Source: Candidatus Poseidonia sp. (GTDB taxonomy: Archaea > Thermoplasmatota > Poseidoniia > Poseidoniales > Poseidoniaceae). From it: a stretch of DNA of 41,304 bases. This document shows, piece after piece, positions 1 through 41,304 of the stretch; the first letter of the stretch is position 1, and every line of letters begins with the position of its first letter. The notes beneath the pieces were generated by a model, which had not been told where the DNA came from, did not search any database, and worked only from the letters and a program-made list of their open reading frames with translations. The stretch covers positions 1 to 41,304 of the forward strand of contig JAURDA010000012.1 in assembly GCA_030828165.1 (NCBI GenBank). Reading direction: 5' to 3'. A program made the translations under genes and the position numbers.

Positions 1-163
1 GTTACAACCGTTGTTCGGGCCACAATAGCCACGAATCACTGAAATGACGGCCTCTTTTCAGCCGTGTGAAATGGGGACGTTCCCCCCGAAGTGATTCGAC
101 GCGATTGAGCGTTATGTGGGCATCGACCGAGGGATTCAGATCCATAGGCGTCATGTTTCTTAA
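1..163. other. Left-edge stretch with no recognised gene
   Basis: I see no convincing coding sequence here. The open frames that cross it also run through the tRNA gene and look like chance frames. It may hold the promoter or the end of a gene lying outside the window. Confidence 0.4.
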
Positions 164-173
164 TAAAAAAAAA
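164..173 (-). terminator. T-tract terminator after tRNA-Ala
   Basis: Read on the minus strand this is a run of ten T residues about 30 bases past the 3' end of the tRNA, with no hairpin needed. Archaeal RNA polymerase commonly stops at such oligo-T tracts, so this is the likely tRNA terminator. Confidence 0.6.
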
Positions 174-201
174 CACCCACACCTGCGAAGCCAAAAAGGG
201 A

Positions 202-277
202 TGGTGGACGCTGGGGGATTTGAACCCCCGGCCTTCTGGTTGCAAACCAGACGCTCTTCCAACTGAGCTAAGCGCCC
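202..277 (-). tRNA. tRNA-Ala (anticodon UGC), CCA encoded
   Basis: The minus strand folds into a complete cloverleaf. The 7-bp acceptor stem pairs GGGCGCT with AGCGTCC and contains the G3:U70 wobble pair that is the classic alanine identity element. The anticodon stem TCTGG/CCAGA encloses the loop TTTGCAA, giving anticodon TGC. The T stem is GGGGG/CCCCC around TTCAAAT. The discriminator is A, and CCA follows directly in the DNA (202-204). There is no intron. Confidence 0.97.
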
Positions 278-362
278 TTGTAAGCCGAGCGGTGAGCCGC
301 TCCCTTTTGAGCCTTCACCTCTACAGGCCAGCGTTCACCCTCACAACGGGAATGCGCACGCC

Positions 363-1664
363 TCAAAGGCAGTCAATGGTTGCGTCTCGGTCTGGGCCAA
401 CGCCAACGCTCGTGCAGGGGACGCCAACGAGGGCTTCGAGTTTCGCAATGTAGTGCTGGGCCGCCGCAGGAAGAACCGAGATGCCCTTCCCCGACTCGTT
501 GGCGTGAACCGCCATGGCCAGCCATTCCGAAAGGGAGAGGGCTGGGAAGCCGGGCATGGAGATGTAAATCGGTTTGCAACGGCCCAATGCAGAAGCCGTT
601 GAAGGCAATTCGGTGATTTCCTTGCCGTCCAACTCGTAGGCGACGCAAATTTTCAACTCGTCAAGGCCTCCCAAGACGTCCAATTTTGTAAGGGCGAGCC
701 CCGTAAAGCCGTTGATGCGCTGAGCGTGACGCATGACCACGGCATCGAACCAACCGCAGCGACGCGGCCGCCCGGTGGTGGTTCCGAATTCGTGTCCAAC
801 CTTGCCCATGTGTTGACCCGCTTCGTCGTCAAGTTCGGTCGGCATGGCGCCGTTCCCAACCCGCGTGATGTAGGCCTTGGTGATGCCGATCACGTCCTCG
901 ACGTGCCCGGGATGAATGCCTGCACCGTGGGTGGCGTTGCCCCTGGACGTCACCGAAGAGGTGACGAACGGGAACGTGCCCTGGTCGATGTCCAACAAAC
1001 ACCCTTGAGCGCCTTCAAGAATGACGTGTTCGCCAAGTTTCAGGGCGTTGTCCAACATCAGACCGGTGTTGCCGATGGACGTGGCGTAAGTTGCATGGAT
1101 CCAAGCGATGTCCGCTGCCAGCCCTTCCTCGGTGATGCGCTCGGAGGACCCCGCTGCCTCGAGGGAAGCGTTCATCCGTGCTGCGGTAGAAGCGGTCCAC
1201 CCAGCATCGCCGAGCACCTCGACAACGTCACCAAACCGAAGGCCCACGCGGTTGATTTTGTCGGCATAGGTTGGGCCAATGCCCCTCCCCGTGGTCCCGA
1301 TTTTGGTGTCCAAACTGTCCATGAAGCGGTGGTAGGGGAGGATGATGTGGGCGCGCTCGCTGATGAAGAGCCGCTCCCCACGGGGGTCCTCACCCGAGGA
1401 TTCCATCCAACCGGTGAGTTCGGTATCGAGTACCCACGGGTCGATGACCATGCCATCACCGAGGACAAGGTGGCATTCTTTACGGGTGATTCCGGACGGC
1501 AAAAGATGGAATTTGAGCACTTGGTCGCCCAACACAACGGTATGACCGGCGTTGTTGCCGCCTTGGAAGCGAGCAACCCACGTGGCTTGCTCGGCCAAAC
1601 GGTCAACAAGCTTTCCTTTGCCTTCGTCACCCCATTGAGCACCGAGAATCACGGTCGCTGGCAT
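363..1664 (-). CDS. purA: Adenylosuccinate synthetase
   Basis: This enzyme joins IMP and aspartate using GTP to make adenylosuccinate, the first committed step to AMP, in the cytosol. The 433-residue protein starts with the family P-loop region (LGAQWGDEGKGK near residues 6-17) and continues with GGNNAGHTV, the GTTGRGIGP loop, a TSRGNATHGAG-like segment, TRVGNGAMPTE and a late LTKLDVL motif (the usual guanine-binding NKLD-like site). The length matches the usual 420-440 residues. The frame stays open 32 codons further upstream, but the ATG at 1664 puts the conserved N-terminus in place and has GGAGAG just before it. It is divergent from the TFB gene, with a 256-base shared upstream region. 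The product identity is very secure. Confidence 0.97.
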   Translation of the reverse strand: MPATVILGAQWGDEGKGKLVDRLAEQATWVARFQGGNNAGHTVVLGDQVLKFHLLPSGITRKECHLVLGDGMVIDPWVLDTELTGWMESSGEDPRGERLFISERAHIILPYHRFMDSLDTKIGTTGRGIGPTYADKINRVGLRFGDVVEVLGDAGWTASTAARMNASLEAAGSSERITEEGLAADIAWIHATYATSIGNTGLMLDNALKLGEHVILEGAQGCLLDIDQGTFPFVTSSVTSRGNATHGAGIHPGHVEDVIGITKAYITRVGNGAMPTELDDEAGQHMGKVGHEFGTTTGRPRRCGWFDAVVMRHAQRINGFTGLALTKLDVLGGLDELKICVAYELDGKEITELPSTASALGRCKPIYISMPGFPALSLSEWLAMAVHANESGKGISVLPAAAQHYIAKLEALVGVPCTSVGVGPDRDATIDCL

Positions 1665-1775
1665 GGTATCTCTCCAACCTTCGGGCAAAGCAGGCCGTCC
1701 TTGAACCCTGTGTTGACGGGCTTTGAAAACTACCGGCGAGAAAACCGAACAAAACCGCATGACGAAGAACGACGC

Positions 1776-1785
1776 TTTATATTAA
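1776..1785 (-). promoter_or_regulatory. TATA-like box for purA
   Basis: The minus strand reads TTAATATAAA, an AT-rich block in a GC-rich region. It lies about 110 bases before the purA ATG, so a start point 25 bases on would leave a leader of about 85 bases. The block is nearly symmetrical, so use in the other direction cannot be excluded. Confidence 0.45.
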
Positions 1786-1876
1786 CTTGAGTGAAGTTAC
1801 AATCAATTCAGCCGATGGAACCGACCAAAAAAGCGATGACTTGAGAGGAACTTAGTGTTGGAAAAGAAACCTCGGA

Positions 1877-1884
1877 TTTAAATA
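1877..1884 (+). promoter_or_regulatory. TATA box for tfb, with SD at 1907-1912
   Basis: TTTAAATA lies 37 bases before the tfb ATG, which places transcription start near 1905. AAGGAG at 1907-1912 then serves as a Shine-Dalgarno site eight bases before the ATG at 1921, so this transcript would have a very short leader. Confidence 0.6.
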
Positions 1885-1920
1885 ACACGAGACCCCACTA
1901 CTAAACAAGGAGTTGAGAAG

Positions 1921-2934
1921 ATGAAGCAAACGAATACATCCGAAACAAACACCGCTCCCGCACCAACCACCGCCCACCGTGGCATCGGTGCAGAACGACC
2001 GTCCCGGCGCACGCTTGACGGACACACCCGCCCTTGCGAGGATTGCGGCGCAGTCAACTGGAACCTCGACATCTCCCGTGGCGAAATCACCTGCGGAGAT
2101 TGCGGATTGGTGGTCGAGGAAAACGTTCCCGACCCCGGAGCAGAATGGACCAACCGCGATAACGGCGAGGACCGATCTCGGGTTGGACGTCCGATGACCT
2201 ACACCTTGGCCGACAAGGGTCTGAACACCACCATCGACGTGCGCGACCTCAACACGGGCATCGCCTCACGTCACGGCATGAGTTCCCAGGCCCGCCGAGA
2301 TTGGCGACGCCGCCGGGTCATCGACGAGCGCTCCAAGACCCGAAAGAGTCGAGAGCGGAACCTCGTGAAGGCCAACCAATTCATTCGAGACCGCTCCGGG
2401 CTGCCCGCACCACTCCAAGAAGAAGCGGCTCGCCTCTACCGTCGATTGTCCGGCGAAGGCTTCGTCACCGGCCGCTCCATCGCCGGTGTCACGGCAGCTT
2501 GCACCTACTTGGTCGCTCGGCAGGAAGAACTGCCTCGTCAAATCCCTGACATCGCTGGGGCGTTCGACATCACCGAAAAAGACCTTTCACGATTGATTCG
2601 CCAGGTCTCGCGTCGACTCAACATGCACAAGATCACCGGTCCTGACGAGTACTTTGACAAGTTCATCTCCGACCTCGGTCTTGAGCCCAGCATCCGCACT
2701 CCGTTGGACGAATTGTGGAGCACCATCAAGCCTCACGACGACGTCTGGCAAGGCAAGAAACCGATGGGCGTCGCTGCGGCACTGATCTACAAAGCCTCCA
2801 ACGAAACGGGTTCACCACGAACCCAATCCGAGGTTTGTGCGGTCGCCAACGTCTCCGAGGTCACCCTGCGAGGCTTGCTCCGACTCTTCGACGACCTGCT
2901 CGAGAAAATCCGGACCTACCAAAACCTTCAGTGA
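1921..2934 (+). CDS. tfb: Transcription initiation factor TFB (TFIIB homologue)
   Basis: TFB bridges TBP bound at the TATA box and RNA polymerase, and sets start-site choice. The 337-residue protein has an N-terminal zinc ribbon with C39-x2-C42 and C58-x2-C61. Next come a B-reader/linker region rich in charged residues (about 70-130) and two cyclin-like repeats (about 140-330). Repeat 1 includes a GFVTGRSIAGVTAACTYLV-type helix, and repeat 2 has the matching KKPMGVAAALIYKAS helix. Such paired helices are typical of TFB. The first 35 residues are an unusual Thr/Ala/Pro-rich extension before the ribbon. Its own TATA box and Shine-Dalgarno site precede it. A small Cys-rich gene follows after 41 bases. 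Whether other TFB copies exist in the genome cannot be judged here. Confidence 0.97.
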   Translation: MKQTNTSETNTAPAPTTAHRGIGAERPSRRTLDGHTRPCEDCGAVNWNLDISRGEITCGDCGLVVEENVPDPGAEWTNRDNGEDRSRVGRPMTYTLADKGLNTTIDVRDLNTGIASRHGMSSQARRDWRRRRVIDERSKTRKSRERNLVKANQFIRDRSGLPAPLQEEAARLYRRLSGEGFVTGRSIAGVTAACTYLVARQEELPRQIPDIAGAFDITEKDLSRLIRQVSRRLNMHKITGPDEYFDKFISDLGLEPSIRTPLDELWSTIKPHDDVWQGKKPMGVAAALIYKASNETGSPRTQSEVCAVANVSEVTLRGLLRLFDDLLEKIRTYQNLQ

Positions 2935-2975
2935 GCGACCCAACCTTGATGAACAAGCCGAGGAAGGGAGCGGCC

Positions 2976-3251
2976 ATGGGATTCAAGGCGAAGGCCCGCA
3001 AGCACCGCAAAGACGCCGGTGAGGAAGACACGACGAAGAAAGCCACGAAGTTTGAGGGCGAACTGCCTTGTGGAATACGTGGATGTGAAAACTTCGCCGA
3101 CAAAGCCGTAGGTGGACGCTCCTTGTCCATTGACGACGCCATCGACATGTGGGGGTCAAGCGGCTACCAAGCCCGCAAAGGCCGAGTTCGGGTCTGCAAG
3201 TCGTGCTACCGCAAGTGGAAGAAGGAAAACAAGAACGACGACATGTACTGA
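2976..3251 (+). CDS. Small basic protein with paired cysteines, putative zinc binding
   Basis: I do not recognise this 91-residue protein. The N-terminus is very basic (KAKARKHRKDAGEED). The middle has C-G-I-R-G-C and the end has C-K-S-C followed by a Lys/Arg-rich helix, so two Cys pairs could hold one zinc ion. The basic, zinc-ribbon-like make-up suggests nucleic-acid or ribosome binding, but this is inference. I chose the ATG at 2976 because GGGAG lies five bases before it; an in-frame ATG at 2949 has no such site. It follows tfb by 41 bases on the same strand and may be co-transcribed with it. Confidence 0.75.
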   Translation: MGFKAKARKHRKDAGEEDTTKKATKFEGELPCGIRGCENFADKAVGGRSLSIDDAIDMWGSSGYQARKGRVRVCKSCYRKWKKENKNDDMY

Positions 3252-3319
3252 GGTTCACTTTTACCTTCAGTCCAAGGGTGTGCGCAACAACCCTCTACCC
3301 CCTGCTCACCTGTTGGTGC

Positions 3320-3883
3320 ATGAACCAACGCAGCATCGTGCGAAGTTTGACGACTTCCGACGGCCTTCTTGTCGCCATGAACGACGGGACCGTCTCCTGG
3401 AAACCCGTTGACGGACGACCCCAACGAACCAAATTGGAAGGCTTTCCGACGGTGCTTCTCGCGCTCCGCGGTCCCATGGGGCAGGTGGACACGGCGGTGA
3501 TCGGGTGCGCTGATGGCGAGCTTCACGTGCTCACCCTCCCCAGGTTGGAAACCGTCGCCAAATACACGTTGGCTTCGGGGTGCATTCGGGCCGTTTGCTT
3601 GGTCGCAGAAGGCAGCATGCATTTTCTGGTCGGCACGCAACACGGTGCAGTCTGGTCCCTCGACGAACGTTCAACGGAGCGGACACGGATGGTGTTCAGC
3701 ATCGACGGACCCGTCTCAAGTTTGCACCTTGAAGGCGACCTGGTGCATGTCCGTAGCGGCTGGGTGCACCATGTCCGCTCATGGGACGGAAGCCACCACA
3801 ACGTCACCAACACCTCCGAAGCGTTTCATGTCAAGCGTTACAAACGGCTCGACCGGAGTTATGTCCTTCCAAATCCTGCCTAG
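3320..3883 (+). CDS. Hypothetical protein, beta-propeller-like
   Basis: The 187-residue product has no signal peptide or membrane helix. It is made of short beta-strand-like stretches with recurring patterns such as LLVAMNDGTVSWKP, AVIGCADGELHVLTLP and LVGTQHGAVWSLDE. Each resembles one WD40/PQQ-type blade (small-x-D/H-G-x-V/L-x-x-L). About four such blades are visible, fewer than the usual seven, so it may be a partial propeller or pair with another chain. The ATG at 3320 is the first one after the previous gene that fits; no strong Shine-Dalgarno site is seen. Its stop overlaps the stop of the convergent MBL-fold gene by four bases. The function is unknown. Confidence 0.65.
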   Translation: MNQRSIVRSLTTSDGLLVAMNDGTVSWKPVDGRPQRTKLEGFPTVLLALRGPMGQVDTAVIGCADGELHVLTLPRLETVAKYTLASGCIRAVCLVAEGSMHFLVGTQHGAVWSLDERSTERTRMVFSIDGPVSSLHLEGDLVHVRSGWVHHVRSWDGSHHNVTNTSEAFHVKRYKRLDRSYVLPNPA

Positions 3884-4641
3884 ATCTGTTCGTGTTCTTC
3901 AAGAGGCCATGCCGAAATCGGCGTGTGCCACAAAGCCGTCGGTGCGGGCCGGTGCCAGGAGGTCGGGGCTTTTCCAGCGTTGTCAACGGCGGTTTGGAAA
4001 AACGACAAATGTCGGTCAAGCACCTCTTTGATGTGGGATTTACCACGGATTGCAGGCCCTTGAAGCGGCACGAGTGAACGAAGATTCAACGACCTCAGCG
4101 TTTGGAGACTGGCGACGACATCGACCAAGGAACCGCCCGGCAGATCCCATCGAGTGGGCCGGTCAGCCCGGGGAAGAAGAGCACCCACGACCATCGTTCC
4201 AAGATTGGGCAAATAGTAGCCCAAACCCTCTGAAGCATGACCGGGGAGAGGGACCGCTTGGATTTCACCGTCGCCAAGCAGAAACAGTTCATCGGGCAAA
4301 ACGGGAGAGGTTGGCGTTCGAGGCATGTCGGAGTCGTACCGGTTGGCCCAGGTGGTGAAAAAGTCCCCCGTCTCAAGGCTGGCCTGCCCGTCGGGATGAA
4401 TGTGAACCGAAGCTCCATCAAAGGCCTCGGCAAGATGGGCAGCACCTCCAGACACTGGAAAACGACGTGAAGTCAGCAAAATACGGTCGAGCGTTGCCCC
4501 GTTGAGCAAGCCCTCAATCCGTTCCACTTGGAGCGCTTGGTACCACGAAGTCCCCGCATCGATGAGAACATGGCCGGCTTTCCCAGAGACCAGAACGACG
4601 TTTCCGTCATGGTGAATTCCGGGGAGTCGGGTCACCTTCAC
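3880..4641 (-). CDS. Metallo-beta-lactamase-fold protein lacking metal ligands
   Basis: The 253-residue chain follows the MBL hydrolase fold (glyoxalase II/RNase Z superfamily): strands leading to VLIDAG (25-30), an ILLTS strand (54-58), a PGH segment (133-135) and a final VPLQGP turn (191-196). The catalytic sites are gone. The HxHxDH motif expected at 58-63 reads S-R-R-F-P-V; the Asp of the usual GDxL is Ala154; and the His of the usual GHGP is Gln194. Only His135 remains. The protein is therefore probably a non-hydrolytic binding or structural protein. The start is GTG at 4641 with GGACGAGGAG upstream. The coding frame is intact, so this looks like loss of activity under selection and not a decaying gene. 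It is convergent with the propeller-like gene. Confidence 0.85.
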   Translation of the reverse strand: MKVTRLPGIHHDGNVVLVSGKAGHVLIDAGTSWYQALQVERIEGLLNGATLDRILLTSRRFPVSGGAAHLAEAFDGASVHIHPDGQASLETGDFFTTWANRYDSDMPRTPTSPVLPDELFLLGDGEIQAVPLPGHASEGLGYYLPNLGTMVVGALLPRADRPTRWDLPGGSLVDVVASLQTLRSLNLRSLVPLQGPAIRGKSHIKEVLDRHLSFFQTAVDNAGKAPTSWHRPAPTALWHTPISAWPLEEHEQI

Positions 4642-4693
4642 GGTTTACCGAGGAACTCCTCGTCCTTGAAGATAGCCAAACGGGGCGGTTGCG

Positions 4694-4701
4694 ATTAAAT
4701 A
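4694..4701 (+). promoter_or_regulatory. TATA box for the L40e gene
   Basis: ATTAAATA ends 22 bases before the ATG at 4724. At the normal archaeal spacing of about 25 bases, transcription would begin at or next to the start codon, giving a leaderless mRNA. No Shine-Dalgarno site is present, which agrees. Confidence 0.65.
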
Positions 4702-4723
4702 GGGGGATTTTGTCGCACGCTTC

Positions 4724-4873
4724 ATGGCACGGTTCCCCGAAGCAGAAGCCCGCATGCTTCACCGCAAAATCTGCATGCGCTGCAATGCGCGCAACGCTGT
4801 CCGGGCCGTGCGCTGCCGAAAGTGCAGTTACAAGGGCCTTCGTCCAAAGAACATCGAGCGAAAGGGCAACTGA
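4724..4873 (+). CDS. rpl40e: 50S ribosomal protein L40e
   Basis: This is a very short gene for a 49-residue zinc-ribbon protein of the large ribosomal subunit. The sequence has C17-x2-C20 and C31-x2-C34 separated by ten residues, and a basic C-terminus ending in [10 protein letters not shown]. It matches the archaeal/eukaryotic L40e (the ribosomal part of the ubiquitin-L40 fusion of eukaryotes) in length and pattern; archaea carry it without ubiquitin. The TATA box ends 22 bases upstream, so the mRNA is probably leaderless. Its stop is only five bases from the stop of the convergent prepilin peptidase gene. Confidence 0.95.
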
Positions 4874-4878
4874 TTCGC

Positions 4879-5874
4879 TTACATCATCCACGCCAAAAAC
4901 AAGGCTGTTGGATCTCCCAACAGGACGAGCGGAAGCACGGCTGGGAACAAAAACACCAGCAACGGCATCTTGAAACTGACCCAAACACGCTCCACACCAA
5001 GTTCCCTCAGACGGTGGACTTGGGCAGCAAGCGCGTCGCTGCTGGGCGTGATGCGGGGTGCTCGTGCGTGATGGACGACCTGCACGCTCCCGTCGGGCAT
5101 TTCGATCGTGTCGGAGAGGAGCCACACGTGGCGTTGCTCAACCTCGTCCAACGGCAGCATTGAAGCGTGCCAAGCCAGTTTCAAATCGCCAAAACCGCGG
5201 ATGAATCCGCAGCGGATGTTGCGAGCCATCATGATGAACGGGATGGCCAAGAACGCCAAACCTCCCCAAATCAGCAAGGCGACGCTCACGGGAAGCGAAA
5301 CAACCGATGCAACATCGCTTGAGGCAAGAGGTAGCGGGACGGTGGCCCACGAAGGGAAGACCAACGTGACCCACATCAACGCCTTGGCATCGGCCCCTCC
5401 GTGGAGAAGGCGCAAACGCCAAGCAGCGTCGATGAAAAAGACGATGAAGAACACACCAAAGGTCCGCCACCAAAGCACACCCAAGGGGTCGCCGTCCCCG
5501 AGCAAGACATCCATGGGGGAGGTGCTTTGGTAGCGCAAGGCTCCGGCAACGACACCGACCAAGGCTGCCAGGTACCAAAGCAAAAACACCCGGTCAATCC
5601 ACGAACCTGCGATGGCATCGCGCACCGTGGGTCGGCCAAAAACGGCGACGCTCGCATAAGCAACCGCTCCCGCCGCCGTGAAGTAAATCGTCCAGTCGGC
5701 CCCTTGGACCATCAAGTCCAACGCCCAAATGAAAATGGCCGGTTTGGCCCAAACCACCCAATGCTCGTTGGGAACACGACGAGCTTTGTGGTCCATCCAT
5801 GCGGCCCAACCCATGCCGAGGAGAAGAACGGCAACACGTGTCCATCCCAAGATGGCCTCGTTGGTCGCCTCCAT
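4879..5874 (-). CDS. A24-family prepilin/preflagellin peptidase
   Basis: This is a membrane aspartyl protease of the type that removes class III signal peptides from archaellins and pilins (FlaK, PibD, EppA). The 331-residue protein has several hydrophobic helices. Both catalytic-site motifs are visible: D28 in WMDHKARRVPN after the first helix, and D162 in GGADAKAL, the family's GxGD-like site with Ala in place of the second Gly. A soluble-looking loop of about 75 residues (about 225-300) before the last helix is longer than in minimal FlaK. The ATG at 5874 is preferred over an in-frame TTG at 5880. A TATA-like CTTTAAG lies 24 bases upstream. No pilin or archaellin gene is in the window, so the substrates are elsewhere. 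Confidence 0.85.
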   Translation of the reverse strand: MEATNEAILGWTRVAVLLLGMGWAAWMDHKARRVPNEHWVVWAKPAIFIWALDLMVQGADWTIYFTAAGAVAYASVAVFGRPTVRDAIAGSWIDRVFLLWYLAALVGVVAGALRYQSTSPMDVLLGDGDPLGVLWWRTFGVFFIVFFIDAAWRLRLLHGGADAKALMWVTLVFPSWATVPLPLASSDVASVVSLPVSVALLIWGGLAFLAIPFIMMARNIRCGFIRGFGDLKLAWHASMLPLDEVEQRHVWLLSDTIEMPDGSVQVVHHARAPRITPSSDALAAQVHRLRELGVERVWVSFKMPLLVFLFPAVLPLVLLGDPTALFLAWMM

Positions 5875-5897
5875 GGACAAACCACCGCGGCCATGAA

Positions 5898-5904
5898 CTT
5901 AAAG
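5898..5904 (-). promoter_or_regulatory. TATA-like box for the prepilin peptidase gene
   Basis: CTTTAAG on the minus strand lies 24-30 bases before the ATG at 5874, the spacing expected for a leaderless or nearly leaderless transcript. It is a weak match taken alone. Confidence 0.4.
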
Positions 5905-5948
5905 ACGGCCACCCGTTAGCCCAAGATGCGTGCTTGTGGGTGAAGAAG

Positions 5949-6215
5949 ATGGACATCGAAGAACGATTGGAACAAGTTGCTACCGTCATCAACCAGATTG
6001 ACGACCCCAAAGTCCCCCGAAACATCCGTCGACAAGCGAAGGAAGCCTGCGACCAATGGTTGCTTAACAAAGGCAAAAAATTGGACGTTCGAATCGCCAT
6101 GGCCCAATCAAAACTCGAAGAACTCTACGAGGACCCCAACATTCCACCCGAATTTGGAACACTGATCTTGACCATCAATACCGAACTCGAGCGCATCTTG
6201 ACCGAAGTGCTTTGA
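5949..6215 (+). CDS. UPF0147 family protein
   Basis: The 88-residue, mostly helical, acidic protein matches the archaeal UPF0147 family: DDPKVPRNIRRQAKEA in the first half, LDVRIAMAQSKLEEL in the middle and EDPNIPPEFGTLI near the end. The two halves look like repeats with a conserved D-P-x-(V/I)-P turn. The family is widespread in archaea and its function is not known to me. The ATG at 5949 is used; an in-frame GTG at 5940 would add three residues. No signal peptide, membrane helix or catalytic motif is seen. Confidence 0.88.
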   Translation: MDIEERLEQVATVINQIDDPKVPRNIRRQAKEACDQWLLNKGKKLDVRIAMAQSKLEELYEDPNIPPEFGTLILTINTELERILTEVL

Positions 6216-6286
6216 GCGACGCATCCCGTTGAACGGGAAGTAAACGGCGAATGCTGTCGGGCCTGCAAGGCTTATCCGAAGAAACC

Positions 6287-7774
6287 TTACTCTTCCTCTT
6301 CGGCGAAGTCGAGAGCAAAGACAAGTTTTCCAAGGAACAACCGTTCCTTGACGCTGAGTTTTCCCTCAGTCACGAGGTCTTCGAATTGTTGTCGCCATTT
6401 TTCGTGCTTGCCCATGGCGTTGATACCAACCCGAATGAGGGAAATTTGGTCGGTCGTCAATCGGCCGCGACGCAGCGCATATTCAGCTGCTATCCGAGCA
6501 GACAGCAACTTGACCTCCTCGTCGCTGTACCCAAGCACCACCTGAAGATCGCTCAACATCCGCTCTTCGTACGCCGTGATGCGACCGTCCTTGATGGCCT
6601 CACGCCAGGCTTCTTCGAGGGTGGGCGCCCGCTCGGAGAGCAAAATAGCGAGAGGGCGGGTGGCGTCGATGTTTTCCAAGACGATTTTCAAAATGACCAC
6701 CAAGGGGATGGAGAGGATCATGCCGATGATGCCCCACACCCAGAACGAGAAGGCCGTCACCACAAGGAGGAGCACAGGGGAGATGTCCAATGCACGACCG
6801 GCCCAGCGGGTTTCGATGACGTTGCCCCACATTTGTTGATTGGTCAACAGCAACACCGAGAGGAGGATGAGCAGCGAAGGGTCGAGCAGGATAAAGCCGA
6901 GAATGAGCGGCGGGATGGTCGCCAGCAGGGAGCCGATGTAGGGCACGTAATTGAGCAAAAAGGTCAGCAGTGCCCAAGTGAACCACAGGTCAATGCCAAA
7001 CGCCAGCATGATGATGCCCGCACAAACACCGGTTCCAAAACCGACGCCCGTTTTCACAACCACGTAGGTGTTGACGCTTGCTTCAATTTGGTCACGTATC
7101 ATGTGGACGCGTTCGCTCGCACCGCCCGGATAGGCTCGTTCAATGCGACCGGGAAGCAAACTGGCTTCGAAGATGATGAAGAGCAAAAAGAACAGCACCG
7201 TGACACCGGTCACAAAGAACAACCCCACGCTGGAAAGCAGGCTCCCCATCGCATCGGTGAGGCCCGAACCTTCCGAGAGCACACCCATGCTACCAAGGTC
7301 CTCGTCCAACGTTCCGTTTACGGTAGCGCCCGAATCAAGGAGGCTTTTGCCGATGAGCGGGAGTCCCTTGACATCCGCCCATCGCTCGTTGAGTTTGTCC
7401 GTGTATTCGTCCATGCGTTCGTCGTCATCCAGGAAGGAGGCGGTTTGTTGGTAAGCGAAAAAGCCGGCGCTGAGCACGATAAGGATGGCGAGCATCAGCA
7501 TCGTGATGTACGAGAGCATGAGCGGAAAGCCCTTTTTCGAGAGGAAATCGGCACCCGGTTTGAGAACAAAGTACATGCCGAGCGCAATGAACAACGGCTG
7601 GAGAACATCGATGAGTTGAATCAGCCAAACCGTCACGAGGGTCATGATGATGGCGGCATGCGAGAGAACCGTCAACCGGTTGCGGAACTGCTGGGTGTTC
7701 CAAGCAGAACGGTCCTCCATAGCGTTGACACGCCCGATGGCTTCTTCAAGACTTCTCTGCAGAATTTGGAGCAT
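6287..7774 (-). CDS. AI-2E family (PerM/TqsA-type) membrane transporter
   Basis: The 495-residue protein has the AI-2E exporter family layout. Two helix pairs lie near residues 35-110, then a large soluble loop (about 115-185) and a bundle of helices (about 185-370). The bundle holds the family motif around LLNYVPYIGSLLATIPP and GIIGMILSIPLVVILK. An acidic cytosolic tail of about 110 residues follows (380-495) and looks like a TerB-type helical region, which is longer than usual. The true substrate is unknown; family members are linked to export of AI-2 or to ion antiport. The start at 7774 has GAGGGTG just upstream and overlaps the end of the MFS gene by 29 bases, so the two are probably co-translated. 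An ATG at 7720 would remove the overlap but lacks a Shine-Dalgarno site. Confidence 0.85.
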   Translation of the reverse strand: MLQILQRSLEEAIGRVNAMEDRSAWNTQQFRNRLTVLSHAAIIMTLVTVWLIQLIDVLQPLFIALGMYFVLKPGADFLSKKGFPLMLSYITMLMLAILIVLSAGFFAYQQTASFLDDDERMDEYTDKLNERWADVKGLPLIGKSLLDSGATVNGTLDEDLGSMGVLSEGSGLTDAMGSLLSSVGLFFVTGVTVLFFLLFIIFEASLLPGRIERAYPGGASERVHMIRDQIEASVNTYVVVKTGVGFGTGVCAGIIMLAFGIDLWFTWALLTFLLNYVPYIGSLLATIPPLILGFILLDPSLLILLSVLLLTNQQMWGNVIETRWAGRALDISPVLLLVVTAFSFWVWGIIGMILSIPLVVILKIVLENIDATRPLAILLSERAPTLEEAWREAIKDGRITAYEERMLSDLQVVLGYSDEEVKLLSARIAAEYALRRGRLTTDQISLIRVGINAMGKHEKWRQQFEDLVTEGKLSVKERLFLGKLVFALDFAEEEE

Positions 7775-9107
7775 CTACACCCTCGCCGACCATGGAAAGA
7801 GGCGGTAAGCGAAGCGTGAGCACGGCGGAGACAATCATGAGCAGTCCGCACAAATGGAAGGCCGTATGGTAGTCCCACGGATAGGAGCCTCCCGAAGTCA
7901 ATTCCCATACAAAACCGCCGGAGAGCGGTCCGAGGATACGGGCAAACGCCCCAAGGGATTCCTGCGCACCCATGACCACGCCCAGGTCGTAGCCTTCCTC
8001 TCTGGCGATACGGGTGAGGTAGGTGCTCGAGGACGGCTGGAAGAGACCGTTGCCCACAGCGATGCAACTGCAGACAACCAGCAACTGCAACCAAGCCATG
8101 GAAGCCTGGGTGTAAGGCAGGAGGGTCAGTCCCGTACCGGTGACGAGGATGGAGATGGGAATGAGGCGGCGGGTTCCGAATTTTCGAGTTAACGGACCGA
8201 TGAGAGCGCCTTGGGTGAGGATACCGAGCAAGCCGATCATGGCGAAGACGCGGCCGTTGTCCTGCTCTGAAAAGCCAAGACCTCCGAGGTCAACGCTCAT
8301 TTCGGTGTACAGAATGAACACCGCATGCATGACGGTGAAGCCAAAGATGAACAGCATGGACACCCAAATCATCGCACCGATGCTGGACGTGCGCAACATG
8401 GCGACCGAATTCTTCGCCATGCCGCCCATGTGCGACCGCCACGAACGACGTGGGACTGAACCGTCATCCTCCTTGACGAGTACCGACTCGGGGAGTTTGA
8501 AGTAGGCCAGCACGAGCGAGCCCGCCGAGAGAACGCTGGCGATCACACAGGGGAGGAGGTACGGGTAGGTGTCAAAAACCGTGCCCACAAAAACGTCCCA
8601 TCGCTCAGCTGGGCTGGAAAATTCACCCCCAATGAAGGGGCCAATGGTGAATCCAAGGCCAAAGGCAGCGCCGATGAGCCCCATCCGTGTCGCCAGTTGT
8701 TTTGGCGTGCTCACGTCCCCGATGTAAGCCCGAGCCACGGCGATGTTGCCGTTGAAAACCCCCGCTAAAAAGCGCATGGCCAGCGCAAAGAGCAGGGTGT
8801 TCGAGAAGCCGAACGCCGTGAAAAAGACCGTGTTGCCGACCAAGCCCACCATCAAAACCGGGCGTCGCCCGATACGGTCCGATAGGGCTCCCCAAAACGG
8901 AGAAAAGAGGAATTGTGCGACGGAATACGAGGTCATCAACAAGCCCACCCACAACCCGATTTGGACCACGCCTTGAGCGTCCGCCAAATCCTTGACGAGG
9001 TAGGTGAGGAAGGGGATGATGATTCCAAATCCAATCATGTCGATCATGGTGACCAAGAAAAGGACCAACAAGGCTCCCTTGCTCGCATCGTTCACCGTTG
9101 AGGACAT
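7746..9107 (-). CDS. Major facilitator superfamily transporter
   Basis: The 453-residue protein has about 12 predicted helices in two halves. The MFS signature between helices 2 and 3 is present as GALSDRIGRRPVL, and the N-terminal helix reads MIDMIGFGIIIPFL as in TetA/drug-efflux-type (DHA1) members. The helix 5 motif appears as GAAFGLGFTIGPFIGG. A drug or metabolite efflux role is likely, but the substrate cannot be read. I chose the ATG at 9107 because GGTGAG precedes it by five bases; the frame is open to an ATG at 9164. It lies 82 bases after lonB on the same strand and overlaps the next transporter gene. Confidence 0.9.
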   Translation of the reverse strand: MSSTVNDASKGALLVLFLVTMIDMIGFGIIIPFLTYLVKDLADAQGVVQIGLWVGLLMTSYSVAQFLFSPFWGALSDRIGRRPVLMVGLVGNTVFFTAFGFSNTLLFALAMRFLAGVFNGNIAVARAYIGDVSTPKQLATRMGLIGAAFGLGFTIGPFIGGEFSSPAERWDVFVGTVFDTYPYLLPCVIASVLSAGSLVLAYFKLPESVLVKEDDGSVPRRSWRSHMGGMAKNSVAMLRTSSIGAMIWVSMLFIFGFTVMHAVFILYTEMSVDLGGLGFSEQDNGRVFAMIGLLGILTQGALIGPLTRKFGTRRLIPISILVTGTGLTLLPYTQASMAWLQLLVVCSCIAVGNGLFQPSSSTYLTRIAREEGYDLGVVMGAQESLGAFARILGPLSGGFVWELTSGGSYPWDYHTAFHLCGLLMIVSAVLTLRLPPLSMVGEGVDAPNSAEKS

Positions 9108-9189
9108 TCGCTCACCGTCTTGGGCAACGCCAAGCCCCTTTTCTAATGCACCACGGCCTCGCATGAAAAGCGTCGTTTTGGTGGACGGC

Positions 9190-11265
9190 TCATACGAGCG
9201 AAATCTTGCTCTGGATGTCCGGCGTCAAGCGATCGATGACCGCCTCCAGCCGTTCGACCAAGCCGGCCTTTTGGTCGTGCTTGATGAGGGCGTACTTCAT
9301 GACTTCATCGAGCGTATCAACCGCCAACACCTCGACCATGTTCTCAAATCGGTCGTCGAGCAAAACGTCCTGCATGTTGGCCCGGGGAACCACGATGGTC
9401 TTGACACCGGAACGTGCGGCGGCTTCGATCTTGGCCGTTACGCCGCCGATGGGGAGCACCTCTCCACGAACCGAGAGCGAACCCGTCATGGCCAAGTCTT
9501 GGCGGATGGGGATATTCTCAAGCGCCGAGATGATGGCGGTAGCGATGGTGATGGAGGCAGAGTCACCGTCAACACCGTGCGTGTCAACGAATTGGATGTG
9601 AATGTCGTAGTCCGAAATGTCCTTGCCGGTCAATTTCTTGATGACGGCACTGACGTTGGTCACGCTTTCTTTGGCGAGGTCCGAGAGACCACCGGTGGCG
9701 TGAATCTTTCCGCCTCCGCCTTGGGAAGGCGTCACCAGGGCTTCGACGGGGAGCATGATGCCGCTGAAATCGGAAAGACCCGAGTTGGCACCGAGAACGG
9801 CCAAGCCGTTGACACGCCCAACGCGTTCGCCGCTGTTGACCAGCATGGCGTAGTCCTGGCGGCGTTCGATCATGCGGTCGGCCACCTGTTGCTCAAGCGG
9901 CTTGGCGATGTTGCGAGCACCCAAGACGTGTTCTGCAGAAGTGAAGGGCGCACCGGCTTCGACGGCAAGGTCTCCTGCGATGCGAACCAGTCCACCGAGT
10001 TCACGAAGGCGCAGAGAGAGTTTTCCTCGGCGACCCGCCCGACGCTGAGCTTCACGGAGAATGATGGCGACGGCACTCTTGTCAAAGTGGGGGATTTCGC
10101 GAACCGTATCCTGGTCTCGGAGCACTTCTTGGGCGATGAAGCGAATCAGGCGACGGCGGTTGCGAGAGGTGTCGGGCATCTCCGAGTTGACGTAGACCTC
10201 GTAGCCGTAGCCACGAATTCTGCTGCGGAGGGCCGGGTGCATGCCTTGGATGGCGTCGAGGTTTCCTGCAGCGATGAGAATGAAATCGCACGGAACAGGT
10301 TCGGTCTTCGTCAGAGCACCGCTGGAGCGCTCTGAGCGGCCGGAGATGGGGAACGCACGGTCCTGCATGGCCGTCAGCAAAGCTTGCTGTTCTTCCAAGC
10401 GCAGGAGGTTGATTTCGTCGATGTAAAGCACGCCTTTGTGGGCACGGTGGATGGCGCCGGGCTCTACACGGTCGTGAGCGGGCGTCTCCATACCGCCCGA
10501 CTGGAACGGGTCGTGACGGACATCACCGAGCAGGGAGCCCGACAGGGTTGCCGTGGCGTCGACGAACGGGGGGAGTTCGTTCAGGTCGTGCTTCACGAGC
10601 ACTTTGGGAATGCGGCTGTCATCGACGGCACCGAGTCGGCTTCGGATGAACATGTACCCGAAGGCGAGCAGGAAGCCACCGAACAGCAAGGTGAACAAGT
10701 CGCCGGACTGGAGAGCGGCGATGAGGAGCAAGAATCCGATGGCGGCAAAAGCGATGAACAGCATGCGTTGGGATTTCTCACGCTGTTGCCGAATCGCTTC
10801 TTTCTGAACCTTGACGATGCGTTCTGCACGTCCGGCGGGCACGGTTCGGACCCTCGGGACGTTTTCATCGTCCTCGTTCGGGTAAACCAGGACGTCTTCA
10901 AGGGCGTCTTTGGGAAGCAAGTCGGTCATGGACTTCGCAAGCATGGACTTGCCCGTTCCGGGGTCGCCGATCATCAGCATGTGGCGGCGCTGTTCCGCCG
11001 CTTTCTTGATGACGACAGAACCGGCTTCTTGACCGATGACTTGGTCGACCAAACGGTCGGGAATGGGGACGTCGGCCGTGGTTTCAAACTCAACCGTGGC
11101 GATCCATTCCTCAACCGAGGAGGAAAGGACCTCGTCAGCACCCGACGGTTCAGGTGACCAAACGGTCACCGTCTCGTCGTTACCGGTCGTCAATGAATCA
11201 AAATCTGCTTCGTCGAGCGGGGCCTCATCGGGCACCTCGGTCGGCTCCGCGGCTTCATCGGTCAC
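9190..11265 (-). CDS. lonB: ATP-dependent protease LonB, membrane-anchored archaeal type
   Basis: LonB unfolds and degrades membrane and soluble proteins at the inner face of the cell membrane. The 691-residue protein has an acidic N-terminal stretch (1-60), then an AAA+ domain with Walker A GDPGTGKS (about 100-107). A two-helix membrane insertion follows (about 160-205, [18 protein letters not shown] then [13 protein letters not shown]), then Walker B VLYIDEIN. The C-terminal protease domain has the Ser in GVDGDSAS and the Lys in [10 protein letters not shown], the Ser-Lys dyad of Lon. It lacks the large N-terminal substrate domain of bacterial LonA, as expected for LonB. The GTG at 11265 is chosen because a strong GAGGAGAGGAG lies just before it. 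Confidence 0.96.
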
Positions 11266-11302
11266 GATTACTCCTCTCCTCACTCCCCTTTAGGGCTATG
11301 CT

Positions 11303-11321
11303 TTGACACAACCCGGGTCAA
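11303..11321. promoter_or_regulatory. Inverted repeat upstream of lonB
   Basis: TTGAC and GTCAA flank a nine-base centre (ACAACCCGG). The repeat lies 38-56 bases before the lonB GTG and close to where transcription would begin if the TATA-like CTTTATC (11327-11333, minus strand) is used. It could be an operator or a weak hairpin after the upstream gene. The arms are short, so chance is possible. Confidence 0.25.
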
Positions 11322-11341
11322 GGGGTGATAAAGTTTCCAAA

Positions 11342-14300
11342 TCACTGTTGACCCGTTTGGTCCAGGTATTGTTGTCCGTAATGGGCCCACTGTTCCATGC
11401 TCCAGCCAGCTGGTAGACCACCGGGCGGGAGTGGAGGCACTGCAGGAGCAGCGGCAGGAGCGGGGGGTGGAGCCACGGCTGCGATGGGCGCAACCGGCTG
11501 TTGGAAGATGTCCTGAGCACCGCCGTACATCGAGTTGGCCACGGCATCGTGGACGGGCAGAGAAGCCTCGTTCCACTTCATCTCTTCAGCCTCTGAACCG
11601 CCGCCGCCACGCATGAACATCAAGCCGAGCAGGGCAGCGACGATCAGCACGCCGATCACGATGAGAATCACGTTGGTGTCCAAACCGGTCTCTGCATCTC
11701 CACCGCTGGACTGCACTTCTTCGGTTGGGCAATCGGCCCGGGGATCGTCGCAAGCAACACCAAGTTTGCCCTCGAGTTCGCTCAATCGTGCGTTGAGGTT
11801 GGTCGTGTCTGCACCGCTCTCGGTGAGCGCCAATTCAACCTCTTCAATGTCAGCGACCAGGTCAGCGACGTACCAGGTAAGGAGCTCGTCTTCCATGTCA
11901 ACGGGCGCTGGAAGAGCTTCGGTGGTGTACCACTTGGTTTGGTCCGTGGTCTTGTACTCTTGACCCGAGGCGTCAACGGCCTGCACGGTCAGGGAGATGT
12001 AGTCCATGTTTCGCATGCCGTTGGTTCGGGCGTATCCGCCGTCACCGTAAGCGGAGGGGATGTTCATCTCCTCGGTCCAGCCCATGTTCGAGCGAGACAG
12101 GTCGAGGTCGTACTCCCAGAAGCCGTCGCAGGTTCCGGAAAGATCGTTGCACAAGGACCACGTCACGGAAACGACGTTGAAGCTTGGTGCGCTTTCGGTG
12201 AAGAAGAACGAAGCCGTTGGGGTTTGCGTCTCGTACGTGTCCTGCATGTTCACGTAGAGGTGGCCGCTGCCATCGTCGACCTTGGAGATGTAGAACGGCA
12301 ACGAGTCAAACACATCGACGGTGATGATGTACGTGTTGGTGGCGAACCCGTCGGTGGCCGATACCGTGACGGTTTGTTCACCAACCTCTTCAAACAACAG
12401 AATCATGTTGCCGTCAAGGATGTTGTAGCGAGCTGCACCAGGTTCAGAAGGCGTCACCGAAATGAAGGCTTGGTCGAGGGAGTTGTCGACATCGGTCATG
12501 CGGTTCTTCAGGTTGATGACCATCTGCTTCCCGCTCTTCAGCGAGAAGCTTTCGATTTCCGTCATGTCGATGCGAGGGGCGTCGTTGACCGGGGTGATGC
12601 GGATGGTCACGGTTTGGTCGGAGTATTGCTCTCCATCGCTGGCTCGCAGGGTCACCGTGGTTTCGCCGTTGACGTCGTCGTCCACGGTCTCGAAGCCGAG
12701 CGTGGAGCCGCGAAGTTCCACCGCAATGGCTTCGGGGCTGGTGTTGTCCATGATTTGGAGGGTCAGTCCAGAGGCGTCAACGGCCTCGCCGGTGTCGTCC
12801 GTGTCGGAAAGGAAGGTGTTGAGCGCAAGAATGCCGCTACCGCCTTCCTCAACGGTTTGAATGGGCAGACCTTGCCAGCGGGGCTGGCCGTTCTCGATGA
12901 TGTTGAACAGAAGGGTGCCGTAGGGCAATTCCCCGGTTTCGCTATAATCGCCACCGTCGTCAACCTTGACTTCAATGCCTTTCTGGCCGTCGCAACCCGA
13001 TTCATACGGGAAGAGAACTTCAATCTCTTCGCTGGCTGCATGCCAAGCCACGAAGTAGTCGCTGGTGGACGTGACGGCCAAGTCGGTGAGCGGCGTTTCG
13101 GGGTCAACGATGTGGCCGGCCATGCTGACCTTCGTGCTGATGTCGCACATCACGGTGGGCACGGGGTCGGCGGTCACCGTGGGGCGACCGTTCGCAAGGG
13201 TGAAGGCATCGGAGAACTCCGTCCAAGCGCTGGTTTGCCCGCGGGCGTCGACGGCACGGGTTCGCACGTCGTAGTCGCCTGCGCTCATGCTCATGGAGGG
13301 CGTGATGATGTATTCACGACCTTCAGAAGCCAAGTCGCGGAACAAGATGTTCTCTCCACCGGACACGATGCTGGCATCCCAAGCGCCTTGGCCAGCCGGC
13401 GAAACTTCCACGTCGAAGGTCATCGAATCGATGGTGTCGACGTTGTCATCGGCATCGCCCTTGGCGAGGAGCGTGACGAATTCACCGCGCTGAACGGTCA
13501 TGGAACCAAGGACTTCGGGCGACATAACAACCGGAGGCCGGTCGTGGTCAACCAAGGTCTCCGCAACGTTGTTGCCAGCGGCCATGTCGCCGGTCAAGCC
13601 GACGAGACGAGCCCCGAAGGTCGTGGACCAAGCGTTGGCTGGGAGGGAAGAGGTGTCAAAGGTGGCTGTACCGGTGAGGTACGTGGAGCCTGCTGCGACG
13701 TTGAGGGTGGGAATGTTGACCGAATCGATGGCCGTGGTGGTTGCCCCGTTCTTGTAGAAGAATTGGAGTTGACCGCCGTCGGTGTAATCCAAGTCGCCCG
13801 TGTTCTTGACATCGGCTTGCAGGGTAATGGTGTCGCCTCGCATGTACGAGGAGGTGCCTTGGGAGTTGCTGACCTGGAGGCCAGACACGCCGATGTCCAT
13901 CTTGGGCCCCATGGTGGAGTCGATGGCGTGGTAGACGTGAGGGGAAGAACCGCCGACGGAGACTTGGTTGCCGCTCATGAGGGCAGCGACAACGACGGCC
14001 TTGTTCAGACCGCCGGGAACGACGGAGGTGGGCACCGACGTCCAATACTGGCTGGTTTCGGTGGAGGAGACCGTCACGCTGTGGAAGGCTGAACCCGACC
14101 CACCGCTCTTGGACTTGTAGGTGTCACCGGCGGTGAGCCAAGCCATCCAGCAGTTGTAGCCGTGGGGGATACCGGAGGAGTAGGAATATCCGGTACAATC
14201 CTTGTCAACAAGGGCGGCGTAGAGTTTCATGTTGGAGGCGGGTGTGGCCGATCCCGTGTATTTGTACGAGATGGAAATGTCGTAGTTGTTGCCGTTCTGA

Positions 14301-14806
14301 GAGACGGCTGCCGACATGCCGTAGTCGTTCACCGTGGAATGCATGCCACCGCCGCTGGAGAACAGGGAGTCGTAGGTATCGTAGTTGGCCGATGCACCAG
14401 ATTGCCGCTTGTCGGTGCGGTCGCCAAAGTAGGCATCGGGTGCGCCACCGGTGGACCATGCCCAGTTGTAGGGTGCAACGTTGCCAGCCCGGGCGGTGTC
14501 GGTATCGCCGTAGGATTGGGACATGTACGTCACGTACACGTATTCATCGGGGAAATTCCCCTTGAGCAGGTGATGAGTATCGGAGCCACCGCCGGTCTTG
14601 GAACAGTGTCCGCAATTGTCGGAGGAGAGGTATTGGGCAAACACCACGTGACCGGGGCTGGTGGCCGAGGATGCACGCTGAAGCAGGGGCTCCTCATCGA
14701 GACTTTCCGTTGGAGGTTGGTACAATTCTGCCATCATGCCGGACATCAAACTTCCGAGGAAGACGGCGACGATGGTAAGGGCGAGCATGCGCACGGCGGT
14801 TTTCAT
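11342..14806 (-). CDS. Large membrane-anchored surface protein with CxxC thioredoxin-like domain
   Basis: The 1154-residue protein begins with a signal peptide (basic start, hydrophobic 7-25). The next region, with a CGHC motif at 65-68 inside FAQYLSSDNCGHC, resembles Omp28/thioredoxin-like domains of surface proteins. A CARDB-like domain follows (about 300-420, MRGDTITLQADVKNTGD), then cadherin-like beta-sandwich domains (about 420-900; ITPVNDAPRIDM is typical). There is a short coiled-coil-like stretch (about 985-1020), and a membrane helix at about 1045-1065. The cytosolic tail of about 89 residues is Ala/Pro rich and ends with GLPAGWSMEQWAHYGQQYL. The role may be adhesion or extracellular redox/binding; no enzyme activity is proven. 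A TATA box sits about 23 bases before the ATG. It is upstream of lonB on the same strand. Confidence 0.85.
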   Translation of the reverse strand: MKTAVRMLALTIVAVFLGSLMSGMMAELYQPPTESLDEEPLLQRASSATSPGHVVFAQYLSSDNCGHCSKTGGGSDTHHLLKGNFPDEYVYVTYMSQSYGDTDTARAGNVAPYNWAWSTGGAPDAYFGDRTDKRQSGASANYDTYDSLFSSGGGMHSTVNDYGMSAAVSQNGNNYDISISYKYTGSATPASNMKLYAALVDKDCTGYSYSSGIPHGYNCWMAWLTAGDTYKSKSGGSGSAFHSVTVSSTETSQYWTSVPTSVVPGGLNKAVVVAALMSGNQVSVGGSSPHVYHAIDSTMGPKMDIGVSGLQVSNSQGTSSYMRGDTITLQADVKNTGDLDYTDGGQLQFFYKNGATTTAIDSVNIPTLNVAAGSTYLTGTATFDTSSLPANAWSTTFGARLVGLTGDMAAGNNVAETLVDHDRPPVVMSPEVLGSMTVQRGEFVTLLAKGDADDNVDTIDSMTFDVEVSPAGQGAWDASIVSGGENILFRDLASEGREYIITPSMSMSAGDYDVRTRAVDARGQTSAWTEFSDAFTLANGRPTVTADPVPTVMCDISTKVSMAGHIVDPETPLTDLAVTSTSDYFVAWHAASEEIEVLFPYESGCDGQKGIEVKVDDGGDYSETGELPYGTLLFNIIENGQPRWQGLPIQTVEEGGSGILALNTFLSDTDDTGEAVDASGLTLQIMDNTSPEAIAVELRGSTLGFETVDDDVNGETTVTLRASDGEQYSDQTVTIRITPVNDAPRIDMTEIESFSLKSGKQMVINLKNRMTDVDNSLDQAFISVTPSEPGAARYNILDGNMILLFEEVGEQTVTVSATDGFATNTYIITVDVFDSLPFYISKVDDGSGHLYVNMQDTYETQTPTASFFFTESAPSFNVVSVTWSLCNDLSGTCDGFWEYDLDLSRSNMGWTEEMNIPSAYGDGGYARTNGMRNMDYISLTVQAVDASGQEYKTTDQTKWYTTEALPAPVDMEDELLTWYVADLVADIEEVELALTESGADTTNLNARLSELEGKLGVACDDPRADCPTEEVQSSGGDAETGLDTNVILIVIGVLIVAALLGLMFMRGGGGSEAEEMKWNEASLPVHDAVANSMYGGAQDIFQQPVAPIAAVAPPPAPAAAPAVPPLPPGGLPAGWSMEQWAHYGQQYLDQTGQQ

Positions 14807-14828
14807 GTATCGGTCACGCTTTGGAGGG

Positions 14829-14837
14829 TATATGAAA
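14829..14837 (-). promoter_or_regulatory. TATA box for the 1154-residue surface protein gene
   Basis: The minus strand reads TTTCATATA, ending 23 bases before the ATG at 14806. This spacing predicts a leaderless mRNA. The intergenic space to the divergent trmI start is 130 bases. Confidence 0.55.
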
Positions 14838-14936
14838 CACTCGCTTCTGCGACTCGCCTGCCAGCCTCGGTGCGCCCGAGGTCCGAGGTTTGATCAGAAA
14901 AGAGAACCTTAACACCTCGCCCGGTCTGGCCGGAGC

Positions 14937-15719
14937 GTGACCGATGCATGGGCAGTTCTTGGCGAAAGCAACGGGAAAACCTACGTCGTTGCCGTTCTAG
15001 ATGAGCCGCAAAAGGTCAAAGGTCTTGGTGTCTTCAATGCAGCCGAAGTCCTCCGCGAAATCGACATTGGTCAGCACGTGGTGATCGGGCAAAAAGAATT
15101 GCAGCGGCTCGCTCCACGGGTTCCTGAGCTCGCTCGGGGCATGGTGCGAAGAGCACAAACCATCGGATGCAAAGACGCCGGGTTCTTCCTCGCCCGCCTC
15201 GGTTTGGGACCGGGCGATACCGTCCTCGAAGCCGGTATCGGAAGTGCGGGTTTGTCCCTCTACATCGCTCGTGTGCTTGGCGACAAGGGCGTTCACATCA
15301 CCGTGGAACCTCGCCAGGAGCACGCCGAGGTTGGCCTTGAAAACCTCGAACGAGCGAAGCAATGTTGGCCAGCGTTCCCGACCCACCATCATCTCACCGG
15401 GCTCATCGAAGACACGGTGGACGACATTGAGCAACTTGTCAAGGCCGTGGACGCCATCGTGCTCGACTTGCCCGACCACCCACCGGCGATTGCCGCCACG
15501 GCAGGCCTGCTCAAACCAGGGGCTCGCCTTGCATGCTATTGTCCAGTCACCTCCCAACTCGAACGTGCTTGGGAAGCGTGTGAAACGGCCGGCCTTACCG
15601 TGGAATGGGCCGGCGAATTGATGGAAAGGGAGTGGGGGCGCGCCTCGAAGGGCGGCATGCGACCGGTCAACGGCCCGTTTGGACACACGGCCTTTTTGCT
15701 CGTGGCGCAGCGGCTTTGA
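14937..15719 (+). CDS. trmI: tRNA (adenine-N1)-methyltransferase, TrmI type
   Basis: This enzyme methylates N1 of adenine 57/58 in the T loop of tRNA, using SAM. The 260-residue protein has an N-terminal beta domain (1-70), then the family linker AQTIGCKDAG (73-82). The Rossmann domain has the SAM-binding loop EAGIGSAG (98-105), the acidic residue in VEPRQ and the catalytic-region motif LDLPDHP (176-182), all matching archaeal TrmI. The start is GTG at 14937; CGGAG lies a few bases before it. It converges with the next gene with no spacer: TGA is followed directly by TCA. Confidence 0.93.
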   Translation: MTDAWAVLGESNGKTYVVAVLDEPQKVKGLGVFNAAEVLREIDIGQHVVIGQKELQRLAPRVPELARGMVRRAQTIGCKDAGFFLARLGLGPGDTVLEAGIGSAGLSLYIARVLGDKGVHITVEPRQEHAEVGLENLERAKQCWPAFPTHHHLTGLIEDTVDDIEQLVKAVDAIVLDLPDHPPAIAATAGLLKPGARLACYCPVTSQLERAWEACETAGLTVEWAGELMEREWGRASKGGMRPVNGPFGHTAFLLVAQRL

Positions 15720-18700
15720 TCATTCGACAACACGAATCTTGTTCTCGCACTGCGGACAGGTAAATCGGAACGGTGGCGTGCTGCCTCGGGGAACGCCAAG
15801 ACGAGCATCGCAGGTCGGACAGTTCACCTTGCTCTCGCCGTCCAATCGGCATTCGTTATAGCCCAAGGTTGAGGCCTCTTCGACGTCGTCTTCCTCTTCG
15901 TCTTCAACCTCCTCTTCGAAGCGTTTCTCGCTTTCTTCAGCGTCCGTGCGACCTCGCAATCGTCGCAGTGCAAGCACGGCGACAAGCCACCCGAAGCCCA
16001 TGACACCGAGGGTGACGGGTTGGCTCACGGTCAGCCCAAGGGGAAGGGCAAGGCCGTTGGGCGGGAGGGCTGGGCCGTCGATGGAGACGCTGAGGGGGAG
16101 GGCTTGGTCAGAGGTCGTCACGCCTGCGCCGGTCGCCGTGGAACGCACCACGACCTCGGTCGATGCTGTGCGGGCGGTGTTGGAAATTAGGGTCAATTTG
16201 AACTCGACCGTCGAGCCGGGGGAAAGCGTGAACGAGTTCGTTGAGGCTTGGTCGGAAAGCCTGGTCCACTCGAAGAGCAGAACGCCTGTTTCCTCGCCAA
16301 GAATCTCAAGGGACCCTGAGACCTCAGCGTTGGCCAGGTTTTGGACCTTGAGGACGGCCGAGGACGAACTGTCAACGCCAAGGGACAACGAGGCCTCTTC
16401 AAAGGCCAAGGCGACGAGCGTGTTGCTGGGGAAATCCGTTTCAACCGTGTAGTACGTTGTCTGCTCAATGGCGATGTTGCTGCGCACCGTGCTGACGGCT
16501 CGGAACACCAACCCTCGCTGACCCGCTTCAGCATCGTTCGGGACGACGCAGGACCAACCGAGCGACGATGAGGAGAGGCCGGGTGCAAGAGTCACCGAAG
16601 CATCCAGACCGCAATCCGTACCGACCGTGGTGACCGTGAAGGTGTCTTCGCTGGCCCCGGTGTTGGTCAGCACAACCGAGCCGTAGACGGTCTCTCCCGG
16701 CTTGGCCGATGCTTGGTCGGCAAATACGGTCAGGTTGGCGTCGGCCACCACGGACAGAACCGTGATCTCGAGGGAATCGGTGCTGCTTGCATCGCTCGTC
16801 GAAGTGACGGTGAAGACGTGTTCCACGCCTTCGCTCGGGGCCCCTTGGCCCACTTCACGCACACCGATGACGACGGTTTGTGTGCTGCCTGCACTCAACT
16901 GGAACGTCGTTGGGCTGACCGTAAAGTCGTACCAGGTACCTTCGGATTCCGTCGTCCATTCAACCATGTAAACGTCGGCTTGGGTACCGAGGTTGGTAAC
17001 GTCGACGACGTATTCGGTGGTTTGGGTCGGGGTTGCAAGCAGCACATCACCCACCCCGTTGGCGATGACATCGCTGCGTTCAACGATGACCAAATCAAAA
17101 CCAAAGAGGGCCGAAACCCCATCGCCGCTAAAGGTCAAGTCCACGTCATGCGACGCCGGTGAAGCACCCGCAGCCGCTTCGACCGTAAGCTGGATGACCA
17201 CCGACGACGAGGTGTTGAGCGTCAGCGATGAAGGGGAGACGCTCGCCGTGATGCCGGCTGGAAGGCCAGAGAGCAACGAAGCGAGGCTGAGGTTTGCGGT
17301 ACCGGTGTTGGTGAGGGAGAGGTTCATCGACGACACACCGCCGGGGGCCACGAGCAAGCGATCTTCACCCGAACCCGTCAGCGTGACCTCAGGAACCTCG
17401 AGAAGATGGATGTCCACGGAAACGTCGGTGGTTTGGCCGGCGTAACTTGCGGAGAACGATTGGACATAGGCACCCGCCGTCCCGGCGTCGCCCTTGGTGT
17501 TGACCGACCAGATGCCGGTCTCACCGGGAGCCACCGTGACGCCCGAGGCGGTCACGAGAACGGTGGTCAATCCACCAGCGGGCTCAACGTCGAGGTAAAA
17601 CACGGCTTCGTCACTACCGTCGTTGTGAATTCGCACCTCGTACGTCGCTCCGGTGGTGGGTTCAAACGAGAGGGGAGCGGCGGGTCCGGAAAGCGAAAAA
17701 TTGACCCGCTCGTCCACGTTGATCACGAAGACGAGTTGCTCAAGCAGTTGCGTCGTATCCTCGACGGCGACATGGGAGGACAGCGTCACTTCGCAGGTGT
17801 CCGCACTGGAGGCGGAGGTGGCGACGTCCACCTGCAAAGCAACGGTGGTTTGCGCATCGGGCAGGAGGTTCAACGTTTGCGCATCTTGCAGCGAAGCACT
17901 GCACTTCTCACCAACGGGAGTTTCAACCGTCCAATCGATATCGAGCGGGGTGTTCCCGGTGTTGGTCACCTGCACCGAGGCGAGGGTGCTCTGCCCCGGA
18001 AGGAAATCGGCATCTTGGTCGAGGAAGGCAAGCGCTACATCGGCGTCGGGGAGGACTTCGATAACAAGGACGGTCGGCGAGGTTACGTTGCCGTTGGTCG
18101 AACCCACGGTGAGGCGGAAGCCGTAGAAATCAGGGGCTGCATCGGCGGGTACAGTCACGGAAAGCGTGGCGGATTGCGAGGCTCCAGCTGCAAGATTGGT
18201 CACTTCGTCGTCAACCCATTGAAGGTACCAGCCGGACGGTACGGATGCACCCAAGCCAAAAGCAGCCGTCCCGCCAACTTCCCAAGGATAGTACGACATA
18301 CCAGCGGTTTGATTGAACACGGTGTCATCGGCGGCCTGCTGGAGCTCGAGTTTGACGCTCGCCGAGAGGGCGATGGAATCGTTGCTCCCAACGCACGTTT
18401 CGCCCGTAACGGTGGAGTGCAGCACGCAAGCAGCCAAGTACGAACCCGACAGCGAGGGGTGACTTCCGTCCGAGGTGTAAAGGTCGTAGAACAGGTTGCC
18501 TGAAGCGGTGGGGTCACCGCCCGCGGCGACGACATCGTCATGAACGGTTTGGTACGCCAAACCTACCGGTGCAATCCAAACGGTGTGACCGGCGGTCGTG
18601 ATGTTTTCAGCAAAGCGAACATAACCCTCCGTGAGGCGTTCCTGCATGGCGGTGAAATTTTGATTGATGTTGGCGTATTGGTGCCACTGCGTCCCGGATT

Positions 18701-19706
18701 CTCCGCTTCGCCGGCCCCAGGTCATGAAAAGCACGGCTTCAGCCCCTTCGCCTTCAATGACCTCGCTCAGGTCAATTGAGGCGTTTTTGCTCTCCTGCCA
18801 GTAAGAATCGTTGGTGGGCAAGGAGGGCACTTGGCTTTGGTCTTGCAAAACGACGTAGTCCCACGTGTTGTCCCGGAGGGTCGTGTTCCATTGATGCCCG
18901 GAGGTGTTGACGTTCTGCCAGTGATCGTCGAGCATCATTCCCCCTCCCGAGAGCGGCGTTACGCTTCCGTTGTAGCCGTCTGCATCAACGATGGACTCGA
19001 CCAGCGAACCGAGGTTGTTGCCTGCGGTGTAACTGTTCCCGTACATGAGGAGGTTCATCGGAGGCGACGTTGTGGTGTTGCCGCTGGTGTTTCCGCTGGT
19101 ATTCCCGGAGTTGTTGCTGGATTGGTTAGCCCACCAGCCGGAGAGGTCCGGTTCGACTTCAACGTCAAGCAGGAACGTGTCCGTCACGGTCCCGTAGTTG
19201 GTGGCCGTGTAGGTGAGGTTGACGCTCGCACCTGCAGCCATTTCGACGAGCGACGAGGAAGCCGCACGCAAGGAAGGCTGGTACCACGGTGCCACCGAAA
19301 CATGCACTTCGTGAGATTCGCTTGCACCGGTTGAAGTGTCCGTAGCGGTCAGGGTGAAGGAACCGCTATCGCCGACCGTGGCGCCCTCGAGTAGACGGAC
19401 CACGATGGTCGTGTTCTTTGACCAGGTAGGAAAGACGTTGCTCACGACGCTGTCAACGGGGACAATGTCCCAAACGCTGCTCAAGCCGCTGGCGTTGAGG
19501 GTGATGTTGTAGGAGGTGATGCTCGACCCGTTGTTTTCGATGGTCAAGGTGACGTTGGTGGACTGACCGGGCTCAAGAACGACGTGACGAACATCGCTGG
19601 AGAGCAGGATTGATTCCGATGCACCGACCGTCATCGCCATCGGTGCAAGACTCATCAACACCAGAACCGCGACGCATGAAACCGCACGAGACCGCTGGCT
19701 GGACAT
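15720..19706 (-). CDS. Membrane-anchored surface protein with SGNH hydrolase and cytosolic zinc ribbon
   Basis: The 1328-residue protein starts with a signal peptide (MSSQRSRAVSCVAVLVLMSL and on). An NEW3/CARDB-like Ig domain follows (about 40-190), then a linker rich in N-x-S/T sequons (195-214, repeats of GNTS). Next comes an SGNH hydrolase domain (about 217-430): GNSYT holds the likely nucleophile Ser225, and SDGSHPS holds Asp413 and His416. Six or so further Ig-like domains (about 480-1220) and a membrane helix (about 1228-1248) follow. The acidic cytosolic tail ends with a zinc ribbon (C1296-x2-C1299 and C1317-x2-C1320). Extracellular ester or acetyl removal from polysaccharide is a reasonable guess. 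The frame runs far upstream through aspS; the signal peptide fixes the start at 19706. Confidence 0.87.
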   Translation of the reverse strand: MSSQRSRAVSCVAVLVLMSLAPMAMTVGASESILLSSDVRHVVLEPGQSTNVTLTIENNGSSITSYNITLNASGLSSVWDIVPVDSVVSNVFPTWSKNTTIVVRLLEGATVGDSGSFTLTATDTSTGASESHEVHVSVAPWYQPSLRAASSSLVEMAAGASVNLTYTATNYGTVTDTFLLDVEVEPDLSGWWANQSSNNSGNTSGNTSGNTTTSPPMNLLMYGNSYTAGNNLGSLVESIVDADGYNGSVTPLSGGGMMLDDHWQNVNTSGHQWNTTLRDNTWDYVVLQDQSQVPSLPTNDSYWQESKNASIDLSEVIEGEGAEAVLFMTWGRRSGESGTQWHQYANINQNFTAMQERLTEGYVRFAENITTAGHTVWIAPVGLAYQTVHDDVVAAGGDPTASGNLFYDLYTSDGSHPSLSGSYLAACVLHSTVTGETCVGSNDSIALSASVKLELQQAADDTVFNQTAGMSYYPWEVGGTAAFGLGASVPSGWYLQWVDDEVTNLAAGASQSATLSVTVPADAAPDFYGFRLTVGSTNGNVTSPTVLVIEVLPDADVALAFLDQDADFLPGQSTLASVQVTNTGNTPLDIDWTVETPVGEKCSASLQDAQTLNLLPDAQTTVALQVDVATSASSADTCEVTLSSHVAVEDTTQLLEQLVFVINVDERVNFSLSGPAAPLSFEPTTGATYEVRIHNDGSDEAVFYLDVEPAGGLTTVLVTASGVTVAPGETGIWSVNTKGDAGTAGAYVQSFSASYAGQTTDVSVDIHLLEVPEVTLTGSGEDRLLVAPGGVSSMNLSLTNTGTANLSLASLLSGLPAGITASVSPSSLTLNTSSSVVIQLTVEAAAGASPASHDVDLTFSGDGVSALFGFDLVIVERSDVIANGVGDVLLATPTQTTEYVVDVTNLGTQADVYMVEWTTESEGTWYDFTVSPTTFQLSAGSTQTVVIGVREVGQGAPSEGVEHVFTVTSTSDASSTDSLEITVLSVVADANLTVFADQASAKPGETVYGSVVLTNTGASEDTFTVTTVGTDCGLDASVTLAPGLSSSSLGWSCVVPNDAEAGQRGLVFRAVSTVRSNIAIEQTTYYTVETDFPSNTLVALAFEEASLSLGVDSSSSAVLKVQNLANAEVSGSLEILGEETGVLLFEWTRLSDQASTNSFTLSPGSTVEFKLTLISNTARTASTEVVVRSTATGAGVTTSDQALPLSVSIDGPALPPNGLALPLGLTVSQPVTLGVMGFGWLVAVLALRRLRGRTDAEESEKRFEEEVEDEEEDDVEEASTLGYNECRLDGESKVNCPTCDARLGVPRGSTPPFRFTCPQCENKIRVVE

Positions 19707-19877
19707 GGATGAACCAAGACGATGCTCTTCAAGAGATTTCGGGCCGTCCGCGGCCGAATGCTCATGCTTGCCCAGCAGTGCTGATGTGGGCATGACCCGA
19801 GGAGGGGCGCTGGACGGCATCACCGCTCCAAGCGAACCCAGCGAATGCTTCATGTCCTGCACCGCTGCCCCCGAAGC

Positions 19878-21284
19878 ATGACCACTTGGGTCCCCACCGC
19901 TTACCGAACGCACACCCTTGGCGAACTCCAAGCCAACGGGGCCGATCTGATCGATAGCGAAGTCACCGTCATCGGTTTCATGGAGGCCAATCGAGGCAAA
20001 GGCGCCATTTGCTTCGTGGACCTCCGGGACGGTACGGGCAAGACCCAGATTTTTCTCAAAGGCGACACCGTCGGTGAAGAAGCCTTGGACACCGTTCAGC
20101 GAATGACCCGGGAATCCACCCTGCAATTCACCGGCACCGTGGCCCTCAAGCGTCCACCCAAGGTCAAGGAAGGCGAACCCACCCCTCCCCCTGCCTACGA
20201 GGTGCTGGCCACCTCGGTGAACGTCATCGCCCGGGCGGAGGCTCCCTTGCCGTTGGGCGTCACGGACACGGTCAACGCTGAATTGGACACGCGACTTGAC
20301 AACCGCTTCCTCGACCTGCGGCGTGCGCACGTCAACGCCATGTTCAGGCTGCGCGGGAAGGTGCTTCAATTTGGGCGACAACACCTCATTTCCGAGGGCT
20401 TCATTGAAACCCACACGCCAAAAATTGTCGCCACCGCCACCGAGGGAGGAGCCGACCTGTTTCCCATGCAATACTTTGACCGCCCTGCCTTCCTCAACCA
20501 ATCGCCTCAACTGTTCAAGCAGTTGTGCATGAGCGGAGGGTTGGAGCGCGTCTTTGAGATCGGGCCTGCATTCCGTGCAGAAAAGAGCGACACCTACCGA
20601 CACTTGGCCGAGTTCATCTCCTTCGACATCGAGTGCTCTTGGGCCAACGACGACGACGTGATGGGCGTGCTCGAGCGCATGCTCCACCACATCTGGAAGT
20701 CGGTGGCTGAGGAGGAGGAATCGCAACACCTTATCGCCACCATCAACGCCTTCCGAGCCGAACAGGGCGAGGAACTGGTCGAGGTGATCGTTCCCGAACT
20801 CCCCTTCCCCCGCGTGGAATACGACGATGCCATCCGCATCATCAAGGAAAAAGGCGGGAAAATTGAGTGGGGCGACGACATCGATGCGGAAAACTCCGAC
20901 CTGCTCGCCGAGGACCTCCCCCAATTCTACTTCCTTCCCCGCTGGCCCATGTCGCTCAAGCCCTTTTACATCCACCAAATCGAAGGCGAGATTGGAAGCA
21001 CCGGCGAGCAACTTTCACGAGGCTTTGACCTCAATTTCGGTCGGGATGAAATGACCTCCGGCGGCCAACGAGAGCATCGCATCGACGTGCTCGTGGACAA
21101 TCTCCGAACCATGGACCTCAACCCCGATGAATTCGAGTTTTACGTAGCGGGATTCCGGCACGGCGTACCCCCGCACGCCGGATGGGGACTCGGTGTTGAG
21201 CGCATTTTGATGAAGTTGACCGGGGCAAAAAACGTCAGGGAAACGGTGTTGTTCCCCCGCGACCTTCGCCGGCACAGCCCCTGA
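19878..21284 (+). CDS. aspS: Aspartyl-tRNA synthetase (archaeal type)
   Basis: The enzyme charges tRNA-Asp and, in its non-discriminating form, also tRNA-Asn. The 468-residue protein has an N-terminal OB-fold anticodon-binding domain (about 15-130, with [16 protein letters not shown]). The class II catalytic domain carries motif 1 ([15 protein letters not shown] and on), motif 2 ([21 protein letters not shown]) and motif 3 ([13 protein letters not shown]). It lacks the GAD insertion of bacterial AspRS, as in archaea and eukaryotes. The ATG at 19878 fits the usual N-terminus; the frame is open to 19845. It is divergent from the SGNH surface protein gene (171 bases). Which tRNAs it charges cannot be read here. 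Confidence 0.96.
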
Positions 21285-21338
21285 GCTTGCCCGGAGCGAC
21301 TGCACAAGCATGATACGGTGCAGCCCCGTCATGCAAGC

Positions 21339-22085
21339 ATGGGCGTTGAACGCGTGCAATGGGGTGCAGAAGCGTGGCAGTTCGCTGACCTCCACATGCC
21401 CGACGACCCATCCCCGTTTCAGAAGGACGAGGGCGTGCCTTGTGTCATGCTCATCCACGGTGGCTTTTGGAAAACGAAGTACACCTTTGAGTTGATGCAA
21501 CCCATCGCAGATGACCTCGCTGAAGCGGGCGTCGCCGCATGGAACATCGAATTCAAGCGATGGGAGGAAGGCGAAGAAGGCGTTTGGATGGACACCCTCT
21601 CCGACGTGTTGCGGGCATGGGGACAGTTGGCGTTGCTCCCGGGCATCGATGTTACCCGCTCGATGGTCATGGGGCATTCCGCCGGTGGCCAACTGGCGCT
21701 CTTGATGAGTGCGAAAGCCGAGCGCCGACCCTGGTTGGCGATTGCTCAAGCACCCTTGACGGACCTCATTGGCGCCGACCGTGCACGTCTCTCCGACGAG
21801 GGGGATGCTGTCCGAAAGTGGATCGGTTGCTCGCCCGAAGACAACGAAACCCTCTGGCGCCAACTCAACCCGGTGGACCACCCGCCGCAAACCAGCGTGC
21901 TGCTCTTCCACGGCGAGCACGACGTCGATGTTCCCCTTGAGCAATCGGAAACCTATGCGAGGGTGATGAAGGCCAAGGGCGCGGACGTCCAGAAGGTTTG
22001 GCTGCCCGGTGACCATTACGACATCATCGACGTCGCCTCCGACGATTGGTTGGTTCAACTCAACACCGTGCTCGATTGGTTGTAA
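21339..22085 (+). CDS. Alpha/beta hydrolase (HGG, GHSAGG type)
   Basis: The 248-residue cytosolic protein has the oxyanion-hole motif HGGFW (40-44) and the nucleophile elbow GHSAGG (112-117, Ser114). The likely acid is in HGEHDVDVP (Asp195) and His226 is in LPGDHYD, so the triad looks complete. This layout is shared by hormone-sensitive-lipase-like carboxylesterases and by arylformamidases such as yeast and animal kynurenine formamidase. The substrate is not readable. The start at 21339 is the ATG nearest the conserved region; an in-frame GTG lies at 21318. It follows aspS by 54 bases and precedes an SDR gene by 37 bases on the same strand. A formamidase role would fit the aminophenol-type genes downstream but is inference. 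Confidence 0.85.
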   Translation: MGVERVQWGAEAWQFADLHMPDDPSPFQKDEGVPCVMLIHGGFWKTKYTFELMQPIADDLAEAGVAAWNIEFKRWEEGEEGVWMDTLSDVLRAWGQLALLPGIDVTRSMVMGHSAGGQLALLMSAKAERRPWLAIAQAPLTDLIGADRARLSDEGDAVRKWIGCSPEDNETLWRQLNPVDHPPQTSVLLFHGEHDVDVPLEQSETYARVMKAKGADVQKVWLPGDHYDIIDVASDDWLVQLNTVLDWL

Positions 22086-22122
22086 GGCCAAGGCCTATGA
22101 CCTACGGGGCCATCCCGGCACC

Positions 22123-22938
22123 ATGGACCTGCTCAGCAACGACTTCCCCTACGCTTCATCAGCGCTCAAAGGCAAACACGCCTTCGTCTGCGGGGCGAGC
22201 AAGGGCATCGGTGAAGCGACGGCCAAAATGCTGGCAAAAGCGGGCGCCAACGTCACCGTTTGCGCACGAAACGGGGCGGCGCTTACCGAACTGTGCGCAA
22301 CCCTCTCCACCCTCGGTGACGGAAGGCATCAGGCCTTGATGCTCGATTTGGAAGACACCGAGAGCATCGGGCCTGCCTTTGCCTCGGCCACGGAAGCCCT
22401 CGGACCGGTTCACGTGCTCATCAACAACGCAGGTGGCCCTCCGGGTGGACCGCTCTTGGGCAACGAGGTCACCGACTTTGAGGCCCCATTCAAGCGCCAT
22501 CTTCACGCCGCTCACACCCTCGTGAAGGCCGCAATCCCCGGCATGGAAGCCGAAGGATTCGGACGCATCGTCCAAATCATTTCGACCTCGGTGAAAGAGC
22601 CCATTCCGAACATCGGTCTTTCCAACACGTTGCGAGGCGCGATGGCGTCGTGGGCGAAATCCTTGTCCAACGAATTGCCGCCGTGCGTGACGATCAACAA
22701 CGTCCTTCCAGGCTTCACCGACACCGAACGCTTGGGCAACCTTTCCGCATCGATTCAAGAGCGAACGGGCAAGTCCGCTGACGATGTTCGAAGCGGTTGG
22801 CTGAACCAGGTTCCCATCGGCCGTCTCATCAACCCGCTGGAAACCGCCAGCGCCATCACCTTCCTTTGCCTGCCCGCCTCGGGCGGCATCCGTGGCGTGA
22901 GCCTCGCCGTTGACGGCGGCCGACTTCGCTCGATTTGA
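22123..22938 (+). CDS. Short-chain dehydrogenase/reductase with non-standard active site
   Basis: The 271-residue protein has the Rossmann cofactor motif GASKGIG (24-30), NNAGG (101-105) and a C-terminal VDGG as in FabG-like SDRs. The usual YxxxK catalytic pair is missing: counting from Ser154, the expected Tyr is Ser167 and the Lys is Arg171 (in LSNTLRGAM). A subset of FabG-like SDRs with LSNxLR at this place exists, so the change is not a sequencing error. The reaction is uncertain, and normal Tyr-driven hydride transfer is unlikely. It begins 37 bases after the hydrolase gene and is followed nine bases later by the TPR gene, suggesting one operon. Confidence 0.85.
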   Translation: MDLLSNDFPYASSALKGKHAFVCGASKGIGEATAKMLAKAGANVTVCARNGAALTELCATLSTLGDGRHQALMLDLEDTESIGPAFASATEALGPVHVLINNAGGPPGGPLLGNEVTDFEAPFKRHLHAAHTLVKAAIPGMEAEGFGRIVQIISTSVKEPIPNIGLSNTLRGAMASWAKSLSNELPPCVTINNVLPGFTDTERLGNLSASIQERTGKSADDVRSGWLNQVPIGRLINPLETASAITFLCLPASGGIRGVSLAVDGGRLRSI

Positions 22939-22947
22939 GGTGAGCGC

Positions 22948-23793
22948 ATGGACGGTGAAGTTTCGCCCGAACGGGCCCGCCAAATCCTCGATGTGTTGAC
23001 CTCCGGCGGCTCCATGGACCACATCAACACCTCGCTTGCGCTCCGGTTGATGCCGCTTGCGGAGGAAGTCGGCGAAGCCGAGTTGGTGGAACGCCTGATC
23101 GACCACGCAACCACGGTGGCAACGAACGATGAGGAGCGGGGTTGGGCCCGATTTGAAGGGTTGAAACGGATGAACGCCAAGGTGGAAAGTTTCCTGGCGC
23201 TCGCCGAAGAAACCGAGGGTCTGGAGGGAGCGCAATCGCTCACCGCCGCCGTTCAACACTACGTCGCCCTGGTCCAAATGTCCGAGGGTCACCTCGACGA
23301 AGCACGGGCTACGGCTCAGCGCGCCCTTCGTTTGCGGTCAACGGTTGAAGACTTTCAGGGCATGGCGTACGGAATGGCCTTGTTGATGAGCATCGCAAAA
23401 CGGCAGCACGACGAGGACACCGCCATCGCCATCGGGACCGAACGGCTTGAATTGCTGACCAAACTCAAGGACGAAGAAGGGCAGATGGAAGCCATCGCTG
23501 ATCTGGCTCACTGTCAGGCGACCATCGGGGAGTTCGGTGCCGCTCAAGACCTGTTCAACCAATCCCTCGAACGAGCTCAAGACCTCGGAAGTCTCTCCGG
23601 CCAACTCGTGGCGCGTTGGGGTCTCGCTGACATCGCTGAAATCCAACAGGACTATGAAACCGCCATGCTCGTCTTGTCCGATTCGCTTCACGAATTCCTC
23701 GCCGTTGACATTCCAGCACCTGCACCGCTTCGGCAGCGGATTCAAGATTTGACCGAACTGAGAAATACGCCCGGCGATGAAGGCTCAGCCTGA
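22948..23793 (+). CDS. TPR-repeat protein
   Basis: The 281-residue, acidic, all-helical protein lacks a signal peptide and membrane helices. The region from about 90 to 255 contains tetratricopeptide-like helix pairs, seen as repeats with small residues at the A-x-x-x-x-G/A packing sites (GHLDEARATAQRALRL, GEFGAAQDLFNQSLERA, QDYETAMLVLSDSL). Such proteins serve as scaffolds or partners; the binding partner is unknown. GAGGTGAG lies just before the ATG and overlaps the stop of the SDR gene region, so it is translated from the same mRNA. It could regulate or assemble the enzymes around it, but the sequence does not show this. Confidence 0.8.
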   Translation: MDGEVSPERARQILDVLTSGGSMDHINTSLALRLMPLAEEVGEAELVERLIDHATTVATNDEERGWARFEGLKRMNAKVESFLALAEETEGLEGAQSLTAAVQHYVALVQMSEGHLDEARATAQRALRLRSTVEDFQGMAYGMALLMSIAKRQHDEDTAIAIGTERLELLTKLKDEEGQMEAIADLAHCQATIGEFGAAQDLFNQSLERAQDLGSLSGQLVARWGLADIAEIQQDYETAMLVLSDSLHEFLAVDIPAPAPLRQRIQDLTELRNTPGDEGSA

Positions 23794-23846
23794 GGGGCCA
23801 TACCCATTATGAGCCATGGCGGCGTGGCGTGAATCGGTGCGTGGTT

Positions 23847-25097
23847 ATGGAGCATGACATCTTCTTCTCCATTTCCCAAACCCCCGATGAAAACGGGGTC
23901 ATCCCCGATGAAGCCACCATGCTTCGCAACTACTTCCAACAGTTGACATGCGCTGACGAACTCGGTTTCAAAACGGGATGGATTGCGCAAGCTCACCTTT
24001 CAACGGAGACGCAAAAGAGCAACCTTCGACCGGTTGTACCGCACTGGAAGGGTGAAGTCGGCCTCTGCACGGATTTTCCACAACTTGCCTTGGAATCGTT
24101 TCGCCGCACAACAAACATCGAAATCGGCAGTGCGGTCATCTCCATCCTCGCCTCGGGTGGGCCGATTGCCCAAGCCGAACGCATCGCCAACGTGCTCAGC
24201 CTGCACGGTTTGGAGGCGACCGAACAGCGCCGGCTTCACGTCGGTTTTTCCGCCGGCCGCTTTGAGTTCATGGCGCGCCCGTACGGCGTCGTGCCGAGGA
24301 ACGCCGTTGAAGAGGCGGCTTGGCCCGCTCTTCGGGGGCAAATTTTCATGGAAGCCGCCGAGATTTTCCTTCGTTTGCTGCGTGGCGATGTCATCAATTC
24401 CGAGTTGATTCGGCCCACCGTGCTCACCAGGGACAACTTCCGAAGCGACGAGGATTGGTTGGCCGTGCAAGAGGCAGCGGTGGAGTTTGAGGCGCTCGAT
24501 CACCGCCCGGAGTCGATCGCCATCCCCTCTCGGTACGTGTTTGAGGACCTGAAAATCGTGCCAAGCCATTTCCGAAGAGAACTGCTCGGCTTGGTGGCGG
24601 GAACCCACGACCCGAAGGCCCAGACCTTCGTCAACAGCATTCTTCCCGTCAAGGTGTTCAACCTCTCCATCACGTCGCCCGAAATCATCGACGCCACACA
24701 CGAGCGCATGGCCGAAGTGTACCATGCCGACGGCGGTGAATGGAAGCGTTCCGACATGCCCCGAACGAGTTTTGTTTTCCTCAACGATGAGGCGGGGCTC
24801 ACACCGGGGGAACAATCGTTGGCTGCCCAGGAAGAGGCCCAGCGCGCCCTGAGCGCATACTGGAACGCCCTCGAAGGCACCATCGACCCCGACAAAGTGA
24901 ACCGGGCGGCCGACAACGCCCTCATCGGCAACGTTGAGGAAGTGGCGATGCAGATGGTTGAGCGCTTCCACGCCGAGGACCGCATCATGGCGTGGTTTGA
25001 CTTCTTCAACCACGATTCGGAGCGGGTTTGTCGAAACATGACGGCCTATATGGAGCGAGTTGTTCCCCGCGTTGAAGCCCTCTTGGGGAGGTCGTGA
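23847..25097 (+). CDS. Luciferase-like (LLM class) flavin-dependent monooxygenase
   Basis: The 416-residue protein belongs to the bacterial luciferase-like monooxygenase superfamily, which uses reduced flavin supplied by a partner reductase. Family features are the start DIFFSISQTP, the strand ending in GWIAQAHL, the segment IGSAVISILASGGPIAQAERIANVLSL (40-130 region) and the loop RRLHVGFSAGRFEFMARPYG. The substrate cannot be assigned; members oxidise aldehydes, sulfonates, amines and aromatic or heterocyclic compounds. I chose the ATG at 23847; GTG codons upstream are in frame. The stop is separated from the start of the asparaginase-type gene by one base, so the two are translationally coupled. 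It may feed the downstream pathway, but no evidence links it directly. Confidence 0.85.
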   Translation: MEHDIFFSISQTPDENGVIPDEATMLRNYFQQLTCADELGFKTGWIAQAHLSTETQKSNLRPVVPHWKGEVGLCTDFPQLALESFRRTTNIEIGSAVISILASGGPIAQAERIANVLSLHGLEATEQRRLHVGFSAGRFEFMARPYGVVPRNAVEEAAWPALRGQIFMEAAEIFLRLLRGDVINSELIRPTVLTRDNFRSDEDWLAVQEAAVEFEALDHRPESIAIPSRYVFEDLKIVPSHFRRELLGLVAGTHDPKAQTFVNSILPVKVFNLSITSPEIIDATHERMAEVYHADGGEWKRSDMPRTSFVFLNDEAGLTPGEQSLAAQEEAQRALSAYWNALEGTIDPDKVNRAADNALIGNVEEVAMQMVERFHAEDRIMAWFDFFNHDSERVCRNMTAYMERVVPRVEALLGRS

Positions 25098-25098
25098 G

Positions 25099-26217
25099 AT
25101 GGGCATCCATCACGACACCTACTCCGCCGTTCAACCCGGAAAACCCGGTTCGGCCATGTATCCGTCCTCACCGCTTGGCGAGCAGGTGGAAGGCATCCCC
25201 ACGGGACGGGAGGTGGCTTGGGAGCCGCTGGTGGACTACCGACGAAACGGCGTATCGGAAACCACCATTCACGGAGCCGTCGCTTGGGCTCACGGTGACG
25301 AAGTGATCCATTCCTTTGGAGGCAACGTCCTCTGCTACGGTCGTTCGATGATGAAGCCCTTCATGCTCAAGGCGTTCACGGAAGAACTCGCCGATTGTTC
25401 CTGGGAGCAGAAAGCCATCGCCGTGGCCTCTCACAACGGAGACACGGAACACGTTGCTGCCGCTCAGTCGCTCTTGAACGAATCCGAATGGCCCCTCATG
25501 CTGACGCCGCTCGATGTCCCGCTGATTCAATTTGGACGGCAGGTGCGGCGGCCTCGTCGTTGGTTCCACACCTGCTCGGGTGAACACGCCGCCATCCTCC
25601 GAGGATGCCGCATGAAGGGTTGGAACCGTGCGGGATACACCCTGCCCACCCACGAGGTGTTCCACGCTTACATGGAGCAATTGCGCACCTATCTCGGTGA
25701 AGATTGGAAGCCGTTGCGCATCGCCAAGGACGGATGCGGCCTGCCGACCGTCTCGAACACCGTTTCCGAACTTGCGCAAATCTATGCCGGGCTCGTCCGT
25801 GACAAAGACGACGACTGGATTTGGGAGGCCATGGTTCGCCATCCTGACCTCGTTGGAGGATTCAACCGACTCGATTCAACGGTGCTCAAGGCAGGCGAAG
25901 GACGGGTCATCGCCAAAGAAGGCGCGGACGGCTTGCTCGGCATGGCCATCGAACATCCCGACTACCCCAAAGGCTTGGGCATCGTGGTCAAAATTGCCCA
26001 CGGATGGAACTCGCAGGCTACGTGGTACGTCGCCCGAGCCCTCCTTGGGGTCTTGGGCATCAACCTGCGGAACCCGTACCCCTTGCACCGGCAAAAAGCC
26101 TTCATCGTACCGGGTATTGTGCCCGAAGCGTATCTTGACGTCTTGGAAACCGTGCCGACGTGGGACGAATGGGACCCCGATCGGGACCGCTGGCATTTTG
26201 ACCCCGAGGTGAACTGA
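25099..26217 (+). CDS. Asparaginase-II-type amidohydrolase (PF06089 family)
   Basis: The 372-residue protein matches the thermolabile (Rhizobium etli-type) L-asparaginase II family, unrelated to the E. coli enzyme. The known two Ser-Lys pairs are visible: S83-x-x-K86 (RSMMKP), and S111 (ASHNGD) with K273 (AKEGADG). Of the zinc-binding residues, C159 (HTCSGEH) and C213 (DGCGLP) are present, but the expected Lys is Glu162. That change may alter the metal site or specificity. In this context the substrate could be an amide other than asparagine. GGGGAGG precedes the ATG, which follows the previous stop by one base. The stop TGA shares its A with the ATG of the aldehyde dehydrogenase gene. Confidence 0.85.
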   Translation: MGIHHDTYSAVQPGKPGSAMYPSSPLGEQVEGIPTGREVAWEPLVDYRRNGVSETTIHGAVAWAHGDEVIHSFGGNVLCYGRSMMKPFMLKAFTEELADCSWEQKAIAVASHNGDTEHVAAAQSLLNESEWPLMLTPLDVPLIQFGRQVRRPRRWFHTCSGEHAAILRGCRMKGWNRAGYTLPTHEVFHAYMEQLRTYLGEDWKPLRIAKDGCGLPTVSNTVSELAQIYAGLVRDKDDDWIWEAMVRHPDLVGGFNRLDSTVLKAGEGRVIAKEGADGLLGMAIEHPDYPKGLGIVVKIAHGWNSQATWYVARALLGVLGINLRNPYPLHRQKAFIVPGIVPEAYLDVLETVPTWDEWDPDRDRWHFDPEVN

Positions 26218-27665
26218 TGGAGCCCGTCCGCAACTACATCAACGGGGCCTTTGTTGACGCCGTTTCGGGCCAAACGTTGGACACCGTCAACCCGGCGACC
26301 AACACCGTCATCACCGCCGTTCCCCGTTCACAGGCTGTCGATGTGAAACACGCCACAGAGGCGGCCAAAGCAGCGGCGACGGCTTGGGGCGCAACGACGA
26401 TGGTGGAGCGCATCGCTTGGTTGGAACGCATCGCTGACGCCTTGGAGGCAGAAGCCGAAACCATCGCCCAACTCGAAAGCCTTGACACCGGCAAACCGAT
26501 TTCGCTGGCTCGTCGTGTGGACGCTGCTCGGTCGGTGGCCAACTTCCGATTCTTTGCCGACCATGCCAAAGGTCACCAAGACCCTACGTTTTCAGATCAC
26601 GGAGCCGTGAACCACGTGCATCGCTCACCGGTGGGCGTGGTGGGGCTCATCACCCCGTGGAACCTTCCGCTCTATTTGCTCTCGTGGAAAGTGGCCCCAG
26701 CCTTGTTGATGGGCAACACCATCGTCGCCAAGCCGTCGGAACTCACACCGCTTACGGCAGACTTTCTCGCCAAAACCGTTCACGCCCTGGGCCTGCCCGC
26801 CGGCGTGTTCAACCTCGTTCACGGCTACGGCCCGGAGGTTGGTCAAGCCATTGTCGAGCATCCCGACATCCGCGGCATCTCGTTCACCGGAGGAACCGCA
26901 ACAGGACGATTGGTGGCGGCGACCGCTGCACCCATGTTCAAGAAACTCTCCCTTGAACTGGGCGGGAAAAACGCCACGGTGGTACTCGATGATGCTCCAC
27001 TCGACGACATCATGGAGGGTCTGGTGCGTGCGTCCTTCACCAATTCAGGGCAGGTCTGTCTGTGCGGGTCCCGCATTTTGGTGGATGAAACGATTTACGA
27101 CACCTTCGCTGAAAAATTCATCGCCAAAGTGGAGGAACTTCGTTTGGGAGACCCGCAAGACGAGGCGACCCAAATGGGCACGGTCATCTCCCAAGACCAC
27201 AAGGCCAAGGTGGAATCCTACATTCGCCTCGGCATCGAAGAGGGCGGCACCGTGCTCACCGGAGGTTTGAGCGAACTGGCTCCTGTACCCGGCGTTCCCT
27301 CCGACGGTGCTTTCCTTCGCCCAACCGTTCTAGCCGGTCTTTCCGCATCCTGCCGCACGGCCACCGAGGAAATCTTCGGCCCCGTCGTGACCTTGCATTC
27401 CTTCGCCAGCGAGGACGAGGCGGTGGAGATGGCGAACCTTACGGAATACGGCCTGGCCGGCTCGGTTTGGACCGCTGACATCGAGCGAGGTCATGCGTTT
27501 GCAAAACGGATGGAAACGGGGATTGTTTGGGTGAACACCTGGTTGAACCGTGACTTGCGTACGCCCTTTGGTGGGGTCAAGCAGTCCGGCGTTGGTCGGG
27601 AAGGCGGTGACTGGTCGATGGCGTTCTTCTCGGAGATGACCAACGTGTGCATTCAACAACCTTGA
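26217..27665 (+). CDS. Aldehyde dehydrogenase, 2-aminomuconic/2-hydroxymuconic semialdehyde type
   Basis: The 482-residue cytosolic NAD(P)+-dependent enzyme has all ALDH catalytic features: N149 (PWNL), K172 (KPSE), the FTGG cofactor loop (223-226), general base E247 (LELGGK) and nucleophile C281 (SGQVC). Near the end, WLNRDLRTPFGGVKQSG and then GREGG match the form found in AmnC/DmpC-like semialdehyde dehydrogenases of meta-cleavage pathways and in ALDH8. Such enzymes oxidise the ring-opened semialdehyde to aminomuconate or oxalocrotonate. The start shares one base with the previous stop. The LigB dioxygenase genes lie 2.2 kb downstream, which supports this reading over a general betaine/aldehyde role. 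I am sure of the family and fairly sure of the subtype. Confidence 0.88.
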   Translation: MEPVRNYINGAFVDAVSGQTLDTVNPATNTVITAVPRSQAVDVKHATEAAKAAATAWGATTMVERIAWLERIADALEAEAETIAQLESLDTGKPISLARRVDAARSVANFRFFADHAKGHQDPTFSDHGAVNHVHRSPVGVVGLITPWNLPLYLLSWKVAPALLMGNTIVAKPSELTPLTADFLAKTVHALGLPAGVFNLVHGYGPEVGQAIVEHPDIRGISFTGGTATGRLVAATAAPMFKKLSLELGGKNATVVLDDAPLDDIMEGLVRASFTNSGQVCLCGSRILVDETIYDTFAEKFIAKVEELRLGDPQDEATQMGTVISQDHKAKVESYIRLGIEEGGTVLTGGLSELAPVPGVPSDGAFLRPTVLAGLSASCRTATEEIFGPVVTLHSFASEDEAVEMANLTEYGLAGSVWTADIERGHAFAKRMETGIVWVNTWLNRDLRTPFGGVKQSGVGREGGDWSMAFFSEMTNVCIQQP

Positions 27666-27688
27666 GAACACATCTTCAAAGGCCACCG

Positions 27689-28432
27689 ATGCTTGCTTGG
27701 TGCATGGATGACGAAACGCTCCCGTTGTTCGTCCTCCCCATGGTCCTCTTCCCGGGGGAAACCCAAGAGTTGCGTGTCTTCGAACCCCGCTATCGCCAAA
27801 TGCTCGACACCTGCATCCTCGACGAGCGACCTTTCGGTTTGGTGCTCAACGACCCGTTCGAGCCCACCAACGGTTGGGACGGGCCGCGGCGACACGGTTG
27901 TGAAGCGGTCATCGTTCGCCACGAAACCCGAGGCATGAACCACTTCATTACCGTCGAAGGTGGCCGTCGCTTCTTCATCGAACAGGTGATTGAACCCGCA
28001 CTCCCTCCACTTCACGACCCTGCCCTCGCCGACCTCATTGAAGGCGGCATCGCCCCCGACGTCCACACCTTGCTCGAGCGGGTGCCGGAAGACCATCCGC
28101 ACCAGCGCCTGTACATCTCGGGGAAGGTCCGTTACCTGCCGGAGGAGGGGGTGTTGACCGAGGCCGACCAAACCGTTCTCGAGGGGTATGCGGCGGCGCT
28201 CATACGCCGCGCTGGGAACGGCATGAACGTTGACAGCAACATGCTCGACCACTTGATTGAACGCTTGTGCGACGAGCAGATCAGCGAGGACCGCACCTCG
28301 ATTTACAACATCGCTGCCCTCTGCGTGAACGACCTTGAAGGACGGCAGCAACTGCTCGCTTGCACCACCGCTGAAGAAGCGATGAACGAACTGCAGATGC
28401 AACTCATGGACCTCCACGACGAAGCCGAATGA
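27689..28432 (+). CDS. LON substrate-binding domain protein
   Basis: The 247-residue protein consists of a LON N-terminal-type domain without an AAA or protease part. The start LPLFVLPMVLFPG (11-23) and the following FEPRYRQM and FGLVLND are typical of the LON-SB domain. The C-terminal half (about 110-240) is helical. Stand-alone LON-domain proteins are common, often annotated as 'peptidase S16', and are thought to bind proteins or ligands without cutting them. The LonB in this window lacks this domain, so a partner role is possible but not shown. The start could be the ATG at 27689 or the in-frame ATG at 27704; neither has a strong Shine-Dalgarno site. It follows the ALDH gene by 23 bases. 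Confidence 0.82.
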   Translation: MLAWCMDDETLPLFVLPMVLFPGETQELRVFEPRYRQMLDTCILDERPFGLVLNDPFEPTNGWDGPRRHGCEAVIVRHETRGMNHFITVEGGRRFFIEQVIEPALPPLHDPALADLIEGGIAPDVHTLLERVPEDHPHQRLYISGKVRYLPEEGVLTEADQTVLEGYAAALIRRAGNGMNVDSNMLDHLIERLCDEQISEDRTSIYNIAALCVNDLEGRQQLLACTTAEEAMNELQMQLMDLHDEAE

Positions 28433-28474
28433 GTCGGGCGAGGATTTGAAAACACCATGGACGGTGGAGAAACC

Positions 28475-29296
28475 ATGTCCGTTTACGGCGCAGCCCGGAA
28501 GGTCACGACCCACACCCTCCAGGAGATGAAACGGGCCGGTGAAAAAATCACGATGCTCACGGCTTACGATTACTCGCTGGCCAAACTCGTTGACCAAGCC
28601 GGCGTTGACGTCATTTTGGTGGGCGATTCCGCCTCCAACGTGATGGCCGGTCAAGTCACGACCGTCCCGATGACGCTCGACCACATGATCTACCACGCCC
28701 AGTGCGTGGAACGTGCCGTCGACCGAGCGCTATTGGTGGTTGACATGCCCTTTGGAACATACCAGGGCAACTCGCGTCAAGCCTTGGAGTCCGCCATTCG
28801 AATCATGAAAGAATCGAGCGGCCACGCCGTCAAGTTGGAGGGAGGTGCTGAAATCGTTGAGTCCGTTCAACGAATTTTGACCGCCGGCATCCCCGTCATG
28901 GGTCATTTGGGGTTGACACCTCAATCCATCTACAAATTTGGAACCTATTCCGTTCGAGCCAAGGAGGAGGAAGAAGCCGAGAAACTCATTGCCGATGCAA
29001 AGATACTGGAAGAGGCCGGATGTTTTGCCATCGTGCTCGAAAAAATCCCCCGTGACCTCGCCAAGCGCGTCTCACAGGCCCTCAACATTCCCACCATCGG
29101 CATCGGTGCTGGCCCGGACGTTGACGGCCAAGTGCTGGTCTTGCACGACCTGTTGGGCATCACGATGGACTTCTCACCCCGCTTTTTGCGACGGTATCTC
29201 AACCTGTCCGAGTCGATTGACGGTGCGCTCAAGCAATATTGCGATGATGTCCGCTCAGGGGATTTCCCCAACGACGAAGAATCGTACACGTCGTGA
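28475..29296 (+). CDS. panB: 3-methyl-2-oxobutanoate hydroxymethyltransferase
   Basis: PanB adds a hydroxymethyl group from methylene-tetrahydropterin or -folate to 2-oxoisovalerate, giving ketopantoate for CoA synthesis. The 273-residue protein is a TIM barrel with the expected residues: VGDS (49-52), VDMPFGTY (89-96 with metal-binding Asp90), VKLEGG (Lys120, Glu122), GHLGLTPQ (143-150) and VLEKIP with the catalytic Glu. The length is normal (about 264). I chose the ATG at 28475 because GGTGGAG lies eight bases before it, rather than the ATG at 28457. Its stop TGA runs directly into the convergent TCA of the next gene. Confidence 0.95.
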
Positions 29297-29788
29297 TCAT
29301 CCGAAGAGGTTGAACGCCAACAGCGACCCACCCAAGGCACCAACATTGACGCCGAGTGTGTGCCAGAGAGCCGAGCGAAACGGTGGGAGATGGAATCGCC
29401 ACCATGAGGTGCTCACCCAAATCCACACGACGATGGCCACGTACCCTCCGCAGATCAGAGCCCCGTAGCCCGTCATCCAAACGGCGAGAAAGAAGGTGCT
29501 GAGCACCGAAGCACCGGCGAGGTACTCTTTCCAGCGAGCAGGGTCATGGTCGGTGAGCCATCGATGAAAAAACGGGGAGAGCAGCAACATGAGCAACAAC
29601 GCAGCTTGTACCGGATTGGGAACCTCGTAGGTTAAACGAGGTTGAACGGCCACCTGCCACACCGCTCCGACGCCTGCGCCAAAGAAGGCGGGAAAAACGA
29701 CGTTGTCCCACGTTTCCTTCCACGTTGCCGACGAGGGAAGCGGTGGCGCCTCAACAGAAAGCTCCACGCCGCTGACCTCTTCCTCCAT
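29297..29788 (-). CDS. Hypothetical membrane protein
   Basis: I do not recognise this 163-residue protein. An acidic N-terminal segment (1-25) is followed by about four hydrophobic helices (about 30-50, 60-75, 88-105, 108-125) and a final one near 145-160. Short charged loops such as DHDPARWKEY lie between them. No catalytic or transport motif is visible. It is the only minus-strand gene in the 21-34 kb block, set between panB (end-to-end, no spacer) and the divergent dioxygenase gene. Confidence 0.7.
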   Translation of the reverse strand: MEEEVSGVELSVEAPPLPSSATWKETWDNVVFPAFFGAGVGAVWQVAVQPRLTYEVPNPVQAALLLMLLLSPFFHRWLTDHDPARWKEYLAGASVLSTFFLAVWMTGYGALICGGYVAIVVWIWVSTSWWRFHLPPFRSALWHTLGVNVGALGGSLLAFNLFG

Positions 29789-29856
29789 GATTCGGCGAGA
29801 ACCACACCCTGTTTAGGCCTTGGTGTTGATGGCCGCAAACCCTCAATGCGATGATG

Positions 29857-29863
29857 AATTAAA
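29857..29863 (+). promoter_or_regulatory. TATA box for the dioxygenase operon
   Basis: AATTAAA ends 21 bases before the ATG at 29885. No Shine-Dalgarno site precedes that ATG, so the mRNA is probably leaderless. This would give the two dioxygenase genes their own promoter, separate from the panB-side operon. Confidence 0.6.
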
Positions 29864-29884
29864 CCTCGGCGGATTGCGATAAGC

Positions 29885-30787
29885 ATGGCCAAAGGGCAAA
29901 TTGTTGCAGGATGCCTCGCCCCTCACCCACCGCACCTGGTGTATGCGGAAAACCCGCCCCAAAACGAGCCCGTGGCCGAAGGTGGATGGGAGCAACTCCG
30001 CTGGGGCTACGAACGCCTTCGTGCTTCGCTTGCCGACATCGATTACGACGCCATCGTTCTGCTTTCACCTCACTGGCAGACCTACGTCGGAACCCATTTT
30101 TTGGGTCTGGACCACTTCGAAGGCCTCTCCGTCGACCCCATCTTCCCCAATCTGTTTCGCTACCACTACAACATGAACGTGGACGTTGAACTCGCCAAGG
30201 CGATCCACGACGAGGCTGAAGCCGCAGGATTACCCGTGAAAATGATGGAAAACCCCGACTTCCGAGTCGATTACGGCACCATCACCACGGGCCATTTGTT
30301 CAATCCCGATTGGGACAAGCCCCTCGTCGTGATTTCAAGCAACCGCTCAACGGCGTATTACTCGGTTGAGGTCATGCAGGAAATCATGATCGAATTGGGC
30401 AAAGTGACGCGGAAGGCCATCGAAGCGAGCGGAAAGCGCGTGGTCGTCCTTGCCAGCAATTCGCTCTCCCATCGGCACTTCACCACCGAATCCGAAGTCC
30501 CCGAGGACATGAGCAAAGAACACATCACGAGTCACGCCATGCATCTCTGGGACATGCGAATCATCGATTACATGCGCAGCGGCCAAGCTCAGCGCATCCT
30601 CGACGAGATGCCGGAGTTTACTGAACAGGCCATCGCTGAAAGCGACGGCGGAGGCTTGTCGTGGCTTCTGTCAACCTTGGACGTCCCGGATTACCCCGCC
30701 ATCCTTCACGGATACGGCACCATCATCGGCACGGGCAACGCCGTGGTGGAATGGCCGTGCCACGCCCATGAGGTGAGCGAAGCATGA
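29885..30787 (+). CDS. amnB: 2-aminophenol 1,6-dioxygenase beta (catalytic) subunit-like, LigB family
   Basis: The 300-residue protein is a class III extradiol ring-cleavage dioxygenase that uses Fe(II) and O2. It strongly resembles AmnB: the start reads LAPHPPHLVY and then ENPPQNEP, followed by GGWEQLRWGYE. By position, the iron ligands are His14, His63 (SPHW) and Glu252 (AESDGG), and the acid-base residue is His196 (SLSHRHF), all present. The end GTGNAVVEW is also typical. It should open an aromatic ring next to a hydroxyl/amino pair, giving a muconic semialdehyde. The next gene overlaps it by four bases (ATGA) and encodes the partner subunit. The exact ring substrate (2-aminophenol or a substituted form) is inference. 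Confidence 0.88.
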   Translation: MAKGQIVAGCLAPHPPHLVYAENPPQNEPVAEGGWEQLRWGYERLRASLADIDYDAIVLLSPHWQTYVGTHFLGLDHFEGLSVDPIFPNLFRYHYNMNVDVELAKAIHDEAEAAGLPVKMMENPDFRVDYGTITTGHLFNPDWDKPLVVISSNRSTAYYSVEVMQEIMIELGKVTRKAIEASGKRVVVLASNSLSHRHFTTESEVPEDMSKEHITSHAMHLWDMRIIDYMRSGQAQRILDEMPEFTEQAIAESDGGGLSWLLSTLDVPDYPAILHGYGTIIGTGNAVVEWPCHAHEVSEA

Positions 30788-32205
30788 GTTCTGGAGAAGT
30801 CGTGGCCTCGTTTGTCGTCCCCGTGCACCCTCACACCGTGCTCGCGCCGGGCCAAAATCCCGGCTGGCAGAGGCTCCGAGATGCCCTTGATGAGGCGGCG
30901 CAAACGATTCAAGACCTTGAGGCGGATTTGATCATCGTGTATTCAACGACCTGGCCGTCCATCATTGGCCATCAAATTCAAGCCGACCCAAATCCGGAGT
31001 GGGTGATGGTTGACCACGACTTCCACGATTTGGGTTCCATCCCGTATTCGTTCAACATCGATGCTGAGTTTGCACATGCATGGGACGAAGCCAATCGCCA
31101 ACGCGGGTTGCAAAGCCGATGCGTGAATTACAAGGGGTTCCCCATCGATGTCGGCTCGGTCGTGGCGTTGACGCTGCTGAACCCCGACAACGCCATTCCC
31201 GCGGTCATCGTGTCGTCGAACATGTACGCCAACCGAAGCGAAACCACCGTTCTCGCAAAGTCGTGTTTGGACGTCATCAAGGCCCAAGGACGGCGCGCCG
31301 TGGCCATCACCGCCATGTCGCTCTCCAACCGAATGTTCACGGATTTCATCTCGCCCGACGAGGACAAAATCCATTCCCTCAAGGACGACGAGTGGAACCG
31401 GAAAATTCTGGAGTTCCTTGAGCAGGGGCGTCTTGAGGACGTCGGTCAGCTCTCCCGAACGATCCAACAACAAATCCGTGTCCAAAAAGTGGTGGCCTTC
31501 AAGCCCATGTGGTGGTTGTCGGCGATGAACGGAAACCGAAACGATTTGACCGGCCGCGTGATGGCTTACGAAGCGATCCACGGAGCAGGTGGCGCCGTGG
31601 TCCACCTCGACCCAACATCGAGCGGCGTCGGTGACAAGGAGTACGACGAAGACGACGTTGAGTACTACCACGGCGAACGCGACGTGCTTGACATCGTGGA
31701 GGAAGAGGTGGTCGAAAGCCAACCAACGGTTGACGCCCCCGACGAAACGTCGAACGGCCCGGATTTGTGGGAGCCAACGGAAGCCAAAGGGTCCGTGAAC
31801 ACCACCGCTGCTCCCAAACCTGTTGGAGCGTACCCTCACGCTCGCCGAGTCGGTGACATGTTGTTTCTCTCGGGCGTTGGCCCGCGACAACCCGGAACCA
31901 ACGCCATCCCCGGAGGACCCATTCACGATGAGAACGGAGACCCCCTTCCCTACGACATCAAGGCCCAGACCCACGCTGTCGTCGATAACGTCAAGCGCAT
32001 CGTGGAGGAAGCCGGAGCCAGCATGGATCAGGTGGTTGACGTCACCACGTTCCTCGTTGATATGAAGCGGGATTTCCAAGGATACAACGAAGTTTGGGCC
32101 GAAACGCTCGGCAAGGTGGGCCCCACCCGAACCACCCTTGCCATCGATGCGTTGCCCACACCGATTGCAGTGGAAATGAAGGTCATTGTTCACATGCCAG
32201 AGTGA
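30784..32205 (+). CDS. 2-aminophenol 1,6-dioxygenase alpha-like subunit fused to RidA-family deaminase
   Basis: The 473-residue protein has two domains. Residues 1-275 resemble AmnA, the non-catalytic LigB-family subunit: the iron-ligand positions are Val14 and Thr56, and the acid-base position is Asn182, so it cannot cleave rings itself. An acidic linker (about 280-342) leads to a RidA/YjgF domain (346-473). Its start, GAYPHARRVGDMLFLSG, and the run TTFLVDM, FQGYNEVW, GPTRTT match 2-aminomuconate deaminase (AmnD), with Arg449 and Glu464 at the usual active-site places. The protein would both complete the dioxygenase and deaminate its downstream product. Separate genes encode these in Pseudomonas, so the fusion is notable. 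The start overlaps the previous stop. Confidence 0.88.
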   Translation: MSSGEVVASFVVPVHPHTVLAPGQNPGWQRLRDALDEAAQTIQDLEADLIIVYSTTWPSIIGHQIQADPNPEWVMVDHDFHDLGSIPYSFNIDAEFAHAWDEANRQRGLQSRCVNYKGFPIDVGSVVALTLLNPDNAIPAVIVSSNMYANRSETTVLAKSCLDVIKAQGRRAVAITAMSLSNRMFTDFISPDEDKIHSLKDDEWNRKILEFLEQGRLEDVGQLSRTIQQQIRVQKVVAFKPMWWLSAMNGNRNDLTGRVMAYEAIHGAGGAVVHLDPTSSGVGDKEYDEDDVEYYHGERDVLDIVEEEVVESQPTVDAPDETSNGPDLWEPTEAKGSVNTTAAPKPVGAYPHARRVGDMLFLSGVGPRQPGTNAIPGGPIHDENGDPLPYDIKAQTHAVVDNVKRIVEEAGASMDQVVDVTTFLVDMKRDFQGYNEVWAETLGKVGPTRTTLAIDALPTPIAVEMKVIVHMPE

Positions 32206-32247
32206 TTGCCGGATTCCGGCGACATCATGACACTCCGAGGCAAACGG

Positions 32248-32256
32248 CTAATATGA
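32248..32256 (+). promoter_or_regulatory. TATA-like box for the EF-hand permease gene
   Basis: CTAATATGA lies about 58-66 bases before the ATG at 32314. Transcription would begin near 32280, leaving a short leader that holds the GGGGTGA Shine-Dalgarno site. This suggests the permease can be expressed apart from the dioxygenase genes. Confidence 0.45.
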
Positions 32257-32313
32257 TACGGAGGTTTGGCACCATTATCAAACGGTATTCTTGTCGGAAA
32301 TCGGGGTGAAAGC

Positions 32314-33957
32314 ATGGCCGTTGAGAACATCATCAAGAGCGTGGCAAAAGGGGACCTCAAATCTGCGGGTGCAGAACTCAAAACAACGTTTGCAAGGACC
32401 ATCGGCCTTGCTGGCGTCGTGATCATCTCGCTCTCGGCCATGTTGCCCGGTATTTTTGTCACGCCGACCTTCGCCGCTGAAATCATGGGACCGGGGATAT
32501 GGTTGGCCTTTTTGCTCGCTGCGTCCGTGGTGCTCCCGGGAGCGGTTTCCAAGGCTGAGCTCTCATCGGGAATGCCGGCAAGCGGGGGCTCGTACGTTTA
32601 CTTGGAGCGAACCTACGGCCCGTTGATTGGAACCATCAGTGGACTGGGTCTTTGGTCATCGTTCCTTCTCAAATCCGCCTTCGCCCTCATCGGTTTTTCG
32701 GCTTACTTCGCCGTAGTGACGGCGTACTTCGACCTCGAATTTAGCATGTACACGCTTTCGTTGTCGGCTTTGGTCCTCATCACGTTCGTCAACATTCTCG
32801 GCGTGTCCAAGGTCAAAGCGGTGCAAACTCCCATTGTGATCGTGACGGTCGCCTTGCTGGCGATCATGTGCATCATGGCCCTTTTCTCGGCCGATTTCGA
32901 CGCCTCCGTTCCCATCGACGGCGCTTTCTCAACCGATTTGTGGACCCTTGCAGAGACCGCAGCGTTCGTTTTCGTCGCCTATGCAGGCGTCACGAAAGTG
33001 GCTGCCATTGGGGGTGAAGTCAAAGACCCGGAAAAGAATCTCCCTGCAGGCATTTTGTTGTCGCTTGCCATCGCCACCGTGATTTATTCGGCTCTGGCCT
33101 TTGCCATGATGGCGGTGCTTCCCAACGGCTGGTGGATGAAGGACGGCGAGGTCATCGAAAACCCAATCTCCGTGTTCGCAGAACACCTCGCAGGCTCTGA
33201 GTTTGGCGTTCTTGTCGCCATCATCTCGGTCTTGACCATGATCTCCATGGCCCTAGCCGGCATTCTCGCCTCTTCCCGGTTTTTGTTCGCCATGTCCAGG
33301 GATAACCTCCTGCCGCAGCCCTTGGAAGAAGTGAACGCTCGATTCGAAACCCCCCATATTCCGATTCTTCTCACAGGCTTAGCCATGGGCCTTGCCATCG
33401 TTTTCGTGCCGCTGAAAGACGTTGTTAAACTCGCATCTGGATTCAAAATCATGATTTTCATGCTGATCAATTCCTGCGTCATCGTTTTGCGCCAAACCAG
33501 CCACGTCCACGACTGGAAGCCGGCCTACAAAGGCCCGCTCTACCCTTACCTCAACATCTGGGGAATCGTTGCCGGGGCGTTCCTTATCTCGCTCATGGGC
33601 TCAAAGGCCTACATTGGTGGAGCCGTGGCCGTGGTGGCAGGCATCTTCACCTACGCACTCTACGGAAGGAAGCACTACGTCGTTCAGCAAGACACGCCCT
33701 TCACCACCTTCCGGCAAATGTTTGGGGTTGCGAGCACCACCGAACACGACCGTCGGGTTGCGGCGTTTCACGCTGCCGATTTCGGCAACAAAAACCACCT
33801 CAACCTTCGTGAATTCCAAAACGCACTCAAAGCCCTTGGTTTCACGTTCTCAAAAGATGAAACTCGGGTCATTTTCCACAAGGCCGACGAGAACGAAGAC
33901 GGTGTCATCGACATTGATGAGTTCTTCAAGAGTTACGAGTCGCTTGAAGAGGAGTAG
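32314..33957 (+). CDS. APC-family amino-acid permease with C-terminal EF-hand pair
   Basis: The 547-residue protein has about 12 membrane helices (about 30-460) of the amino acid-polyamine-organocation family. Family features include GPGIWLAFLLAASVVLPGAVSK around helix 2, MPASGGSYVYLERTYGP after it, GGEVKDPEKNLPAGI, and SRFLFAMSRDNLLP before helix 9. After the last helix there is a cytosolic domain (about 475-547) with two helix-loop-helix EF-hands. The second loop, residues 525-536 (DENEDGVIDIDE), has all calcium-binding positions; the first (489-500) is degenerate. Calcium may therefore control transport, which is unusual for this family. GGGGTGA lies before the chosen ATG. The substrate is unknown. 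It follows the dioxygenase genes and could import their amino-acid precursor. Confidence 0.88.
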   Translation: MAVENIIKSVAKGDLKSAGAELKTTFARTIGLAGVVIISLSAMLPGIFVTPTFAAEIMGPGIWLAFLLAASVVLPGAVSKAELSSGMPASGGSYVYLERTYGPLIGTISGLGLWSSFLLKSAFALIGFSAYFAVVTAYFDLEFSMYTLSLSALVLITFVNILGVSKVKAVQTPIVIVTVALLAIMCIMALFSADFDASVPIDGAFSTDLWTLAETAAFVFVAYAGVTKVAAIGGEVKDPEKNLPAGILLSLAIATVIYSALAFAMMAVLPNGWWMKDGEVIENPISVFAEHLAGSEFGVLVAIISVLTMISMALAGILASSRFLFAMSRDNLLPQPLEEVNARFETPHIPILLTGLAMGLAIVFVPLKDVVKLASGFKIMIFMLINSCVIVLRQTSHVHDWKPAYKGPLYPYLNIWGIVAGAFLISLMGSKAYIGGAVAVVAGIFTYALYGRKHYVVQQDTPFTTFRQMFGVASTTEHDRRVAAFHAADFGNKNHLNLREFQNALKALGFTFSKDETRVIFHKADENEDGVIDIDEFFKSYESLEEE

Positions 33958-33959
33958 TC

Positions 33960-36563
33960 TTACTCGTGGCGAATCCATTCGCCATCCGGAGTGACTTCCC
34001 AATACTGGAGTTCTTCGGAGACATCCACGTACCACCCCGTCTGGCCTTGAACGGTGGAGGGGGTCGCCTGCATGACGCCAACGTTGCTGGCCTCTTTGGC
34101 CAGTTCCTTGATGGAAGCCTCGGTCAAGCCGTGACGCTCGTGAAGCGGCGTATCGTCCGAGGGAAGAGGTGAACTGATGGTGTCCTCGCCCTCTTCATCG
34201 TCATCAACGTCCTCGTCGAAGACGTCCTCAACCCAAGCATCCTTCTCGACTTCTGAGGCTTTTCGTGCCAGGACGACCAGTACGGCGAGGAGCAAGGCCA
34301 ACAACAACGCAGTCATGGCCATGGCGGTGTTGGTCGAGCCGACCGCTCCGCCCAAGAGGACCTCGTCCACGTCAAAGAACGTCTGGGCGAGCAGGCCGTT
34401 CCAGCGAACGGTGCATGAGCGGTCGGTACCGCCGTTCTCAAGATCAACTTCCCACGTCCCGTTGGTGACAAAACCGACATCGCCGGCCGTGCATGTGACG
34501 CTGGTGTTGGTCCGAGGAATGGTCAGAGTGTTGCCGTACGCGTCGGTGCCGAACGCATTGATGAGAACCACATCACCTTCGGCAAGGCCTTGGCGACTCA
34601 TGCTGGCTTGAATGCGAACCGGTGAACCGGCTTCCACGGTGAGGGGCACGACGTGTTCAGCGCCCGACTCTGCGAGGACGAGGTCATAGGTGCCGACTTG
34701 CTTCCCCGTGAACTGCCAGAACCCGATTCCTGTCGGCGAGGCTTCCAAAATCCCGAGCGAGGTGTTGAAGTCCGTGACCACGTTTGACGACGGACCGACG
34801 TTCCCGTTTACGTCAACAACTTGGATGAAAATATCGTGCGGCTCTCCAGCGGACACCACCAAGCCCTCTTCGCCAACATCGGTTTGAAGCGCATGGGCTT
34901 GACCCGCCACGACCGTAAGACGAACGGTGGCGAAGACCCCGTCTGCATTGACGCGCAATTCATGTCCGCCAAGCGAGGTCGCTACCCAGCGCCCGTCGTT
35001 GAGTAACATCTCAAGCGTGATGTCTTCACCGTCAATGGACCAATTCAAGGCGATGTCGTTGAGCTCGTTGCCGTACGCATCAAAGAATTGGGGATTCAAA
35101 TCCAGTTCACCGTCTGCAGGAACCCGGGCCCCTTCCCCTTCCAGCGTGATAAACGCCAAACGCCCAGCCCGAACATCAAACTCGCCGTCGGCGACAAACA
35201 TGACGCCCGTGGTGTTGTCAAACCAACTCCCATCGAATCGCCACGAGCGCATGCTGGTCGCCTGAACCAATGCGTACGAATCGGTTGAGGTGACTTCGGT
35301 CTCGTCACCCATGGTCATGTTGATGTTGCCTTCCACCACCCAACGGTTTCCTTTGACGTCCTCGCCGAGCAACTCAACCACGACTTGGTCGCCTGCGGAG
35401 GGCTGAGAAGGGGTGATTTTGAACCGCAAATCCACGGCTCGACCGTGTTCAACGTTCACGTTCAGCGAGGTGACCACCGTGCCGTCGGTTCCAGAAAGGG
35501 TGACCGGGCCGACCGTGGAGGGGTTCCAGAACACACGTGCGTCATCGTCAACCGATAGGCCACCCGAAGATGCCGAGAGCGAGGCGATGGAGGGTGAAAC
35601 AAATCCGATGTACCCGTTGGCATCCCTCCGCTCAAAAACGAGCTCGTAGGATTCTCCAGCAAGGTACGAGTCAACGGTTTCGGCAAACATCAGTTCCGAG
35701 GCAACCGCATCTCCGGGGATGACCGAGAGCGTGGTGCTTCCCGTGATGTTGCCTGCAGTCGCCGAGATCATCCACTGTCCCGTGTTGATGGCGTTGTAGG
35801 CACCGGCGGCGTTGAACGAACCGTTTTCGGCGTACCAGGCGATGGGGCCTGCTTCGAAGAGGGGCATCTCGTATCCGTTGATGTCAACCAAACGGGGAAC
35901 GATGGTCGTCCACGAGCCAGCCCTTACCTGAAGGTGCTCCTCAAACACAAAGGCGTGAGGTTGCCCGGCACGAACCGTCAGTTCGGTTTCATCTTGGAGT
36001 TGGTTAAGGCGAACTCGAACGGTGTAGTTCCCCGTTTCTTCGGGAACCCAAGTTGGTGAGCCGTGACCGACATAATCGCCATCGATGTCCCAAACCAATC
36101 CGGAAGCGTCGTCGATGATGTTCCCGCGCCCGTCGGTGACCTCCGCTTGAAGCGTGTTGGCCTCGAGCACACCCAGTACGAGCGAGGTGACCTCAACACC
36201 AATCGCCACACCGGGCGTAACGGTGAGGTTGTAACTCGCTTGCAAGCCGTTGTGTTCGGCCGTGATCTCGATCAAGCCCCAGGACCAGGGGAAAAAGACG
36301 CCGTCTTCGGTGATGGTTCCGTTGGTTGAAGACCAGGTGACCTCCCCTTCAACCGGGTTGTTCACGGCGTCGTAGATGATGGCCTCGAAACTTGCAACCT
36401 CATCGGCGGAGATGGAGGCGGGTGGAGCATCGATAGCAACACGGTCAGGGGTTCCAGTGCGATGGACCTGAGCAGGTTCGGGCAACACGACCGTCGATGC
36501 GGGCAACACCAAACAAAGAACCGTGATGGCGGTCAAAGCGAAGGCCATGCTTGCTTTGGACAC
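33960..36563 (-). CDS. Membrane-anchored Ig-like surface protein with Trp-rich cytosolic tail
   Basis: The 867-residue protein starts at GTG 36563, with GAGGTGAC before it and a signal peptide (MAFALTAITVLCLVLPAS at 6-23). The ectodomain is a chain of about seven bacterial Ig-like (Big/invasin-type) beta domains, each near 90 residues. These often have a pattern such as VDINGYE or DAYGN at the start of a loop and end in TVxxGxA. A membrane helix follows at about 743-765. The cytosolic tail is acidic and ends with a Trp-rich motif (TGWYVDVSEELQYWEV, then EWIRHE). The function is probably adhesion or cell-surface structure. It begins 13 bases after the upstream surface-protein gene, so they form an operon. 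The frame is open far upstream of 36563 but overlaps that gene. Confidence 0.85.
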   Translation of the reverse strand: MSKASMAFALTAITVLCLVLPASTVVLPEPAQVHRTGTPDRVAIDAPPASISADEVASFEAIIYDAVNNPVEGEVTWSSTNGTITEDGVFFPWSWGLIEITAEHNGLQASYNLTVTPGVAIGVEVTSLVLGVLEANTLQAEVTDGRGNIIDDASGLVWDIDGDYVGHGSPTWVPEETGNYTVRVRLNQLQDETELTVRAGQPHAFVFEEHLQVRAGSWTTIVPRLVDINGYEMPLFEAGPIAWYAENGSFNAAGAYNAINTGQWMISATAGNITGSTTLSVIPGDAVASELMFAETVDSYLAGESYELVFERRDANGYIGFVSPSIASLSASSGGLSVDDDARVFWNPSTVGPVTLSGTDGTVVTSLNVNVEHGRAVDLRFKITPSQPSAGDQVVVELLGEDVKGNRWVVEGNINMTMGDETEVTSTDSYALVQATSMRSWRFDGSWFDNTTGVMFVADGEFDVRAGRLAFITLEGEGARVPADGELDLNPQFFDAYGNELNDIALNWSIDGEDITLEMLLNDGRWVATSLGGHELRVNADGVFATVRLTVVAGQAHALQTDVGEEGLVVSAGEPHDIFIQVVDVNGNVGPSSNVVTDFNTSLGILEASPTGIGFWQFTGKQVGTYDLVLAESGAEHVVPLTVEAGSPVRIQASMSRQGLAEGDVVLINAFGTDAYGNTLTIPRTNTSVTCTAGDVGFVTNGTWEVDLENGGTDRSCTVRWNGLLAQTFFDVDEVLLGGAVGSTNTAMAMTALLLALLLAVLVVLARKASEVEKDAWVEDVFDEDVDDDEEGEDTISSPLPSDDTPLHERHGLTEASIKELAKEASNVGVMQATPSTVQGQTGWYVDVSEELQYWEVTPDGEWIRHE

Positions 36564-36576
36564 GCCGTCACCTCGG

Positions 36577-39500
36577 TTACTCGTCGTGATATTCGTGCCA
36601 TTCCTCTTCACCGGCGTTGCGGTACCACCAAACGCCAGCTTCGTCCTCGTACCATTCCGTGCCGTCTTCGTCCACGGTCGTCTCCTGCTCCACTTCTCCA
36701 GCGGCTTCCTCCTCAGGAGCAGCCTCTTCGGCAGGTGGGCCGGATGGACCGGGGGCAGGACCGGTTGGACCGGGGGCAGGGCCGCTCGGACCGGGTGCAG
36801 GACCGCTCGGTCCTGAAGCAGGGCCCTTTGGACCGGGGGCTGGACCACTCGGGCCGGAGGGCGCATCATCATCGTCGTCTTCATCGTCATCGTCCCAGTC
36901 ATCGTCGACCCCTGAGCGCAAGAACATCACGCCAAGCACGAGCAAGACGATGGCGACGAGCGCTAACAAACCGGCACCGACGTAATACAACGTGCCGCCC
37001 GCTTCAAAGAAGCCGTTCAAATTGCCCACGACGTTGATTTCCTCGTTGACACGAACCGCACCCACGCTGATGGTGATGGTTTGGGGCCCGTCGTCAAGGG
37101 TCTTGATGGTCCAGTCGTTGGAGGCAATCATCGTCACCGTGGCCCGACCGGTGGCGTCAACCTTGATGCTTCCCGGAACGTCGATTTCGTTTTCGTAGGC
37201 GTCGAAGGCTCGAATCTTCACGTCAAGGCTTCCCAATTGGTCGACCGTATCCGTGCTCAAATTGACCTCAAGACGGGCGACGACCTTCTGTGCCTCAACG
37301 GTGATTTCGAGCGTGGAGGTAGCACCACCGGCGGTGTAGGTCAGCGTGTGCAGGCCCGCAACCTCAGCGGTGTAGTGGTAGCGACCGTCGGTGGTTGTGT
37401 TGATTTCCAAGGTTGCAACCGAACCACCGTCTTCGGTCCACTCCACGTTTTGCGCGAAGGTGTTTCCATCGGCGTCGGTACCCGTTACCTGAATGTTCAC
37501 ACGGTCGCCCGCTGTTGGGTTCGTCAGCGAGGCGTCTGCCGAAACCGTGACGGCTACACCGTGAAGAACCTTGATGGAGATGCTGTCCGAGATGTTGAAC
37601 CCGGTACCGCTGATGCTGTATGCCTCAATGGACCACTCACCAACGGTGGTGGCCTCCCAGCGCATGTCGTTGAGCAGCAGGTCGGTCGTGATATCGCGAA
37701 CGGCACCGCTTGAAAGGTCCACCTCGAGCCACGTGAGGGTTTCAGCATCGATGCGATTGTTGTCAGCATCGTAGAGGTCGGCATCGAAGTCCACGAGATA
37801 ATCCGAGGTCATCTCGATGACGGCGCCGGTGCTCGCATCCGGGTTGTTGGCGGTTCCCCGGATGCTGACGGTGTGAAGGAAACCGTGGTCAACGGTCATG
37901 TTGATGGAAACGGCATGGACGGTGGTTCCGTCGTCGTACGAAGCCGTCAGGACATACGCTTCCTCGCTTGCAAAGTACGGCGTGAACGTTGTAGCATCCC
38001 CGGACAGCACCTCAAGGAAGGCCGATGAGTCGCCCATGCTCGGATGGTCAAGGCTCCAGTTGGCGACGATGACCCATTGGTTTCCCTTCCTGTCAATCGC
38101 GAAGACTTCGGCTTCGAGGGTTTCATCGGCCGTCAGGTCGAAGTTCTGCCAGGTGGATTCCTCATCGTCAACATCGATTCGGAGTGTTTGGATCGCCCCA
38201 AAGTCAACCGTAATGGTGACGGAGGCAAGCGTGGTCTCGTAACGAGCCTCGATGATCTTTGCACCTTGGCCAACGGGGTCCCAAATGGCTGGAGCCCCGG
38301 CGGTTAATTGACCGTCGGCGATCTTGGTCCAGTTGTCCGATGGGAGAACCACAGGGAGGCGGTTCCCTCGAACGTCTACCCGGGTGGTGTTGATGTAGAC
38401 TCGGTCGTCGGCCGTGATGCTCAAGGCCGAGACGTTGAGTTCCAAATGGTCGATAGCCCCGTGACCAACTGTGATCATCAATGAATCCGACGCGCCGGAT
38501 GCAGAGGTGAGGTTCAGCCACCATTGACCGATGTGGTCGGGGAAGTATTGCTCGTTGATTTCAGAATAGTTTCCGTTCGTGGTCGTCCACGTCAACGTAC
38601 CAGCGTCTTCGATCGACAAGGGGTTCCCGAATTGGTCGTACAGGTCGGCCGTGATGTCACACCACACGCCTGCGGGGATGGTTCCCTCACAGCCGCTGAG
38701 CACGAAGTAGGAGGCGGCACCCTCCGTGACGGTGACCGATACGTCCACAAATTCGCCGGAGGTGACGTCGTGTTGCACTCGAACGGTGTGGACACCGACC
38801 GCATAGGGTTCGAAGAGGTTCTCCATCACCGGGCTCATGCTTCCGTTGGAAGGCGTGAACGAGATGGGTTCACCCGGGACCGGATTGCCGTGCTGGTCGA
38901 CCATGGAGGCCGTGATGGTGAGGGTTTCGTCAGCGGTGATGGTCGCCGAAAGCGGTGTCACCAACAACTCGGTTGGCGCACCTGCCGTCACGGTGATGCT
39001 CTGCGTGCCGCAAACAAGTCCGAAGCATGCCGAGACGGTGTGAACACCAACGGTGCTCGGCGTGTAGAGACCGTTCGTTCCGATGTTGCCGACATCAACG
39101 CGCCATTCCACCGGTGGGCTCTGGACCATGGATTGATGGTCGTAAGCGATGGCGTTGAAATTCACGGTGGTGTCGGCGTTGGTCGTTACGGCTCCCGTTG
39201 GCGTGATGTCCATGGTCGTGATGTTGGTGGTGTTGAACAAGATTTTCGGGCGGAACGAGGACTGGACGGCATCGCTCGAATAGAAACTGGCGTGTGCAAA
39301 GCCGTTGTTTGCGGTACCGATGATGACCCATGCCTGTTGGCTCGTGATGGTCATGCCCGCCGTGCTGATGTCAAACCAAAGCCAGCCTTCGGTGTCGACG
39401 TTGACAACGGAGGTGGAAACGGCATCGCCGTAATCCACACCGGCCTGCATGCCGGGTGCGCCCCAGGTTGCTCCGCCGGTGCTTCCGTTCCACGTGGCCG

Positions 39501-41304
39501 AGGTCTGCGACCAGCCCGCATTCAGCAGCGGGTGGACGCTGAATGAAACCGATGTGGCCCCCTGAGCAGACGTCCAATCGTCGATGTACAACCCGAGCGA
39601 TGCGGAATGCACATTCTGATAGATGGGGAACGGAATCTGCGATGCATCAAGGCCCACGGTGAGCCGGCATTCATCGGCGTACAAGGTGCCACAGAAGGTT
39701 CCGGCAGCCATGGTCCCGTCGCCAACGAAGTTGGTGTCGGGGTACTCGGAGACGAGTGTCGTGTCCTGGATGTTGGTGTGACCGAAGGCCGGAATTTCGT
39801 TGCCGGTCTGCATCGTGTAGGTGAAGGTGTAGTCGTTGTTGTTGACATGGTCCGGCGAACCGACGGCAAAGCTCCATCGAGCGGAAGAAGGACCTGGAAT
39901 CGTTTGATTCACGCCTTGAACCCACCACGTGAACATCTGCCCTGCGGTCAAATCGTTGGCGAACCGGAACGACGTGTTGGTGATTTCAGAATCTTCCCAA
40001 GATTTGAACTTGAAGACCCCGGTTTCGTTTGAGATCGTGACGATGTAACCGGTGGCCCCGCTCACGGGCGTCCAACTCAAGACCGGTTGGGTCGACGAAA
40101 CGAGCAGCCCACCGTCCTCTTGGTACAGGACCTCGCCATCGCTTGGGGAAGTCAGCACCGGTTGAGCCGGTGGGACAATTCCGTTGACGTTGTCGACGTA
40201 ATCAAAGACGATGTGCGGGTGGAAACTTGCGTTGGTGAACTCCGACGAATAGAAGGTGTGGGAGGAACCGCTTGTTCCGATCTGCTTCAGCATGAACGTC
40301 ATGGTGGTGTTCCCGTTGGCCAAATTGTCTTGGGCAAGACTGGTCAAATCCCACTCCATCCAACCCACGGGGGAAGAGAGCGTCAGGGTTGATCGCGTGA
40401 TTTCGCTGGTCGAACACGACGGAGCGTTGGACCACACCACGGAAGACTGGGCAAAGGAAGCACACGGGTAGACGCCGATGGTCGTTGAAGAGGTTCCACC
40501 GACGCTGGTCTGATACATACGGAGCATCATCTGCGTGGGCGTAATAGCCGTGGGCCACGGAATACTGGTCAAATCAAACTCCATCAAAATTCGGCTTTCA
40601 CCGGTACCCAGTGCGTTTCGACCGAGGACCATGGTTGATGAGGCGCCTTTGTTGACGGTGGAGTTTGAATCAAGTTCAACGTCAGGCACCAAAGGAAGCA
40701 AGCCGGTCTCTTCGAAGATGGAGCCACGTGAAAGGTTGAGGGTGTGGTTGCCGTTGCCGTCGTCGGAGCCTTGGTCCAGCGGGTTTCGGAACTTGTGGAT
40801 GGCGGACCATTCCCCGATGCGGTCGTTCTGGTCAGCGCGCACGCGCCAGTGTACCCATTCATCGCCCTTGTCCATGTTGTCGTTCGTCACCGTCAAGTTG
40901 GTCGGATCGAAGGTGAAGTCGGTGTAGTCGCCGTTCGCCATTTGTTCCGAGGCGTAGCAGTTCAAATCCCCCACCATACGGGCATCGCTCGCTGCGCACA
41001 TGACCCATTGCGTTTGGTTGCTGTAGCCAGCAGACCAGTTGAAATCGGTCGTGTTCTGACCGGACGGCCGGGGTTGAGCGGTGTCCCAGAGCGTGGCTCC
41101 GTCAAGCGGATTGAGGTTGTTGGGAGAGGTTGCCGTCCAAGGGTTCGTGGTGTCGTAGGTGATGTTGAGTTTTGGCCGGACGGCAAGGTTGCTCGCTTCA
41201 CTGCTCGAGAATTGAACGCGACCTGCAACGCCTCCGTTGAAGTCCTCGGGTTGGAGAATCACGTTGAGGCCCGTCTGCCCGCTTGCAAGGGCCTGATGAA
41301 GCAG
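36577..41304 (-). CDS. Surface protein with DNRLRE and Ig-like domains, N-terminus outside the window
   Basis: The reading frame is open to the right edge, so the start is missing; 1575 residues are visible. The N-terminal part has about three DNRLRE/CBM96-like domains, recognised by repeats such as FYSSEFTNASFHPHIVF and ILMEFDLTSIP. A fibronectin-III-like stretch (SPSDGEVLYQ and on) lies between them. About nine Ig-like domains follow, as in the downstream gene. A membrane helix leads to a cytosolic tail with an acidic run (DDDWDDDDEDDDDD), six Gly-Pro heptads and a Trp-rich end (TEWYEDEAGVWWYRN, EEEWHEYHDE). DNRLRE domains are linked to polysaccharide binding. This suggests attachment to particles or polymers, but no enzyme domain is visible. 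Confidence 0.85.
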   Translation of the reverse strand: MLHQALASGQTGLNVILQPEDFNGGVAGRVQFSSSEASNLAVRPKLNITYDTTNPWTATSPNNLNPLDGATLWDTAQPRPSGQNTTDFNWSAGYSNQTQWVMCAASDARMVGDLNCYASEQMANGDYTDFTFDPTNLTVTNDNMDKGDEWVHWRVRADQNDRIGEWSAIHKFRNPLDQGSDDGNGNHTLNLSRGSIFEETGLLPLVPDVELDSNSTVNKGASSTMVLGRNALGTGESRILMEFDLTSIPWPTAITPTQMMLRMYQTSVGGTSSTTIGVYPCASFAQSSVVWSNAPSCSTSEITRSTLTLSSPVGWMEWDLTSLAQDNLANGNTTMTFMLKQIGTSGSSHTFYSSEFTNASFHPHIVFDYVDNVNGIVPPAQPVLTSPSDGEVLYQEDGGLLVSSTQPVLSWTPVSGATGYIVTISNETGVFKFKSWEDSEITNTSFRFANDLTAGQMFTWWVQGVNQTIPGPSSARWSFAVGSPDHVNNNDYTFTYTMQTGNEIPAFGHTNIQDTTLVSEYPDTNFVGDGTMAAGTFCGTLYADECRLTVGLDASQIPFPIYQNVHSASLGLYIDDWTSAQGATSVSFSVHPLLNAGWSQTSATWNGSTGGATWGAPGMQAGVDYGDAVSTSVVNVDTEGWLWFDISTAGMTITSQQAWVIIGTANNGFAHASFYSSDAVQSSFRPKILFNTTNITTMDITPTGAVTTNADTTVNFNAIAYDHQSMVQSPPVEWRVDVGNIGTNGLYTPSTVGVHTVSACFGLVCGTQSITVTAGAPTELLVTPLSATITADETLTITASMVDQHGNPVPGEPISFTPSNGSMSPVMENLFEPYAVGVHTVRVQHDVTSGEFVDVSVTVTEGAASYFVLSGCEGTIPAGVWCDITADLYDQFGNPLSIEDAGTLTWTTTNGNYSEINEQYFPDHIGQWWLNLTSASGASDSLMITVGHGAIDHLELNVSALSITADDRVYINTTRVDVRGNRLPVVLPSDNWTKIADGQLTAGAPAIWDPVGQGAKIIEARYETTLASVTITVDFGAIQTLRIDVDDEESTWQNFDLTADETLEAEVFAIDRKGNQWVIVANWSLDHPSMGDSSAFLEVLSGDATTFTPYFASEEAYVLTASYDDGTTVHAVSINMTVDHGFLHTVSIRGTANNPDASTGAVIEMTSDYLVDFDADLYDADNNRIDAETLTWLEVDLSSGAVRDITTDLLLNDMRWEATTVGEWSIEAYSISGTGFNISDSISIKVLHGVAVTVSADASLTNPTAGDRVNIQVTGTDADGNTFAQNVEWTEDGGSVATLEINTTTDGRYHYTAEVAGLHTLTYTAGGATSTLEITVEAQKVVARLEVNLSTDTVDQLGSLDVKIRAFDAYENEIDVPGSIKVDATGRATVTMIASNDWTIKTLDDGPQTITISVGAVRVNEEINVVGNLNGFFEAGGTLYYVGAGLLALVAIVLLVLGVMFLRSGVDDDWDDDDEDDDDDAPSGPSGPAPGPKGPASGPSGPAPGPSGPAPGPTGPAPGPSGPPAEEAAPEEEAAGEVEQETTVDEDGTEWYEDEAGVWWYRNAGEEEWHEYHDE
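36730..36855 (-). repeat. Six 21-base repeats encoding GP(S/T/K)GPAP heptads
   Basis: Six copies of a 21-base unit lie in the cytosolic tail region of the upstream surface-protein gene. They encode GPSGPAP, GPKGPAS, GPSGPAP, GPSGPAP, GPTGPAP and GPSGPPA. The copies differ at third positions, so the array is not a very recent duplication. It would form an extended Gly-Pro spacer. The unit length may vary between strains. Confidence 0.8.

Follow-up and report, generated by a model that had tools for sequence, protein, structure and literature searches.

A candidate route of tryptophan catabolism through 2-aminophenol in Poseidoniales and in bacteria of several phyla

Meta-cleavage of 2-aminophenol is known from the amn pathway of Pseudomonas and Comamonas, in which nitroarene reduction supplies the substrate. 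The locus described here likewise encodes AmnB, AmnA, AMSDH and a RidA protein like 2-aminomuconate deaminase, but AmnA and RidA are fused in it, no DmpH-type decarboxylase is found in 30 of 33 genomes, and the substrate would come not from nitroarene reduction but from tryptophan 2,3-dioxygenase (TDO), a formamidase, a luciferase-like flavin monooxygenase (LLM) and a class-3 L-asparaginase-like hydrolase (AsnII). With the classical kynurenine pathway the set has in common TDO, a formamidase (KynB in bacteria), AMSDH and the deaminase, whereas the middle of that pathway would be replaced by LLM and AsnII: kynureninase scored above cut-off in just 1 of 59 Poseidoniales genomes and in none of 25 genomes with the set, and the HAAO cupin in 2 of the 59, once at 25.5 against 25 bits (14 control genomes gave no positive).

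Parallels also exist for the two proposed middle enzymes. Type II (FMN, luciferase-like) Baeyer-Villiger monooxygenases (BVMOs), for example 3,6-diketocamphane monooxygenase (4uwm, 5aec), have the same fold as LLM at 12-14% identity; unlike them, LLM would act on an aryl ketone amino acid, and other luciferase-like classes match it equally well or better. In 4-hydroxyacetophenone degradation, an FAD-dependent type I BVMO followed by an esterase yields a phenol. The same logic, aryl ketone to aryl ester to phenol, would apply here, with LLM and an asparaginase-fold enzyme instead. AsnII shares its fold and a Ser48-Lys51/Ser80/Lys263 tetrad with the class-3 L-asparaginases ReAV and ReAIV of Rhizobium etli, but in place of their Lys138 it always has Glu or Gln, and a QFGRQVRR.RRW block is strongly conserved in it.

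The window, a stretch of 41,304 nucleotides from Candidatus Poseidonia sp. (contig JAURDA010000012.1), carries the following genes:

21342..22085, plus strand: alpha/beta hydrolase of about 247 aa, with BD-FAE, Peptidase_S9 and Abhydrolase_3 matches and HGGFW and GHSAGG motifs
22123..22938, plus strand: non-canonical short-chain dehydrogenase (SDR), with SDR profile matches
22948..23793, plus strand: TPR protein, between SDR and LLM, seen in loci of family f1
23847..25097, plus strand: LLM, start set at the first ATG
25099..26217, plus strand: AsnII, start at the first ATG past the LLM stop
26217..27665, plus strand: AmnC-type aldehyde dehydrogenase (ALDH), 482 aa, its ATG sharing one base with the AsnII stop codon
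29885..30787, plus strand: AmnB (LigB), 300 aa, catalytic beta subunit of 2-aminophenol 1,6-dioxygenase
30784..32205, plus strand: LigB and RidA fusion gene, 473 aa, overlapping the AmnB gene by 4 bases
30784..31638, plus strand: AmnA part of the fusion (alpha subunit), domain end approximate
31792..32205, plus strand: RidA part of the fusion (AmnD-like), domain start approximate
32266..33957, plus strand: APC amino-acid permease with a C-terminal EF-hand pair (AA_permease_2 132 bits, EF-hand_7 45 bits)

The original prediction named three linked functions, a LigB pair, a semialdehyde ALDH and a RidA domain. All three are real, their frames being open, on the plus strand, placed as it had them and well beyond what chance would give. 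The upstream half of the set (21342-26217: hydrolase, SDR, LLM and AsnII) was absent from that reading.

Ring-cleavage enzymes

Compared with the PDB by phmmer, AmnB scored 374, 353 and 314 bits against three 2-aminophenol 1,6-dioxygenase beta subunits, and only 43 bits against DHPA 2,3-dioxygenase (8iq8). The AmnA part matched alpha subunits of 2-aminophenol 1,6-dioxygenase at 144 (3vsg_A), 134 and 129 bits, and the top RidA match of the RidA part was 2-aminomuconate deaminase (6izh, 97 bits; next RidA, 71). For the ALDH, the top seven of 163 PDB matches were all 2-aminomuconate 6-semialdehyde dehydrogenases, from 487 down to 451 bits; the next match had 436 bits and betaine-type enzymes at most 376. 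Its nearest NCBIfam model was 2-hydroxymuconic semialdehyde dehydrogenase (558 bits, under the cut-off of 693), betaine dehydrogenase reaching 478. A DOPA- or protocatechuate-type LigB and a betaine-type ALDH were ruled out by these bit scores, on which the family placement of both proteins is based.

The catalytic residues first pointed out in the window proved conserved in alignments of length-filtered rows, which include close relatives and some same-genome duplicates. In AmnB, His63 and Glu252 are kept in 75 of 75 rows and His14 in 74, one row being gapped there; these are the positions that we take to be the iron ligands, after the 3VSG structure. In the corresponding columns, the four alpha rows have no His or Glu at H63 and E252, and one His in four at H14. 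AmnA thus has no metal ligands at the aligned places, as expected of an alpha subunit, so the proposed ring-opening pair is right as to the AmnB and AmnA identities given by the scores, but it comprises one catalytic dioxygenase, not two. In AmnC, Cys281 and Glu247 are present in 98 of 98 rows, as are R105 and R445, with R448 in 96. We equate C281, E247, R105 and R445 with Cys302, Glu268, Arg120 and Arg464 of 2-aminomuconate 6-semialdehyde dehydrogenase, both arginines having been mapped by hand; the roles of the Cys, the Glu and these substrate arginines are described in PMC4286809. Taken together, the sequences support AmnB, AmnA, AmnC and AmnD-like identities and an aminophenol-type ring cleavage. 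RidA is not always fused, as it is encoded as its own gene in 15 of 19 mapped loci of family f2 and in one locus of family f3 (L136).

Distribution of the set and its link to tryptophan

AmnB was detected in 56 of 59 Poseidoniales genomes, LLM in 57 and TDO in 55; among the 19 genomes at least 90% complete, the counts are 19, 19 and 17. The gene set is a core, near-universal trait of the order. In the genome of the window itself, TDO is located away from the set (C40:52677-53690). In family f3, named Marine Group III, TDO belongs to a single run, TDO-SDR-LLM-AsnII-AmnC-AmnB-AmnA-RidA-d21, which is complete in 3 of 5 fetched loci, the other two being broken by contig ends. AmnC was found in 24 of 41 mapped archaeal loci, which were selected for the presence of AmnB; many contigs stop inside the cluster.

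The set is also common to bacteria of several phyla. Bacterial counts refer to the best 80 of 432 LLM relatives, ranked by match to the Streptomyces clavuligerus protein. Their 49 loci contain SDR (37), AmnC (34), AsnII (32), AmnB (21), AmnA (20), TDO (18) and KynB (17). Where LLM, AsnII, AmnC, AmnB and AmnA occur together, 19 of 20 loci have TDO or KynB, and 8 have both. We conclude that the link of the set to tryptophan is well supported. A tryptophan/kynurenine route without HAAO, which the original prediction had offered as a second option, fits these data, but the putative upstream genes for making aminophenol and the absence of kynureninase had gone unnoticed there.

A proposed route through LLM and AsnII

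LLM had no Pfam match and no PDB match by sequence. All 50 fold matches listed for its AF2 model (pLDDT 88.9; Foldseek, best E 2.6e-15) belong to the luciferase-like monooxygenase superfamily, with TM 0.46-0.64 by query length and 11-17% identity. They include 3,6-diketocamphane monooxygenase, of the type II BVMO class treated in PMC8706424. That class ranks 21st among the matches listed, and luciferases, sulfone/sulfonate monooxygenases, RutA and F420 enzymes also match; since the fold is shared with many enzyme classes, it does not fix the reaction. We propose that LLM may be a kynurenine Baeyer-Villiger monooxygenase. No flavin reductase for LLM was identified, which counts against this reading. 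The LLM tree was built on 91 rows, proteins longer than 360 aa without stops. None of the other genes used as queries lies within 15 kb of the S. clavuligerus LLM (49% identity), and four Rhizobium plasmid matches span just 34% of LLM.

AsnII matches PF06089 at 166 bits. Its structure, predicted with middling confidence (pLDDT 76.7), shows the ReAV fold, and its identity to the fold matches is 23-26%. Among 100 rows, equivalents of Ser48, Lys51, Ser80 and Lys263, two Ser-Lys pairs, are kept in all, while the zinc ligand Lys138 is never kept (Glu in 88, Gln in 12) and Cys135/Cys189 are absent from 12; AsnII does not have the Cys-Lys-Cys zinc site of a class-3 L-asparaginase. Roles of these residues in ReAV are given in PMC8602277. 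Seventeen LLM loci have no AsnII nearby: 10 of these genomes carry an AsnII of 67-77% identity elsewhere, and in the other 7 (three actinobacteria, two Planctomycetota, one unplaced bin and one deltaproteobacterium) the orthologue is missing altogether. Outside the class, 0 of 11 LLM-less genomes have such an AsnII, and 3 have kin of 30-35% identity. Three class members have AsnII where LLM was not found (G116, G131 and G020, the last a fragment); these are perhaps incomplete assemblies. We propose that AsnII would hydrolyse a beta-aspartyl-2-aminophenol adduct.

The steps would be the following. TDO would convert tryptophan to N-formylkynurenine, which would be deformylated to L-kynurenine by KynB in bacteria, by the HGGFW hydrolase in family f1 and perhaps by d21 in other archaeal families. 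Kynurenine, an aryl ketone, would then undergo Baeyer-Villiger oxidation by LLM with reduced FMN and O2, oxygen being inserted between ring and carbonyl. The product, L-aspartate beta-(2-aminophenyl) ester, would be expected to rearrange with ease to N4-(2-hydroxyphenyl)-L-asparagine. Its beta-aspartyl bond would be split by AsnII, a Ser-Lys hydrolase with an asparaginase fold, to give L-aspartate and 2-aminophenol. AmnBA would then open the ring to 2-aminomuconate 6-semialdehyde, AmnC would oxidise it, and the RidA domain would deaminate 2-aminomuconate to 4-oxalocrotonate. On this reading neither kynurenine 3-monooxygenase (KMO) nor ACMSD is needed. The sequences identify the enzymes of the TDO and ring-cleavage steps and display the linkage of the parts; we infer the substrates and chemistry of LLM and AsnII, the archaeal deformylases and all that follows 4-oxalocrotonate. 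That tryptophan is catabolised through 2-aminophenol by a Baeyer-Villiger reaction of LLM and cleavage by AsnII, with no need of kynureninase or HAAO, is in our judgement probable.

The wider claim would be of a new tryptophan pathway, core to Marine Groups II and III and of scattered occurrence in many bacterial phyla. In it, a luciferase-family BVMO would take the place of KMO and kynureninase, and an N-aryl-asparagine (or aryl ester) would be cleaved to aspartate and 2-aminophenol by an enzyme of asparaginase fold; a non-canonical SDR and an N-formylkynurenine deformylase of archaea, as yet unrecognised, would also belong to it. We lean slightly towards this claim. In searches of the open-licence PMC literature, no description of this route was found. 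If true, it would add a branch to one of the best studied amino acid pathways in biology, and give functions to three protein families that are at present unannotated or wrongly named (LLM, the 'asparaginase' and SDR). Marine Group II is among the most abundant planktonic archaea, and we know of no pure-culture physiology for it. It would gain a core trait and a testable claim on the use of tryptophan from dissolved protein; the picture of how marine protein is used as food by many bacteria and by abundant archaea of the ocean would change, and 2-aminophenol, a reactive intermediate, would be predicted as a normal metabolite of the surface ocean.

Alternative readings and neighbouring genes

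The set could instead serve a 3-hydroxyanthranilate route, in which LLM, as a KMO substitute, would hydroxylate kynurenine, an unrecognised protein would replace kynureninase, AmnBA would act as HAAO and an unrecognised decarboxylase would lead to 2-aminomuconate semialdehyde. Textbook intermediates would suffice, the TDO/KynB link would be accounted for, and all 59 genomes searched encode proteins of the FAD-monooxygenase type, PF01494 being too broad a proxy for KMO, as it also matches 14 of 14 controls. Matches to the kynureninase model below cut-off, which count against the route through LLM and AsnII, occur in 23 further Poseidoniales relatives and in 6 of the 25 genomes with the set; we read them as putative generic aminotransferases. 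Also against that route, one genome (G041) encodes both kynureninase (426 bits) and HAAO (162 bits) together with the LLM set. The 3-hydroxyanthranilate route, however, requires two or three unseen enzymes and gives no substrate to AsnII, which in 23 aligned relatives is 68-75% identical to the window protein, and AmnB is nearest to 2-aminophenol enzymes, whose substrate has no carboxylate. We disfavour this route as unlikely.

LLM and AsnII might also perform other chemistry on kynurenine or N-formylkynurenine, for instance another flavin oxygenation followed by amide hydrolysis, still leading to 2-aminophenol. The fold family performs many oxygenations, and d21, a formyltransferase-fold protein (in locus L136 at 2845-3561, minus strand), is near LLM in 31 of 38 archaeal loci. 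Yet we can think of no alternative one-step oxygenation of kynurenine that would provide an asparaginase-type enzyme with a beta-aspartyl group and leave 2-aminophenol as the other half, and we regard this variant as improbable.

A biosynthetic role, for picolinate/quinolinate-type compounds or a natural product, is suggested by actinobacterial LLMs without AsnII, one of which adjoins TDO and a methyltransferase-like gene (L142) and two of which are near trpB-like genes (L141, L183), labels that were assigned partly by eye. Against it, the semialdehyde that has to cyclise would not survive AmnC and the deaminase, and AmnC is present at the bacterial and archaeal frequencies given above; we see very little chance of such a role. 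Equally hard to credit is the main idea of the original prediction, the use of environmental aminophenols or aromatic amines with no tie to tryptophan: the enzymes are of AmnABCD type, but we reject xenobiotic use for a set that is core to the whole order and shares gene runs with TDO and the kynurenine formamidase KynB in archaea and bacteria.

Returning to the route through LLM and AsnII, the HGGFW motif is present in 17 of 18 fetched orthologues of the hydrolase, the exception being a 170-aa fragment, and it resembles that of eukaryotic kynurenine formamidases. The best of its 4 PDB matches is a carboxylesterase (66 bits), and kynurenine formamidase is absent from the four. On sequence grounds we consider it a candidate N-formylkynurenine formamidase in family f1. 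In other archaeal families, d21 may perhaps be the deformylase. The KynB of bacterial loci scored 202 bits against the arylformamidase model, whose cut-off is 223.

Beyond 4-oxalocrotonate, decarboxylase genes had been thought possible elsewhere in the genome. DmpH (4-oxalocrotonate decarboxylase, TIGR03218) was found in 3 of 25 bacterial genomes with the set, one over cut-off, but in 0 of 8 archaeal ones; PF01557 has one match in each of 52 of the 59 genomes. For SDR, which adjoins or is near LLM in most clusters, we considered a role in reducing 4-oxalocrotonate or 2-aminomuconate on the way to 2-oxoadipate. Its catalytic-region YxxxK is present in 0 of 102 rows (length-filtered, with a 45% identity filter for rows from named loci), an invariant S.S..EP....G..N..R standing in its place; this loss bears on the reductase idea, as does a DmpH-like gene accompanying SDR in one locus (L185). 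The TPR protein is probably outside the pathway. The APC permease, a candidate importer, is present in 31 of the 41 mapped archaeal loci.

Ring-cleavage genes and their archaeal neighbourhood

The LigB pair, the ALDH and the RidA domain of the original prediction are all present in the window sequence as claimed. The genes considered here are the following:

21342-22085, HGGFW hydrolase
22123-22938, SDR
23847-25097, luciferase-like flavin monooxygenase (LLM)
25099-26217, class-3-asparaginase-like hydrolase (AsnII)
26217-27665, AMSDH-type ALDH (AmnC)
28457-29296, panB
29885-30787, LigB dioxygenase beta subunit (AmnB)
30784-32205, AmnA fused to RidA
32266-33957, APC amino-acid permease

In the PDB comparison, the first LigB protein proved to be an AmnB: it scores 374, 353 and 314 bits against three 2-aminophenol 1,6-dioxygenase beta subunits of known structure, and 43 bits against a DHPA 2,3-dioxygenase. 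In the second, an AmnA-type alpha subunit (144 bits to 3vsg_A) is joined to a RidA domain; the top PDB match of that domain is the 2-aminomuconate deaminase 6izh (97 bits; next RidA, 71). The best seven PDB matches of the ALDH were seven AMSDH sequences. Metal ligands and catalytic residues, said to be conserved in AmnB and the ALDH, are indeed retained across orthologues. No NCBIfam model listed for the ALDH or either LigB protein reached its curated cut-off.

The window corresponds to contig C21 in an assembly of 1.79 Mb. AmnB was found in 56 of 59 relatives from its order, Poseidoniales, and in all 19 whose completeness is 90% or more; the corresponding figures are 57 and 19 for LLM, encoded upstream, and 55 and 17 for tryptophan 2,3-dioxygenase (TDO). 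Of the earlier reading, the aminophenol-type identities are supported and a tryptophan/kynurenine route without HAAO fits; the use of aromatic amines is not supported: the set is a core trait, tied to TDO and to the kynurenine formamidase KynB.

Among 41 mapped loci selected for AmnB (the window and 40 fetched), AmnA was present in 41, panB near the set in 35, the permease in 31, AsnII and AmnC in 24 each, and LLM in 23. The AmnA-RidA fusion occurs in the window, in other loci of its own family and in 4 of 19 loci of the other family of the order; in the remaining 15, AmnA and RidA are separate neighbouring genes. The LLM and AmnB halves are found together in 5 of these 19 mapped loci. In nine fetched LLM-selected loci of that other family, LLM, AsnII and AmnC were always together, each time with an SDR and, upstream, d21, a formyltransferase-fold protein. 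In MGIII, of the same class, the run is headed by TDO (TDO-SDR-LLM-AsnII-AmnC-AmnB-AmnA-RidA-d21); among five LLM-selected loci it is complete in L136, L137 and L138, L136 having an extra hydrolase gene between AmnC and AmnB, and is interrupted by contig ends in L135 and L139. Genome G115, from a remote branch of the phylum, carries a TDO-like gene (40% over 120 aa) followed downstream by LLM-AsnII-AmnC-AmnB-AmnA-RidA-KynB-SDR, and G083 has SDR-LLM-AsnII-AmnC-AmnB-AmnA-RidA. Phylum-wide, LLM was detected in 131 of 389 genomes drawn: order members, 5 of 8 MGIII genomes, G083 and G115.

The permease (AA_permease_2, 132 bits) has a pair of EF-hands at its C terminus (EF-hand_7, 45 bits), to our knowledge a rare fusion among archaeal permeases.

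A proposed route from tryptophan to 2-aminophenol

We consider it highly probable that the set is linked to tryptophan. TDO and a formamidase would yield kynurenine, an ortho-aminophenyl ketone, which a Baeyer-Villiger oxidation with aryl migration could convert into the 2-aminophenyl beta-ester of aspartate. An ester of this ortho-aminophenyl type should rearrange into the amide, here N4-(2-hydroxyphenyl)-L-asparagine, a substituted asparagine. The asparaginase-fold enzyme would split this adduct into aspartate and 2-aminophenol, the AmnBA substrate, for a carbon balance of formate, aspartate and 2-aminophenol. This mechanism would account for the position of LLM and the 'asparaginase' between TDO and the genes for aminophenol cleavage, and for the lack of kynureninase and HAAO. 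We favour this Baeyer-Villiger and asparaginase-fold chemistry with moderate confidence. Among the papers listed in searches of open-licence PMC text, we found no published Baeyer-Villiger step of kynurenine, asparaginase-like enzyme in such a role, or account of the gene set in Marine Group II (MGII).

At the sequence level, neither Pfam nor the PDB gave a match to LLM. Its AF2 model (pLDDT 88.9) matches luciferase-like monooxygenases: those listed include the Agrobacterium monooxygenase 2i7g, bacterial luciferases, RslO1, SfnG, MsuD, RutA and F420 enzymes, with the type II Baeyer-Villiger enzyme 3,6-diketocamphane monooxygenase (4uwm, 5aec) from rank 21 onward. Since many classes are matched and this one ranks so low, the modelled fold allows the proposed reaction and gives it no preference. 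Luciferases and ketolactonases have been placed together as type II Baeyer-Villiger monooxygenases, according to PMC8706424. No partner flavin reductase was found for LLM.

AsnII shares its fold with the Rhizobium etli asparaginases. Ser48, Lys51, Ser80 and Lys263, essential in ReAV according to PMC8602277, are retained in 100 of 100 AsnII rows, whereas Lys138 of the zinc site is replaced by Glu or Gln in all 100, and both zinc cysteines are lost in 12. The predicted hydrolytic machinery is therefore intact, with a metal site unlike that of ReAV. Across 23 aligned relatives, 18 of which are bacterial, identity to the window AsnII is 68-75%.

Kynureninase exceeded its cut-off in 1 of 59 order genomes and in none of a further set of 25, from 24 bacteria and one archaeon, that have both LLM and AsnII; sub-threshold matches, in 23 further order relatives and 6 of the 25, were taken for putative other class V aminotransferases. 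HAAO was above cut-off in 2 of 59 order genomes, one exceeding it by half a bit. As all 14 control genomes lacked an HAAO match, the only sign that this search works is the 162-bit match in G041 (Thalassarchaeaceae), which has both genes in addition to the LLM set:

C29:6106-7323, kynureninase, 426 bits
C44:106547-106987, HAAO, 162 bits

They may represent a second route, or foreign DNA.

Bacterial loci and origin of the set

An alignment scan of the named genome collection gave 432 LLM relatives, and the bacterial counts rest on the best 80, of which 49 are bacterial by title. Hosts are Planctomycetota, Myxococcota and other 'Deltaproteobacteria', 'Proteobacteria', Acidobacteriota, Latescibacterota, Krumholzibacteriota, Actinomycetota, a Silvanigrellales bin and unplaced bins. 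Counting genes inside the fetched span (up to about 21 kb), SDR was present in 37 of the 49 loci, AmnC in 34, AsnII in 32, AmnB in 21, AmnA in 20, TDO in 18 and KynB in 17. LLM, AsnII, AmnC, AmnB and AmnA co-occur in 20, of which 19 have TDO or KynB and 8 have both; in the exception, L172, the contig ends directly after AmnA. These five genes, TDO, SDR and KynB are all together in 7 of the 49 (L143, L144, L154, L162, L168, L194, L217). The AmnA ORF has at least 434 aa in 13 of the 20, a length as in the RidA fusion. A KynB representative scored 202 bits against arylformamidase TIGR03035, slightly below the cut-off of 223.

For 17 LLM loci without AsnII nearby, an AsnII orthologue (67-77% identity) was found elsewhere in 10 genomes and was absent from 7 (three actinobacteria, two Planctomycetota, one unplaced bin, one deltaproteobacterium). 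Outside the class, 11 genomes lacking LLM were compared and none has such an orthologue; it occurs in 3 of 7 class members where LLM was not found. The actinobacterial LLMs without AsnII are near tryptophan-type genes, TDO in L142 (8203-11248) and, by eye, tryptophan synthase-like genes in L141 and L183; they may have a biosynthetic, perhaps natural-product, use.

In the LLM tree (quick build, midpoint root), the 38 archaeal MGII and MGIII rows form one set (SH-aLRT 99) nested among bacteria, with the G115 and G083 sequences outside it. From this topology, the gene set is likely of bacterial origin, having been acquired by the common ancestor of MGII and MGIII and, independently, by other archaea.

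L157, a contig whose title names a Klebsiella pneumoniae MAG, has an LLM that clusters with the one from L151, a proteobacterial MAG to which it is unrelated; L157 is probably a mislabelled or mixed bin. The acidobacterial cluster L181 has an aromatic amino-acid hydroxylase gene (8492-9427) between AsnII and AmnC.

SDR, candidate deformylases and the lower route

The SDR, mostly encoded near LLM, lacks YxxxK in all 102 rows (window and orthologues) and has invariant EP and N..R positions in its place, which makes ordinary carbonyl reduction doubtful. The HGGFW hydrolase, a candidate deformylase, is present in the window's own family; the other family and MGIII have d21, with N.HP..LP, a candidate N-formylkynurenine deformylase or formyl-transferring enzyme, found in further loci of these two groups besides:

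L136:2845-3561, d21, formyltransferase fold
L111:6135-6989, d21, formyltransferase fold

For the lower route, reduction towards 2-oxoadipate is our guess. The 4-oxalocrotonate decarboxylase (DmpH-type) expected elsewhere in the genome was found in none of 8 archaeal genomes with the set and in 3 of 25 bacterial ones. In the myxobacterial locus L185, a DmpH-like gene lies directly upstream of SDR-LLM.
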